Below are positions 1 through 64,000 of a DNA stretch of 64,000 nt, one piece after another. Each line of letters begins with the position of its first letter. The stretch's first letter is position 1. A program made the position numbers and the translations under genes. The stretch is taken from contig CM065814.1 of NCBI GenBank assembly GCA_033398695.1, positions 105,712,501 through 105,776,500 on the forward strand, read 5' to 3'. The notes under the pieces were generated by a model. The model saw only the letters and a list, made by a program, of their open reading frames with translations. It did not search any database and was not told the origin of the DNA. This DNA is from Orobanche coerulescens (taxonomy: Eukaryota; Streptophyta; Magnoliopsida; Lamiales; Orobanchaceae).

Positions 1-383
1 TCATCTTCTTTTGGTGCAATCCAGTTCTCCTAAGACTAAGAAAAGAAGAGGAAGCGTACTTTCGTATACGGCTGCACGCACGGACCTATCTCTTTCTTTT
101 TTAGAATGCATTTCTTCGTCATGGTAGAACCCTAGAAGGTTTAGATAATACGGAACTTCGCTAACCGGAGGAAAACAAAATAGACTCTTGCTTAAACTTA
201 AACAAGGGAATAGCATGGATCTGCGCCTCTTGACTACAAAGCAGCTGTCGCTCGTGCATGGGCAGATAGCGTTGGGAAATCGTAATCCGCACCTTGAACA
301 GAACGATGAAGTTAGCCTAGATTCGGTCTCTCTTCCCTTTTGTCTGCTATTCCTACGCCTTCCTGCCTTTACTTTTATGCTTG
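1..383. other. Unassigned sequence left of the MITE
   Basis: No gene is recognised. The text is of even base composition with purine-rich stretches and open frames that carry no family motif. The same kind of sequence resumes at 936 and runs to about 1200. Its style resembles plant mitochondrial intergenic DNA, which often lands in the nucleus, but that is an impression only and no mitochondrial gene is visible. Confidence 0.2.
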
Positions 384-391
384 CCTGGGGG

Positions 392-927
392 TAGGGGTGT
401 TCAAAAATATCCAATATCCGATATCCGATCCGAAATATCCGGAAATCCGAAGTTCTGGATATCCGAAAATTTGGATATCCGAAAATTCGGAGATCCGAAG
501 TTCGGATATCCGGAACTTCGGATTCGGATATCGGATAGTACTTTTCAGAAAAATCGGATATTAGGATATCCGAAATATCCAAAAAATCCTAAATTTTTTA
601 TTTTTTTATATTTTAAATAATAGAAGGTATTCGAATATTCGGATATCCGATATCCATATCCAAATTTTTTTCGGATGTTCGGATATCCGATATCCAAATC
701 CGAATTTTTTTTTCCGAATATAAGGATATCCGAATAAAATTCATATTTTTTCCGGATATTCGGATATCCGATATCCGTATCCGAAATTTTGGATATCCGA
801 AATTTCGGATCCGGATATCTGAAATTTCGGATCCGGATATCGGATATCAAAATCTAATATCCGAACTTTCGGATATCCGAAATTTCGGATATCCGAAAGT
901 CCGAATATCCGGTTTTGAACACCCCTA
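392..927. mobile_element. hAT-like MITE made of GGATATCC words
   Basis: A 536-bp element with 15-bp perfect terminal inverted repeats: TAGGGGTGTTCAAAA at 392-406 and its reverse complement at 913-927. It is flanked by a perfect 8-bp target duplication CCTGGGGG at 384-391 and 928-935. An 8-bp duplication and TAGGG-type ends are typical of the hAT superfamily. There is no transposase. The interior is almost entirely tandem, mostly self-complementary words built from GGATATCCGAA, so the whole element can fold on itself at many registers. Open frames through it are translations of the repeat and are not genes. Confidence 0.85.
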
Positions 928-1810
928 CCTGGGGGTAGACAGACAGCAAGAAAGAAGGATTGATAATCAAAGAATAGAAGAAAGGTGCATCTCTAGCCAA
1001 AGACCGACATTCCAGCTCTTCCCTGCTCACTCTTATCGGTGCTTCCTTCTGATATAGATATTTCGATTATAGGATGAATTTCATTATTCTTTCACCCTCA
1101 GCCCTTAACGGGGAACTTCATCAGTTGCCTTGAAGCAGCGTCAAAGTTAAGTGGTCAGAATCTTTCTTTCCTATCTGTTAGCAGTTTAGGACGATCGACA
1201 AACATGATCTCAAATAAATCGTGCCACTAATGCGTCAAATCGATAATCGACGAACAACGATATCAATTCACATAAAGGAAAGACTTGATTTAATTACCGC
1301 AAGAGCAAGCAAAGCGATACCATCAGGAAAAACAAATCAAAACAAATTAATCAGATGCAAGATGAGTAAGCAGATCTGAAGCTACCATCAGGAATGAATG
1401 ATCAACTTGGATGTAAAGAGGCATCAAACAAGAAAATAATTACCATTTAACGAGAATTGGAAGAAAAAGCTCAAGTACGTCACATTACTTACCAAACAAA
1501 GCTAGAATGTATAACAAGAGGAACAGAAAGTATCAATAAATTTCTGGCACCTGTTCAATGAAATTTAACACTTTCGATAATTTTGCACTTCTTTTATCCT
1601 GTTTTTCCAGCAGTAATTTATAGCAAAAAAAATGGTAGAAGCAAAGCAAATATGTTCTGAAATAATGTGCACAGTATAAATATACTTGGTGTCGTCTGAA
1701 ATTCACAACTGCAAAGGCCTCTTTGATCATTAAAAAAGCAATGACCAAGTTACAAGACGCAGCAAAAATTAAGTGTAAAAAAACAATCCTGCATTGCCAA
1801 GCTGCTTATA

Positions 1811-2002
1811 GAAATAAAACATCCATCATAATTACTTGCATGGAATCATAACAACTTTCATAACCAGAAAATACAAAAGGCACCCTCAACTATGATTAAT
1901 CTCAAAGAAATAAAACATCCATCATAATTACTTGCATGGAATCATAACAGCTTTCATAACCAGAAAATACAAAAGGCACCCTCAACTATGATTAATCTCA
2001 AA
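1811..2002. repeat. Two-copy tandem duplication, 96-bp unit
   Basis: Copy 1 spans 1811-1906 and copy 2 spans 1907-2002. They differ at a single position (AACAACTTTC versus AACAGCTTTC). There is no sign that the unit is coding. The near identity indicates a recent duplication. Confidence 0.9.
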
Positions 2003-2084
2003 GATACCTGATCCTTTACAAATTTATTTGCAATTACTGGAGCTAAATTAATCTTACTAACAATGGCATGTGTCATAGGGCTGG

Positions 2085-2215
2085 GACTTTCGGTTATTGA
2101 ATAAAAAAATTCGTACCCATTATCCGAACCGAATTAAAATTTTCGGGTACGGTTCCTCAGCTTTTTTTGCATTACCCGAAAATAACCGAACCGAAATTCT
2201 GTCAGGTATTTTTTT
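2085..2215. mobile_element. MITE-like fragment with TCGGTTA / ACCGAA words
   Basis: It starts GGGCTGGGACTTTCGG and consists of inverted words such as TTCGGTTA, ACCGAA and TTTCGGGTA with AT spacers. This is the style of hAT-like MITEs with simple self-complementary interiors, like the element at 392-927. I could not pair terminal inverted repeats or a target duplication, so it is probably truncated. Confidence 0.35.
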
Positions 2216-2599
2216 CGGTTCTTCGGTTATTTCCAACAAATGACAATATAGTATATACTATATACATTTTGAAGTTCCAAACTTCAAATCACCAACACCA
2301 ATTGTTCAACAACAATAGCATCACAGTAACAACAATAACATCACAATTCACAACAATAGTATCACAACAATAAGGGTAAAAACACTGCTCCACATTGTAG
2401 AAGAGTTTTATCACACTCTAGTTTTTTTAGGACACATAGACTCATATTTCTCTTGCTTACTACTAAGATGCTAAAAACACATATAGTTCTCATTTATTTT
2501 ATGCATGGCAAACTATGGTGCCCTTAACTGGCACAATAACCATTCTGGAAGAAACAGAATATCAAATTAAAGCTTCACAAGACATCAAGAAATAAATAC

Positions 2600-2820
2600 C
2601 TTATATACTCGAAATTGCTTAAGCCCGTCTTTATCTTGGATGGATATAACAAGTTTTGACCTTTCAGGAGGAGGATTTGATATCTGTTTGGTAGCACGTT
2701 CCGGAGTATGTTGTAATGAAGTATTGAGATTTTTTTATTACAGATTCCTGTTGTAGGTTTTTTCTTACAAATTCCTCACAAGCCGACTCAGTGAAAGATG
2801 CCAACTCTTGTCTTTTTAAC
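2600..2820 (-). pseudogene. Exon of a Rad60/SUMO-like-domain (ubiquitin-like) protein gene, with a frame break
   Basis: A 221-nt exon with good borders: acceptor TTATTAG just right of 2820 and donor AAG/GTATTT at 2600/2599. The first half reads LKRQELASFTESACEEF and onward. The second half reads PPERSKLVISIQDKDGLKQ followed by FRVYK. A strand of the form K-(L/I)-V-(I/L)-x-I-x-DKDG-x-x-Q resembles the start of the SUMO-like domain of plant Rad60/NIP45-type proteins, which act in SUMO-dependent genome maintenance. The two halves are in different frames. The shift falls at a run of seven A residues (minus strand, 2730-2736), where one A fewer would make the exon open throughout. It may be a pseudogene or a homopolymer error. 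The downstream part of the domain was not found. Confidence 0.5.
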
Positions 2821-3158
2821 CTAATAAGGAGGGATTTACAAAGGGGTCAGTGATGCGGAAGTTGTAACAACAAAACTTCATCAAAAAACATATCCCAACA
2901 TATTAGTGGATCAGATACCTAGCAAGTATCACATATGTTGCATCACATCAACACATGTGTCGAGCACTAAGAATCCTAGCAAGTAATCACTAATTAAAGT
3001 CTTGCATACAAAGTTTGCTATGCAGTTCGATAACAAAGTTTGTTCATTATTTTTTTATAGCACCATTGTGCCAATGAACACATTGTGATATACGAACAGA
3101 AAACACAATACAATAACACTGTCTGCATATTTGTTTTTGCATGACACAGTTATTTGTG
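2821..3158. other. Intron-like sequence, nothing else recognised
   Basis: AT-rich sequence between the exon at 2600-2820 and the target duplication of LTR element A. No coding, RNA or repeat signal is seen. It is probably the intron into which element A inserted. Confidence 0.4.
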
Positions 3159-4457
3159 ATTACTGTAACACCCTCAAGATATTCGAGGTATATTACAGCG
3201 CCGTGAATCCCTATATGGGACCCACCAGGCTGAATAGCATCATACTCATCGACTCACATAAACGACAGAACAATACCATGTCATAAAGATGCAAAACAGA
3301 ATAATCCACCCGGTTCAACCGGTCAATATAACATCATCATCCAACACAACATAATAAGCAACAATACAATCCGAACGAACAAGAACCCTTAAGTACTTGA
3401 GTACAACTATTAGTTCAAAAACCACAGAAGATGAAAAGGTAAAAGACACTAAAACGTCACTCGTGCACAATCATCACGCACGGCCATCATCCGTGTATTG
3501 GTCCAGTGCCCGCTCGTCTCGAAGAACGACTGAAATTCATAAAAGCGAATTTCCCCAAAGCGGGTCCCGGAGGGTTAGCAATTACGCTAGTACAAGTAAC
3601 CGGATGAACAACTTACATCTTACACATATAGTATATACATGCAATCGAGAAAACATAGTTCCAAAACACTCATTTCCGAAATGCCAATATCAAATCACAT
3701 CGTAAAAAATGCACCACAATTAACCATGGATCCACCCCTCCGTGAACCCCTACCGAGACCCGTCGGATCTAACCCGTAGTGGTTAAAAGCAAGCTCGCGG
3801 ATCCACCCCTCGTGGACCCCTACCGAGACCCCGTCGGATCTAACCCGTAGTGAGCATACACACACACACAAGTCTCATGCAATACTACTACGTTAAGATT
3901 GTAAGTTCATAAGGATACTTGCCTCGATTAATGACGGTGACACGAGCGGAGCGGAAGAATCAAGCACGGCCGTGAGGAACCGACGAATGAACCTAACGAT
4001 TCGAATAACACAATCACAACCACTCCTAAGCGATTAAGGAAATGGAATACACCCGAAACCGCCTACGATTCATGTATATTCATACAAAAATAACAACGAG
4101 GCGGACCACAACCAAACCCTCTCGATTTCGCAAAACCATGAAAATATACCATGAATCCGTAGGAAAACTAATTATATCAACAAGATTAATCATATTCATC
4201 ATGAATCCACCAACAAAAGCGGAGCGAATGGAAGGAAAACCCAAAACCCCAAATTATCCAAAAGTAGTGTTCTAAGAGTTTTAGCGTGGTTTAGGTCTAT
4301 AGATTCGTGTTGATGTTGATTTAATACTCCTAGAAATCAAGAAGGATGATGGATGAGATGATTGGAGGAAGAAATCGCCAAGAGAACGCCTCGGATTCTC
4401 CTTCGCCGCGGAGAGAGGAAGAAATGAGATTTTGTGTTTATCTCGGTCAACTCCTGG

Positions 4458-4466
4458 TTTATATAG
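4458..4466 (-). promoter_or_regulatory. TATA box of LTR-A (left)
   Basis: CTATATAAA on the minus strand, followed in element orientation by a C/T-rich leader (TCTTCCTCTCTCCGCGG), as expected for a plant LTR promoter. The palindrome array lies directly upstream. Confidence 0.65.
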
Positions 4467-4474
4467 CCGGAGTG

Positions 4475-5002
4475 TTAGCGCACGCTAAAACCTCAAGGTT
4501 AGCGTGCGCTAACGGGATAAGATTCCAAACCTTACCGTTAGCGTCCCGATCCGGTGGCTGGTAATTTAGCCGTTAGCGTACGCTACTCGAAACGTAGCGT
4601 GCGCTAATGACCTCTCGGTAGCGCGCGCTATCGACCAATAGCGTGCGCTACCTGAACATCAGCCGAGTCCAGTAGCCAAATGCCCAAAACTCACCTGACC
4701 CGTTAGCGTGCGCTACCATACAAGCGTAGCGTGCGCTAACTAGCATCTGATTGAGTTCAGTAGTAAACGCCCGATCTTGGACAGTCACACTAGCGCGCTA
4801 CTGAACAACTTAACGTGCGCTAGTCTCCTGACATTAGCGTGCGCTAGACAAGATAGCGTGCGCTAATCCGATAGTCCAGAGGGCTGGGAGCTGAACTGCC
4901 ACTCCCAGGGCTAAATCGTTAGCGTGCGCTATGAAGTAAACGTAGCGTGCGCTACAAGGGGACTTCTAGCGTGCGCTATGCGGAAAAATTAGCGTGCGCT
5001 AG
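4475..5002. repeat. Array of about 17 TTAGCGTGCGCTAA palindromes in LTR-A (left)
   Basis: About 17 exact or near copies of the palindromic word (T)TAGCGTGCGCTA(A), variable at the central bases (GTGC, GCGC, GTAC, GCAC) and irregularly spaced at 10-70 bp. In element orientation the array ends 8 bp upstream of the TATA box at 4458-4466. Spacers are unrelated to each other, so this is not a simple tandem repeat. Confidence 0.93.
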
Positions 5003-5247
5003 ATACGGAATATAAACGGTCTACAACACCAGAATACGGACGAAACATCAGACGGAACACCTCACAACGCATCATAGCATAGAATGAATCCACGGCAACC
5101 CCGAAACGGCGGTTCCGCACAACAATTACGAGAATCAGATCAATAGATGACGGAAGAGTTACACTGAAAGATACACGAGGGTCACTACAATCGAGAAATA
5201 CACCGAAAATAAAAATACAAGGGAAAGAAAAAAATGCGGATATTACA

Positions 5248-5266
5248 TTCTACCCCTCTAAAAATA
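5248..5266 (-). other. Polypurine tract of element A
   Basis: On the minus strand the sequence AGAGGGGTAGAA abuts the first base of the 3' LTR (TGTAATATCC). This is the expected place and composition for second-strand priming in an LTR retrotransposon. Confidence 0.8.
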
Positions 5267-5282
5267 AGTTTCGTCCCGAAAC

Positions 5283-6720
5283 TTAAGAAACAAACAACTC
5301 GGGGTACCTAGCACGCATGCTATCCTCGGTTTCCCAAGTTGCCTCCTCGACACCGTGTCTCGACCACTGCACCTTGACCAAAGGTATGGTCTTATGCCTC
5401 AATCGTTTCTCACGATGCTCCAAAATCTTCAAAGGGCGCTCTTCAAAAGTAACATCCTCGGCGACATCAATCTCACCATAGTCGATGATGTGACTAGGAT
5501 CCGGGACATATTTCCTCAACTGGGAAACATGAAAAACGCTATGAACATGACTCAAGGCCGGAGGTAACGCCAAACGGTATGCCAACCCACCTACTCGCTC
5601 GAGGATCTCAAAGGGGCCGATAAATCTCGGACTCAACTTCCCTTTCTTCCCGAAACGAAAAGCTCCCTTCGTCGGCGACACCTTTAGCAAAACGTGGTCT
5701 CCCACCTCGAATTCCAAAGGTCGACGACGGACGTCGGCATACGACTGTCGACTCGGCGATCAACATCCGTTCCTGAATTACTTCTATCTTCCGCCTCGTC
5801 TCTAAAACGACATCCGGCTCGGTCCCGACCAAATCGGACGCCTCATTCCAACAAATAGGTGATCGACATCGCCGCCCATAAAGTGCCTCATACGGTGCCA
5901 TCCGAATCGACGCGTGCCAACTGTTGTTGTACGTGAATTTGATCAATGGCAAATGCTCCTCCCATCTCTACTCAATCGAGAGCACAAGCACGCAACAAAT
6001 CCTCGAATGTCTGGATAGTGCGTTCCGACTGTCCATCTGACTGGGGATGAAAAGAGGTACTCAAATGTAAACGGGTACCCAATGCCTTATGCACCGCCTT
6101 CCAGAAGTGCGATACAAAACGGCCGTCACGATACGAAACAATAGACTTGAGTCTGTGAAGTCTCTCACAATCTGCGCGTTAAACACACGAGCTAACTTCT
6201 CCGGGCCCCAAGTATCCTTGATGCCCGAAAATGTGCCGACTTGGTCGGGCGATCAACAATCACCCATACCATATTCATGCCCGACCTCGATCTCGGCAAA
6301 CTCGTAACGAAATCCATCGATATATCTTCCCATTTCCATTAGGAGCGAAGTGATCGCAATAACCCGGTCGGTCGATGCTCGATCTTGACCTCGACAAGTC
6401 AAACATCTCGCTACAAGCGTGCGACCTCATCCTTCATATCATTCCACGGAAATTTCTTCTCGAGTCCTTGTACATCTTACTCGAACCGGGATGAACGGAA
6501 TAAGGTGTAGCATGGGCCTCCGTAAGATACTCTGCCTCAACTCTGAGTCGTTCGGCACACAAAGCCGACTACGAAATCTCAAAATACCATCCTCGTGAAT
6601 CACAAACCCAGGAGACTTTCCCTTAAGAGCGTTCTCTCGGATTTGAGTAATCATCGGATTCCCGATTGCTTGACTTAATTTCATCGATCGAGGCAGCGAA
6701 ATCTCTAAAGCACGAAGTTG
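5283..6720 (-). pseudogene. Element A integrase with chromodomain-like C-terminus (broken)
   Basis: The C-terminal part (5283-5717) is open for 144 codons. It holds the GDHVLLKVSP motif of the integrase tail, the GPFEILERVG segment, and a chromodomain-like end containing VQWSRHGVEEATWE, which in chromoviruses targets integration to heterochromatin. Upstream, 5608-5952 holds the typical FTYNNSWHASIRMAPYEALY segment. The catalytic core (about 5950-6500) can be followed through MDFVT, the DGRF region and SFHPQSDGQSERT, but the frame changes several times. It lies last in pol, next to the polypurine tract, as usual for Ty3/gypsy. Confidence 0.85.
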
Positions 6721-6829
6721 CCCGATGGCTCGAGCAACAAAACTTCAACATCTAACTCGATCAAAGCCCGCCGAAGCTCGGTGAGGCGTAAGGATCTCAA
6801 GCATTCGCAACGCAACCGGTTTAGACTCA

Positions 6830-7300
6830 AGGCGTCGGCCACGGCGTTCGCCTTGCCGGATGATAAAGGATTTCGAGGTCATAATCCTTAATCAACTCTA
6901 GCCACCTCCTCTGCCTCATATTCAACTCTCGAGTAAATATGTATTTCGAATTTTATGATCGGTAAAAATCGACATGCGAGCCGAAAAGATAGTGACGCCA
7001 AATCTTTAGCGCAAAAGCAGCCGCTAACTCCAAATCATGAGTAGGGTAGTTAAGCTCAAATGCGGCCTCAAGCGCCTCGATGCATAAGCAATGGTCTTGC
7101 CGTCTTTGCATCAATACGCACCCAAGACCACGACTCGAAGCATCACTATAAAGCGGCAAAACCCTCGTTGCCAAATGACAACGCCAAAGCGGGGCTGAAG
7201 TCAAACGCTTCTTGATTCCTCAAAACTCGGCGCCTCTCGTCATTCCGACGAACTTCTCGGACTTACGGAGCAAGCTGCGTAAGTGGCGGAGCGATTTCGA
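6830..7300 (-). pseudogene. Element A RNase H (broken)
   Basis: Minus-strand similarity to the Ty3-type RNase H that degrades the RNA of the RNA/DNA hybrid. Visible motifs are [15 protein letters not shown] (catalytic Asp region), [12 protein letters not shown] (catalytic Glu) and [12 protein letters not shown], followed by the linker LNMRQRRWLELIKDYDLE and an ADALS motif. The frame breaks around the ADALS linker and again upstream, where the usual A-Y-A-S-R motif is garbled close to CAG/CTG-like positions. Confidence 0.8.
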
Positions 7301-7499
7301 AACCCTCGGCGAACCTACGGTAGTAGCGGCTAAACCCAAGAAACTACGGAGCTCCTTCACATTCTTGGCGTTGCCTAATCCAACACCGCCTCAATCTTAC
7401 GCGGATCCACACGAACCCCCTCGGTGAAATCACGTGACCTAAAAACATCACTTCCTTGACCCGAACACACATTTCGAGAACTTAGCAAAGAGTTGCTCC

Positions 7500-8339
7500 G
7501 TCCTCAAAATGTCTAATACTACCCGCAAATGATGGGCATGCTCTTCCTCATTCCTCGAATAAATAAGAATATAAATCGATAAAGGCAATGACGCACTTAT
7601 CCAAATACTCGATAAAAACTTTGTTCATCAACTGCATGAACACCGCCGGCGCATTAGTTAACCCGAAAGGCATGACTACGAACTCATAATGTCCGTACCT
7701 CGTCCGAAAGGCTGTTTTCGGCACATCGGACTCTCTCACCCGGAGCTGATAGTACCCCGATTTCAAATCAATTTTCGAGAATACCGCAGCTCCCTGCAAC
7801 TGATCGAACAAGTCATCAATTCTCGGCAAAGGTTACTTGTTCTTGATGGTCACTTTGTTTAGTTCGCGATAGTCGATACACAAACGTAGTGAACCATCCT
7901 TCTTCCGCACAAACAGGACCGGTGCGCCCCAAGGCGAGACACTCGGTCGAACATAACCCGACTCAAGAAGCTCACTCAACTGCTTCTTCAACTCTGCCAT
8001 CTCTGAAGGTGCCATGCGATACGGCGCCTTCGAAATCGGAGCCGCGCCCGGCTCTAACTCTATAGCAAACTCAACCTCACGATCCGGTGGCAATCCCGGT
8101 AACTCGTCAGGAAATACATCAGGAAACTCATTAATGACTGGAATCGACGAAAGCTCGACTCCACCATCCTCCGCCTTCAAGGCATAGCACCAATAACCAG
8201 TACACCCCTTTCGCAGGAGACTCATCGCCTTCAAGGCATTAATGATGAATTTCTGATTTCCCCTCCTTCGCCCTGCGAAGGAGTGCTCGGTGCCATCCTC
8301 GGCTAACATGGTGATGATCCTCGTGCGGTAGTTCATGAT
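7500..8339 (-). pseudogene. Element A reverse transcriptase (broken at the catalytic site)
   Basis: The N-terminal half reads [21 protein letters not shown] motifs, [20 protein letters not shown] and [18 protein letters not shown] stop follows at 7833-7835 where a tyrosine codon is usual. Then come [29 protein letters not shown] and [17 protein letters not shown]. The F-I-D-D catalytic motif is damaged: after FID the second Asp is gone and the frame shifts (about 7570-7600), after which SKCVFG-type sequence resumes in another frame. The enzyme cannot be active as written. Confidence 0.85.
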
Positions 8340-8740
8340 TGCGCCATGCCGCTCGATCCAATCATCCCCGAGAATCAAATCCTCACCCTCAATATCCACA
8401 ACAATAAGGTTAGAGGGCCAAGTCCTCTCACAAATAAGTACGAGCAGTCTCGAACCTCCCGATCACCAACGATCCTATCACCGCTAGGAAGCTTAACGAT
8501 GAAGGGTTCACAAGGCATCAAGCAGTCGAGACTCAAAGCGGCGTACACAATCGAAGATATGAGCGAATGCGTAGCACCGGATCGAAAAGCACAGCAGCGG
8601 GATGAGAAAGAATATAAACGGTACTGTCGCCACGGTAGCCTGGATCATCGGCTTTCCGCATCTCATAGATACGCGGGTGGGGTGAGCCGACATGGAAGCT
8701 CCCCCTTAGAGGGCTGACCCGACCTCTCCCGACTAGCACT
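8340..8740 (-). pseudogene. Element A aspartic protease (frameshifted)
   Basis: Retropepsin-like segment on the minus strand. The active-site stretch equivalent to D-S-G-A-T-H-S is recognisable at 8560-8584 but split between two frames by a missing base. The downstream segment reads [20 protein letters not shown] and runs in frame into the reverse transcriptase, matching the usual end of Ty3/gypsy protease (I-L-G-M-D-W-L). It would cleave the gag-pol polyprotein. Confidence 0.7.
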
Positions 8741-8879
8741 CGGCGGAGATTGAGAGCAAATGATCCACTGATTCACACTTGGTTCCCTAAGCTGGAATGG
8801 AAGTCAGGGCACCCACAATTCTCTCCCTCTTAGCACGAAAGCCGCCTTGTGGCCGGTTGGCCACACGATTACATATCAA

Positions 8880-9837
8880 CAAAGGACTCGGGCAATTACG
8901 ACCGATGTGGCACAGGCGCCTGATTAAAACACTTCACCTCTCGAGAAGGGGCAGCGGCCTGTGGGAAACCCGATGATCGAGTGGGCCACCACCATGGAAA
9001 AGTTAGCGGTGAAATTTCTGCTGGCCCCCACCTTTGTGGCCCGAAAAATTCCGCGGACTTACGCTTCTTACTCTCGCGGGCCGCCTCACTCGTCGTCACG
9101 GACATATCGTAAGCAAGGGCCCTGCTCTGGTACTCTTTCAAGGTAGTGCATACGAGCCCCGACATATAGTCCTGAATCGACGACTTCATTAAATGCGGAG
9201 AAATGGAAATTTTGTCGCTCTCCTCGACAACTTGGGTCTTCACATAACCCAACTCCTTGTTAAAATCAGCAATAGCACGAGATACGGGAATATCCAGCGG
9301 TTGAGCGTCATAAAAGCATGTACCGAGCACATGCGGCCGGCCACGGGCAATATTCGGTCTCCATCAATTCTCGAAACTCGGCCACGAAGCGGCATGATCT
9401 TTGGGCCCAACGGCCTCCCACCGATCGTAGCGTCCCTGTGAGAAAGTATTGGGCAATAGGGACTCTCGTTCCTCGGGACGATTAGTGGCAACGAAGACCT
9501 TAGATATCTCCTTGATCCACCCTTCCCGGCCAATCGGGTCTGAAGCTCCCAGCGAGGAGGATGCATCTTGATGACATATTGGAGCCAACGGTCCGCTCGC
9601 CCGATTAGCGTGGGCACGATCCGGGTTACGAACACTTTGAGCTATTGCCGCCATTTGGTTCACCATTTGTTGCATAACGGCCGCAATACCGAGATCAGCA
9701 CGCTCCCGAGAAGAAGCATGGCTATGACGGTCGCCGATCGCCGGCCTCGAAGATCGTGGCGTGGCCGCCCCACCGGCCGCCCACGTCCCGGCCGCGTCCA
9801 CGACCACGACGCGACCACGACCTCTTCCGGCATCCAT
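8880..9837 (-). pseudogene. Element A gag (broken)
   Basis: The N-terminal part starts MDAGRGRGR at 9837. It continues into a retrotransposon gag segment with REGWIKEISKVFVATNRPEE and an RYDRWEAV-type motif. The C-terminal part (9330-8896) has ISPHLMKSSIQDYM and LKEYQSRALAYD. A CCHC zinc knuckle is expected near 8890-8945; its pieces (KCF and CHIGRNC) lie in different frames with a gap between them. Gag would form the virus-like particle. At least two frame changes and the damaged knuckle make it inactive. Confidence 0.75.
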
Positions 9838-10055
9838 CTGGAGTTAAATAAGTAGCAAAAGCCATACGAGGATCGGTCAAGAAAAGAACAATTACAAGTC
9901 GAGAATCAAGTGTACGATACAAGGAATTAATGAAGCAGAGGAAGGAAAACTTACGGACCGGTAAATCTGGAATCATGGCAGCGTGACGATGATGTGCAAA
10001 ACAAAACACCACAAGACCCAATAAACCGACAAGCCTAGGTATCCATAAACCTAGA

Positions 10056-10067
10056 GCTCTGATACCA
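10056..10067 (-). other. Primer binding site of element A (iMet tRNA)
   Basis: On the minus strand TGGTATCAGAGC, complementary to the 3' end of plant initiator methionine tRNA, lies five bases inside the end of the 5' LTR. It fixes the orientation of the element as minus. Confidence 0.9.
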
Positions 10068-10072
10068 TTTTC

Positions 10073-12169
10073 TGTAACACCCTCAAGATATTCGAGGTAT
10101 ATTACAGCGTCGTGAATCCCTATATGGGACCCACCAGGCTGAATAGCATCATACTCATCGACTCACATAAACGACAGAACAATACCATGTCATAAAGATG
10201 CAAAACAGAATAATCCACCCGGTTCAACCGGTCAATATAACATCATCATCCAACACAACATAATAAGCAACAATACAATCCGAACGAACAAGAACCCTTA
10301 AGTACTCGAGTACAACTATTAGTTCAAAAACCACAGAAGATGAAAAGGTAAAAGACACTAAAACGTCACTCGTGCACAATCATCACGCACGGCCATCATC
10401 CGTGTATTGGTCGATGCGCTCGTCTCGAAGAACCTGACCTGAAATTCATAAAAACGAATTTCCCCAAAACGGGTCCCCAGAGGGGTTAGCAATTACGCTA
10501 GTACAAGTAACCAGATGAACAACTTACATCTTACACATATAGTATATACATGCAATCGAGAAAACATAGTTCCAAAACACTCATTTCCGGAAATGCCAAT
10601 ATCAAATCACATTTGTAAAAAAATGCACCACAATTAACCATGGATCCACCCCCTCCGTGAACCCCTACCGAGACCCCGTCGGATCTAACCCGTAGTGGTT
10701 AAAAGCAAGCTCGCGGATCCACCCCTCCGTGGACCCCTACCGAGACCCCGTCGGATCTAACCCGTAGTGAGCATACACACACACACAAGTCTCATGCAAT
10801 ACTACTACGTTAAGATTGTAAGTTCATAAGGATACTTGCCTCGATTAATAGACGGTGACACGAACGGAACGGAAGAATCAAGCACGACCGTGAGGAACCG
10901 ACGAATGAACCTAACGATTCGAATAACACAATCACAACCACTCCTAAACGATTAAGTAAATGGAATACACCCGAAAACCCGCCTACGATTCATGTATATT
11001 CATACAAAAATAACAACGAGGGCGGACCACAACCAAACCCTCTCGATTTCGCAAAACCATGAAAATATACCATGAATCCGTAGGAAAACTAATTATATCA
11101 ACAAGATTAATCATATTCATCATGAATCCACCAACAAAAGCGGAGCGAATCGGAAGGAAAACCCAAAACCCCAAATTATCCAAAAGTAGGGTTCTAAGAG
11201 ATTTCTAGTGGTTTAGGACGAAAGATTCGTGTTGATGTTGATATAATACTCCAAGAACTCAAGAAGGATGATGGATGAGATGATTGGAGGAAGAAATCGC
11301 CAAGAGAACGCCTCGGAATCGCCTTCGCCGCGGAGAGAGGAAGAAATGAGATTTTGTGTTTACTCGGTCAACTCCTGGTTTATATAGCCGGGAGTGTTAG
11401 CGCACGCTAAAACCTCAAGGTTAGCGTGCGCTAACGGGATAAGATTCCAAACCTTACCGTTAGCATCCCGATCCGGTAGCTGTAATTTAGCCCTTAGCAT
11501 AAGCTACTCGAAACGTAGCGTGCGCTAATGACCTCTCGGTAGCGCGCTATCGACCAATAGCGTGCGCTACCTGAACATCAGCCGAGTCCAGTAGCCAAAT
11601 GCCCAAAACTCACCTGACCCGTTAGCGTGCGCTACCATACAAGCGTAGCGTGCGCTAACTAGCATCTGATTGAGTTCAGTAGTAAACTGCCCAGTACTGG
11701 ATAGTCACACTAGCGCGCGCTACTGAACAACTTAACGTGTGCTAGTCTCCTGACATTAGCGTGCGCTAGACAAGATAGCGTGCGCTAATCCGATAGTCCA
11801 GAGGGCTGAGAGCTGAACTGCCACTCCCAGGGCTAAATCGTTAGCGTGCGCTACGAAGTAAACGTAGCGTGCGCTACAAGGGGACTTCTAGCGTGCGCTA
11901 TGCGGAAAAATTAGCGTGCGCTAGATACGGAATATAAACAGTCTACAACACCAGAATACGGACGAAACATCAGACGGAACACCTCACAACGCATCATAGC
12001 ATAGAATGAATCCACGGCAACCCCGAAACGGCAGTTCCGCACAACAATTACGAGAACCAGATCAATAGATGACGGAAGAGTTACACTGAAAGATACACGA
12101 GGGTCGCTACAATCGAGAAATACACCGAAAATAAAAATACAAGGGAAAGAAAAAAATGCGGATATTACA
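10073..12169 (-). repeat. LTR-A, right copy (5' LTR of element A)
   Basis: The pair of 3164-5247 with the same ends. Long stretches are identical. Most differences are one- to three-base changes near CAG/CTG trinucleotides or C/G runs, for example around 3510-3530 versus 10410-10435. It ends at ATATTACA followed directly by the target duplication ATTAC. Confidence 0.92.
11397..11924. repeat. Palindrome array in LTR-A (right)
   Basis: The same array as 4475-5002, with the same words in the same order. The TATA box CTATATAAA is at 11379-11387 on the minus strand, 9 bp downstream of the array in element orientation. Confidence 0.92.
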
Positions 12170-12174
12170 ATTAC

Positions 12175-13040
12175 AATGACAGTGACACTATAAAAAAGCA
12201 ATGTGCACAATAACACATCAATTGTGAAACAGCCTACGTTATCAGCATGATACAATTTACGTTCTGTGACGAATACTTGTTTGTTAACAGAAAAAAATCC
12301 CCAAACAAAAAAAACCCCAAATTCAGGAAATTGAAAAAAAAACCTAAACAGAAAAAAAAATTGAATGTAGAAAAATTATGCAAAAGATGGTGGTGCAGGT
12401 GCAGATCCCCCTTCTCTTCTTGTTGGTGCAGCAACTTTTTTTCTTTTTCTTTTTTCGATTTTAACACCGTTAATAATCTGAAGGACAAAACAGAAAAGCA
12501 CAATTCCATTGTTACAAGTTGCTTTCTGTTGTTGTGCTCTTAGGGAATAAAATAATTAAACTGAAGTGTGTGTGTGTGTGTGATGAACTTATTTCTTCGA
12601 TATGATTTTTCAGAGGACTTTTATCAAACACATTAGAAGCAATAGTTATGGAAATAGATAAGCACAGATAAATCAAATGAAAACTTCAATCGATATGATA
12701 ACTGTATATACCAATTCGCCTCCTACCGTAGAGATTACCCAAAACTATTTGATGGAAACAAAATTACTCACCGCAGCCTTAAATAATGAAATATTTGATG
12801 GAAACAAAATTACTTACCCGTGCAAATCGGTCTGTGAGCCCTGAAGAAACAGAGTTTTTATCCCTCGTGAAGAACAGGTTTGAGTTGTGAAGAAGAATGT
12901 TGTGTGCGAGGGAATTTTGAGAAAGAGTATCAAAAAAGTTGATTGCCGTGGGAATTATTCTGTCAAAAAGTTTTGAGAAGTCTCTCACAAGAGTTTTTTT
13001 TCGGTTGAAAATATTTATTATATCATAATTCATTTCTTCT
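12175..13040 (-). other. Probable 5' part of the interrupted host gene (5' UTR exon and first intron)
   Basis: After the ATTAC duplication the low-copy sequence resumes. On the minus strand, sequence from about 12950 to 12818 reads as a leader exon ending GCACGG before a strong donor GTAAGT (12817). A second donor-like GTGAGT lies at 12770, because about 23 bp around the donor (ATTTGATGGAAACAAAATTA) is repeated. A stretch near 12380-12470 also has a polypyrimidine-AG acceptor and an open frame rich in K/R. No protein is recognised. That it belongs with the exon at 2600-2820 is inference from strand and position. Confidence 0.3.
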
Positions 13041-13281
13041 AATTAAAAAAGATTAAGTGATACATAAAGTGTTACTACAAGTGCTACTTATTTTAAAGTG
13101 TTACTTCAAAGTGTTACTCAATTAAAAAGTGTTACCTCAAAATGTTACTAATAAAAAAAGTGATACATTAAGTGTTACCTATTGATTAAGTGTTACCAAG
13201 GTGTTACTTAAATATTCGATAAACTTGAATTTCAGAATGTGTTACCATACATATGTTACCTTAGGTCAATTATGCACTAGT
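13040..13281. mobile_element. CACTA-like terminal fragment with AAGTGTTAC subterminal repeats
   Basis: At least eight copies of a word close to AAGTGTTAC in direct orientation, ending at GCACTAGTG (13273-13281). Repeated short subterminal words and a TAGTG/CACTA terminus are characteristic of CACTA (En/Spm) elements. The opposite end is not visible, so this is a remnant. Confidence 0.5.
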
Positions 13282-14038
13282 GGTTGAAAGAGAAGAAACG
13301 AGGTGGAACTTCTCTAAAATGACAAAATGACAGGTCTTACATATATATAAGTTTTCATGCATTACGTACGTTACATGAACCTCTTAACGTACGTAATGTC
13401 CTTTACGTATGTTATCCGTCTTCGATAGCGTACGTAACGACAATCCAGAACCTACTGCCTCATTTCGTGCCTTGTGTTACATATGTAACACCTGTGCCAT
13501 AGCGTACGTAACACAGAGTTGACTTCCGACAGTAAAATATACGTTTAACGTACGTAATGTACCACTCGTAACATACGTTAACCAAGAGTTGACTCCTCCT
13601 GTCCACATCTGCGCCGAAAGTTGCCGACACCGGGCCCACCTGCCGACCACAACTCGGACCTATTCGATTCTCTCCATAATGTACGTTATGTACTCAACCT
13701 AACGTACATTAAGCTCGTTTCGTTGCGTACGTAAGCTCCTCTGCTTAGCGTACGCTATGCTTTCACCTTTACGTACGTAAGCTCCTATGTTTAACGCACG
13801 TAATGGCTTTTATACTTAGCCATTTACACTGATCTTGCTCGTCGTCTCAATATACCGAATACGTATACCCAATAAACTATATCCTCAAGTGTAATTGTCG
13901 ATCAAGTACGACAATTATACCAATACGGATATCTCAGTCCTTCATTTATTTTATCCATACTTCACAGATTCCACGCTGTACAACATAACTCGGATAAAAT
14001 AACATTAAACAACAGTAGTAGAAATTCTGGATACTACA
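13282..14038 (-). repeat. LTR-G fragment (minus-oriented, left side truncated)
   Basis: Ends on the right at ATACTACA. It contains a TATA box (13341-13350), a palindrome array (13362-13803), and a right part homologous in inverted orientation to 27483-27751 (shared words such as AATTGTCG, CGACAATT and the GTCGTCTCAATATACC region). It also shares CTTAGCCATTT with LTR-C. The leader and U5 side are missing, cut at the CACTA fragment. Confidence 0.6.
13362..13803. repeat. Array of TTACGTACGTAA-type palindromes in LTR-G
   Basis: More than a dozen degenerate copies of AACGTACGTAA, with TAGCGTACGCTA and TTACATATGTAA variants, irregularly spaced. The first copy lies 11 bp from the TATA box at 13341-13350. 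This is the same arrangement as in the other LTR families, but with a different central word. Confidence 0.8.
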
Positions 14039-15009
14039 GTTACATAGCCAAAGATATTGCACGCACGTCACTATAATCATGAAGAAAAATATTTTATTAT
14101 TTGACCACTGCTAGTACAGCGAGGCATGTAAGACCTGCTTATGTGATATATGAGTCAAGTACCTTGTGAGACTACTTAGGATGTGTGAGACAGTCGGACT
14201 AAGTCATTATGAGTATTGATTCTCAGTGTGCTATGAGATATTACTTCGGATGTGAGAGATAGTCGGACTGGAAATTGATGATTATTGATGATGTATAGAG
14301 AGCTTCCAAGTGTACAACAGTTGAATCAAGGGTGCAAAGAAATAAAATGAATTTAGGTGATGAGAACTAAAATATGTGTTCATGTCAAGCATAGTACTTC
14401 ATGTTCAATTGCATAAGAGCATTGGTACTATTCTCTTGACATGCATGAATTTTACTTACTGAGCTTTAGGTCATATAATTTATGCATTGTATGTGAACTT
14501 GCTGATACCTGATCACTAGCTGGCTGGATTGTTGGAGTTTCTATGGGTTTTGAGGGTGATGTACATGGATAACGACATGTTGGGTTAAATCATAGGTTTA
14601 TCGTGTCTTGGATATTGTTTCTGAACTTTGTGTTATATATTATGTTATCGATTTAGTTTACATATATGTGTTAGTATGTCCACTGGTGTGTTCTGGTACT
14701 TCATGTAATGTTAATAAGGTTCTGCAATTTAATAGTTTGTTTAAATATGGGATTTATGTCTGAGAGTATTTAAATCCGGTAATTTTCAATATAATGATAT
14801 ATCGGGGAGATGAGTTTTATCCAGGTTAGGATGGGATATCTTTACGTGATGATGATGTTGGTTTTGTATTATTATTGGCACATGGGATAAGTCCTATTAG
14901 AGGAAACTCTATCAAAATTCAACCATATTTTATGAATATTATTATGATGTTAGATAGGATTGTGTCAGAATTTATAAGTGGGTGGTGTCAAATTATTCAT
15001 CTTTCATGT
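14039..15009. other. Unassigned repeat-like sequence
   Basis: No ORF with family similarity. A short direct repeat (GTGAGA.AGTCGGACT) occurs near 14190 and 14250. The rest resembles the leader or 3' part of an LTR element in plus orientation (TTTTACTTACTGAGCTTTAG), but I cannot assign a family. Confidence 0.3.
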
Positions 15010-15365
15010 CAATGCAAGCAAAATCCACCTAATCCTAGATTGAAAAATTAGTCCTCATGTTTTTGTATGATTCAATACAATATAATATTTCACACATCAA
15101 CATGCTATGAATATAAGGAAGAAATAATTGAATCATGCAAAAATAAAGGAAAGGAAAAATAATTACTTGATAATTAACTCTTGATCTTGAGTTGTATAAT
15201 AAACTCCAAGACAATTCTCCAAAGGATGAAAATAATATGACCAGGTGTTCCTTAGACTGAAAACCTGGTAAACTAGACTCCCGAATAACATATGTTTATA
15301 ATAGAGAACAAGTTGGAGGAATCTAAATTACAAAAGCAAAGAAAATAAAAATATTACATCTAAAC

Positions 15366-15560
15366 CAACAAGTGAGAGTAGACTCACTTGTGCTTATGAG
15401 AAGTGAGTGTCGGCTCACTTGAGTCTTAGTCGCGTCGCTGGCTTCGAGGCAGCGATGATCCGTGCGCTCACTTGATTTCTCAAAAAAAAAAATAGACAGT
15501 GCAAGTGCATGCTAGCTCACTTGTGTCCGAGACAAGTGAGCGACGACTCACTTGTATATT
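15366..15560. repeat. Cluster of CAAGTGAGT / ACTCACTTG inverted words
   Basis: Eight or more copies of the 8-9-bp word ACTCACTTG or its complement within 195 bp, in both orientations, often as close inverted pairs. It sits in an AT-rich stretch (15010-15840) that has no coding signal. It resembles in style the palindrome arrays of the LTR promoters, but I could not place a TATA box or LTR ends around it. Confidence 0.6.
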
Positions 15561-15849
15561 TCTGGAATTTTCGGCCAATGCCTGTTTTCTCCGTTTCTTG
15601 GCCCATTTTATCGTTCCTCGATCAGGTTCTTTATAATTTCCTACCAATAAGAATCAACATACCCCATGACGCAAAATGACACCCAAAACTATATAAAATG
15701 AACTAAACTCGACTCAAAATAAACATATAACATGACAACAAAAAACAAGAAAAAGAAAACAAATAACAACCAATCCTTAGGTTTCATTAAGGGCGGTAAC
15801 GCCAAGCATATCTCGCCCAAATTCTTCTACAATCAGCAACAGGTTGAAA

Positions 15850-16000
15850 ATGCTGAATATTGACGTGAAACAACTGAATTCTGATGAAAATTTTGCTGAT
15901 TTATTCAATAAGTCTTACTAAATCTACATTTGAGAAACATATGAAAGGCATTGGCATGCATCGATTATTCAAGCACACGAATGATTACCTAAAGGGGATC
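15850..16000 (+). pseudogene. Copia pol C-terminal remnant
   Basis: The plus strand reads IDVKQLNSDENFADLFNKS and then, after one frame change, KSTFEKHMKGIGMHRL. This matches the end of Ty1/copia RNase H (A-D-L-F-T-K, then S-T-F-E-K-H-x-K-G-I-G-M). Nothing of pol precedes it, so it is a 3' stub. The open frame continuing to 16234 lies in what is probably the following LTR and is not coding. Confidence 0.7.
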
Positions 16001-16335
16001 AGCTATGTATATTTCATGGGGAGTATACTTCACATAGTTTTGCCATTTGTAGAGGGTTTGTTATGCTCTGTTTCCTTACCAAGTCTTTTTTCATTGTTTT
16101 GTTTGACTTGGAAAGAATTTTTACCAAGGCAACATCTTATGCATCATTATTATATTAGTGTTCGACACAGGGAGGGTGTTTCAGGATTTGATATTCCATC
16201 ATTCTCATGTTATGTCTTTTCTAATACTAATTAGATTAGGTTACCTAAGTAGTAGGGATTCTAAAACCTTCTACTAGTAGGATTCACATTATTCCTTTCC
16301 TGGTAAGAAATCACATATATAGAAGGAGACTCAGG

Positions 16336-16478
16336 CTGTGTTTAGCAAAACTAGCTGATAAGGTAGCTGGTAGCTAATAAGCTAGCTGATAGCTGATTGG
16401 GTAGTTGATTAGGTAGCTGATAAGCTAGCTGATTTTAATGTAGATGTTTAGCAAATTAGTTGATAAGCTAGCTGGTTT
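16336..16478. repeat. AGCTGATAAGCTAGCTGAT short-repeat cluster, MITE-like
   Basis: Begins TGTGTTTAGCAAA and then repeats AGCTGATAAGCTAGCTG in degenerate form. Plant hAT-like MITEs often start in this way. The matching inverted end was not found; instead TGTTTAGCAAA recurs in direct orientation near 16445. Probably a truncated MITE. Confidence 0.45.
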
Positions 16479-17090
16479 TTTTTAATAAAATTACATAAAA
16501 TGACATCACTTTTATTTTTCTATTATTTTTTAAACTTTTTCATTATATTTTAACAATGATTGTTATAAAATAAATTATTTGCCTATTATTATTTTAATAT
16601 ATACTACCTCTAAATTACATATATGTACTATTCACAGTTCACTGTCACTTTGAAAAGTCATTGATAATTTATTTTTGATAGTTTAAAATTGCCGCTGAAT
16701 AGGACTTGTGTGTATAATTTTCGTTACGAACAAGTTCATAACAACAATAGGTATGAAAAAGATTCCGTAAAATATAAAAGATAAATAGAACACAAAATTA
16801 TTGTATTATATTTATAACAAAGTAATTCATTAGCAAGTGTAATATTTTTCTCTGTTAGTGATATCAATACAATATTTTTATTCATGATTTATCTTCGATT
16901 TGATTATACAACCCTTCCTCAAAATTTAGATTTATTAATTATATAGAGAAATGATGAAATTCTCTAATTTTAATTTAGCAATATAGGCGGCTAAAGTTTT
17001 GGAAAGTGACAATCCACCTAAACTTAACTCTCATCGGATAGTAATTTGGGTGGTAAAAAGAATGGTGAAAAAAGACATAAAAAAATTCTC
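16479..17090. other. AT-rich spacer, nothing recognised
   Basis: No coding, RNA or element signal apart from long A/T tracts. The right end (about 16990-17090) resembles the start of the following Helitron-like copy, which suggests an older fragment of the same family. Confidence 0.3.
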
Positions 17091-17772
17091 TCTATATATA
17101 TAATAATGTGGGTGGTAAAAGAATGATGACCTAGATACGAAAAATCCTCCCTTCTCTCAACACCGACCGAAAATTGCTCCCCAAAGTGCACTTAGTTTGT
17201 CTTATATTCATTGTTATTTAGGGTAGTTTGTTTGACTCTTAATGATTACATTAAGAGTCTATTTCTGAATCGCTAAAATAAGAATAATAAAAATAATATC
17301 AAATATCCAACAATAATAAATTTAAAAATACCCTTAGAATAGTAAGTTAAATTAAATTAAAGGGACAATTGATTTTTAAAAAAATACTTTTTTTACGCCA
17401 TTCTGCCGGCATGTTTTCCGGCGGGGCACCGCCGGTGGACGGCTTCTTTTTTTACGCCAGGCCGCCGACTTGTTTTCCGATGGGCTACCGCCGGTGATCT
17501 ACGGACCTCCAGTGACCGGTCATTTTTATTTTTTTTTAACGCCAGGCCACAGCCGGCAGCCGGCCAATTTTTTTTTTTTTTTTTTTAAAACGCCAGGCAC
17601 GCCGGACTACCATCCGACAGTCCTTAATTTTTTTCTTATTTGTTTACAGCAGGACCATCGGCCACCGATAGAATTTTTGGACCATTTTGTTAGAGCAACA
17701 AATCTGGTAAATTAATTTTTTAATTTAATTATACCACTGTCACTATGTCATTATGGCACAGGTAATCTCTAG
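17091..17772. mobile_element. Helitron-like element, copy 1
   Basis: Starts near TCTATATATATAATAATG and ends CTCTAG followed by T. Plant Helitrons typically begin TC-TATA-rich and end CTRR before a host T. The interior holds several diverged blocks of CGCCAGGCCGCCG..TTTTCCGGCGGG separated by T runs. It aligns with copy 2 in its first 300 bp (shared AATAATAATA, CCTTAGAAT and TTAAATTAAATTAAAGGGACAATT). I could not identify a clear 3' hairpin, and there is no Rep/helicase gene. Confidence 0.45.
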
Positions 17773-18594
17773 TCTATAATATAAAGGACATCGTTACTTT
17801 TTGGTCGTCCGAATGTGCATCTGAAAAGACTATTTTACTCATCCCTCTCTCCCTTCTCTTTATGTTGAAATTAATAATAATAATAATAATATCTAATGTT
17901 CGATAATAATAAATTTTAAAACACACCCTTAGAATTCTAAATTAAATTAAATTAAAGGGACAATTATTTTTCAAAAAAAAAATCCACGGACCTCCGGGAC
18001 CAGTTTTCCGGCAGGGCAGCCGCCGATTGCTGGTAGACCTCCGGAATATGGTTATTTTTTTCTCGCCAGGCCCGGAGACCTGTTTTCCAACGGACCTCCG
18101 ACGGCTAGATAAGTTTTTTTGTACTCCACGTAGCTGGCCTGCTTTCCGACGGCCGGAAATTTTTTTTAACGTCGGGCAGCTAGCCTGCTTTTTGGCAGTC
18201 CACCGGCAGCTCCAACCAAGTTTTTTTTTATAACGTGCGGGCCATCGCCGGCGACCGACCAATTATTTTTTTTTCCTTTTTTTGACAGGCCGTCGACTAG
18301 CTTTCCGGGAGGCCACCGTCGGCGGCAGGTCAATTTTTTCCTCCTTTTTTTTTAACGTCGACGGCTGGCCAATTTTTTTGTTTTTAAAAACGCCAGGCCG
18401 CCGACCTGATTTCTTCAGGCGGCTGGCCTTTTTTTTAAGGCCACGTCCCCTGACTTACTTTGCGGCGGTCCTTAATTTTTTTTTTTTTACAGTAGGCCCA
18501 TCAGCCGCTAATATAACTTTGGGAACCAACATATTTTTTCTACCAAATAATAGGGCGATTTAATTATATAACCGCCAATACGAGTTATCTCTAG
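17773..18594. mobile_element. Helitron-like element, copy 2, head-to-tail with copy 1
   Basis: Starts TCTATAATATAAAGG directly at the CTAG end of copy 1 and ends TTATCTCTAG before T (18595). The interior again carries GC-rich blocks (CGCCAGGC, GCCGGC, CCGCCGAC) alternating with T8-T10 runs. Open frames across it are made of these blocks and are not genes. It is non-autonomous. Confidence 0.5.
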
Positions 18595-18610
18595 TATAAG
18601 TATATATTTA

Positions 18611-18770
18611 GTATGGATGTGCATATCGATTCGATTCGATTCGATTTCAGACTAATATCATGCCCGATCCATAATGTTTGGTTTCATAAAAAATAACCCT
18701 AAATATTTCAATTTTTAGACTTCGGGTTCTATGGTTTTCGATTTGGGCTCCATTCGGGTTCGTTTGCATT
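18611..18770. mobile_element. MITE-like fragment with CGATTCGATT words
   Basis: ATGTGCATATCGATTCGATT followed by further TTCGG/TTCGA words, in the style of hAT-like MITEs with simple-sequence interiors. Terminal inverted repeats and a target duplication were not resolved. Confidence 0.35.
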
Positions 18771-18849
18771 TTGCATCTAATGAGCAGCCCAACTAAATTA
18801 GCTAATTGAGTCTTTACCTCATTTTTTCAGCTTTAGCTAATAAAAAGAA

Positions 18850-19092
18850 TCCCAGGCGTATTTCGATGCGAAGGAGGGGATATCTTTGTAGTGGCGTACG
18901 GCGTGGGTTCGAATCACCGTGGGAGATCCGCTCTTTTCGAGATTTAAACTCAGATGTTTATTCGATTGAAGCATCCTCAAACCGGTTCTTTGAGGCATAA
19001 CTGCGATTTAACCGGGGTAGGAATGAGGATCGGGCCTCTGGCAGGATTCACACAGGTCATCGAAAAAAAATAAAAAAAAAGCAAAAAAAAAA
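18850..19092 (+). mobile_element. tRNA-derived SINE
   Basis: An internal RNA polymerase III promoter is visible. The B box is GGTTCGAATC at 18906-18915, and a plausible A box ATGCGAAGGAGG lies at 18866-18877, 28 nt upstream. The body ends near 19062 and is followed by an A-rich tail (19063-19092). No coding capacity is expected. Target duplications are blurred by flanking A runs. Confidence 0.6.
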
Positions 19093-19268
19093 ACAGAAAA
19101 GTGAAAAAAAATTATCAAACAAAAGTCATTCAGCAGGCAGTCGTTGAAGAAACTCAGAGAAGAAGTTTAAGGAAAACAAAAGAAAAACTTTTGGTTACCA
19201 ACTGGGAAAAAACACACACACACAAAAAAAAAAATGTAAATAGAAAAAACCGTTGCGATCTTGGATCT

Positions 19269-19498
19269 TGTTGGAGGGTGGAAAGACGTTCATTGGGCTG
19301 CGGAATGAGAAAATTAAGGTTGGATTCAGGGTGAAGGACAGCTTAGTATGATATTGTCCGCTTTGAATCAAGCCCGCACAGATTTGTTTTTGGGCTCCTT
19401 CCCAAAAGGCCTCATACTAATAGAGTGGTGGAGTTTATTATATAGAAGAGTTCTTTTCTTCTCTCTTCCGATGTGGGATGGGTTTGCCAACCCCAACA
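19269..19498 (-). repeat. Short LTR (TRIM-like), minus orientation
   Basis: A 230-bp TG...CA unit (TGTTGGAGGG to CCCCAACA on the plus strand). In minus orientation it starts TGTTGGGGTTGGC and has a TATA-like stretch (TATATAATAAAC) near 19440. A polypurine tract GAGGGGAGGAT abuts it on the right (19499-19509). It is therefore a 3' LTR of a small minus-strand element. Confidence 0.5.
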
Positions 19499-19746
19499 AT
19501 CCTCCCCTCAAACAAAGGACCACATCATTATCCTCCCCTCGAACGATAATTCGTACATCTTGCACCGCCGTTATCAGCACTGAACGGGACACGCCGCCTG
19601 ATCACCACAATATCAGGAAGACTTTCGACACAAGGCACCAACAAAGATGTTGCGAGGTCACATCGGGGACTTCTCCACCATCGTAAAGGCAGTCTCAGCT
19701 TAGGCTCCACCACTGGGCCCAGTCGAACCATCCGCTCTGATACCAT
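19499..19746 (-). other. 248-bp internal region with polypurine tract and primer site
   Basis: Runs from the polypurine tract at 19499 to an iMet-type primer site at 19734-19745, with a second GAGGGGAGGA-like stretch inside. The size is that of a TRIM internal region and no ORF is likely to be real. However, the LTR that follows at 19747 does not match the LTR at 19269-19498, so the two ends probably come from different elements. Confidence 0.45.
19734..19745 (-). other. Primer binding site (iMet tRNA) of LTR-H element
   Basis: TGGTATCAGAGC on the minus strand, one base from the end of LTR-H (TGTTGGGAAAA on plus). It shows that LTR-H is a 5' LTR in minus orientation. Confidence 0.8.
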
Positions 19747-20760
19747 TGTTGGGAAAAATACCGACAAACGTCACGTCACAACGAATAAAGCGGAACCTCG
19801 TTTGACAACTTCCCACTCTTCAATCGTAACTTTGTGGTTACCGACGAGTAGAGCAACAATTACAACTCGATAAAAATAATACAAATGATATTCGAAAGTA
19901 ATAAATAACGAGACACAATTTTAAAGTGGAAAACCCCTCAAGACGAGAGTAAAAACCACGGGACCGAAGCCGCTTAAAATCCACTATCACCAATACACAC
20001 AAATACACAATCGTCCCTAATACAAACTAGGGGTATACACCAATCGTCAAATACTTGGTAATAAATGTTCTTCAAGTATTTGGAATCAACAACAACAAGA
20101 TCGGGAAAAGAAACAACCGTAAATAGCTTACACAAAGAGCTAATGAAATACCCCAACTTCCGGACTCAAAATCTCGATCTACACCGGTGAAAAGATTTGC
20201 CCAATAGCTACCAAGCTCTTGTCAAAAGATCACGACGATCCGACCGATAAATCTCCGGAAAAATGAAGAATTGTATTTCTCTCTCTTGTTTCTCTCTCTA
20301 TCTCTCTCTTGTTCTTCTCTCAAGTGTGTATGTGATAATATGTTGAAATCCCGTGTGAAAGACAGCATAAAAAGATTCCCATTTGCAGGTTTGACCCGTG
20401 TGCCGCGGCCCGGGCAGTGCAAAATTGCGCCCAGGACTCGACAGGGAGCCGCGGCCTGGCCGGCAGGGGCCGCGGCCCGAGTCTGACGCTCGAGCAAATG
20501 CAGGGCGCGGCTCGGCGAGATGTCTGCGCGGCCCAAGTGATCGACAGCGCTCGGCAGGGAGAGGCTCGACAGGTGTGCTCGGCAGGGGCCGCGGCCCAGA
20601 GTACAGTCTCGGCCGATGCTGAGTGACTTCGGCGGGGGCCGCGGCTCGGCAGCTGTGTGCCGCGGCCCAGCAGTGCTGGTGAGGAAAAACGTCTTTTCAA
20701 GCGTAGTGCCACGGCCCGGAGGGTTTGTGCCGTGGCCCGGAGTCCGGTCGACTCCGAAAA
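19747..20760 (-). repeat. LTR-H (minus orientation, right end not resolved)
   Basis: Starts TGTTGGGAAAA on the plus strand next to the primer site. It contains a leader with (CT)n stretches (20270-20320), a TATA-like TTTTTATG (20366-20374, minus strand), then a GC-rich array of CCGCGG words (20398-20740). The right end is cut by a fusion to copia integrase sequence near 20760-20811. Several GC-rich open frames over the array are artefacts of composition. Confidence 0.55.
20398..20740. repeat. Array of GTGCCGCGGCCC words in LTR-H
   Basis: About ten copies of a word centred on the palindrome GCCGCGGC, flanked by variable GC-rich spacers. It lies about 25 bp upstream of the TATA-like box in element orientation. 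The same word forms the array of element D at 59516-59615, although the two LTRs are otherwise unrelated. Confidence 0.75.
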
Positions 20761-20810
20761 TGCCTATATTTCGGAAATTACTCCTACAAATGCCTATATT
20801 TCCTTCACGG

Positions 20811-21481
20811 AAGGAAAATGTGCTTGATCTTGTTCATTCCGATGTTTGTGGTCCTATGAAGACTAGGACGCTCGGTGGTTGCCGATATTTTGTCACATTC
20901 ATCGACGATCACTCTAGGAAGGTGTGGGCTTACACCTTGAAGACCAAAGATCAAGTGTTAGACACTTTCAAACAATTTCATGCCTCGGTGGAAAGAGAGA
21001 TCGGGAAGAAGCTAAAGTGTATCCGGACGGACAATGGTGGAGAGTACACCGGACCCTTGATGAATATTGCCGAGAGCAAGGGATCCGACATCAAAAGACG
21101 CCCCCGAAGACTCTGCAACTCAATGGTTTGGCGGAGAGAATGAATCGGACTTTGGTCGAGAGAGCTCGTTGTTTGCTCTCACGTGCCGGATTGCCAAAGT
21201 CGTTTGGGGGAGAAGCTTTGAACACGGCGGTTCATGTTATTAATTTGACGCCTTGTGTTCCTTTGGAATTTGATGTGCCGGATAAGGTGTGGAGCGGTAA
21301 AGAAATTTCGTACCGCCACTTGAAGGTCTTCGGATGTAAAGCTTTTGTTCACATTCCGAATGATGAGAGATCAAAGCTTGATTCCAAGACAAAGCCGTGT
21401 ATATTTATTGGATACGGTCTTGATGAGTTCGGGTATAGATTATATGACCCGGTGACAAAGAAGCGAGAGACGTTTTCGTAG
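20811..21481 (+). pseudogene. Copia 1 integrase (frameshifted)
   Basis: The first frame reads LDLVHSDVCGPM and FVTFIDDHSRKVWAYTLK, then CIRTDNGGEY (first and second catalytic Asp). Near 21060-21075 the frame changes, and RHQKTPPKTLQLNGLAERMN carries the catalytic Glu. It continues through LSRAGLPKSF, VWSGKEISY and the C-terminal FIGYGLDEFGYRLYDP. The integrase zinc finger, protease and gag are absent: similarity begins abruptly after LTR-H sequence. It belongs with the downstream RT at 21790. Confidence 0.85.
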
Positions 21482-21492
21482 AAGATCAAACA

Positions 21493-23025
21493 ATGAAAGA
21501 TGTTGAGAATGGAGAGTCGGCTCCGCAACACGACTATGATCTTATTGATTTGGAACCCGTTCCTCCACAAAATGTTGAGACACCCGTTGGAGATGACGTC
21601 CAAAATAATGAACAACATGATGACGGTGAGAACGATGAATTGAGGCAAGATGACACCGATGGAGCTCATCCCGAGCTACCTGTGACGAACATGCCATCTT
21701 TTGTTCCACACAGGCGGTCGACAAGGGACCGTCATCCCTCCACCCGTTATTCGGCCGATGAGTATGTCTTACTCACCGATGAGGGAGAGCCCGAATATTT
21801 TGCGGAGGCCATGTAGGATGAAAAGAAGAAGGAATGGATGGATGCCATGCAAGACGAGATGAGTTCCTTGCATGAGAATAACAATTACGAGTTGGTGAAG
21901 TTGCCGAAAGGCAAGAGGGCTTTGAGAAACAAATGAGTGTATCGGGTGAAGTCGGAGGACCATACCTCGTTGCCCCGATACAAAGATAGACTCGTGGTGA
22001 AAGGATTTAGTCAAAAGAAGGGCATTGATTTTGACGAGATTTTTTCTCCGGTTGTGAAGATAAGATCGATTCGATTGGTCCTTGGTATTGCGGCTAGCCT
22101 TGATCTTGAGATTGAGCAAATGGATGTCAAGACGGCTTTTCTTCACGGAGACCTTGACAAAGAAATTTATATGAAGCGACCGGAAGGGTTTGAGGTTGAA
22201 GGAGAAGAGGATTATGTGTGTAAACTTCGGAAGAGTTTATACGGGTTGAAACAAGCACCAAGGCAATGGTACAAGAAGTTTGAGTCGGTTATGGGGGAGC
22301 AAGGCTACCGGAAGACGACTCTCGACCATTGCGTATTTTTCAAGAAATTCGGAGATGATGACTTTATCATCTTATTGCTCTATGTGGACGACATGTTGAT
22401 CGTTGGCAAGAATGCCGAGAGGATTGCCGACTTGAAGAAATAATTGAGTAAGTCCTTTGCCATGAAGGACTTGGGGGCAGCTAAACAAATTCTTGGAATA
22501 AGAATCACTCGGGATAGAGCAGCCTGGAAATTGCACATGTCGCAAGAGCAATATATCGAGAAGGTGCTTAAACGTTTCAACATGGATAAAGCTAAAGTTG
22601 TTAGTTCGCCTCTTACTAACAATTTTAAATTGACGAGCCAAGATTGCCCTAAGACGAAGGAGGAGATTGAGGATATGGATAAAATTCCATATGCCTCAGC
22701 GGTCGGGAGTTTGATGTACGCTATGGTATGTACTAGGCCCGACATTACTCATGCTGTGGCAGTGGTGAGCCGGTTTCTATCGAATCCGGGAAAGAAGCAT
22801 TGGGAAGCCGTAAAATGGATATTTAGATATTTGCGGGGTACTTTCAAATTGGGAATTACGTTTGGAAACGGGAAAGCAATGCTTGTTGGATATTCCGATT
22901 CGGATATGGCCGGTAATGAAGATAACCGAAAATCCACTTCCGGTTATTTGATGACGTTCGCAGGGGGAGCCGTGTCATGGCAATCAAGATTGCAAAAATG
23001 CGTTGCCTTGTCTACAATGGAGGCC
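21493..23025 (+). pseudogene. Copia 1 reverse transcriptase and RNase H (three premature stops)
   Basis: After an acidic linker (21493-21790), RT motifs follow in order: DEKKKEWMDAMQDEM, FSQKKGIDFDEIFSPV, QMDVKTAFLHGDLD, SLYGLKQAPRQWYKKFE and the catalytic YVDDM (22381-22395). RNase H has YSDSDMAG and RKSTSGYLMTFAGGAVSW and ends abruptly at ALSTMEA (23025). Stops lie at 21814 (TAG), 21934 (TGA where Trp is expected) and 22441 (TAA where Gln is expected). Each is explained by a C-to-T change on one strand. The frame is otherwise intact, so this copy decayed mainly by transitions. Confidence 0.88.
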
Positions 23026-23029
23026 GTCC

Positions 23030-23560
23030 ATGAAGGATGACGAAACCATCAAAAACATGTTGGATCGCTTCTCAGCAATAACCAATGGTCTTGTGTCATT
23101 TGGGAAGCCTATATCAAGCAGGGACAAGGTGAAGAAGATCCTATGGTCTCTTCCACGTGAATGTGATGCCACGGTGATGGCAATCATGGAATCGAAGGAC
23201 CTAAACAAACTTGAGTTCAGTGCCCTCATAGGATCCCTTATAAATTATGAGATTGTGCTAAAATATAGACACTCCAAATCTAAGTCCTATGAGAACGCTG
23301 TCGCACTCAAAGCCGATATCGACGATGATGAACTTCTGGAAAATGAGGATGATGAAGAAATTTGTCTCTACATAAAAAATGTGAGAATATATAAGAATCT
23401 AATTCAAAAAAGGTGAAGTGCTCTTAGTCAAGATTTCATTACCGGCCAAAGAAAAAATCATTATGTTCCTACGAAAAAATTTGACAATAATTGTCGTAGG
23501 TATGGTCAATCTGGGAACTATGCCAAGGACTGTCGTGTAACAAAAGTCAAAATGAACGGT
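23030..23560 (+). pseudogene. Copia 2 gag (UBN2-type) with degenerate zinc knuckle
   Basis: Opens with KDDETIKNMLDRFSAITNGL, then KILWSLPRECDATVMAIME and LNKLEFSALIGSL, the usual order of UBN2-type copia gag. A zinc knuckle follows at 23492-23536. It reads CRRYGQSGNYAKDC, where the family pattern is C-x2-C-x4-H-x4-C: the second Cys is Tyr (TGT to TAT) and the His is Asn. It could not bind zinc. Confidence 0.8.
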
Positions 23561-23564
23561 ACAA

Positions 23565-24440
23565 AAAGAAGGATGTTCTAATTGCCTCTTGGAGCGATGA
23601 CGAGGACGAAATCAAAGATATCAAGGAATCTAGTCTCACTCTTATGGCTCTTGAATCTAAAGAATCTATCAATGAGGTTGGTTCTATTAACGATGATGTT
23701 CTTTTAGATTTTTGTGAATATAATAAGGATGATGAACTTATAAACGCCTTTGAATCATTCTACAACGAATACGATGAGATGGTTAAAATAAACATATCTT
23801 TGAAAAGGAAAATAAAATCTCTCAAGGTAGAAAATTTAAATCTATGAAATAAAGGCAAAAATATTGAGTTAGATCACACCTCTTGCATTAATAATGAAAA
23901 TAATTTGAAATTTGAGTTGTTAAAAACTCAAAAAGAATTAAAATATATAATGAATAAATTCACTCTCAATAATGAGAAATTTGAGAAACTTTTATCCATT
24001 CAAAAATCTCCTTCGTTAAAACACAGTCTTGGTTTCGATCCATTTAAAAGAGAACAATCTCTTATAAATCCTGACAAAATTAAGGAAACCAGGAATCAGA
24101 ATCATGTACGAGAATTCAATGAAAAAGGTAACAATAAAGTCCATTCAAAAATGAGGACAAAAAAAATTCGCCAAATTTTGGTTCCTAAAGGGACGATAGT
24201 TCCGAATGCCATTAGCGTTATTAACTTTGGAGGATCTAAAAGGACTTGGGTACCAGAACAACCAAAACAAACTATTCATGCAGGTACCTTGCTCCAAGAA
24301 GAACAAATGGTACATCGACAATGGTTGCTCAAGACACATGTGTGGCACCAAAGAGTTGTTCGAAGATTTTGAATATCCAGAACAAGGATACGTGACCTTT
24401 GGCGATAACAAAAAGGGGAAGATTATGGACACCGGTAAAG
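23565..24440 (+). pseudogene. Copia 2 gag coiled-coil region and protease
   Basis: A charged, probably coiled-coil part (SLKRKIKSLKVENL, ELLKTQKELKYIMNKF) has an in-frame stop near 23847. The protease is seen as KNKWYIDNGCSRHMCG at 24302-24346; the catalytic D-S-G is D-N-G (AGT to AAT). The frame changes between the linker and the protease near 24290. Confidence 0.75.
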
Positions 24441-25610
24441 TTGATAAGGAACCTTCTCCCTCTATTAATAAAGTTTTATTTGTTGAAGGGTTACATCATA
24501 ATTTACCGAGTGTATCTCAACTATGCAATGAAGGTTTTAAAATTCTTTTTGAAACACACGGTACCGCCTTTAAAAATAACAAAGTTGCTTTTATTGGTTT
24601 AAGAAGTGGAAATATTTATATTGTTGATCTCAGTGATGAAAACACTTTCAACGAAAAATGTCTTATGACCTTAGATGAAAATGTATTTTTATGGCATCGA
24701 AAATTAGGACATACATCCTTACCCAACATTTCAAAACTCTCTAAATATGATCTAGTTCGCGGTCTGCCATAATTGAAATTTGATCGAAAACACTTGTGTG
24801 AATCATGTATTAAAGGAAAACACACAAGAGAATCATTTAAACCAAAATTTGTAATTTCTACTTGCCGTATTCTTGAACTTGTTCATATGGATTTAATTGG
24901 ACCATCGAGATATGCTAGCTTGAATGGCAAATTATATACTTTAGTTATTGTTGATGACTTCTCTCGTTTCACTTGGGTAAATTTCTCACTCACAAGGATG
25001 ATACTTTTATGAATTCTCTAAATGGTGTCGTTTATTTCAAAATGAGAATTCTATTATTTCTATTCGGACTGATCATGAAGGAGAATTTGATCTCTCTCCG
25101 TTTGAAATAATATGTGACAAATATGGAATTAACCATAACTTTTCGGCTCCAAGAGCCCCTCAACAAAATGGAGTTATTGAAATAAGAAATCGAACCCTGT
25201 AGGAAATGTCTAGAACAATGCTAAATGAATATTCTCTTCCTCAATTTTTTTGGGCTGAAGCAATAAACACGGCATGTTATACAATAAACCGTGTTCATAT
25301 CTGAAGATCCCAACTTAAAACTCCATATGAAATCTGGAAAGGTATAAAGCCTAATATTTCATACTTTCACCCTTCCGGTTGCAAAGTTTTTATGTGAAAT
25401 AACGGAAATGACAATCTGGAAAAATTTGATTCAAAATCCGACACCGGTATCTTCTTGGGATACTCATTAAATGGCTAGGTATTTCGTGTGTACGATCTCA
25501 GAACAAATAACGTTGAAGAATCTATTCACATAAAATTTGATGAGTCAATCTTACAACCGAGAAAGGTAGACCTTATTGATGATGCAGGTACACTCCCGGA
25601 AGTTCAACTA
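24440..25610 (+). pseudogene. Copia 2 integrase (broken)
   Basis: The zinc-finger part has FLWHRKLGHTSLPNISKLSK and HLCESCIKGKH. The core has LVHMDLIGPSRY and VDDFSRFTWV, a frame change near 24985, then RTDHEGEF and the NGV(I)E region. Stops at 25200 (TAG) and 25302 (TGA) sit where Gln and Arg are usual. Further stops follow near 25396 and 25475. The tail FDSKSDTGIFLGYS is recognisable. Confidence 0.8.
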
Positions 25611-25689
25611 TAAAAAAACCAAAGAAACTTCATGAAAACCCGCTTGACAAATTACCAAAAGATTGGAGGCATGTTCGAGATCATCCTAA

Positions 25690-26535
25690 GGACTTGGTGA
25701 TTGGGAATATTGAGGATGAGATTCAAACTCGAAGAAGAACGCTTGAATTTCAGAATAACTTTGCATTCGTGTCCGAAATTGAACCCAAGAACGCCAATGA
25801 AGCACTTGATGATGAAAGATGGGTAATGGAAATGCAGGAAGAGCTTGTGCAATTTGAGCGAAATAAAGTTTGGGAATTGGTTCCAGTTCCTACAGATAAA
25901 TCTATCATCGAAACTAAATGGGTGCATAAAATAAAATGTGATGAAGATGGATATCTAATTAGAAATAAATCGCAGCTAGTTTCCCAAGGATATAGTCAAG
26001 AGGAAGGTATTGACTATGAAGAAAGATTTGCTCCCGTTGCTAGACTTGAAGTCATCCGACTTTTTTTTTGCTTTTGCATCTCATGAAAAGACTAAATTGT
26101 TCCAAATGGATGTCAAAAGTGCGTTTCTCAATGGATTCATTCAAGAAAAAGTCTACGTGAAGCAACCTCCGGGATTTGAAGACTATGAATTCCCGAAATA
26201 TGTGTATAAACTAACAAAGTGCTATATGATTTGAAACAAGCTCCACGAGCATGGTATGATCATTTGAGTAATTTTCTTATTTCACATAATTATAGGAGAG
26301 GTAAAGTTGATAATACTCCCTTTATAATTTTTTTTAACGATGATATGCTGATTTGCCAAATTTATGTGGATGACATCATTATTGGTGCTACTAATATATC
26401 TCTCTATCAAGAATTTCCCAATCTTATGAACGGTGAATTTGATATGAGTATGATGGGCGAATTCACATACTTTCTTGGTCTTCTAATTAAGCAAGGAAAT
26501 GATGGAATTTTTATTCATAAAAAAAATACACAAAA
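25690..26535 (+). pseudogene. Copia 2 reverse transcriptase (frameshifted)
   Basis: Motifs in order: [53 protein letters not shown], a frame change at a run of T residues (26060), FQMDVKSAFLNGFIQEKVYV, a second change near 26220, DLKQAPRAWYDHLSNF, and the catalytic YVDDI (26362-26376), then MMGEFTYFLGL. Both frame changes are single-base events. Confidence 0.85.
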
Positions 26536-27309
26536 GACTTGCTTAAGAAATTTAATATGGAGAATTGCAAAGCTATATATACTCCAATGGCATCTTCACT
26601 AAAGCTTGACAAAGACGAGCATGGAAAATCCGTGGATCAAAAATTCTGTCAAGGTATGATTGGTTCGTTTCTTTATCTAACCGCTTCTAGACCGAATATA
26701 TTCTTTGCTACTTGCGTATGTGCTAGATATCAATCTAATCCAAATGAATCACATTTAATTGCGTGTAAATGAATTTTCCGGTATCTTATTGGAACCATTG
26801 GCTTAGGTTTATGGTATCCTTCTTGCCTTGATTTTAACCTTGTTGCGTATAGCGACACCGATTTGGGTGGATGTAATATAGATAAAAAGAGTACAAGTGG
26901 TACATGTCATTTTCTTGGATCTTGCCTGATTTCTTGGGGGAGTGAGAAACAAACAACTGTAGCAATTTCCACATCCGAAGCCGAATATGTGGCTGTTGGA
27001 GCATGTGCCCAAGTACTATGGATTAAAAATCAACTTTGAGATTATGGCATAAATTTTGAAAACACCCCAATTTTATGTGATAATACTAGCGCCATAAATC
27101 TCAGCAAAAATCCTGTCTTGCATAGTAGAACCAAACATATTGATATAAAATATCATTTTTTGTGCGATCATGTTCAAAAGAAAGATATTAGTTTAATTTT
27201 TGTCGGCACCAAAGATCAGTTAGATGATATTTTTACCAATCCTTTACCCTTAGGATCTTTTAATTCCATCAGATTACAACTTGGTATGGGTCATCTCGAC
27301 AATTTTTAG
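26535..27309 (+). pseudogene. Copia 2 RNase H and pol C-terminus (stops at CGA positions)
   Basis: LLKKFNMENCK-like start, GMIGSFLYLTASRPN, then YSDTDLGGCNIDKKSTSGTC and ISTSEAEYVAVGACAQVLW, ending SRTKHIDIKYHFLCDHV and KDQLDDIFTNPLP. TGA codons at 26770 and 27037 replace Arg (CGA) of the family, as expected from CpG deamination. The natural stop is at 27307. Confidence 0.85.
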
Positions 27310-27482
27310 AAATTTATTTCATAACGTAGCTCATAAATTAAAACGGAGCATGAACCGTTAGCGCACGCTACATTCCATAGGTCGCACACGCTATCGAATT
27401 TTTTTCCTTACCTGAAAATCTTCATTAAATCTACTGCCTTTAGAACCTATTCTCCAATAGTGCACGCTAGGACATATACTAG
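27310..27482. other. Post-pol sequence with three TAGCG..CGCTA-type words
   Basis: Between the copia 2 stop and an LTR start at 27483. It contains CCGTTAGCGCACGCTA, CGCACACGCTATCG and GTGCACGCTAG, the same word family as the LTR-A, B and C arrays. It is probably a remnant of another LTR rather than part of copia 2. No polypurine tract is obvious. Confidence 0.4.
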
Positions 27483-27751
27483 TGTAATACACGGATTTCT
27501 AGTATAAATTTTTCGCGTTATTTTATCTGAGATATACTGCATAGCTTAGTGTCTATATAGTATGGATAAAATAAATTGAAGTCTGAGACATCTGTATTTG
27601 TATAATTGTCGTACTTGGTCGACAATTGTATTTGAGGATATCATGTATCAGAGGTATCGTATGAGAATATTTTGGGATGAGTATGTATATTCAGTATGTC
27701 GTGTAAATTTATTCGGTATGTCGAGACGACAGGCAGCAACGGTTGTAAATG
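27483..27751 (+). repeat. LTR fragment, plus orientation, homologous to LTR-G
   Basis: Starts TGTAATACACGG. From about 27540 to 27735 it matches the inverted right part of LTR-G (13830-14000): shared words include TATGGATAAAATAAA, TAATTGTCGTACTTG and GAGACGAC. It is cut at 27752 by the end of CACTA element 1. Confidence 0.6.
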
Positions 27752-28770
27752 CACTACACCATATATGGGTTTCAGCAACACCTGAAAAACTGTGTTCAAA
27801 AGTCCAAAAAGTGTTGCTGAAGGTAGAAAAACAAGCTATGGCTACACTTTGACCAAATTCGAAAGTGTTACAAAAACGGCCGCAACCATAGGGGTCTAAG
27901 GTAACACTTTTCGTTTTTTTGGTAACATGTTAAAAAAGTGTAGCAATAGACCCCTATGACAACACTTTTATTGTCTGTGGCTACACTAGATTTTGTGTTG
28001 CTGTAGACTTAAGGCCACACTTTTATATATTTAGTGGCACAAAGATTTGTGTAGCCGTAGACCTATGCCAACACTCATGAGGTCTAATGTAACATTAAAT
28101 TGTGAAACACTTTGACATCTTTACCAACAACTTTAACACTATGGCTATACTTATATATGAACAGTTCTAACTTTTGCCAACACACTTTTAATCTTTGCCA
28201 ACACAATTTTTATATTTTGCCAACAGAAAGAATTATAAATTATAGTGTATGGCTACATTTTTGCAGGTTTTTACCAATATTTTTCATGCTAAAAAGCAAA
28301 ATGTTATATTGGAAAATAAATATTACCATAAAACAGTCAATACTATTAAAACAATGTCAACCATAACAACATCCAAAATACATGACTGCTAATATTCAAT
28401 CCATAATAGCTAAGAACAAGTTACGATCACAATCCACAAATATAACAAAACTACTTGAGTCACTTAGCTAGCATAATAAAAATGATGAGATCAGTCAAGG
28501 AGTGACATTGTCACCGCCATAGGACTCCTCGACTGATTTTTGAGAGTCATCAATATTTAAGTTCAAATATGGATTCTTCTTGGCCAACATTTTCATCATT
28601 TCTCGAACTTTTTGGTCAAGTTTTTCATCCATATCTTGTTGCAGTTGAGCCCTGATCTTAGCAGTTAGGTCCGCCACGTACTGATCAGCAACTTGAACGG
28701 ATGGTGATGCTGAAGACTTCGATTTTGGTTCCTTTTTTTGAATAAGTCTCCCAATTAGATAAAATGGTCG
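27752..28770 (-). mobile_element. CACTA element 1, left part (3' end)
   Basis: Begins with the terminus CACTACACCATATATGGG and carries many copies of GTGTAGCCATAG- and TGGCTACACTTT-like subterminal words to about 28270. The end of a transposase gene follows on the minus strand (28495-28765). It is interrupted at 28770 by LTR-F and resumes at 46758. Bases 28766-28770 (GGTCG) are the left target duplication of LTR-F. Confidence 0.75.
28495..28765 (-). pseudogene. CACTA 1 transposase gene, C-terminal exon part
   Basis: Reads in from RPFYLIGRLIQKKEPKSK, through VADQYVADLTAKIRAQLQ, to MMKMLAKKNPYLNLNID and a C-terminus ending GGDNVTP at a TGA. This is the usual end of the plant transposase (Ptta/En/Spm) family, with a heptad-like helix and a K-K-N-P-x-L-x-(L/V)-(N/D)-I motif. 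The codons are continuous with 46763-46837 once LTR-F is removed: the triplets CAC-CGA-CCA span the insertion site. Protein of this family binds CACTA subterminal repeats or acts in transposition. Confidence 0.75.
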
Positions 28771-29120
28771 TGTAATACCCGGTTGTAATTAATTCATTAT
28801 CATTCAGTAATTATCAGTCAGTAATGGTCACTCAGTAATTTTCACTCATTAATAATCACTCATCATTCATGATTCATTCATTTGTATTCATCGTTGGCAT
28901 TTTGTAACCGTGTATCAGTTACCGATCGTCATTCATCTCCGATTGAGAATCAAGACGAGAGTATTATCATTATCATCGTGATTGGTAGTCTTGTGTTGGA
29001 AGTATCATCTTTGGCATGTATTGGACTTGTTTACTTTCACATACGTATGGTATGTCGGATCATTCATCAATCATAGCGAGAAAGCGGAGTTGTCGGATTT
29101 TTGCCACTTCCGCCAGCGAG

Positions 29121-29533
29121 TTACGGCCGTAACTAGTCAGGCATTACGGCCGTAACATGCATTCGTTGGCTCAAGGTTGTTTTAGACGAAGGTGAGTTAC
29201 GGCCGTAAGGATTGTCGGATACGGCCGTAACATGCGTTCGTTGTTTTCAGGACAGTTCGGATGAATAGGACTTACGGCCGTAAGGGTTGCGGCATACGGC
29301 CGTAAGATGAGGCTGGTACGGCAGTAAGGCTTGGCCGGTTATGGCCGTACGTTTCGAGCAGGGTGCCCGGTCAGTTTCGACGAAGGTGTCATACGCCCTT
29401 AAGTCTTGCTGAGTACGGCCGTAACATTCTAGTTACGCACGTAAGGCATGTGCGGTACGGACGTATGACTGTCGGCAGGTGTTCTGGACGAGGGCGAGTT
29501 ACGCCTGTATGAGGTGGCTGGTTACGGCCGTAA
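29121..29533. repeat. Array of TTACGGCCGTAA palindromes in LTR-F
   Basis: About 15 exact or near copies of the 12-bp palindrome TTACGGCCGTAA with unrelated 10-40-bp spacers. The last copy (29522-29533) ends 10 bp before the TATA box TATTTAAA. The placement is the same as in LTR-A, B, C, D, G and H, with a different word. Confidence 0.92.
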
Positions 29534-29543
29534 GGCATGGCAG

Positions 29544-29551
29544 TATTTAAA
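29544..29551 (+). promoter_or_regulatory. TATA box of LTR-F
   Basis: TATTTAAA on the plus strand, followed by a C/T-rich leader (TTCTATCATTTCTTCACC). The palindrome array ends just upstream. Confidence 0.6.
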
Positions 29552-31031
29552 GGACTTGGACGGGACTTTGAGCTCATTTCTATCATTTCTTCACCTTGTT
29601 CCGAGAGAGAGAGCTTGAGGGAGAGATTTTTCATCATCAATCACTTGGGTGTTCGGTTTTCATCATCTTCATTCGTTTGTGAAGCTTGGATAGCCGATTT
29701 AACATGATTTCTCCAGATCAAAGTATTTGGATCTTCAAAGGTAATATTCTTCAACATCTTGGATTTCAATTTTGTGTTGAGATATGATGTTTTGGACGTT
29801 ATAATCATGTTGTATGAAGAGATATACGTATGATATTGAGTGCGTATGAATATTTATTGGATTATTGAAGGGTTATTCAAGAACACTTAGAATATTGAGT
29901 TGGATTTGGGGGTTTTCGATTAGTTGTTGTTGTAATCACGAATTTGGATATTCATATTGGATTATTGATTATATTGAAGATGTTTTGTTGGGTTGGAACA
30001 CTCCTTGGGGATTTGATATTGGTATAGTTAAGTATTGGTTGTAAACAATCGAAGATTGGTTACAACGTGTTTGATATAATGCTCTAATGAACTTGGTTTA
30101 GTCGTATCGACGTTTTGAGTTAGTTATAATCGTGTTTGATTCGTATGTTGAACGGATTGTTGGTAATTGTGTTATTCAAGGTTGTTCGAGCGACCGACAT
30201 CTCATTTAGGACGTTTGTTCGTGGAAGGACATTTTTTACCGGTGTTGTGTAAGTTAATTCTTACTTGGTTAAAAGGATATTCATTCCTTTTGTTGTTGTT
30301 CATTCATAACCATAACTCATTCATAATGTATTAACCATATTGAGACTTGTAATTGTCGAATAATCACTTCATTCACGAGGAACGACGGTTCCAATCATTT
30401 CAAAGAGCTATCAATCATTTCACTATTATTTCATCTCGGTGAGTCATTCTTGACCCTTGTCGGGTTGTTATTCATTAATAATCATCATGGTCACTTTTGA
30501 TCGTGTGACCTTCTGGGTTCATATTGCGTGGCTGGGTGCGGATGTGTGGAATTTTTAGTCGGGCACACGATAGTCATGTGTTGGGTTCACCGATACATTG
30601 GACTGTGCACACGGTAACGCTTACCTCCATGAGACTAATTAGGCACAAGGACGGGTGTGTCCGGGCACTCGTCTTGTGCACTTGCACAGAACATTACGGG
30701 CGTACTATGATGCTCCTCTTCAGCTTAAATTCATAACTAAAGGATATTTCATGATTGTGTTTATTCAACTCTTGAGGATTGTTGTTTTGTGTAACTGACC
30801 CCGTTGGGGGATATTGTTTTCAGGTCATGGCAAGGCAAAAGTACGGGAAGAGAACGTTGACGGCGAGGAGTCCCAGTGATACTAGTAGGGGGCCCTAATC
30901 CTTTCAGTCATTCATGCTGTCGTCATTTATTTTCCGCTGCAGATTTCCATTTGGATACTCCGTTTCATTCAGTGTTGTATATTTTATCTTCATATAAAAT
31001 ATACATGTATTCTGTATTATCTTGGGTGTGT

Positions 31032-33365
31032 TGTAACACCCCCAAGTTATTCAGGGTATATTACAGTGCCGTGAGCCCCGCCGTGGGACCCACAAGGCTA
31101 AACATACGCGGAACTATAAACTTGACCGAGAAGGTCTACATACAATGGAAAGAAAGACGATACAAATGGTCTTCAAAACCATAACCAATGAAACCATATA
31201 CATCACTGCACAAATCAATACCTCGGCAACACAGGCCGGAACATCAAGGAAACTGAAATACAATACTCGAGTATTTAACAATCCATTCCAGTACAACAAC
31301 ACTGAATGGAGGAATCCAAGAAAAATAATCGGAGACAAGACACAGTATCACACTTGCCCATCATCTTCATGCCGACCCGGTACCCGCCTGTCCGCTCTCC
31401 TGGAACCTGAAATACATGAAACGTATTTCCCCCATGAAGGGGTTAGCCGTCGAATAGCTAGTGCAAGTATATCAATATGAAACACAATACTCCTCGACAA
31501 TAAAGTAAATGTAACCGTCAATTCATCAATTCAAGACTAGTATTCCGGAATAACTAAAATCTCATAGTGTCACATCAAGACGTATGTGAATGCCGTAGAA
31601 ATGGTTCGTTCATGTCATACGCCGTTACATGTAGGAATGCCGTAGAAATGGTTCGTTCATTACATGCCAACAATACATATATGAATGCCGTAAAAATGGT
31701 TCGTTCATAATATGCCATCAATATATCTATGAATGCCGTCAAAACGGTTCGTTCATGATGTGCCATCAATATTTCTTACTTTCAAAGTCGAGAACGTACA
31801 ATCATAAATGTATACTTGCCTTGAATAGTCGACGACGCAACGAACGGAATGGAAAGTCACCGACGAATGCTAGGAACCATCGAAACCGAACCTAACGATT
31901 CGAAGAATACAATCACAACCGATTCTAAACGAATACGGAATTGGAATACACCCGGAAACCCGCCTACGATTCATGTATATTCGTATAAAAACGATAACGA
32001 GGGCGGACCACAACCAAACCCTCTCGATTCCGTAAAAATCACGAAATATACCATGAATCCATAGGGAAACTAAGAATACCAACAAGATTAATCATATTCA
32101 TCATGAATTACTCAGCAAAACCGAAAGAATCGGACAAAAACGCGAAAATCCCCAAATCTCCCCAAAAGTAGGGTTCTAGAGATCTAACCTTGATTCGCTG
32201 GATCGAAGGACATTATAGGATGATTGATCAGTGATATAAACTCAGAAACTTCATGGATTTGTTGTTTAACAACATGGCTTCATCTCCTCCAAAGATCTAG
32301 TCGCGGACCGGAGAGAAAGGAAATGAAAAATGAATGAAAAAGTGGCTGCTCTGTCATTTATATACTGGGCCGGAACTAGCGTGCGCTAGCCTTCCTGGAC
32401 TAGCGTGCGCTATCGGCGATGCTCGGTCCGAGACTCTCGGCCATGGCCCGCATGACCGGCACCACCGATTAGTGCCGACCATGACTCGTCGCGACTCCCG
32501 CTAGCGTGCGCTACGGCCGGAAGCCTGCGCGCGCTAGCCGACCTATCCAGTAGCCTCTGGACTAGCAAGCTCATCCCGGTAACGTACGCTAGTCGGCCGA
32601 CAGCGTGCGCTACCCCTGCCGGTCAGCGTGCGCAACGACCGGCAGTAGCGTGCGCTACCTGCCGATCCTACCCGAGTCCAAAACCTCAGAATCCCTCTGC
32701 CCAGGCCCGATAGCGTCTGGCTGGTGACTCGGCAGCGTGCACTACCTTTGCCGAGCTAGCGCGCAGCGTCCCGGCCGTGGCGTGCGCTATGCCGGTTCTG
32801 CCGTGCTGCTTTCGGTCGATGCCCGCCATCGTCGGCGAGAACCCGCAACCATCCTGGCGGTGCCCGACCACCAGGGCTCGACGACTCGATTTCCGAAAAC
32901 GTACGGAACGAACACGACGAAAAGTTCGCGGACGACATCAACGACTCGAAATGAAGACGTAATGCAATAATTAATCATACGCGACCAAGAAAAGGGTTGA
33001 GACAACGAATACAGATACGAATACCCATAATTTTGGGTAAATTACAAAATGGCCCAAAATGCCCGAAAATCACGATACGTGATCGAATAACCAAACCGAA
33101 GTTCACAACACTTCTAACAAAGTTAAACGGACTTACAGGAAACTCGAAACAGCAGTTTAGAACGAGATTCGCAAGAATCGAACTCAAGCGCGGAAAAGTC
33201 GCTGAAAAGCACGGAACTCAACATAACGACACCGAAACGAACTCGGATGTCAAAAAGTGTAGAATTAATCATTCTCATAGTGACGAAACGGTCCCAAGCG
33301 AGTTGTCAAAACGGACTTCCGCCAAAAATAGAAAGTTACCGGAAATCAAAATTACGGGTATTACA
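31032..33365 (-). repeat. LTR-B copy 1
   Basis: Plus strand TGTAACACCC to GGGTATTACA, 2334 bp, followed by the polypurine complement TTCTACCCTCC. It contains a four-copy tandem repeat (47-48-bp units with GAATGCCGT, copies starting 31588, 31635, 31683 and 31731), a TATA box (32356-32365, minus) and the palindrome array 32377-32790. It is near-identical to copies 2 and 3 outside the GC-rich array. Confidence 0.9.
32377..32790. repeat. TAGCGTGCGCTA array in LTR-B copy 1
   Basis: About ten exact or degenerate copies of TAGCGTGCGCTA with GC-rich spacers. The first copy is 11 bp from the TATA box ATTTATATAC. Copies at 39005-39424 and about 45613-46032 lie at the same place in LTR-B 2 and 3, where spacer sequence differs more than in the rest of the LTR. 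Confidence 0.88.
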
Positions 33366-35619
33366 TTCTACCCTCCTTAAAAGAAGTTTCGTCCCGAAAC
33401 TTAAAACAAGTAGGGAGAAGAAATATCCCGCTAGGAAAAACTCAACGAGATACACAAGAGCCGAAACTTACGCCCAAACGGCAAATCATTAATATAGAAC
33501 ACAACAATACATTACCCGAAGGTAAACTAAACCAATGCTGAAAGAGATGCGAATCACAATGCCTGAAGGCTCCAACAAAATACCAATACATCGCAATGGC
33601 CTGAAAACCCCTCAGCCGAAGCTGTGTATCATGATGGCCTGAAGCGAAAGCCCAAAGTCAGAATCATCACAATGTCTGATTCTCAAAGAAACAACCACGG
33701 TATCGGACATACACCTCGGCGTATGAACAGCCAGCCGCAAATCGTCGGACATATCCAATACGACATGGACTACGAACGACCAAACAATAAGGCTCAAGAG
33801 GGACATCACAGTACGCCCGATCCGGAAATGTGTCCGTGCACATGTCCACCCCGTATACGGAATCCAGAATATACGTGTGACAATGTACCTAATTAGCCTC
33901 AAGAACTACGTCTCGTGTGCACGGTCCAATGCGGAAACATCCACGCATGACCATCGAGTGCCTGGCTAAAAATCCTACACATAACCAATCGGCACGCAGA
34001 CATGATTCCAGATATGCCATGATACAACATGACAACGAAACTCAAAGGATAAAATACCCATTACGGGATTCACCAAGTGAACGATGACACACGAATAATG
34101 AAAGATCGACACGACCAACGATATTCAAAACAACCATCCCGGGATCAGAATTCCCTAAGGACCGATTAACACGCAATAACCACAACTCCACAATTCGGGA
34201 AATCCTCCACCCTCAACGATCACAAAATTATCGAGTTCACCAGAATAATAGTGTGCTGCCCTGAGTTGGCCAACACGACAATAATAACTCACAGATGGGC
34301 ACTATCCTCGGCGATCCCCATTCAATATCTCGATTGTCTTCGAACGACCAATCGATAACGACTCAACGGATGGGAACTATCTTCGACAGTCCCCATTCAA
34401 TACTTCGGTTACCTTAGAACGGCAACTCGATAACAACGGTACAACGGATGTCTCGGCACACTTAAATCAGTTACCGATAATGAAGATGAAATTCGAATAC
34501 ATCAGTGCCTTCAATCGGCCGTTTACGAACAACAATAACATTTGGCATGATTTGTCGACAGGTGTCGTATCAAACAATCCCGTGATATCAATACAATCAT
34601 AAGGAGGCCAAGTCTCAAAATGATACACACATTCGTATACCTACACGATAACATTAGTCTCATTGATTAGTACGAGTATAAAACTTGCCTCTATATCAAT
34701 ACAATGAACTGTTACCAATTCAGTTGATTTCGTCTTACGAATTCCTCAGTCTCGACCAAGTTAATCTACGAACCCTTCAACCTTAACCGCAACACAACAG
34801 TCATAATTCACGATCAAACATCATATCTTATTGTAAAACGAAGGATTAATAACCAACAGGTTCGATGACGACCAATATCAATACCACCAAACCACAAACT
34901 CAATAGTTTCACCATATCTCGACTAATCACAGCCTAAACAATCCAACTCAGACACTTACACATCCTGTCCACAATACGAGTCGAAATATGATGATCATAT
35001 CAGCAACAAATGAGGACCAATAATAAGGGTCTAAATGTTCCAAACTCAATTCTTAAATACGAATTGATAAGGTTCCCTTCTCGTAAATCCATCGTTAAAA
35101 TTTACTTATGACCGTCATCAATTCGAATCATCCGACTGGTTCAAAACAATAGATAATCCTACTAAAAAGGTTATCAAATAGTCCAATCATTCGACTTGAA
35201 CATTTGCTCCATACGTATGGGCTTCCAAATTCGGAGATGAATAATAGTCTCATCAAACTCATAATCACATTCGTATTCCTATACGAATATTATTTCAAAC
35301 ACATAGTTTAGCTCTAGATATGAATATTCCATATTCATTTTCAAAACATCAACACTTCTTAAAAAAAAATTTCATCACCTCGTATAATTCAAGAGTTCTT
35401 CAAGAACACGAAATATCCGAAATCCCGTTCAGAACAACATATCCGAGGTATATATCTCCATGTTACCATTTTCTTCGTCATGCCATTCATACAACCTTAA
35501 GAGTCGCAACAATACTGTTATCATCATATGAAGAAGATCTCAATAATCATATCAACATCCGAAATCTCTTATTACAATTCCAATAAATCTCGTATAACAT
35601 TATCACATGATACCATAAT
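33366..35619 (-). other. Internal segment int1, copy 1 (no coding capacity)
   Basis: Begins with a polypurine tract complement (TTCTACCCTCCTT) and ends with a partial primer site (TGGTATCA, minus, 35608-35615) next to LTR-C. A two-copy repeat of about 100 bp (GATGGGAACTATCTTCGACAG) lies near 34280-34480. Open frames are short and have no family motif. The left third resembles inverted LTR-F sequence (30500-30700). Confidence 0.7.
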
Positions 35620-37124
35620 TGTAACACCCCAGATCCTCCTGGGAATATTACACGCCGTAAACCCTTCTCACAAGGATTTACCAGGCTAAGCACAATTTTC
35701 CACGTCATTTCAAAAATGCTAAAAAGACCGATGACGGTAATATTTTTCAAATATTAAGAAAAAATCATTTTCCAAATACCGTCAAAACGATCAAGGCCAA
35801 AATGCCAAAAACTCAGTTTAGGGAATCGGTTTTACAAAATAAAATTCAGTTGGCAAAATACCAAAAGCCCTTTCAAAATACTAACGCAGCGGATAAAAGT
35901 ACAGTCCAATTTATGCATTTTCATTGAAATAAGACGAACATCAAAATATACGATTCCCAACATACTCCCTCCCAAGTAGTAATCCTTAAAAAAAATGAAC
36001 CACTATCAAAGGGATACGAGGACTACCATGTATGGACGAACCACGAAGAAGAATAACTTGAACTCCATTCCAAGAATCATCAAAAACTTCAAGAACAATA
36101 CTTAAATCCGAGCTCTCCATCTTAATCTTGTTTGAGAGAATCATCTCTCAATGTTTAGGAACTTCAAGTACTTCCCAAGGTTCTCTCTATTGAATGAAGG
36201 AAGGAGAATGGACAAAATGCCTCTCAGCACTCGTCTATCCTCTCTATAAAACACATCACTAGCGCGCGCTAGACTTTATATTTAGCGTGCGCTACATGAC
36301 TAGCGTGCGCTATCCTTCCTTGATAGCGTGCGCTATCGGGCAGTCCAGAAGCTACTACATTGCTTCGAAATTCATCTAACGTACGTAATGCCCATGCATT
36401 AGCGTACGCTAACAGGCGTTGACTTGATACAGTGAAATGCTCCGTAGCGTGCGCTATTCTTCGACCTTAACGCGCGCTAATCGTCGTTGACTTGCTACAG
36501 TATCGTGCCCCCACATGCCGAAAGCATCCGCGATTATCGGGATTCCTTTGACCGATATGGAATTAGCGTGCGCTAATCATACTGTTTTAGCGTGCGCTAG
36601 CTCTACACGACAAGCACTCGTTGACCTTATCTGGACACGCGTCGAACATGGCCGGGTCCACCCGCCGAAAGCTAAGATTCCATTATTGGCGATCTGGTGT
36701 TAGCGTGCGCTAACCAACATGCGTTAGCGTGCGCTAACTGAATATAAAAATCAACCTGGGCCTACCTGTCGGCCACCTTCCGAAACTACCCCAGCAAGTC
36801 GTTACGTACGTTAGGGGTCCTCCTTAGCGTACGTAACCGAATCTCTTAGCGTGCGCTAAGTATGCACCGTAGCGTACGCTAAGTATATATCTTAGCGCGC
36901 GCTAGGCATACCTTATAGCGTGAGCTAACGTAGCTGTACTTAGCCATTTTCCGCTATTCTCTACCAACATCTCGACATACCAAACGATCATACGGCACAA
37001 TGAATACATATACGCATTCAGCAACATTGTCATACGTTCACATCATCCTCAAGCACAATTATCCATCAACGACATCCAACAAATAAACGAAAAAAAATAT
37101 ATCCGGAAAAATCAGGGTATTACA
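35620..37124 (-). repeat. LTR-C copy 1
   Basis: Plus strand TGTAACACCCCAGATCC to CAGGGTATTACA, 1505 bp, followed by a polypurine complement CTCTACCCCCCC. TATA box CTCTATAAAA at 36242-36251 (minus). The mixed palindrome array runs 36260-36928. No target duplication flanks it, and both borders are authentic LTR/internal junctions, so it is not a simple nested solo LTR. Confidence 0.88.
36260..36928. repeat. Mixed palindrome array in LTR-C copy 1
   Basis: About twenty words: TTAGCGTGCGCTAA, TAGCGCGCGCTA, TTAGCGTACGCTAA, TTACGTACGTTA and degenerate forms. The first copy starts 8 bp from the TATA box. It mixes the word of LTR-A/B with the word of LTR-G. Confidence 0.9.
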
Positions 37125-37659
37125 CTCTACCCCCCCTTAAAAATAAGTTTCGTCCTCGAAACTTGCAATCACTCGCATAAACAACATTTCAACGGAAATT
37201 CAAATTCACCAAGAATTATCGAATAATCCGAACAACATACTTACAAGTCTGTGAATTCGAAGATCTCACGTGATACTAGCATGCGACTTCTAAACAAAGT
37301 CTCGACCTAAAACCGATACATACCAATATCGCAATTAGTAACTTAACAAAATCTCAAGGAAGAGTTCACGTCCGTGACCACGACCACGATTCTTCCTACT
37401 TTCAGCCAACATTCTGAAGGGCACACACGTGCGCAAGTATAATCCAAATCGCACAATCTCGAAGTGACCAATTCCCAAGAATACCAAGCTATAAACGAAA
37501 CGATTAAGAAAAAAAATACGAGGAGAGTGAGAGGACTTACAGGTACCAGTCGCACTGTGATGATAGCAGAGTAGTGATACTGTGGGCAAATGACGACTCA
37601 ATCGACCCAAAAGACCGACAGCCTAGGTATCCATAAACCTAAGCTCCGATACCATATTC
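37125..37659 (-). other. Internal segment int2, copy 1
   Basis: A 535-bp segment from the LTR-C polypurine tract to the primer site TGGTATCGGAGC (minus, 37643-37654), one mismatch from the iMet site of element A. The leader AGCCTAGGTATCCATAAACC near the primer site is shared with elements A and D. The open frame 37335-37610 has no recognisable domain. The central coding region of a normal element is absent. Confidence 0.75.
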
Positions 37660-40001
37660 TGTAACACCCCCAAGTTATTCAGGGTATATTACAGCGCCGT
37701 GAGCCCCGCCGTGGGACCCACAAGGCTAAACATACGCGGAACTATAAACTTGACCGAGAAGGTCTACATACAATGGAAAGAAAGACGATACAAATGGTCT
37801 TCAAAACCATAACCAATGAAACCATATACATCACTGCACAAATCAATACCTCAGCAACACAGGCCGGAACATCAAGGAAACTGAAATACAATACTCGAGT
37901 ATTTAACAATCCATTCCAGTACAACAACACTGAATGGAGGAATCCAAGAAAAATAATCGGAGACAAGACACAGTATCACACTTGCCCATCATCTTCATGC
38001 CGACCCGGTACCCGCCTATCCGCTCTCCTGGAACCTGAAATACATGAAACGTATTTCCCCCATGAAGGGGTTAGCCGTCGAATAGCTAGTGCAAGTATAT
38101 CAATATGAAACATAATACTCCTCGACAATAAAGTAAATGTAACCGTCAATTCATCAATTCAAGACTAGTATTCCGGAATAACTAAAATCTCATAGTGTCA
38201 CATCAAGACGTATGTGAATGCCGTAGAAACGGTTCGTTCATATCATACGCCATTACATGTAGGAATGCCGTAGAAACGGTTCGTTCATTACATGCCAACA
38301 ATACATATATGAATGCCGTCAAAACGGTTTGTTCATAATATGCCATCAATATATCTATGAATGCCGTCAAAATAGTTCGTTCATGATATGCCATCAATAT
38401 TTCTTACTTTCAAAGTCGAGAACGTACAATCATAAATGTATACTTGCCTTGAATAGTCGACGACGCAACGAACGGAATGGAAAGTCACCGACGAATGCTA
38501 GGAACCATCGAAAACGAACCTAACGATTCGAAGAATACAATCACAACCAATTCTAAACGAATACGGAATTGGAATACACCCGGAAACCCGCCTACGATTC
38601 ATGTATATTCGTATAAAAATGACAACGAGGGCGGACCACAACCAAACCCTCTCGATTCCGTAAAAATCACGAAATATACCATGAATCCATAGGGAAACTA
38701 AGAATACCAACAAGATTAATCATATTCATCATGAATTACTCAGCAAAACCGAAAGAATCGGACAAAAACGCGAAAATCCCCAAATCTCCCCAAAAGTAGG
38801 GTTCTAGAGATCTAACCTTGATTCGCTAGATCGAAGGACGTTATAGGATGATTGATCAGTGATATAAACTCAGAAACTTCATGGATTTGTTGTTTAACAA
38901 CATGGCTTCATCTCCTCCAAAGATCTAGTCGCGGACCGGAGAGAAAGGAAATGAAAAATGAATGAAAAAGTGGCTGCTCTGTCATTTATATACTGGGCCG
39001 GAACTAGCGTGCGCTAGCCTTCCTGGACTAGCGTGCGCTATCGGCCAGTATCGGTCCAGCACTCTCGGCCATGGCCCGCATGACCCGGCACCACCGATTA
39101 ATTCTGCCGACCATGACTCGTCCGCCCGACTCCCGCTAGCGTGCGCTACGGCCGGAAGCCTGCGCGCGCTAGCCGACCTATCCAGTAGCCTCTGGACTAG
39201 CAAGCTCATCCCGGTAACGTACGCTAGTCGGCCGACAGCGTGCGCTACCCTCGCCGGGTCGGCGCAACGACCGGCAGAGAGCGTGCGCCACTCCGCCGAT
39301 CCTACCCGAGTCCAAAACCTCGTAATCCTCCGCCTGTGCCCGATAGCGTGCAGATGGCTGACTCGACAGCGTGCACTACACTGCCGAGCTAGCGCGCGCA
39401 GCGTCCCGGCCGTAGCGTGCGCTATGCCGGTTCCTGCCGTGCCTGCTCGGTCAGTGCCCGCCATCGTCCGGCCAGAACCCGCAACCATCCGGCCAGTGCC
39501 CGACCACCAGGGCTCGACGACTCGATTTCCGAAAACGTACGGAACGAACACGACGAAAAGTTCGCGGACGACATCAACGACTCGAAATGAAGACGTAATG
39601 CAATAATTAATCATACGCGACCAAGAAAAGGGTTGAGACAACGAATACAGATACGAATACCCATAATTTTGGGTAAATTACAAAATGGCCCAAAATGCCC
39701 GAAAATCACGATACGTGATCGAATAACCAAACCGAAGTTCACAACACTTCTAACAAAGTTAAACGGACTTACAGGAAACTCGAAACAGCAGTTTAGAACG
39801 AGATTCGCAAGAATCGAACTCAAGCGCGGAAAAGTCGCTGAAAAGCACGGAACTCAACATAACGACACCGAAACGAACTCGGATGTCAAAAAGTGTAGAA
39901 TTAATCATTCTCATAGTGACGAAACGGTCCCAAGCGAGTTGTCAAAACGGACTTCCGCCAAAAATAGAAAGTTACCGGAAATCAAAATTACGGGTATTAC
40001 A
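37660..40001 (-). repeat. LTR-B copy 2
   Basis: 2342 bp, the middle LTR of the array. It has the same ends, minisatellite (from 38216), TATA box (38984-38993) and palindrome array (39005-39424) as copy 1. The long open frames over 38962-39641 run through the GC-rich array on both strands and have no protein similarity. Confidence 0.9.
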
Positions 40002-42249
40002 TTCTACCCTCCTTAAAAGAAGTTTCGTCCCGAAACTTAAAACAAGTAGGGAGAAGAAATATCCCGCTAGGAAAAACTCAACGAGATACACAAGAGCCGA
40101 AACTTACGCCCAAACGGCAAATCATTAATATAGAACACAACAATACATTACCCGAAGGTAAACTAAACCAATGCTGAAAGAGATGCGAATCACAATGCCT
40201 GAAGGCTCCAACAAAATACCAATACATCGCAATGGCCTGAAAACCCTCACCAAGCCGTATCATGATGGCTCAAAGCCGAATGCCCAAAGTCAGAATCATC
40301 ACAATACAGATTCTCAAAGAAACAACCCTGACTGTCGGACATACACCTCGGCGTATGAACAGCCAGCCGCAAATCGTCGGACATATCCAATACGACATGG
40401 ACTACGAACGACCAAACAATAAGGCTCAAGAGGGACATCACAGTACGCCCGATCCGGAAATGTGTCCGTGCACATGTCCACCCCGTATACGGAATCCAGA
40501 ATATACGTGTGACAATGTACCTAATTAGCCTCAAGAACTACGTCTCGTGTGCACGGTCCAATGCGGAAACATCCACGCATGACCATCGAGTGCCTGGCTA
40601 AAAATCCTACACATAACCAATCGGCACGCAGACATGATTCCAGATATGCCATGATACAACATGACAACGAAACTCAAAGGATAAAATACCCATTACGGGA
40701 TTCACCAAGTGAACGATGACACACGAATAATGAAAGATCGACACGACCAACGATATTCAAAACAACCATCCCGGGATCAGAATTCCCTAAGGACCGATTA
40801 ACACGCAATAACCACAACTCCACAATTCGGGAAATCCTCCACCCTCAACGATCACAAAATTATCGAGTTCACCAGAATAATAGTGTGCTGCCCTGAGTTG
40901 GCCAACACGACAATAATAACTCACAGATGGGCACTATCCTCGGCGATCCCCATTCAATATCTCGATTGTCTTCGAACGACCAATCGATAACGACTCAACG
41001 GATGGGAACTATCTTCGACAGTCCCCATTCAATACTTCGGTTACCTTAGAACGGCAACTCGATAACAACGGTACAACGGATGTCTCGGCACACTTAAATC
41101 AGTTACCGATAATGAAGATGAAATTCGAATACATCAGTGCCTTCAATCGGCCGTTTACGAACAACAATAACATTTGGCATGATTTTTCGACAGGTGTCGT
41201 ATCAAACAATCCCGTGATATCAATACAATCATAAGGAGGCCAAGTCTCAAAATGATACACACATTCGTATACCTACACGATAACATTAGTCTCATTGATT
41301 AGTACGAGTATAAAACTTGCCTCTATATCAATACAATGAACTGTTACCAATTCAGTTGATTTCGTCTTACGAATTCCTCAGTCTCGACCAAGTTAATCTA
41401 CGAACCCTTCAACCTTAACCGCAACACAACAGTCATAATTCACGATCAAACATCATATCTTATTGTAAAACGAAGGATTAATAACCAACAGGTTCGATGA
41501 CGACCAATATCAATACCACCAAACCACAAACTCAATAGTTTCACCATATCTCGACTAATCACAGCCTAAACAATCCAACTCAGACACTTACACATCCTGT
41601 CCACAATACGAGTCGAAATATGATGATCATATCAGCAACAAATGAGGACCAATAATAAGGGTCTAAATGTTCCAAACTCAATTCTTAAATACGAATTGAT
41701 AAGGTTCCCTTCTCGTAAATCCATCGTTAAAATTTACTTATGACCGTCATCAATTCGAATCATCCGACTGGTTCAAAACAATAGATAATCCTACTAAAAA
41801 GGTTATCAAATAGTCCAATCATTCGACTTGAACATTTGCTCCATACGTATGGGCTTCCAAATTCGGAGATGAATAATAGTCTCATCAAACTCATAATCAC
41901 ATTCGTATTCCTATACGAATATTATTTCAAACACATAGTTTAGCTCTAGATATGAATATTCCATATTCATTTTCAAAACATCAACACTTCTTAAAAAAAT
42001 TTCATCACCTCGTATAATTCAAGAGTTCTTCAAGAACACGAAATATCCGAAATCCCGTTCAGAACAACATATCCGAGGTATATATCTCCATGTTACCATT
42101 TTCTTCGTCATGCCATTCATACAACCTTAAGAGTCGCAACAATACTGTTATCATCATATGAAGAAGATCTCAATAATCATATCAACATCCGAAATCTCTT
42201 ATTACAATTCCAATAAATCTCGTATAACATTATCACATGATACCATAAT
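40002..42249 (-). other. Internal segment int1, copy 2
   Basis: Near-identical to 33366-35619. Most differences are clustered at 40240-40340, where several CAG/CTG-containing strings differ from copy 1. From about 40340 to the end the two copies appear almost unchanged by eye. Confidence 0.8.
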
Positions 42250-43738
42250 TGTAACACCCCAGATCCTCCTGGGAATATTACACGCCGTAAACCCTTCTCA
42301 CAAGGATTTACCAGGCTAAGCACAATTTTCCACGTCATTTCAAAAATGCTAAAAAGACCGATGACGGTAATATTTTTCAAATATTAAGAAAAAATCATTT
42401 TCCAAATACCGTCAAAACGATCAAGGCCAAAATGCCAAAAACTCAGTTTAGGGAATCGGTTTTACAAAATAAAATTCAGTTGGCAAAATACCAAAAGCCC
42501 TTTCAAAATACTAACGCAGCGGATAAAAGTACAGTCCAATTTATGCATTTTCATTGAAATAAGACGAACATCAAAATATACGATTCCCAACATACTCCCT
42601 CCCAAGTAGTAATCCTTAAAAAAAATGAACCACTATCAAAGGGATACGAGGACTACCATGTATGGACGAACCACGAAGAAGAATAACTTGAACTCCATTC
42701 CAAGAATCATCAAAAACTTCAAGAACAATACTTAAATCCGAGCTCTCCATCTTAATCTTGTTTGAGAGAATCATCTCTCAATGTTTAGGAACTTCAAGTA
42801 CTTCCCAAGGTTCTCTCTATTGACTGAAGGAAGGAGAATGGACAAAATGCCTCTCAGTACTCGTCTATCCTCTCTATAAAACACATCACTAGCGCGCTAG
42901 ACTTTATATTTAGCGTGCGCTACATGACTAGCGTGCGCTATCCTTCCTTGATAGCGTGCGCTATCGCGATCGAAGCTACTACATTGCTTCGAAATTCATC
43001 TAACGTACGTAATGCCCATGCATTAGCGTACGCTAACAGGCGTTGACTTGATACAGTGAAATGCTCAGTAGCGTGCGCTATTCTTCGACCTTAACGCGCG
43101 CTAATCGTCGTTGACTTGCTACAGTATCGTGCCCCCACATGCCGAAAGCATCCGCGATTATCGGGATTCCTTTGACCGATATGGAATTAGCGTGCGCTAA
43201 TCATATCGTTTTAGCGTGCGCTAGCTCTACACGACAAGCACTCGTTGACCTTATCTCGACACGCGTCGAACATGGCGGGTCCACCCGCCAAAGCTAAGAT
43301 TCCATTATTGGCGATCTGGTGTTAGCGTGCGCTAACCAACATGCGTTAGCGTGCGCTAATCAATATAAAATCAACTCAGGCCTACCTGCCGCCACCTTCC
43401 GAAACTACCCCAAGTCGCTACGTCGTTAGGGTCCTCCTTAGCGTACGTAACCGAATCTCTTAGCGTGCGCTAAGTATGCACCGTAGCGTACGCTAAGTAT
43501 ATATCTTAGCGCGCGCTAGGCATACCTTATAGCGTGAGCTAACGTAGCTGTACTTAGCCATTTTCCGCTATTCTCTACCAACATCTCGACATACCAAACG
43601 ATCATACGGCACAATGAATACATATACGCATTCAGCAACATTGTCATACGTTCACATCATCCTCAAGCACAATTATCCATCAACGACATCCAACAAATAA
43701 ACGAAAAAAAATATATCCGGAAAAATCAGGGTATTACA
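42250..43738 (-). repeat. LTR-C copy 2
   Basis: 1489 bp, same ends and layout as copy 1. TATA box at 42872-42881 and array 42890-43542. The array region differs from copy 1 at several CAG/CTG-containing positions and has short deletions; the flanks are nearly unchanged. Confidence 0.88.
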
Positions 43739-44269
43739 CTCTACCCCCCCTTAAAAATAAGTTTCGTCCTCGAAACTTGCAATCACTCGCATAAACAACA
43801 TTTCAACGGAAATTCAAATTCACCAAGAATTATCGAATAATCCGAACAACATACTTACAAGTCTGTGAATTCGAAGATCTCACGTGATACTAGCATGCGA
43901 CTTCTAAACAAAGTCTCGACCTAAAACCGATACATACCAATATCGCAATTAGTAACTTAACAAAATCTCAAGGAAGAGTTCACGTCCGTGACCACGACCA
44001 CGATTCTTCCTACTTTCAGCCAACATTCTGAAGGGCACACACGTGCGCAAGTATAATCCAAATCGCACAATCTCGAAGTGACCAATTCCCAAGAATACCA
44101 AGCTATAAACGAAACGATTAAGAAAAAAAATACGAGGAGAGTGAGAGGACTTACAGTACCGTGACCGTGATGATAGCAGAGTAGTGATACTGTGGGCAAA
44201 TGACGACTCAATCGACCCAAAAGACCGACAGCCTAGGTATCCATAAACCTAAGCTCCGATACCATATTC
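43739..44269 (-). other. Internal segment int2, copy 2
   Basis: Same as 37125-37659, with a polypurine tract at the left and a TGGTATCGGAGC primer site at the right. The main difference is near 44152-44170, where a CAG/CTG-rich string of copy 1 is shortened. Confidence 0.78.
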
Positions 44270-46602
44270 TGTAACACCCCCAAGTTATTCAGGGTATATT
44301 ACAGCGCCGTGAGCCCCGCCGTGGGACCCACAAGGCTAAACATACGCGGAACTATAAACTTGACCGAGAAGGTCTACATACAATGGAAAGAAAGACGATA
44401 CAAATGGTCTTCAAAACCATAACCAATGAAACCATATACATCACTGCACAAATCAATACCTCAAGAACACAGCCGGAACATCAAGGAAATCAAATACAAT
44501 ACTCGAGTATTTAACAATCCATTCCAGTACAACAACACTGAATGGAGGAATCCAAGAAAAATAATCGGAGACAAGACACAGTATCACACTTGCCCATCAT
44601 CTTCATGCCGACCCGGTACCCGCCTATCCGCTCTCCTGGAACCTGAAATACATGAAACGTATTTCCCCCATGAAGGGGTTAGCCGTCGAATAGCTAGTGC
44701 AAGTATATCAATATGAAACATAATACTCCTCGACAATAAAGTAAATGTAACCGTCAATTCATCAATTCAAGACTAGTATTCCGGAATAACTAAAATCTCA
44801 TAGTGTCACATCAAGACGTATGTGAATGCCGTAGAAACGGTTCGTTCATATCATACGCCATTACATGTAGGAATGCCGTAGAAACGGTTCGTTCATTACA
44901 TGCCAACAATACATATATGAATGCCGTCAAAACGGTTTGTTCATAATATGCCATCAATATATCTATGAATGCCGTCAAAATAGTTCGTTCATGATATGCC
45001 ATCAATATTTCTTACTTTCAAAGTCGAGAACGCATAATCATAAATGTATACTTGCCTTGAATAGTCGACGGCGCAACTAACGAAAAGGAAAGTCACCGAC
45101 GAATGCTAGGAACCATCGAAAACGAACCTAACGATTCGAAGAATACAATCACAACCAATTCTAAACGAATACGGAATTGGAATACACCCGGAAACCCGCC
45201 TACGATTCATGTATATTCGTATAAAAATGACAACGAGGGCGGACCACAACCAAACCCTCTCGATTCCGTAAAAATCACGAAATATACCATGAATCCATAG
45301 GGAAACTAAGAATACCAACAAGATTAATCATATTCATCATGAATTACTCAGCAAAACCGAAAGAATCGGACAAAAACGCGAAAATCCCCAAATCTCCCCA
45401 AAAGTAGGGTTCTAGAGATCTAACCTTGATTCGCTAGATCGAAGGACGTTATAGGATGATTGATCAGTGATATAAACTCAGAAACTTCATGGATTTGTTG
45501 TTTAACAACATGGCTTCATCTCCTCCAAAGATCTAGTCGCGGACCGGAGAGAAAGGAAATGAAAAATGAATGAAAAAGTGGATGCTCTGTCATTTATATA
45601 CTGGGCCGGAACTAGCGTGCGCTAGCCTTCCTGGACTAGCGTGCGCTATCGGCCAGTATCGGCCCAGCACTTTCGGCCATGGCCCGCATGACCCGGCACC
45701 ACCGACCAATTCTGCCGACCATGACTCGTCCGCCCGACTCCCGCTAGCGTGCGCTACGGCCGGAATCCTGCGCGCGCTAGCCGACCTGTCCAGTAGCCTC
45801 TGGACTAGCAAGCTCATCCCGGTAACGTACGCTAGTCGGCCGATAGCGTGCGCTACCCCTGCCGGTCAACGTGCGCAATGACCGGCAGTAGCGTGCGCTA
45901 CCTGCTGATCCTACCCGAGTCCGTAACCTCGTAATCCTCTCGCCTGTGCCCGAACAGACGCTAGCCGATTTGACAGGCAGGCGCTACATCGCTGAAGCGC
46001 GCGCAGCTGCCCGGCCAGAAGCGTGCGCTTATGCCGGTTCCTCCCGTGCTCGCCGGCTGCCCGCCATCGTCCGGCCGTAACCCGCAACCGTCCGGCCGGT
46101 GCCGACCACTGTGGCTCGACGACTCGATTTCAAAACGCGTTTTAACGAACACGACGAAAAGTTCGCGGACGACATCAACGACTCGAAATGAAGACGTAAT
46201 GAAATAATTAATCATACGCGACCAAGAAAAGGGTTGAGACAACGAATACAGATACGAATACCCATAATTTTGGGTAAATTACAAAATGGCCCAAAACGCC
46301 CGAAAATCACGATACGTGATCGAATAACCAAACCGAAGTTCACAACACTTCTAACAAAGTTAAACGGACTTACGGGAAACTCGAAACAGCAGTTTAGAAT
46401 GAAATTCGCAAGAATCGAACTCAAGCGCGGAAAAGTCGCTGAAAAGCACGGAACTCAACATAACGACACCGAAATGAACTCGGATGTCAAAAAGTGTAGA
46501 ATTAATCATTCTCAGGGTGACGAAACGGTCCCAAGCGAGTTGTCAAAATGGACTTCCGCCAAAAATAGAAAGTTACCGGAAATCAAAATTACGGGTATTA
46601 CA
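44270..46602 (-). repeat. LTR-B copy 3 (right end of array)
   Basis: 2333 bp, ending GGGTATTACA and followed directly by the duplication TGTGT. TATA box 45592-45601 and palindrome array from 45613. The array's right half (45940-46120) is the most diverged of the three copies. In element orientation this is the outermost 5' LTR. Confidence 0.9.
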
Positions 46603-46607
46603 TGTGT

Positions 46608-46757
46608 TGTGCTTGAAACTCCTTATCGGAGTAATGGATGATATAATGTGGTTCGGTACTGCGATTATGTTATCTAAGTCATTAATTTTTATTCGCCTGG
46701 TGGGTCCCAGTCGGGGGTCCACGGCACTATAATAGTCGCCCAGTTTGGGGTGTTACA
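46608..46757 (+). repeat. Solo LTR-F, right part
   Basis: The continuation of 28771-31031 after the array. It ends CCCAGTTTGGGGTGTTACA and is followed by TGTCG, the right target duplication (one mismatch from GGTCG). The terminal 75 bp share the conserved GGTGGGTCCC and GGGTGTTACA features of the other LTR ends. Confidence 0.75.
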
Positions 46758-48070
46758 TGTCGGTGTTCTTTGCCATCATGAATCAATTTATTAGCAGCCT
46801 CAACACCTTCCGTTTCAAGAGCTTTCTTAACATCAGCCTGTAAATAAAAGTATCAAGTATTTCCCTCAAATAATTAACAGAAACATAAAATACAAACAAT
46901 AACAATAATGGAAAATTATCTTAATTCCCGTTTCATAAGTAGTTATAATATACAGCAGCTAAGCTACCTAGTTTCACTAGAAATTGAAATCAGCTAAGCT
47001 ACCTGCTTTAAATTTTACCCAATCAGGAATGATAGAGATTAGAACAAGAGCTTGAAGTTTTTCAACAAAAACATCAAACTCAGTCCGCCAGATCCTAATC
47101 AAAATAGAAAAATCGATCTTGCATAGATTACAAACGCATGAATATAAAGAGCATTACCAGGAGACCTACCACCAGAAAGCATTACCAGGCGACCTATCAT
47201 TTAGTAGATACGATAAATACTTATAATTTTTTCATCAACGGTTTTAAGCACCTCCTTATGTAACTTGTACTTCCCATTCTCTTTTCGTTTGCGAGTCGCT
47301 AAATATATATCAGCATTAGAGATTACAACCGGCTCTTCCTCACGATCACCATCACCATCACCATCAACATCGACATGCATTTCTTTAAGTTTTTTAAGTC
47401 GCTGAATTCAATAAATTTTACATGTTATCGATAATAATACATTTGTAATTTATTATTAAAATCTGATCAAATATACATTACCAGCTTGTTAGCAACTTGA
47501 GCGAAACTTCTGGGCCCAGTAGTATGCGTCTCTGTTATCTTTTTTCATGCCTCGGCATTCTTTTCCGCAGTTCTCTATAAAATAAAGGAACAGTTATCGT
47601 CATTACTTTTCATACTAAAATGCCAACGAAACAATGAATAAAAAGGAAAATTGAATTAAAATTATTACCTTAACTTTTTCATCACCCCAATATTTTAAAA
47701 GAATCTTCCAATCTGAAAGAGGAACCTCTTCGCGCCTTTTTTCCATCCGCTCCTCATCTGTAGGATAAGGATAGTAATAGTCTCGCTTAATCTTACTTTT
47801 GAAGCTCCTAAACTGATCATTCAACGACTTTAGAACCCAGTTTTTGGCATCTTCCGAAATGATGTACTTGTCCTACCAAAAAATCACAAAGTACTACGTA
47901 AATAATGGATTTGGCCTAATTTTAATATTCTTCGGGACAAGTTAAGGAACATATAAATAGGAACATATAAATCAAATGTTGCTTAGTTTACCTTGGCGTA
48001 CTCCCACAACAGTTCTTTTTCAGGAACTTGACGCCAACTGGCACAAGTAAGAGACACGAACTGCCTCACA
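46758..48070 (-). pseudogene. CACTA 1 transposase gene, upstream exons
   Basis: Minus-strand exons with GT-AG borders. 47992-48070 reads CASWRQVPEKELLWEYAK. 47669-47872 reads DKYIISEDAKNWVLKSLNDQ, then RDYYYPYPTDEERMEK and LSDWKILLKYWGDEK. About 47482-47575 reads ITETHTTGPRSFAQVANK. About 47222-47401 reads DIYLATRKRKENGKY. 46763-46837 reads ADVKKALETEGVEAANKLIH and joins 28765. The order and motifs (W-x-x-L-x-x-Y-W, T-G-(P/S)-(K/R)-S-F-A) are those of Ptta/En/Spm plant transposase. A TGA at 47545-47547 sits where Trp is expected. The 5' end is cut at 48071 by CACTA 2. Confidence 0.75.
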
Positions 48071-48169
48071 CACTACAAGATACTGGTCTTTTTGCGACAT
48101 CGGAAAAGTGTCGCTAACACTTGTTTTAATGTCGCAAATGTTAATTTGCGACATTTTCTGCGTCATTGT

Positions 48170-49340
48170 ATATTATGTCATAACAGCCCGTGTAGCATTT
48201 TTATGACACTTTTTTTCAGTTGTGTCGCAACATATACGACAATTTTTGCCACGCGAAATTGATTGTCATATAAAATTGGCGACACATTACGCGTCATTAG
48301 TCGTGGTGACGCGTGTTTGTTTGCGTCACATTACACGACATTAGTTAACATGACACTTCCTTGTTTGCGACAGTAGAATGAATGTGTCGTTTTATTTCTA
48401 CAACACTTTTTCATTTGTGTCGCAACATATACGTCATTTTGTGCCACATTAAATTATTTGTCGTAATAAAATTGGCGTCACATTACATGTCATTAGTCAT
48501 AGTGTTGCATGTTAGTATGTGTCGCATTACACGACATTAGTTAAAATGACGCTTCTATTTGCGACACTAGCATGCGACATTAGAATGAATGTGTCATTTT
48601 ATTTCTACAACACTTTTTCGTTTGTGTCGCAACATATACGTCATTTTGTGCCACATTAAATTATTTGTCGTATAAAATTGGCGCCACATTACGTGTCATT
48701 AGTCATAGTGTTGCATGTTAGTATGCGTCACATTACACGACATTAGTTAAAATGATGCTACTATTTGCGACACTATGAGAATGAATGTGTCGTTTTATTT
48801 CTACAACACTTTTTTATTTGTGTCGCAACATATACGTCATTTTGTGCCACATTAAATTATTTGCCATATAAAATTGGCGTCACATTACGTGTCATTAGTC
48901 ATAGTGTTGCATGTTAGTATGCGTCACATTACACGACATTAGTTAAAATGACGCTTCTATTTGCGACACTAGCCTGCGACATTAGAATGAATGTGTCGTT
49001 TTATTTCTACAACACTTTTTTATTTGTGTCGCAACATATACGTCATTTTGTGCCACATTAAAATATTTGCCATCTAAAATTGGCATCACATTACGTGTCA
49101 TTAGTCATAGTATTGCATGTTAGTATGCGTCAAAATTTACGACGTTAGTGGAAATGATGACTCCTTATTTGTGACACTAGCATGCGACATTAGAATGAAT
49201 GTGATTTTTTCTTTTTGTGACAATTTTAATTAATATTGCAATTTATACGACACATCACTAAATTAATTGTTATATAAATTTTGCAACACTCTACGCGTCA
49301 TTAATCGCGTTGACGCATGTTAGTTTGCGTCATATGGCTT
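48170..49340. repeat. Tandem repeat of about 186-217 bp in CACTA 2 subterminal region
   Basis: The phrase AATGTGTCGTTTTATTTC recurs at 48381, 48598, 48784 and 48990, with a diverged copy at 49199 and an earlier partial copy near 48190. Each unit contains GTGTCGCAACATATACGTCA, GCCACATTAAATTATTTG and CACGACATTAGTTAAAATGA. GCGACA and TGTCGC words dominate. Such repeats are binding sites for CACTA-encoded proteins in known elements. Confidence 0.85.
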
Positions 49341-49569
49341 GTGACATTACAATTAATATGTTGTAGATTTTAGCTACATATGCTACGTCATTTTAAAGCA
49401 CTATATTGTACAAAACAAATAACAAAAATTCACAAAATACACCAAGAATAATATTTCAACTAGTTATAAAGTTCAACACATAATAACAAATAATTTCTAA
49501 ACGACAAAAGTGAAATTATAAATACTTATTCAACATACTAGCATACCATCAATTATTCAAAAAAAAAAA

Positions 49570-50008
49570 AAACAAATTGAAATAAAAATATCTCTATGCA
49601 AGAATGCAAATTCCATAGCTACAAGCTTTTCATTGCTATTTTTTCTTCCTCCTGTTGCTCTTTCTTCCAGTTTTTCCTTGCTCCTATGTAATTTATATAA
49701 TTTTTTTTATTATATAGTACAAATAAATAAGTTAATTATTGGTAAAATATTGTTTTATCAAAAATACCTGTGTACATGGAGCATTTTCACGTGTGTTGTC
49801 CTTCTCCGAGTTATTTGTTACTTTCTCTCTCTAACAAAATTGATCACGAAAAATACTATTTAAATTTGGAAAATAAGGTACAATATTAACAGAGAACTGA
49901 TAATTTACATCAAGATCAGTTCCATTGTCTTCATTAGTGCTCTCAAAAATATTAGCTCCTAGTAATAACTCTTTATTGGGAGCTTGTATGCGCCGAGAAC
50001 TAAAAGAC
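49570..50008 (-). pseudogene. Exon-like traces of a CACTA 2 gene
   Basis: On the minus strand, 49833-50008 is open (SSRRIQAPNKELLLGANIFE). A possible exon follows from acceptor TTGTTAG to donor CAG/GTATTT (about 49770-49830, VTNNSEKDNTRENAPCTQ). A lysine/glutamate-rich end (about 49620-49690) closes with a stop. No domain is recognised. Position and strand suggest the 3' end of the gene carried by CACTA 2. Confidence 0.35.
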
Positions 50009-51531
50009 TGTAACACCCCCGATATATTCAGGAATATTACAGCACCATAAATCCTTTACATAAAAATTTACAAGGCTGAAGAACTAAAAATACATTAACC
50101 GATACCAACGAATGAAAATAACGGAAATAAAGTACAAGAGTTTGACCAATACTGAAAGTACGAATATTCAACGTAAATGTATTAATACATCACCAAATCC
50201 AAATCAGCATAAACGACTACTTACTCGAGTACTTATTGAAATAACCAACAAACAACAGATACATAAACCCGGCCGGAACATCACTCTGCACCCTCGTCAT
50301 CATGCAGCTCCAGTGGTTGTTTCCCCGCTCTTCTGGATCCTAAACATAAACAAAATTTTCACCCCGAAGGGGTTAGCACAACGATGCTAGTACAAGTACC
50401 ACAACATATTATTCAACATCTCACGCAGAATAATAATACGTAATTGATAAAATACCAACGAGTCTTCTCCTGTGAGAAATTCATAAATAACATACACAAC
50501 TGATAATCACAACATGATATCAAAACATACACATGGTAATTCCGACGATCCAGCGTTCACTGCCTAGAACCCATGATGATCCCGTCAGACCAACCCGTGG
50601 TGGAAAAACCCGTCCGATGATCCAGCGCACGCTAGCATAGATCCCCCGATGATCCCGTCGGACCAACACGAGGTGGACATACAACAACGACATACATGCA
50701 CGACAATATGTATAACATCAATACGTAAAACAAATAAGGTACTTGCCTCGATTCGAAGACAAGAACAATACTTCCATGAAACGAAACACTTGAAGGTCGC
50801 CCCTTCAATCAATCGTGTAACAAGCTCGAACCTTAACAAAAGAAATAATATAGAATTTATCTCACGTTGTACGAATGTCTACCAATTCAATTTACGGCCG
50901 AAAGTTCATAAAACGCAATCTGCCTGAACTTCTTAGCATACGCTAAGTATTCTATGTAGCGTGCGTTAAGTCTGCTCGATAGCGCACGCAAACAACAAAG
51001 CCTAGCGTACGCTAACTATGCATGGTCAGTACCTCACTGATCAGCCGACTGACTCGTCTGATGGCCTAACGTACGTTACGTACCAAACATAGCGTCAGTT
51101 AACTCATGCTCGATAGCGCACGTTAATCTACATAGCTTAGCGTGCGCTAACTGTGCATGGCAGTTCACTACTGGGCAGTAGACTGATCCCATCATGATCA
51201 AACCAATGAAATCTTAAGTGTTAATTCATGTTACCTCCATGAATATCATCTTTATACGATTATGAATGATCTTATGGATAACAACAACTTCGGATTCAAG
51301 AATATGTATACTATTATAAAACCATATTCCATTTCGATTACAATTCTTCATGCGATACTACGGAAGGCTTAACGATCGATATCAACACCTTTATATCAAT
51401 CAAAACTATCATTCTGTAGTTTGATTAACATTCCATCTTTACAATATAAATCCTTCCATGATCAATCCCTTATATTCGTCTTACAATAATGATGTTAAAG
51501 TCAAGTCCATGATTGCTATGAAGACACCTAC
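50009..51531 (-). repeat. LTR-E (minus orientation, right end unclear)
   Basis: Starts TGTAACACCC, then ATATTACAGC and ACAAGGCTG, the conserved LTR end box. A near-duplicate of about 80 bp with GATGATCC and GTGGA words lies at 50540-50680. The TATA-like TTTTATG (50908-50914, minus) is followed in plus coordinates by a palindrome array at 50932-51150. From 51180 to 51531 the sequence is AT-rich without clear LTR features, and I cannot find the U3 start. Confidence 0.6.
50932..51150. repeat. Degenerate TTAGCGTACGCTAA array in LTR-E
   Basis: About eight words such as TTAGCATACGCTAA, GTAGCGTGCGTTAA, AACGTACGTTA and TTAGCGTGCGCTAA. The array starts about 18 bp from the TATA-like box. It is more degenerate than the arrays of LTR-A to C, consistent with an older LTR. 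Confidence 0.75.
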
Positions 51532-52332
51532 TCTAATATCCGCAATTTCGGATTTCCGGTAATTTTCTTTTTTCGGCGAAGGTCCGTTTTGACGACTCGC
51601 TTGGGACCGTTTCATCATTCTGAGAATGATTAATTCTGCACTTTTTGTCATCCGAGTTCGTTTCAGTATTGTTTTGTTGAGTCCCGTGTTTCTTAACCAT
51701 TTTTCCGCACTCGAGTTCGATTCTTGTGAATCTCGTCCGAAATTACTATTTCGAGTTTCCCGTAAGTCCGTTTAACTTTGTTAGACGTGTTGTGAACTTC
51801 GGTTTGGTTATTCGATCACGTATCGTGATTTTCGGACGTTTTGGGCCATTTTCGTAATTTCCCAAAGTTTGGGGTAATTATCTTCCGTTGTCAAATTTCG
51901 AGCCTTCGGGTGGTCAGAATCGTGTGTTCTCTTAGCTCTTAGATTCGTCTTTGCGAGTACTTCGTAACCGTATCTTCGATTCGTATTCAGGTTCGGGTTT
52001 CGGGGTCGTTCGGATCGTCGTTGTGATTCTTCATTTCGTGCACGGAGGTCAGCCGGGCCGACTCGCGAAACGACCCTGAAAACGGCGCTGCCGAGCGCCG
52101 TGTCCTGCGCCGGGTTGTCCAGGACCGGAAGCCTGCCGAGACACGGCCGAGACACCCGATGCTGGTGTGGGCCGTTTGCTGCGCCGTGTCCGGCAGGCGT
52201 TTAAATATGGCCGAGCAGTCGTTTTTTTTTCACTCGTTTCATTTCCTATCCTTCCTGTCCGCGGCTGGATTCTTTGGGAAGTCGAAGACATGTTGTTATA
52301 CTATGAATCCACGAAGTTTTGGAGTTCATAAC
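51532..52332 (+). repeat. LTR-I, left part (plus orientation)
   Basis: Starts TCTAATATCC, a one-base change from the TGTAATATCC start of related LTRs. The first 300 bp are the inverted counterpart of the right end of LTR-B and LTR-D (shared GACGACTCGCTTGGGACCG). A GC-rich word array (52050-52196), a TATA box (52200-52208) and a leader similar to LTR-B follow. It is interrupted at 52333 and resumes at 56833. Confidence 0.7.
52050..52208 (+). promoter_or_regulatory. GC-rich word array and TATA box of LTR-I
   Basis: Words GGCGCTGCCGAGCGCC, GCGCCGTGTCC and CCGAGACACGGCCGAGAC form inverted pairs directly upstream of TTTAAATAT (52200-52208). The U3 sequence on the left is almost that of LTR-B, but the word in the array is entirely different. 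Confidence 0.55.
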
Positions 52333-53459
52333 TGTTGTGTCGAGAATTATACTCTCCGACCGGCGATCGCCTCGGAGATTGGGAGACCTAGCCACTGCCA
52401 AGCAGCCGAGGCAAAAGTGCCGAACAGCGACCAGGCGACCAAGCCTTGGCCCAGCAGACAAGATGTATCGGCCAACCGAAGGTCCCAGGACAAGTCCCGG
52501 TGCTGAGCGATCGACATCTAATACGATCGTCTCTCGGTACTTGGCGACCGACTCCTGGCGACCGATTAGCGGACGATCATCTCTCGGCACTTGCCGACCG
52601 GCCCTTGGTGACCGATCGATGCCGACCTCGGTGACCAACCAGAGACGACCGCCTCATGCCGATCAGAGCCGATGGCCATCCAGTCGGCAAAGGCCGAGCC
52701 TCAGGACAGACACCACGTGCAGAGCCGAGACAAGATTCGCAATTCACGGATCGTTGACCACAGCCTGTCATCATCCGTCCACCCGCCGACAAGCCCGCCG
52801 AAAGTTGTCAGTAGGAACGCATGTGACAGAGACCCCGGACGCGTGCTGGCTCCTCATTGGACCGCACAGCTGGCTGCCAGCATCTACCTTGGACTTTAGG
52901 CCGACAGCCCGTGTGATCGCCCCATTATAATATTGGCCGGCAGACGATCGCCCCATTATTATAATGGCCGGAAGGCGATGGCCCGCCAGAAGACAAGGCA
53001 CCGCTGCCCCTATATATACAAGGCTCCCTGCACTTCAACTCATCTCGGATTTTTGCTCACTAAGCTCTGCATTATCGCGATTTCAGTACACAATACAGAA
53101 TCAATACACAGCACTTGGCTATCTCCAACTCTTGGCAACAGCTATCATTCGGTACTTACTTCTCTCGGCCTCTCTCATCAAGCAGACGATCAGCAGGGAT
53201 GAAGAACACCGAGCTTCGCTCAAGAGCCGAATTAACAGAGTCTTTTTACACTCATTGTATCTAGATTTCTCACATTAATACTTGTATCCACGAATATTTG
53301 TATTAATAACATCTCGCGAGAGCATTCAAGCCTGGGCCTAACAAACCCGGCAAATCTTGTGTTTATTCATATTCTCTCGGAAGTGCTCCCGCAAATTGTT
53401 GTTTGTTGTCCGTTTTCCAGCAGTATTTAATCTTCGGATAAATATTTTGGGCAACAACA
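52333..53459 (+). repeat. 5' LTR of the gag-only element
   Basis: TGTTGTGTCG to GGGCAACAACA. TATA box CTATATATAC at 53010-53019. Just upstream a 35-bp block (GACGATCGCCCCATTAT) is present twice, again a short repeated GC-rich word next to the TATA box. The U3 region is dense in CGATCG, GCGATCG and GACCGA words. Open frames on both strands run through it and are not genes. Confidence 0.88.
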
Positions 53460-53478
53460 ATTGGCGCTAGAAGAAGGG
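53460..53478 (+). other. Primer binding site of the gag-only element
   Basis: ATTGGCGCTAGAAGAAGGG directly after the LTR end. TTGGCGC-type sites are common in Tat-like Ty3/gypsy elements. I do not assign the tRNA. Confidence 0.6.
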
Positions 53479-53548
53479 GATCTAACCCTCAAATTTTTAT
53501 TCCTACCGTTCCGAAGAACACTCACTGTTCTCGGGGCATATACTTGAA

Positions 53549-54817
53549 GTGACACTCACTGCGCTTCAAAGAAATCTGTCAGAAATCATGTCTTCCGCCT
53601 CCGCGTCGAAGAAAGCCGCTGGCCAGCCGGCCAGACACCTCGTTCCGTCCCAGTCAGAGCCACAGCCTATGGTGGAAGGTAGCCGCCGCGGTCAGAGACG
53701 CTCGATCCCGTCCCTGGACGGCGGCCCAAGCCTCTCGCTTGATCAGTTCCGAACCACGGAACAGATCGAGGAGGCCATAGCCGTCCTACAGGAGCGACGG
53801 AGTGCTCTCAACGCGCCTCCCGCTATCACCCCCTCGGCCGTCCGCCGGAAGTCCAAGCGGAAGCTCAAGGCGTTACTGGCCGAACGATCGCCAGGAGGCT
53901 CTCGTCCGCAAGAAGAGGCGCTCTCCAGCCGGGGCACCTCTGTCTTCGATCGCCTAGGCAGTGACCCGTCTTGGCGACCGGGGCAGTCCGGGCCTAGCTA
54001 CGAGACGACGGAGTTTGAGTCCGTCACCAGGAGCTTGGCCTACCCGACTCCCAGAAGGCAGCCCAGCCGTCTGGCTCCCCCTCGCCAAATAGCCGAGGTC
54101 GGCAGCAGCGGAGTCCGGAGATCGGTAGACGATCGCCTAGGCTCCCGCTCCCAAAGCCGATCAGCAAGCGACCGAGCCATGGCGATGGCTGCAATGCAAC
54201 GTCAGCTCGACGACATGAAGGCGCTCCTGGAATCCAGGGCAGGCGCCATGAAGATGATCGCCGAGCCAGGCGAGCCGCTCGCGATCGACATCGAGCTCGC
54301 CCCCGTGCAGCACAAGATCGCTCCCCCGCAAACACCTTTGTACGAGGGGAGATCGGACCCCGAAATGCACCTGAGCAAGTTCACCATCTACATGACCGGG
54401 TGTGGGGCATCTGACGCGACCAGGTGCCGAATGTTCCCTATGACGCTGGACGACCTCGCCCACAGGTGGTACGCCTCATTACCGCCTCGGTCCATCGGCT
54501 CCTTTAACCAACTGGCGAACGTCTTCAGGGAGTACTTCGCCACCAGGGTCGCTCGGCCAGAAGGTCCCAATCGCATGATGCGAATCAAGCAAGGCGAAGA
54601 AGAGTCCGACTCGGACTACATCGACCGAGTAGACGTGATCATCCTCAACGGCGAGCCCGTAAGCGATGAGATCGCCCTCCACACGGTCCTAGCAGGATTC
54701 AATGGCTTTTCGCCTATGTTCAGGCATCTTACGAAGCGCCAACCCACGACCTACGCGACCTTCCGAGCAAGATCCGCAGAGTTTCTGGCCAGGCAAAGGT
54801 TTCTCCTTAGCCTCTGA
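53549..54817 (+). CDS. Gag polyprotein of a Ty3/gypsy element, open frame
   Basis: A 422-codon frame without interruption. A second Met at codon 14 (53588) could be the start. The first 200 residues are low-complexity, rich in S, R and P. A helix MAAMQRQLDDMKALLESR near residue 212 may be a coiled coil. The gag domain follows at about 265-410: LYEGRSDPEMHLSKFTIYM, the conserved DLAHRWYASLPPRSI (about 300-315), FREYFATRV, and RIKQGEEESDSDYIDR toward the end. It stops at TGA (54815-54817) with no zinc knuckle, protease or RT downstream. It would form particles that need pol in trans. The open frame, unlike every neighbouring retroelement gene, suggests recent selection or recent insertion. Confidence 0.85.
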   Translation: MTLTALQRNLSEIMSSASASKKAAGQPARHLVPSQSEPQPMVEGSRRGQRRSIPSLDGGPSLSLDQFRTTEQIEEAIAVLQERRSALNAPPAITPSAVRRKSKRKLKALLAERSPGGSRPQEEALSSRGTSVFDRLGSDPSWRPGQSGPSYETTEFESVTRSLAYPTPRRQPSRLAPPRQIAEVGSSGVRRSVDDRLGSRSQSRSASDRAMAMAAMQRQLDDMKALLESRAGAMKMIAEPGEPLAIDIELAPVQHKIAPPQTPLYEGRSDPEMHLSKFTIYMTGCGASDATRCRMFPMTLDDLAHRWYASLPPRSIGSFNQLANVFREYFATRVARPEGPNRMMRIKQGEEESDSDYIDRVDVIILNGEPVSDEIALHTVLAGFNGFSPMFRHLTKRQPTTYATFRARSAEFLARQRFLLSL

Positions 54818-55700
54818 GCAGCGCGATCGGCGCCCGAACGACGATCTCCCGCCCGATCGCCGTTATCAACCTATGAATAATACGATCGGCAGCCGAGCGA
54901 CGATCACCAGTCTTCCAGCCCGAGCGCCGATCATCAAGTTACATCAGCCACCCGGAGGACACGATCGCCATCTACAGTCCAGCATCTAACATGACGGACT
55001 AAGGCACCAAGATTGCCTCCACCGCACATCATAAAGCCATGGTCCTGGTAGTCGATGTAACCGGCTGCTTTGGCCATGCAAGGTCCCTTTGGGCCAAGAT
55101 CGCCCGCCCTTTGTTTAAATACGAGGCCGGCGTAGTCTGAGGGCCCTCCAAAATTAATCAGTGGACACGATCGCCCGCCCTCAAGGTTCACCATCTAAAG
55201 ATGATCTACCCGGATAATGCGACACGTGCCACAACCCCTGTCTCAACGTACACCGTCGAGGTGGAAGCAGAGCTAACAAGCCGCGGAGGTGGAGTTGATT
55301 CATCCGAGGCTGCCCCGCGCAAGGACTCCTCTAGACTGAGACCGCACGCCCTTCGTTTAAATACGAGGCGAGGCGCAGCCTAACAGAGGACCCTCATAAT
55401 AAAGTGAGTCACGAGACACTCAATGTCTTCGCGCACCAAGACACGGTCATGGAGTCGGTCCATCGAACTCCGAGACTGTGCACGGTTCCTCAGCGACGAA
55501 ACAATCAAGTTTCTACGAGGGATCGGCCAATGTTGTTTTTTGCAGGTACAAGACCGAAAGATAGCTAGCCAATCGACCATGATAGCCCAAGTCCAAATCC
55601 AAAGTCGGCTCAACAAGATCGCCCGTCCTCATCTTACACGATCGCCAGCAAGAACCACCTCGCCCCATGTCATCAACATCGGAGCAAGCTGGGGGGCAAT
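54818..55700 (+). other. Non-coding internal part and polypurine tract of the gag-only element
   Basis: No pol similarity in any frame. Words GATCGCC, GATCGGC and CACGATCGCC recur about every 60-100 bp. A segment with CGTTTAAATACGAGGC occurs near 55110 and again at 55350, so part is duplicated. It ends with the purine-rich AGCTGGGGGGCAAT (about 55687-55700) before the 3' LTR. Confidence 0.7.
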
Positions 55701-56827
55701 TGTTGTGTCAAGAATTATACTCTCCGACCGGCGATCGCCTCGGAGATCGGGAGACCTAGCCACTGCCAAGCAGCCGAGGCAGAAGTGCCGACCAACGACC
55801 AGGCGACCAAGCCTTGGCCCAGCAGACAAGATGTATCGGCCAACCGAAGGTCCCAGGACAAGTCCCGGTGCCGAGCGATCGACATCTAATACGATCGTCT
55901 CTCGGTACTTGGCGACCGACTCCTGGCGACCGATTAGCGGACGATCATCTCTCGGCACTTGCCGACCGACCCTTGGTGACCGATCGATGCCGACCTCGGT
56001 GACCAACCAGAGACGACCGCCTGATGCCGATCAGAGCCGATGGCCATCCAGTCGGCAAAGGCCGAGCCTTAGGACAGACACCACGTGCAGAGCCGAGACA
56101 AGATCCGCAATTCACGGATCGTTGACCACAGCCTGTCAGCATCCGTCCACCAGCCGACAAGCCCGCCGAAAGTTGTCAGTAGGACCGCATGTGACAGAGA
56201 CCCCGGACGCATGCTGGCTCCTCATTGGACGGCACAACTGGCTGCCAGCATCTACCTTGGACTTTAGGCCGATAGCCCGTGTGATCGCCCCATTATAATA
56301 TTGGCCGGCAGACGATCGCCCCATTAGTATAATGGCCGGAAGGCGATCGCCCGCCAGAAGACAAGGCACCGCTGCCCCTATATATACAAGGCTCCCTGCA
56401 CTTCAACTCCTCTCGGATTTTTGCTCACTAAGCTCTGCATTATCGCGATTTCAGTACACAATACAGAATCAATAAACAGCACTTGGCTATCTCCAACTCT
56501 TGGCAACAGCTATCATTCGGTACTTACTTCTCTCGGCCTCTCTCATCAAGCAGACGATCGGCAGGGACGAAGAACACCAAGCTTCGCTCAAGAGCCGGAT
56601 TAACAGAGTCTTTTTACACTCATTGTATCTAGATTTCTCACATTAATACTTGTATCCACGAATATTTGTATTAATAACATCTCGCGAGAGCATTCAAGCC
56701 CGGGCCTGACAAATCCGGCAAATCTTGTGTTTATTCATATTCTCTCGGAAGTGCTCCCGCAAATTGTTGTTTGTTGTCCGTCTTCCAGCAGTATTTAATC
56801 TTCGGATAAATATTTTGGGCAACAACA
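55701..56827 (+). repeat. 3' LTR of the gag-only element
   Basis: The pair of 52333-53459, same length. Differences are scattered substitutions without indels, mostly transitions. The long open frame 55423-56298 crosses the polypurine tract into this LTR and is not a gene. Confidence 0.88.
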
Positions 56828-56832
56828 ATAAC

Positions 56833-57249
56833 CTCAATTGATCATCACGTAACATCCTTCAATCCAGCGAATCAAGGCAAGTTTTCTTAAAATCTAGTTT
56901 TGGGGATTTTGTTCGATTTGTCCGTTAAATCCGTTTTAACTCAGAATAGTGATGTATTTATGATTTTTAAACAATATTATGTCGAATTCCTTGCTGTTCC
57001 ACGGTTGAATCGCCGAGGATTCGTCGTTTTATTGAGTATCTTATCGACGCCTTGAAGGTGTTCGATAAAATGTCGCAAAGCGGATTCGAGCGTTCTACGA
57101 TTATTCTTCCTCGTTCGTTCGTTAATTTATTGATGGTATGATGTTAGGGTCAGATTTCTCGCAAAGAATTCGAGTTGGAACCCTTCCGTTCGTTGTCTTC
57201 TTCGGGGTCCGAGCTTCCCGGTCGAATCGTGTTCTTCGGAGTATTCGGT
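56833..57249 (+). repeat. LTR-I, right part
   Basis: Continues LTR-I after the gag-only insertion. It has plus-strand sequence CCAGCGAATCAAGGC, TTTTGGGGATTTTG and TCGTTCGTTCG, the inverted counterpart of the LTR-B segment 31840-32200. The expected GGGTGTTACA end is missing because element D begins at 57250. Confidence 0.65.
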
Positions 57250-59985
57250 TGTAACACCCCCAATCCGCTCAGGGATATTACACGCCGTAGAACCTTTCCT
57301 CAAGGATCTACCAGGCTAGTAACAACAAACGAACAACTCGACAATGCCTTTAAGGCTAAAAAGACTCAGTAGACCGATTTGGCCTTTCAATAAAAACATA
57401 CAACTCTAACACATTACATGCCCACGCAGGGGTCGAATACAAAATGCTCCCGTACAACGGGGAAAATATAGCAGCGGAAAATAAAGTACAACTGAACCAA
57501 TAAACAAAGTACGGTTCCTCATGTGATTAGTATCGATCATCCTTCATCATCCTTCGTGCCGAACCTGTGTTATGCTCCAAAACCTGAATGCAAAAATAGA
57601 CATCCACCCCCCGAATACTCGGGGGTTAGCAAAACTCCACTGTTTTGCTAGTGCAAGGACAAAGTGCAAATACGAGCCATACAATTCACATTCCACGAAT
57701 AACAATAACCAAGAATCCTCAAAGATCCAAAAGTAACGAAAAGTACTTCCCGAGGCAAGAGTTTGGTAAAACATTCCAAAACCGAAAGATCACAAATCAA
57801 AAGAAACAATTTATAAAACAGTTTAAAATGCCATCGGGAGTTTTAATAGAAAACAATTTAGGATTTCCTAATCCTTCTCTTTCCAAAAATCAACAGAGGT
57901 CACAGCCCAAAGGTTTTGTTTTCGCAAATAGAAAACCGACAACAATTCACAGGGCCAGAGCCCAACATCACGTGGCCTCGACGGACATAAAAATCAACAA
58001 AACATAATCGCGCACGCGCATCGCCTAAAACTGGGACGAAGCCACAAATCCCACTCGAGGCCTCGAAGGACCCTCCCGAGCTGGCTAGCTAAACAAATCA
58101 CACACATGCATCGCCTAGGACCGGGACGAAGCCACAAATCCCACTCGACGCCTCGAAGGACCCTCCCGAGCTGGCTAGCTAAACAAATCACACACAAATC
58201 ACAACCATAAGTTATCCCGGCATCGGGCTAACAAGCCATGAACCTCGGAGTCCCCGCAAGACATACCCGATGATAACCCCACTAGTTATCCCGGCATCGG
58301 GCTAACAAGCCACGAACCTCGGAGTCCCCGCAAGACATACCCGGATTGGATAACCCTACGGTCTCGCCCGACCCATACTAGCAAGTATGGATCCCGGAGA
58401 TTCAACAATCCTACCCGGAGGCACATCACGTATAACAAGCAGACAACAATAATCGATTATGAAACGAAACAACATTAAGCATCGCAACCTCCTTTCAAAG
58501 GAGTAACAACTAACAACACATCATGTCAAACCGCAATACACTGAAATGAAGCCATATATGTACACACGCATTATCAAACACCACATCAACTCCAAACATA
58601 TCCAAAAGATACACGTAGTCACTTACAACCCACACACTTACAAAACACACGCGTTTTGAAAGAGAGACTTTAGCAAGGCTAATCGAATCTTTTGAAAATA
58701 ATTTTCAAATGACCAAACAAACACATTTAGACGATCACCAATTATCATATCCACAAAACAAGAATTATATGGACAAGGTACTTGCCTCGAATAAGAACAA
58801 CGCGGAGAATCGACCGAAGTAGGTTGGCCCGAACCGACTACGAACCCGCCGACTCCACCGATCGCCAACTCACGTTCATAAACTATGAAGGACAATAACA
58901 ACGATGAAATGAATTCCATAACACGACTCAAAGCCGTTGAATTCAAAGAACGAACGACGAATGTTCAAGTGTTTTCCCCAAAACGGCCAAGAATACGATT
59001 CGTCCCGACAAAACACGAAAACGGAATTCCAAGTTGAAATATGGATATACAATCCATAGAATATATTTAACAACATCATTTAACCATAATCGATCCATCA
59101 AAAACGTATGAAAAACGAGATCGAGGACAAATCCCCCAAAAAGTCGATTTGAAGGAAATCAAGAAATATACTTCGATTCGACGAAGAACAATTGATTAAA
59201 TGATGTTAAACACAAGAATAATACCAAGATTAATCATACCCATCATGAATTAATCAACAACACGGAACGAATCGGACGAAAATGCAAAAACCCCCAAATT
59301 CACGAAATTACGGTTCTAAGGAAGATTACCTTGATTCGCTGGATCAAAGGATGATAACGGATGATTGATTGATGTTATAACCTCAAGAACTTCATGGATT
59401 TGTTGTTAAACAACATGGCTTCAAGATTACCAAGACCACATCCGCGGAAGAGAAAGGAAAGATTGAGAAAAATGGCCAAAAACCCGTCTGCAGGGCCATA
59501 AATAGGCTGCACAGTGTGCCGCGGCCCAGCGGGAGTGTGCCGCGGCACACGGCCAAATCTGCCCCCAGTGATCGGCATGCGCCACGGCCCTGCCGGCATG
59601 CGCCGCGGCACACGGTACAGGCTGCTCGGCCAAATCTGGAAAATGAGAGTGACTTAGCTATTTCGACTATAACTCACTCGTCCGGACTCCGATTGACTCA
59701 CCGTTTGAACCATTGGAAAGCTAACTCGATGATTTATGATATTGAAAAGATTCAGAATTTTTGGAGTTTCCAAAAATTAATGGTGATCCAACAAAGTCGA
59801 ACTCATACGTGGAAAAGTCGCTAAAGAACACAGAATTCAACAGAACGACACCGAAACGAACTCGGATGACAAAAAGTGTAGAATTAATCATTCTCAGAAT
59901 GACGAAACGGTCATGAGCAAGTCGTCAAAACGGACTTCCGCCGAAAAAAAAGAAATTACCGGAAATCGAAATTACGGGTATTACA
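57250..59985 (-). repeat. LTR-D copy 1
   Basis: 2736 bp, TGTAACACCC to GGGTATTACA. It holds two tandem duplications: about 90 bp (GCATCGCC..GGGACGAAGCC, at 58018 and 58108) and 74 bp (AGTTATCCCGGCATCGGG, at 58210 and 58284). The TATA box CTATTTATGG is at 59496-59505 (minus), next to a CCGCGG-type array at 59516-59615. The last 175 bp nearly match LTR-B. Confidence 0.9.
59516..59615. repeat. GTGCCGCGGCAC array in LTR-D
   Basis: Five copies of GTGCCGCGGCCC, GTGCCGCGGCAC or ATGCGCCACGGCCC, the first 10 bp from the TATA box. The word is the same as in LTR-H at 20398-20740, although the rest of LTR-D is related to LTR-B, which uses TAGCGTGCGCTA instead. Confidence 0.85.
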
Positions 59986-62693
59986 TTCTACCCTCCTTAA
60001 AAGAAGTTTCGTCCCGAAACTTAAAATAAGTAGGGAGAAGCAATATCCCCTGCCAGGAAAACTCGACGAGATACGAAAAAACCGAAAACTCGCGCCCGAC
60101 GGCGAAGCGCTGCAAGGAATGCAAAGAGACATACGGCGTGAAAACACGCTCCACGACGACCAACACAACGTCGCCGTTAGGAATATAATAAAACCAACAA
60201 ATGACAAGCGTCATCAAACGGATAATATAGTCAAGTCAATTATCCGAACATTCACAAAACACAACGAAGGAAAATCAATATGATTGACGGACCCAATGGT
60301 ACATCAATCAAAACGCGAGCCAAACGCTGAACAAATACGGAATTCCATTGCCCAAGGGTTAGAAGATCGAAAACGAGACTAATTTCCCGAACTTAAGGGA
60401 ATTAGGAAGGAGCCTGAACGCTCAACAATCACAAAACGAGAACAAAAACCGAACAAACAAACGACCGAGACAACAAAAATCGAACAATCATGTCCGAAAC
60501 ACGAAGGAAAGTAAAACTCAAACAACAACTCCCAGGATGATCTGGTGAGAACTACAAGACATGCATTCCCATAAGATCCACAGGAAAGGGAATAGCGATT
60601 GAAAAGTCACAACGACAAACGAGTTATTCCAAAACAATACCACACTCGTTCGATCAACAAAAGCAAGGGATAGGGAAAGTTCAGAAAATGTCAACGAACA
60701 TAAACGAGACGACAGAGTCGAAAATACAGAAATTCAAAATCCAATCCACGTCGAATAGAAGAGCTAGTAGAACCAAAGGGTGTTACTTACGAACACGGTT
60801 CACAAAAATCGAACCGAACTCGAAAAAGTTACAGCGATAACCAGATCGACCCAAAACAAGATCACAGCTCGTTCGGACGATGAAACCGAAATACAGAACA
60901 AGTTCAGAAAGTATCAACGAACACGAGCGAGTCGATAGACATGAGAAAGAGGAAATGCGGAAGTCAAAAATGATACGGGCATTACATTCGACCTCTTATA
61001 AAAGAAATGTCGTTCCCGCAACTCACAACAACGGGAGTAAGGTGACAACACAAAAAGCAAACGACAGAAACATCTCCCATTGGCCTCTCAGAGCCGATCC
61101 TCATATCTGTACTGAAGTTCGCGCCCCGAAAGACTCAGAACCCAACTCGCAAAACTGGATCCTGTGTCTCTCGGGTCCACACTTGAAAAGCGTTACTGAC
61201 GAGAAGGACAATTTGCGCATACATGCCCCCGGCACAACACGTTCGAAATGCCTCGGATCGGCATATCATAAATCCAGATGCTAAATACAATGGAACATAA
61301 CACCGCAAAACAACATACCGGAGATGCCAACTCAGCATAACATATCAACATATATAAAAATCACAACAACAGCATCGTTCGACGATTACAACGGCCCGAA
61401 CGATAGCCAGCACACAATCATAAACATCATGAAACAATCACCAATGTGCATAAACGCACAAAAATCCAAGCTTTAACAGCTCACATAGGTGCGATAACAC
61501 GCAAGCCATCACGAAATGACAACATCAAATATCATCATCACACCTCCTAGAACGGGCTAACAAAACATATGCGTGGCGAACGACTCAATGTTCACACCAC
61601 CAATTCAATCACAATTCAGAGGGTTAACACCCTAACAACAATACCAACATCGTACACACCTTCTCCGACCACAAGCATGAAATGATGGGTTTTAAAAACG
61701 AAACCACCTTTTGAAAATAGTTTGGAAACACCAGTTGATCTTGAGTATCACTTTACAAAAAGTAGTGCAAACATTGTTATCGAGACGTTGAAAATCATCT
61801 TGCGTTTGAACAAAAATGAGGACACCTTCTCTTAGTGAAAAACTTTCAGAATATTCGACCCTCGGGTCTAAGTAAAAGTGTTTATAAAACATTGAAAGTA
61901 TCTCAAAACATTTTGGGTCCTCGAGGTAGAAGAATTTTGAAACATATTGTGGCACCTTGGATATACCACGAGAAAATAATTCATTTTAAACGTACGTCTC
62001 GAAATTTATTTTCTAGGATACTCGAGGTTTTCGAAAATAATTCAACGGGCTAGAATGCCCAAAAATTTCAGGTAATTATACGGAACATTATAGCGCCGTG
62101 GGTCCCGCGCCGGAACCCACCAGGATAAAACCATTTACAAAAACGCCAAAAAGGCCGATGACGGTAATATTTCAAAAACTCACAAAAGCCATTTACAAAA
62201 TACTAAATACCGTCATAAGAATTTCGCCAAAATGATCAAGGCCACAATGCCAAAAACTCGGCTAAGGGAATCGATTTTCGAAATAAAACTCAGTCGGTAA
62301 AATACCGACAGCCATTACAAAAGGACTCACGCAGCGGATAAAAGAAATATAGTTCGACATGCACAATCCAGCAACAATACTCTTCATACGAACGAAATAT
62401 GAGATTCAAATAACCACATATCACGAAATCAAAATCCATAAGGGGATTCCATCAGTTAACAAATAATCATAAAAATAGCCCGTGTCACACGAGGCACAAC
62501 ACAAAGAAGGGAGACTTACATCCACAGGTCGCACGAAGATGATGATCGCCCCACGATACTAATCATGACCAACAAACTCAGACGACGCATCGCGACACGA
62601 CTTAGTCAGATAAAATACGACGAGACTAAAACTCAACAGACACCACTGACCCGACAGCCTAGGTTTCCACAACCTAAGCTCCGATACCATTTA
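59986..62693 (-). other. Internal region of element D, non-coding, with an LTR-C-like piece
   Basis: Starts with a polypurine tract complement and ends with the primer site (62678-62689). No retroelement protein is seen; open frames are short and without motifs. At about 62070-62350 it matches the first 300 bp of LTR-C (AAGGCCGATGACGGTAATAT, AATGATCAAGGCCACAATG, ACGCAGCGGATAAAAG). This is the same relative place that LTR-C holds in the B/C array, close to the primer site. Confidence 0.75.
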
Positions 62694-64000
62694 TGTAACA
62701 CCCCCAATCCGCTCAGGAATATTACACGCCGTAGAACCTTTCCTTAAGGATCTACCAGGCTAGTAACAACAAACGAACAACTCGACAATGCCTTTAAGTC
62801 TAAAAAGACTCAGTAGACCGATTTGGCCTTTCAATAAAAACATACAACTCTAACACATTACATGCCCACGCAGGGGTCGAATACAAAATGCTCCCATACA
62901 ACGGGGAAAATATAGCAGTGGAAAATAAAGTACAACTGAACCAATAAATAAAGTACGGTTCCTCATGTGATTAGTATCGATCATCTTTCATCATCCTTCG
63001 TGCCGACCCTGTGTTATGCTCCAAAACCTGAATGCAAAAATAGACATCCACCCCCCGAATACTCGGGGGTTAGCAAAACTCCACTGTTTTGCTAGTGCAA
63101 GGACAAAGTGCAAATACGAGCCATACAATTCACATTCCACGAATAACAATAACCAGGAATCCTCAAAGATCCAAAAGTAACGAAAAGTACTTCCCAAGGC
63201 ACGAGTTTGGTAAAACATTCCAAAACCGAAAGATCACAAATCAAAAGAAACAATTTATAAAATAGTTTAAAATGCCATCGGGAGTTTTAATAGAAAACAA
63301 TTTAGGATTTCCGAATCCTTCTCTTTCCAAAAATCAACAGAGGTCACAGCCCAAAGGTTTTGTTTTCGCAAATAAAAAACCGACAGCAATTCACAGGGCC
63401 AGAGCCCAACATCACGTGTCCTCGACGGACATAAAAATCAACAAAACATAATCGCGCACGCGCATCGCCTAGGACTGGGACGAAGCCACAAATCCCACTC
63501 GAGGCCTCGAAGGACCCTCCCGAGCTGGCTAGCTAAACAAATCACACACATGCATCGCCTAGGACCGGGACGAAGCCACAAATCCCACTCGAGGCCTCGA
63601 AGGACCATCCCGAGCTGGCTAGCTAAACAAATCACACACAAATCACAACCATAAGTTATCCCGGCATCGGGATAACAAGCCACGAACCTCGGAGTCCCCG
63701 CAAGACATACCCGATGTTAACCCCACTAGTTATCCCGGCATCGGGCTAACAAACCACGAACCTCGGAGTCCCCGCAAGACATACCCGGATTGGATAACCC
63801 TACGGTCTCGCCCGACCCATACTAGCAAGTATGGATCCTGGAGATTCAATAATCCTACCCGGAGGCACATCACGTATAACAAGCACACAACAATAATCGA
63901 TTATGAAACGAAACAACATTAATCATCGCAACCTCCTTTCAAAGGAGTAACAACTAACATCACATCATGTCAAACCGCAATACACTGAAATGAAGCCATA
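62694..64000 (-). repeat. LTR-D copy 2 (cut by window end)
   Basis: Near-identical to 57250-58560 including both tandem duplications. It is the 5' LTR in element orientation. The promoter and palindrome array of this copy lie beyond 64000. Confidence 0.88.

What the first reader, a model, noticed from the sequence alone, without database searches (positions are those of the whole stretch)
4458..5002. Palindromic-word arrays sit directly upstream of the TATA box in at least eight LTR types
In LTR-A, B, C, D, E, F, G and H an array of a 10-14-bp CpG-containing palindrome begins a few to about 25 bp upstream of the TATA box: A 4475/4466, B 32377/32365, C 36260/36251, F 29533/29544, G 13362/13350, D 59516/59505, E 50932/50914, H 20400/20374. 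Four main words are used: TTAGCGTGCGCTAA, TTACGGCCGTAA, TTACGTACGTAA and GTGCCGCGGCAC. LTR-I has a looser GC-rich word at the same place. Spacers are unrelated, so selection or a copying process acts on the word and not on a tandem unit. I infer a proximal-promoter module that binds a dimeric factor, sets CpG methylation, or forms hairpins. I know of no named description of it.
Basis: seen in the sequence. Interest (0 to 1): 0.88.

Follow-up and report, generated by a model that had tools for sequence, protein, structure and literature searches.

The report
Phased palindrome arrays in retrotransposon promoters
In this large, likely plant, genome the ends of many retrotransposons carry rows of 12-base palindrome-like words most often spaced 23 bases apart and often ending 16-18 bases before a TATA-like box, and two related elements differ in the words' letters along one shared row while its spacing is nearly unchanged, which likely reflects a paired DNA-binding protein whose target changes between families.

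Summary
CpG-bearing palindrome-like words cluster upstream of TATA-like boxes in the eight LTR types; one word, TTAGCGTGCGCTAA, occurs 228,904 times in the 3.65-Gb genome (reversed control 3). In 25 evenly placed 10-kb regions not chosen by word, 14 carry arrays.

Words are phased, most often at 23 bp, although short-spacer letters are near random. The last word lies 16-18 bp from TATA in six of eight window LTRs, and 15-18 bp in 9 of 26 sampled arrays against about 0.6 expected. LTR-C and LTR-G share one homologous array whose words have switched letters together.

New here are a Ty3/gypsy host (shown by domains for LTR-A, by shared termini for others), the strict register, and concerted word change. 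The eight types are also less independent than claimed.

Best reading: promoter sites for a dimeric protein (0.5). Hairpin/small-RNA, anti-silencing and mere copying remain open; nothing functional was testable.

The parts
4475..5001 (-). LTR-A array, words TAGCGCACGCTA (sense); TATATAAA 16 bp from last word centre; element A 3164-12169
11397..11923 (-). second LTR copy of the A array (about)
5248..10068 (-). internal region of element A: RVT_1, RNase H, SH3_Tf2-1 and a below-cutoff chromodomain (Ty3/gypsy)
13362..13810 (-). LTR-G array, words of TTACGTACGTTA type; homologous to array C
20400..20740 (-). LTR-H array, GCCGCGGC-core words with some 21-bp spacings; Copia-like LTR end and PBS at 19734-19755; weak TATA
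29121..29533 (+). LTR-F array, word TTACGGCCGTAA; LTR start TGTAATACCC at 28771
32377..32790 (-). LTR-B array, copy 1 (LTR 31032-33365)
39005..39420 (-). LTR-B array, copy 2 (about; LTR 37660-40001)
45613..46025 (-). LTR-B array, copy 3 (about; LTR 44270-46602)
36260..36928 (-). LTR-C array, copy 1 (LTR 35620-37124, inside the internal region of B)
42890..43541 (-). LTR-C array, copy 2 (about)
50932..51150 (-). LTR-E array; weak TATA 27 bp away; LTR end TGTAACACCC at 50009
52030..52200 (+). LTR-I, looser GC-rich words at the same place; no word array shown here
59516..59610 (-). LTR-D array, only four words, GTGCCGCGGCAC type, spacing 21, 42, 21; LTR 57250-59985

Best explanation
These are arrays of 12-bp, CpG-bearing, more or less palindromic words set most often 23 bp apart in retrotransposon LTRs, ending 16-18 bp before a TATA-like box in six of eight types, and they likely act as promoter sites for a dimeric, probably host-encoded, DNA-binding protein. 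Shown: clustering before TATA; the 23-bp register with near-random short spacers; the near-fixed last-word distance; a kept frame T..CG..CG..A; and a concerted change of the other letters between the homologous arrays of LTR-C and LTR-G. Inferred, untested: that a dimer binds each word, that neighbours cooperate (hence the register), that this drives transcription, and that the word is re-coded family by family because the factor changes or because a new word escapes silencing aimed at the old one.
For: Position: 9.95 against 1.32 near-palindromes per kb in U3 and the rest of the LTR; last word centre to TATA 16, 18, 17, 17, 16, 18 in A, B, C, D, F, G; in the sample 9 of 26 arrays at 15-18 bp, chance 0.022 per array. 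Register: 28 of 87 gaps are 23 bp, at most 9 at any value in 2,000 random placements; 98 of 204 gaps in the genome sample. In C against G, 8 of 9 intervals near 23 bp agree exactly although most short spacers are under 50% identical. The dyad ends at the word: the next outer pair is matched in 23 of 82 words, permuted 25.3. Frame kept in 14 C/G word pairs: outer T and A 14 and 14, CpG letters 13, 11, 12, 13. Single-word hairpins are weak (-0.8 to -4.1 kcal/mol for five window-type words; two Sirevirus words -9.8 and -7.3).
Against: No binding, expression, methylation or transcript data. Mirrored position 4/11 covaries within arrays (67/82 against 58.6 +/- 2.2, P 0.0007; 176/204 against 168.4 +/- 3.0, P 0.016), which also fits base pairing. 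The strong CA orientation is not needed by a symmetric dimer. 14 of 26 sampled arrays have no TATA-like word within 40 bp of an end by my pattern, and three of the 12 with one have it at 7, 26 and 28 bp. E and H lie at 27 and 32 bp with weak TATA; D has only four words and, with H, favours 21 bp. 23 bp is not a whole number of helical turns. The absence of gaps in short spacers (0 per 105 columns against 5 events per 198 in the flank) is too small a sample to prove constraint.
Confidence: 0.5

Rival explanations
1. The arrays are kept, or tolerated, as RNA or DNA secondary structure: U3 is present at the 3' end of the element transcript, the words pair with each other, and the structure feeds small RNAs or serves packaging, as proposed for maize Sirevirus palindromes.
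For: Folding energy z -4.2 to -6.2 in 7 of 8 arrays against -0.9 to -2.0 in 3 control segments (30 shuffles each); covariation at position 4/11; small RNAs map to palindrome clusters of maize Sireviruses (passages).
Against: H is -1.8. Any set of repeated dyads folds this way. Single words form weak hairpins, the dyad does not extend past 12 bp, and five of six mirrored positions in the sample show no covariation at P < 0.05. The register and TATA distance are not explained.
Confidence: 0.2
2. The words are targets of a sequence-specific anti-silencing protein, as VANC proteins bind motif arrays of VANDAL transposons; the word changes in step with that protein.
For: Motif density, same orientation and synchronous change of motifs match the description of VANC targets (passages); words are far more uniform within than between arrays (chi2 265.2, shuffled maximum 90.5); C/G switch.
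Against: VANC is element-encoded; in element A the pol domains run to about 50 bp from the 3' LTR and leave no room there for a further gene, and no other domain was found in B or D internals or beside E. Four of the eight low arrays in the uniformity test are simply TTACGGCCGTAA arrays.
Confidence: 0.13
3. The arrays are inherited tandem repeats of a 23-bp unit, kept uniform by copying and unequal exchange, with little or no function.
For: Fixed period; one prevailing word orientation; uniform words within an array; paired-word unit repeated in F; layout 23-18-23-about 52 next to TATA in C, G and the sampled arrays L026:3061 and L027:927.
Against: Spacers that should be copied along are near random (within-family 0.314, shuffled 0.289 +/- 0.009, maximum of 1,000 shuffles 0.325, so only slightly above chance). 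CpG letters and outer T/A are kept best while other word letters changed in step. The last word keeps its distance to TATA across different words.
Confidence: 0.17

Closest known systems
Palindromic repeated motifs (RMs) of Sirevirus LTRs, Ty1/copia (Bousios et al. 2010, PMC2829016: abstract and passages, section 9; Bousios et al. 2016 not held, known from passages in PMC10760457 and PMC5311732)
   Same: Many copies of a short CpG-bearing dyad word, element-specific in letters, clustered in the upper half of the LTR just upstream of the TATA box.
   Different: Host element is Ty3/gypsy for LTR-A; core is CGNNCG or GCCGCGGC, and the CGG-CCG core occurs only in F; strict 23-bp register and homologous arrays with switched words are not mentioned in the parts I read. 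The paper calls RMs Sirevirus-specific and absent from classic Ty1/copia elements.
VANC target arrays of VANDAL transposons (Hosaka et al. 2017, PMC5735166, passages; PMC10398659, passages)
   Same: Dense short motifs in one orientation in non-coding DNA; related families differ in motif; motifs described as evolving synchronously.
   Different: DNA transposons; motif YAGTATTAY is not a dyad; protein is element-encoded; no TATA position.
LTR part replacement in RLG_Cereba/RLG_Quinta (PMC11302176, passages)
   Same: LTR conserved from near TATA onward and different upstream, as between A, B and D here.
   Different: There a segment is thought to come from another element; in C/G the array stayed and its letters changed.
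Palindrome row in viral-collection contig L002
   Same: Words like TTACGTACGTAA at about 22-bp steps with unrelated spacers.
   Different: A non-plant mobile-element contig; before an ORF with below-cutoff CopG/RHH matches; an analogue only.

Membership tests
Sirevirus RM boxes | Carried by a Ty1/copia Sirevirus | tested here: not met
   LTR-A flanks gypsy-type RVT_1 and SH3_Tf2-1; A-E share the LTR end TGTAACACCC and A-D, F the start TGTAATA(C/T)CC. H has Copia-like ends but no pol found beside it.
Sirevirus RM boxes | At least eight dyad copies in the LTR upstream of TATA | tested here: met
   A 16, B 13, C 18, E 9, F 11, G 15, H 9 words by a loose definition that includes some marginal words; D only 4.
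Sirevirus RM boxes | CGG-CCG core | tested here: not met
   Only F (TTACGGCCGTAA) has it; A, B, C, E, G have CGNNCG without it, D and H have GCCGCGGC.
Sirevirus RM boxes | Array forms a CpG island | not tested
   Words carry two CpG each; no CpG-island program was run.
VANC target arrays | Element encodes the binding protein | tested here: not met
   No room after pol in A and no further Pfam domain in A, B or D internals; one autonomous element only, so a limited test.
VANC target arrays | Motifs in one orientation that change together | tested here: met
   CA:TG 65:6 and between-array heterogeneity; C/G switch.
Ty3/gypsy chromovirus LTR | Chromodomain at the end of integrase | tested here: inconclusive
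   Chromo match in A at E 0.0056, 17 bits, below the 25.1 cutoff, in the expected place after SH3_Tf2-1. Lineage name Tekay/Del is recalled, from no call.
Simple tandem repeat | Whole unit, spacer included, repeated | tested here: not met
   Spacer identity within families 0.314 against 0.289 shuffled; partly met in F.
Dimeric transcription-factor array | A dimer binds each word and activates transcription | not testable with these tools
   No binding or expression data on hand.

The most novel reading that the evidence does not exclude
Gypsy-type retrotransposons carry a re-codable promoter address: a phased row of dyad words whose register and CpG frame are fixed but whose other letters are rewritten along the whole row, family by family, in what extrapolates to some hundreds of thousands of arrays in one genome, recording a continuing contest between element promoters and a host dimeric factor or silencing pathway.
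Probability: 0.33. Interest if true: 0.82.

Novelty: new variant of a known kind. Interest (0 to 1): 0.62.

Why it matters
Palindrome arrays before TATA were described as a Sirevirus speciality of unknown use. Finding them in a gypsy-type element, with a 23-bp register, a near-fixed distance to TATA and whole-array word change, gives sharp predictions (helical phasing, dimer binding, a family-specific factor) and a very large natural series in which to watch binding-site specificity change in step at many sites. With about 229,000 exact copies of one word, any host factor that reads it would face a very large number of sites.

Tried and rejected
Array hypermutation: differences between tandem copies 1 and 2 are concentrated in the B and C arrays and in two other patches (in the A LTRs they are not), but multi-base patches sit on CAG/CTG sites (78% against 17% expected in units 1/2, 68% against 19% in B copies 2/3, 38% against 13% in A). 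They look like consensus errors; nanopore miscalls at methylated CHG are a recalled lead, not tested. No hypermutation claim is made.

One array shared between D (gypsy-type ends) and H (Copia-like ends): score 69 beats dinucleotide shuffles (maximum 52) but not the word-preserving null (maximum 73, z 3.4): inconclusive. Of 36 array pairs only C/G (z 10.4) and, barely, A/E (90 against a maximum of 87) exceed all 200 shuffles.

Methylation decay as cause of the C/G switch: at the four positions tallied (4, 7, 8, 11) 29 of 30 differences are G>A or C>T from C to G, yet the CpG letters are better kept (49 of 56) than those positions (26 of 56); the reverse of simple CpG decay.

Organism: not identified. 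Size 3.646 Gb. One Copia RT search (120 of 7,600 hits listed) gave hits named from many flowering plants and unnamed best hits. Genome-wide counts of the other words, and of word pairs by spacing, were not obtained.

Literature: nine searches were answered; none of their listings, nor the passages I read in eight papers, describes such arrays in Ty3/gypsy chromoviruses. Subscription papers are mostly not held, so this is weak evidence of absence.

Full report
What was checked. A scan for near-palindromes found 170 in the window against 75.2 +/- 8.9 in Markov sequence; 88 are clustered and 82 scattered, close to chance. Of 15 clusters 13 fall in LTR arrays (several are second or third copies of A, B and C), one in a transposon-like stretch at 644-890, and one at 16621-16652 is probably chance. 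In one LTR per type the density is 9.95 per kb in U3 against 1.32 per kb in the rest (50 in 5,027 bp against 13 in 9,823 bp). D, G and H contribute 1, 3 and 2 because their words are mostly imperfect dyads.

The elements. LTR-A flanks an internal region of 4.8 kb with gypsy-type reverse transcriptase, RNase H and Tf2-1-like SH3, and a below-cutoff chromodomain after them: Ty3/gypsy, likely a chromovirus. A, B, C, D and E share the LTR end TGTAACACCC; A-D and F share the LTR start TGTAATA(C/T)CC; a PBS like TGGTATCAGAGC (name recalled) lies beside A, B, D and H. The lineage of B-G rests on these termini and on shared LTR segments; frames of the B and D internals and of the stretch before E gave no Pfam domain. 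H has Copia-like ends, and no domain was found in the minus frames beside it. B consists of three LTRs and two internals, and C sits inside both internals. A/B, B/D and B/LTR-I share segments at 75-88%. The eight types are therefore several related families plus H. Another LTR element in the window, X (52330-56829, with a gag domain), has no palindrome cluster.

Register. Distances between successive words peak at 23 bp: 28 of 87 gaps, 44 of 87 at 22-24, against at most 9 and 18 in 2,000 random placements. D (21, 42, 21) and H (three of eight gaps) favour 21. Short-spacer letters are near random: identity 0.314 within families, 0.314 between neighbours, 0.283 between families, 0.289 +/- 0.009 shuffled. 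The small excess is about 2.7 standard deviations.

Distance to TATA. From the last word centre to the TATA-like box: A 16, B 18, C 17, D 17, F 16, G 18; E 27 and H 32 with weak words.

Genome sample. TTAGCGTGCGCTAA occurs 113,783 + 115,121 times in 3,646,015,169 bp; read backwards, 3 + 0. Twenty-five evenly placed 10-kb regions were then taken without regard to words: 20 on C14 and one each on C1, C3, C5, C7 and C9. In the first 20, a scan without preset words found clusters of the same words, and otherwise AT microsatellites and other AT-rich or mixed dyads. A scan with preset words in all 25 gave 30 rows, three arrays being listed twice, hence 27 arrays, in 14 of 25 regions; one Markov control gave none. 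98 of 204 gaps are 23 bp (88 of 185 without the doubles, my subtraction). No array of the D/H word type was found in the sample. Of the 26 arrays of the broad word set, 12 have a TATA-like word within 40 bp of an end (distances 7, 16, 17, seven times 18, 26, 28); 9 lie at 15-18 bp, chance 0.022 per array. 9 of those 12 have TGTAATA(C/T)CC upstream, and 4 of the other 14 have it within 1 kb. Some of the 14 show TATA-like variants or a TATA further out, and a threefold repeat in L022 shows none. If 27 arrays per 250 kb were typical the genome would hold some 390,000; this is an extrapolation from 0.007% of it.

Concerted word change. Arrays C and G are homologous beyond their words (score 112; word-preserving null 56.4 +/- 5.3, maximum 76). 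In 14 homologous word pairs the outer T and A are identical 14 and 14 times and the CpG letters 13, 11, 12 and 13 times; positions 3, 4, 7, 8, 11 and 12 are identical 6, 4, 5, 10, 7 and 8 times. The typical change is TAGCGCACGCTA to T(T/A)ACGTACGT(T/A)A. Three C words already have the G-type letters at position 4, and one G word is TAGCGTACGCTA, so the change is not all-or-none. Spacing is equal in 9 of 13 intervals and in 8 of the 9 near 23 bp. Across 26 sampled arrays the share of G-C at position 4/11 is 0.75 or more in 16, 0.25 or less in 8 and 0.46 and 0.56 in two; heterogeneity chi2 265.2 against at most 90.5 with words shuffled. Four of the 8 low arrays (L024, L025, L029, L035) are wholly or partly TTACGGCCGTAA arrays, so part of this is the difference between main words.

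Mechanism. A dimer-bound promoter array explains the dyad, its 12-bp limit, the register and the TATA distance. Secondary structure explains the dyad and the folding excess (z -4.2 to -6.2 in 7 of 8 arrays, H -1.8, controls -0.9 to -2.0), and covariation at position 4/11 is a point in its favour, but not the register. An anti-silencing binder explains orientation and concerted change, but no gene for it fits in A. Copying alone explains orientation and period but not near-random spacers with kept words. Nothing done here separates these by function.

Known work. Bousios et al. 2010 (PMC2829016; abstract, passages and section 9) describe palindromic RMs upstream of TATA in Sirevirus LTRs, forming CpG islands, with possible regulatory roles, and call them Sirevirus-specific. 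The 2016 follow-up is known only from passages in citing papers. PMC10760457 also says that cis-regulatory regions of TEs are often arrays of repeats, sometimes palindromic. Hence a new variant of a known kind.

Noticed in passing
window 392-930: Transposon-like stretch with ends like TAGGGGTGTTCAAAA and many TTCGGATATCCGAA palindromes: a palindrome array outside any LTR.
   Followed up: no
window 31032-46602: Tandem LTR-internal-LTR-internal-LTR element with TSD-like TGTGT at 31027-31031 and 46603-46607; another LTR (C) inside both internals.
   Followed up: partly
window 31032-44269 and LTR pair A: Multi-base differences between near-identical copies sit on CAG/CTG sites far more often than expected; possible consensus errors at methylated sites.
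   Followed up: partly
window 48197-49335: Tandem repeats of about 200 bp.
   Followed up: no
L002 5760-5935: In a viral-collection contig, a row of TTACGTACGTAA-like words at about 22-bp steps before an ORF with below-cutoff CopG/RHH matches.
   Followed up: partly
L001 12696-12730: A pair of TAGCGYRCGCTA palindromes about 23 bp apart in a 72% GC viral-collection contig.
   Followed up: no
whole window: CpG observed/expected is 1.20 in the window and 0.93 in the first 20 sampled regions: little CpG loss in repeat-rich DNA.
   Followed up: no
L022 1009-7921: Three similar arrays about 3.3-3.6 kb apart with shared flanks and no TATA-like word beside them.
   Followed up: no
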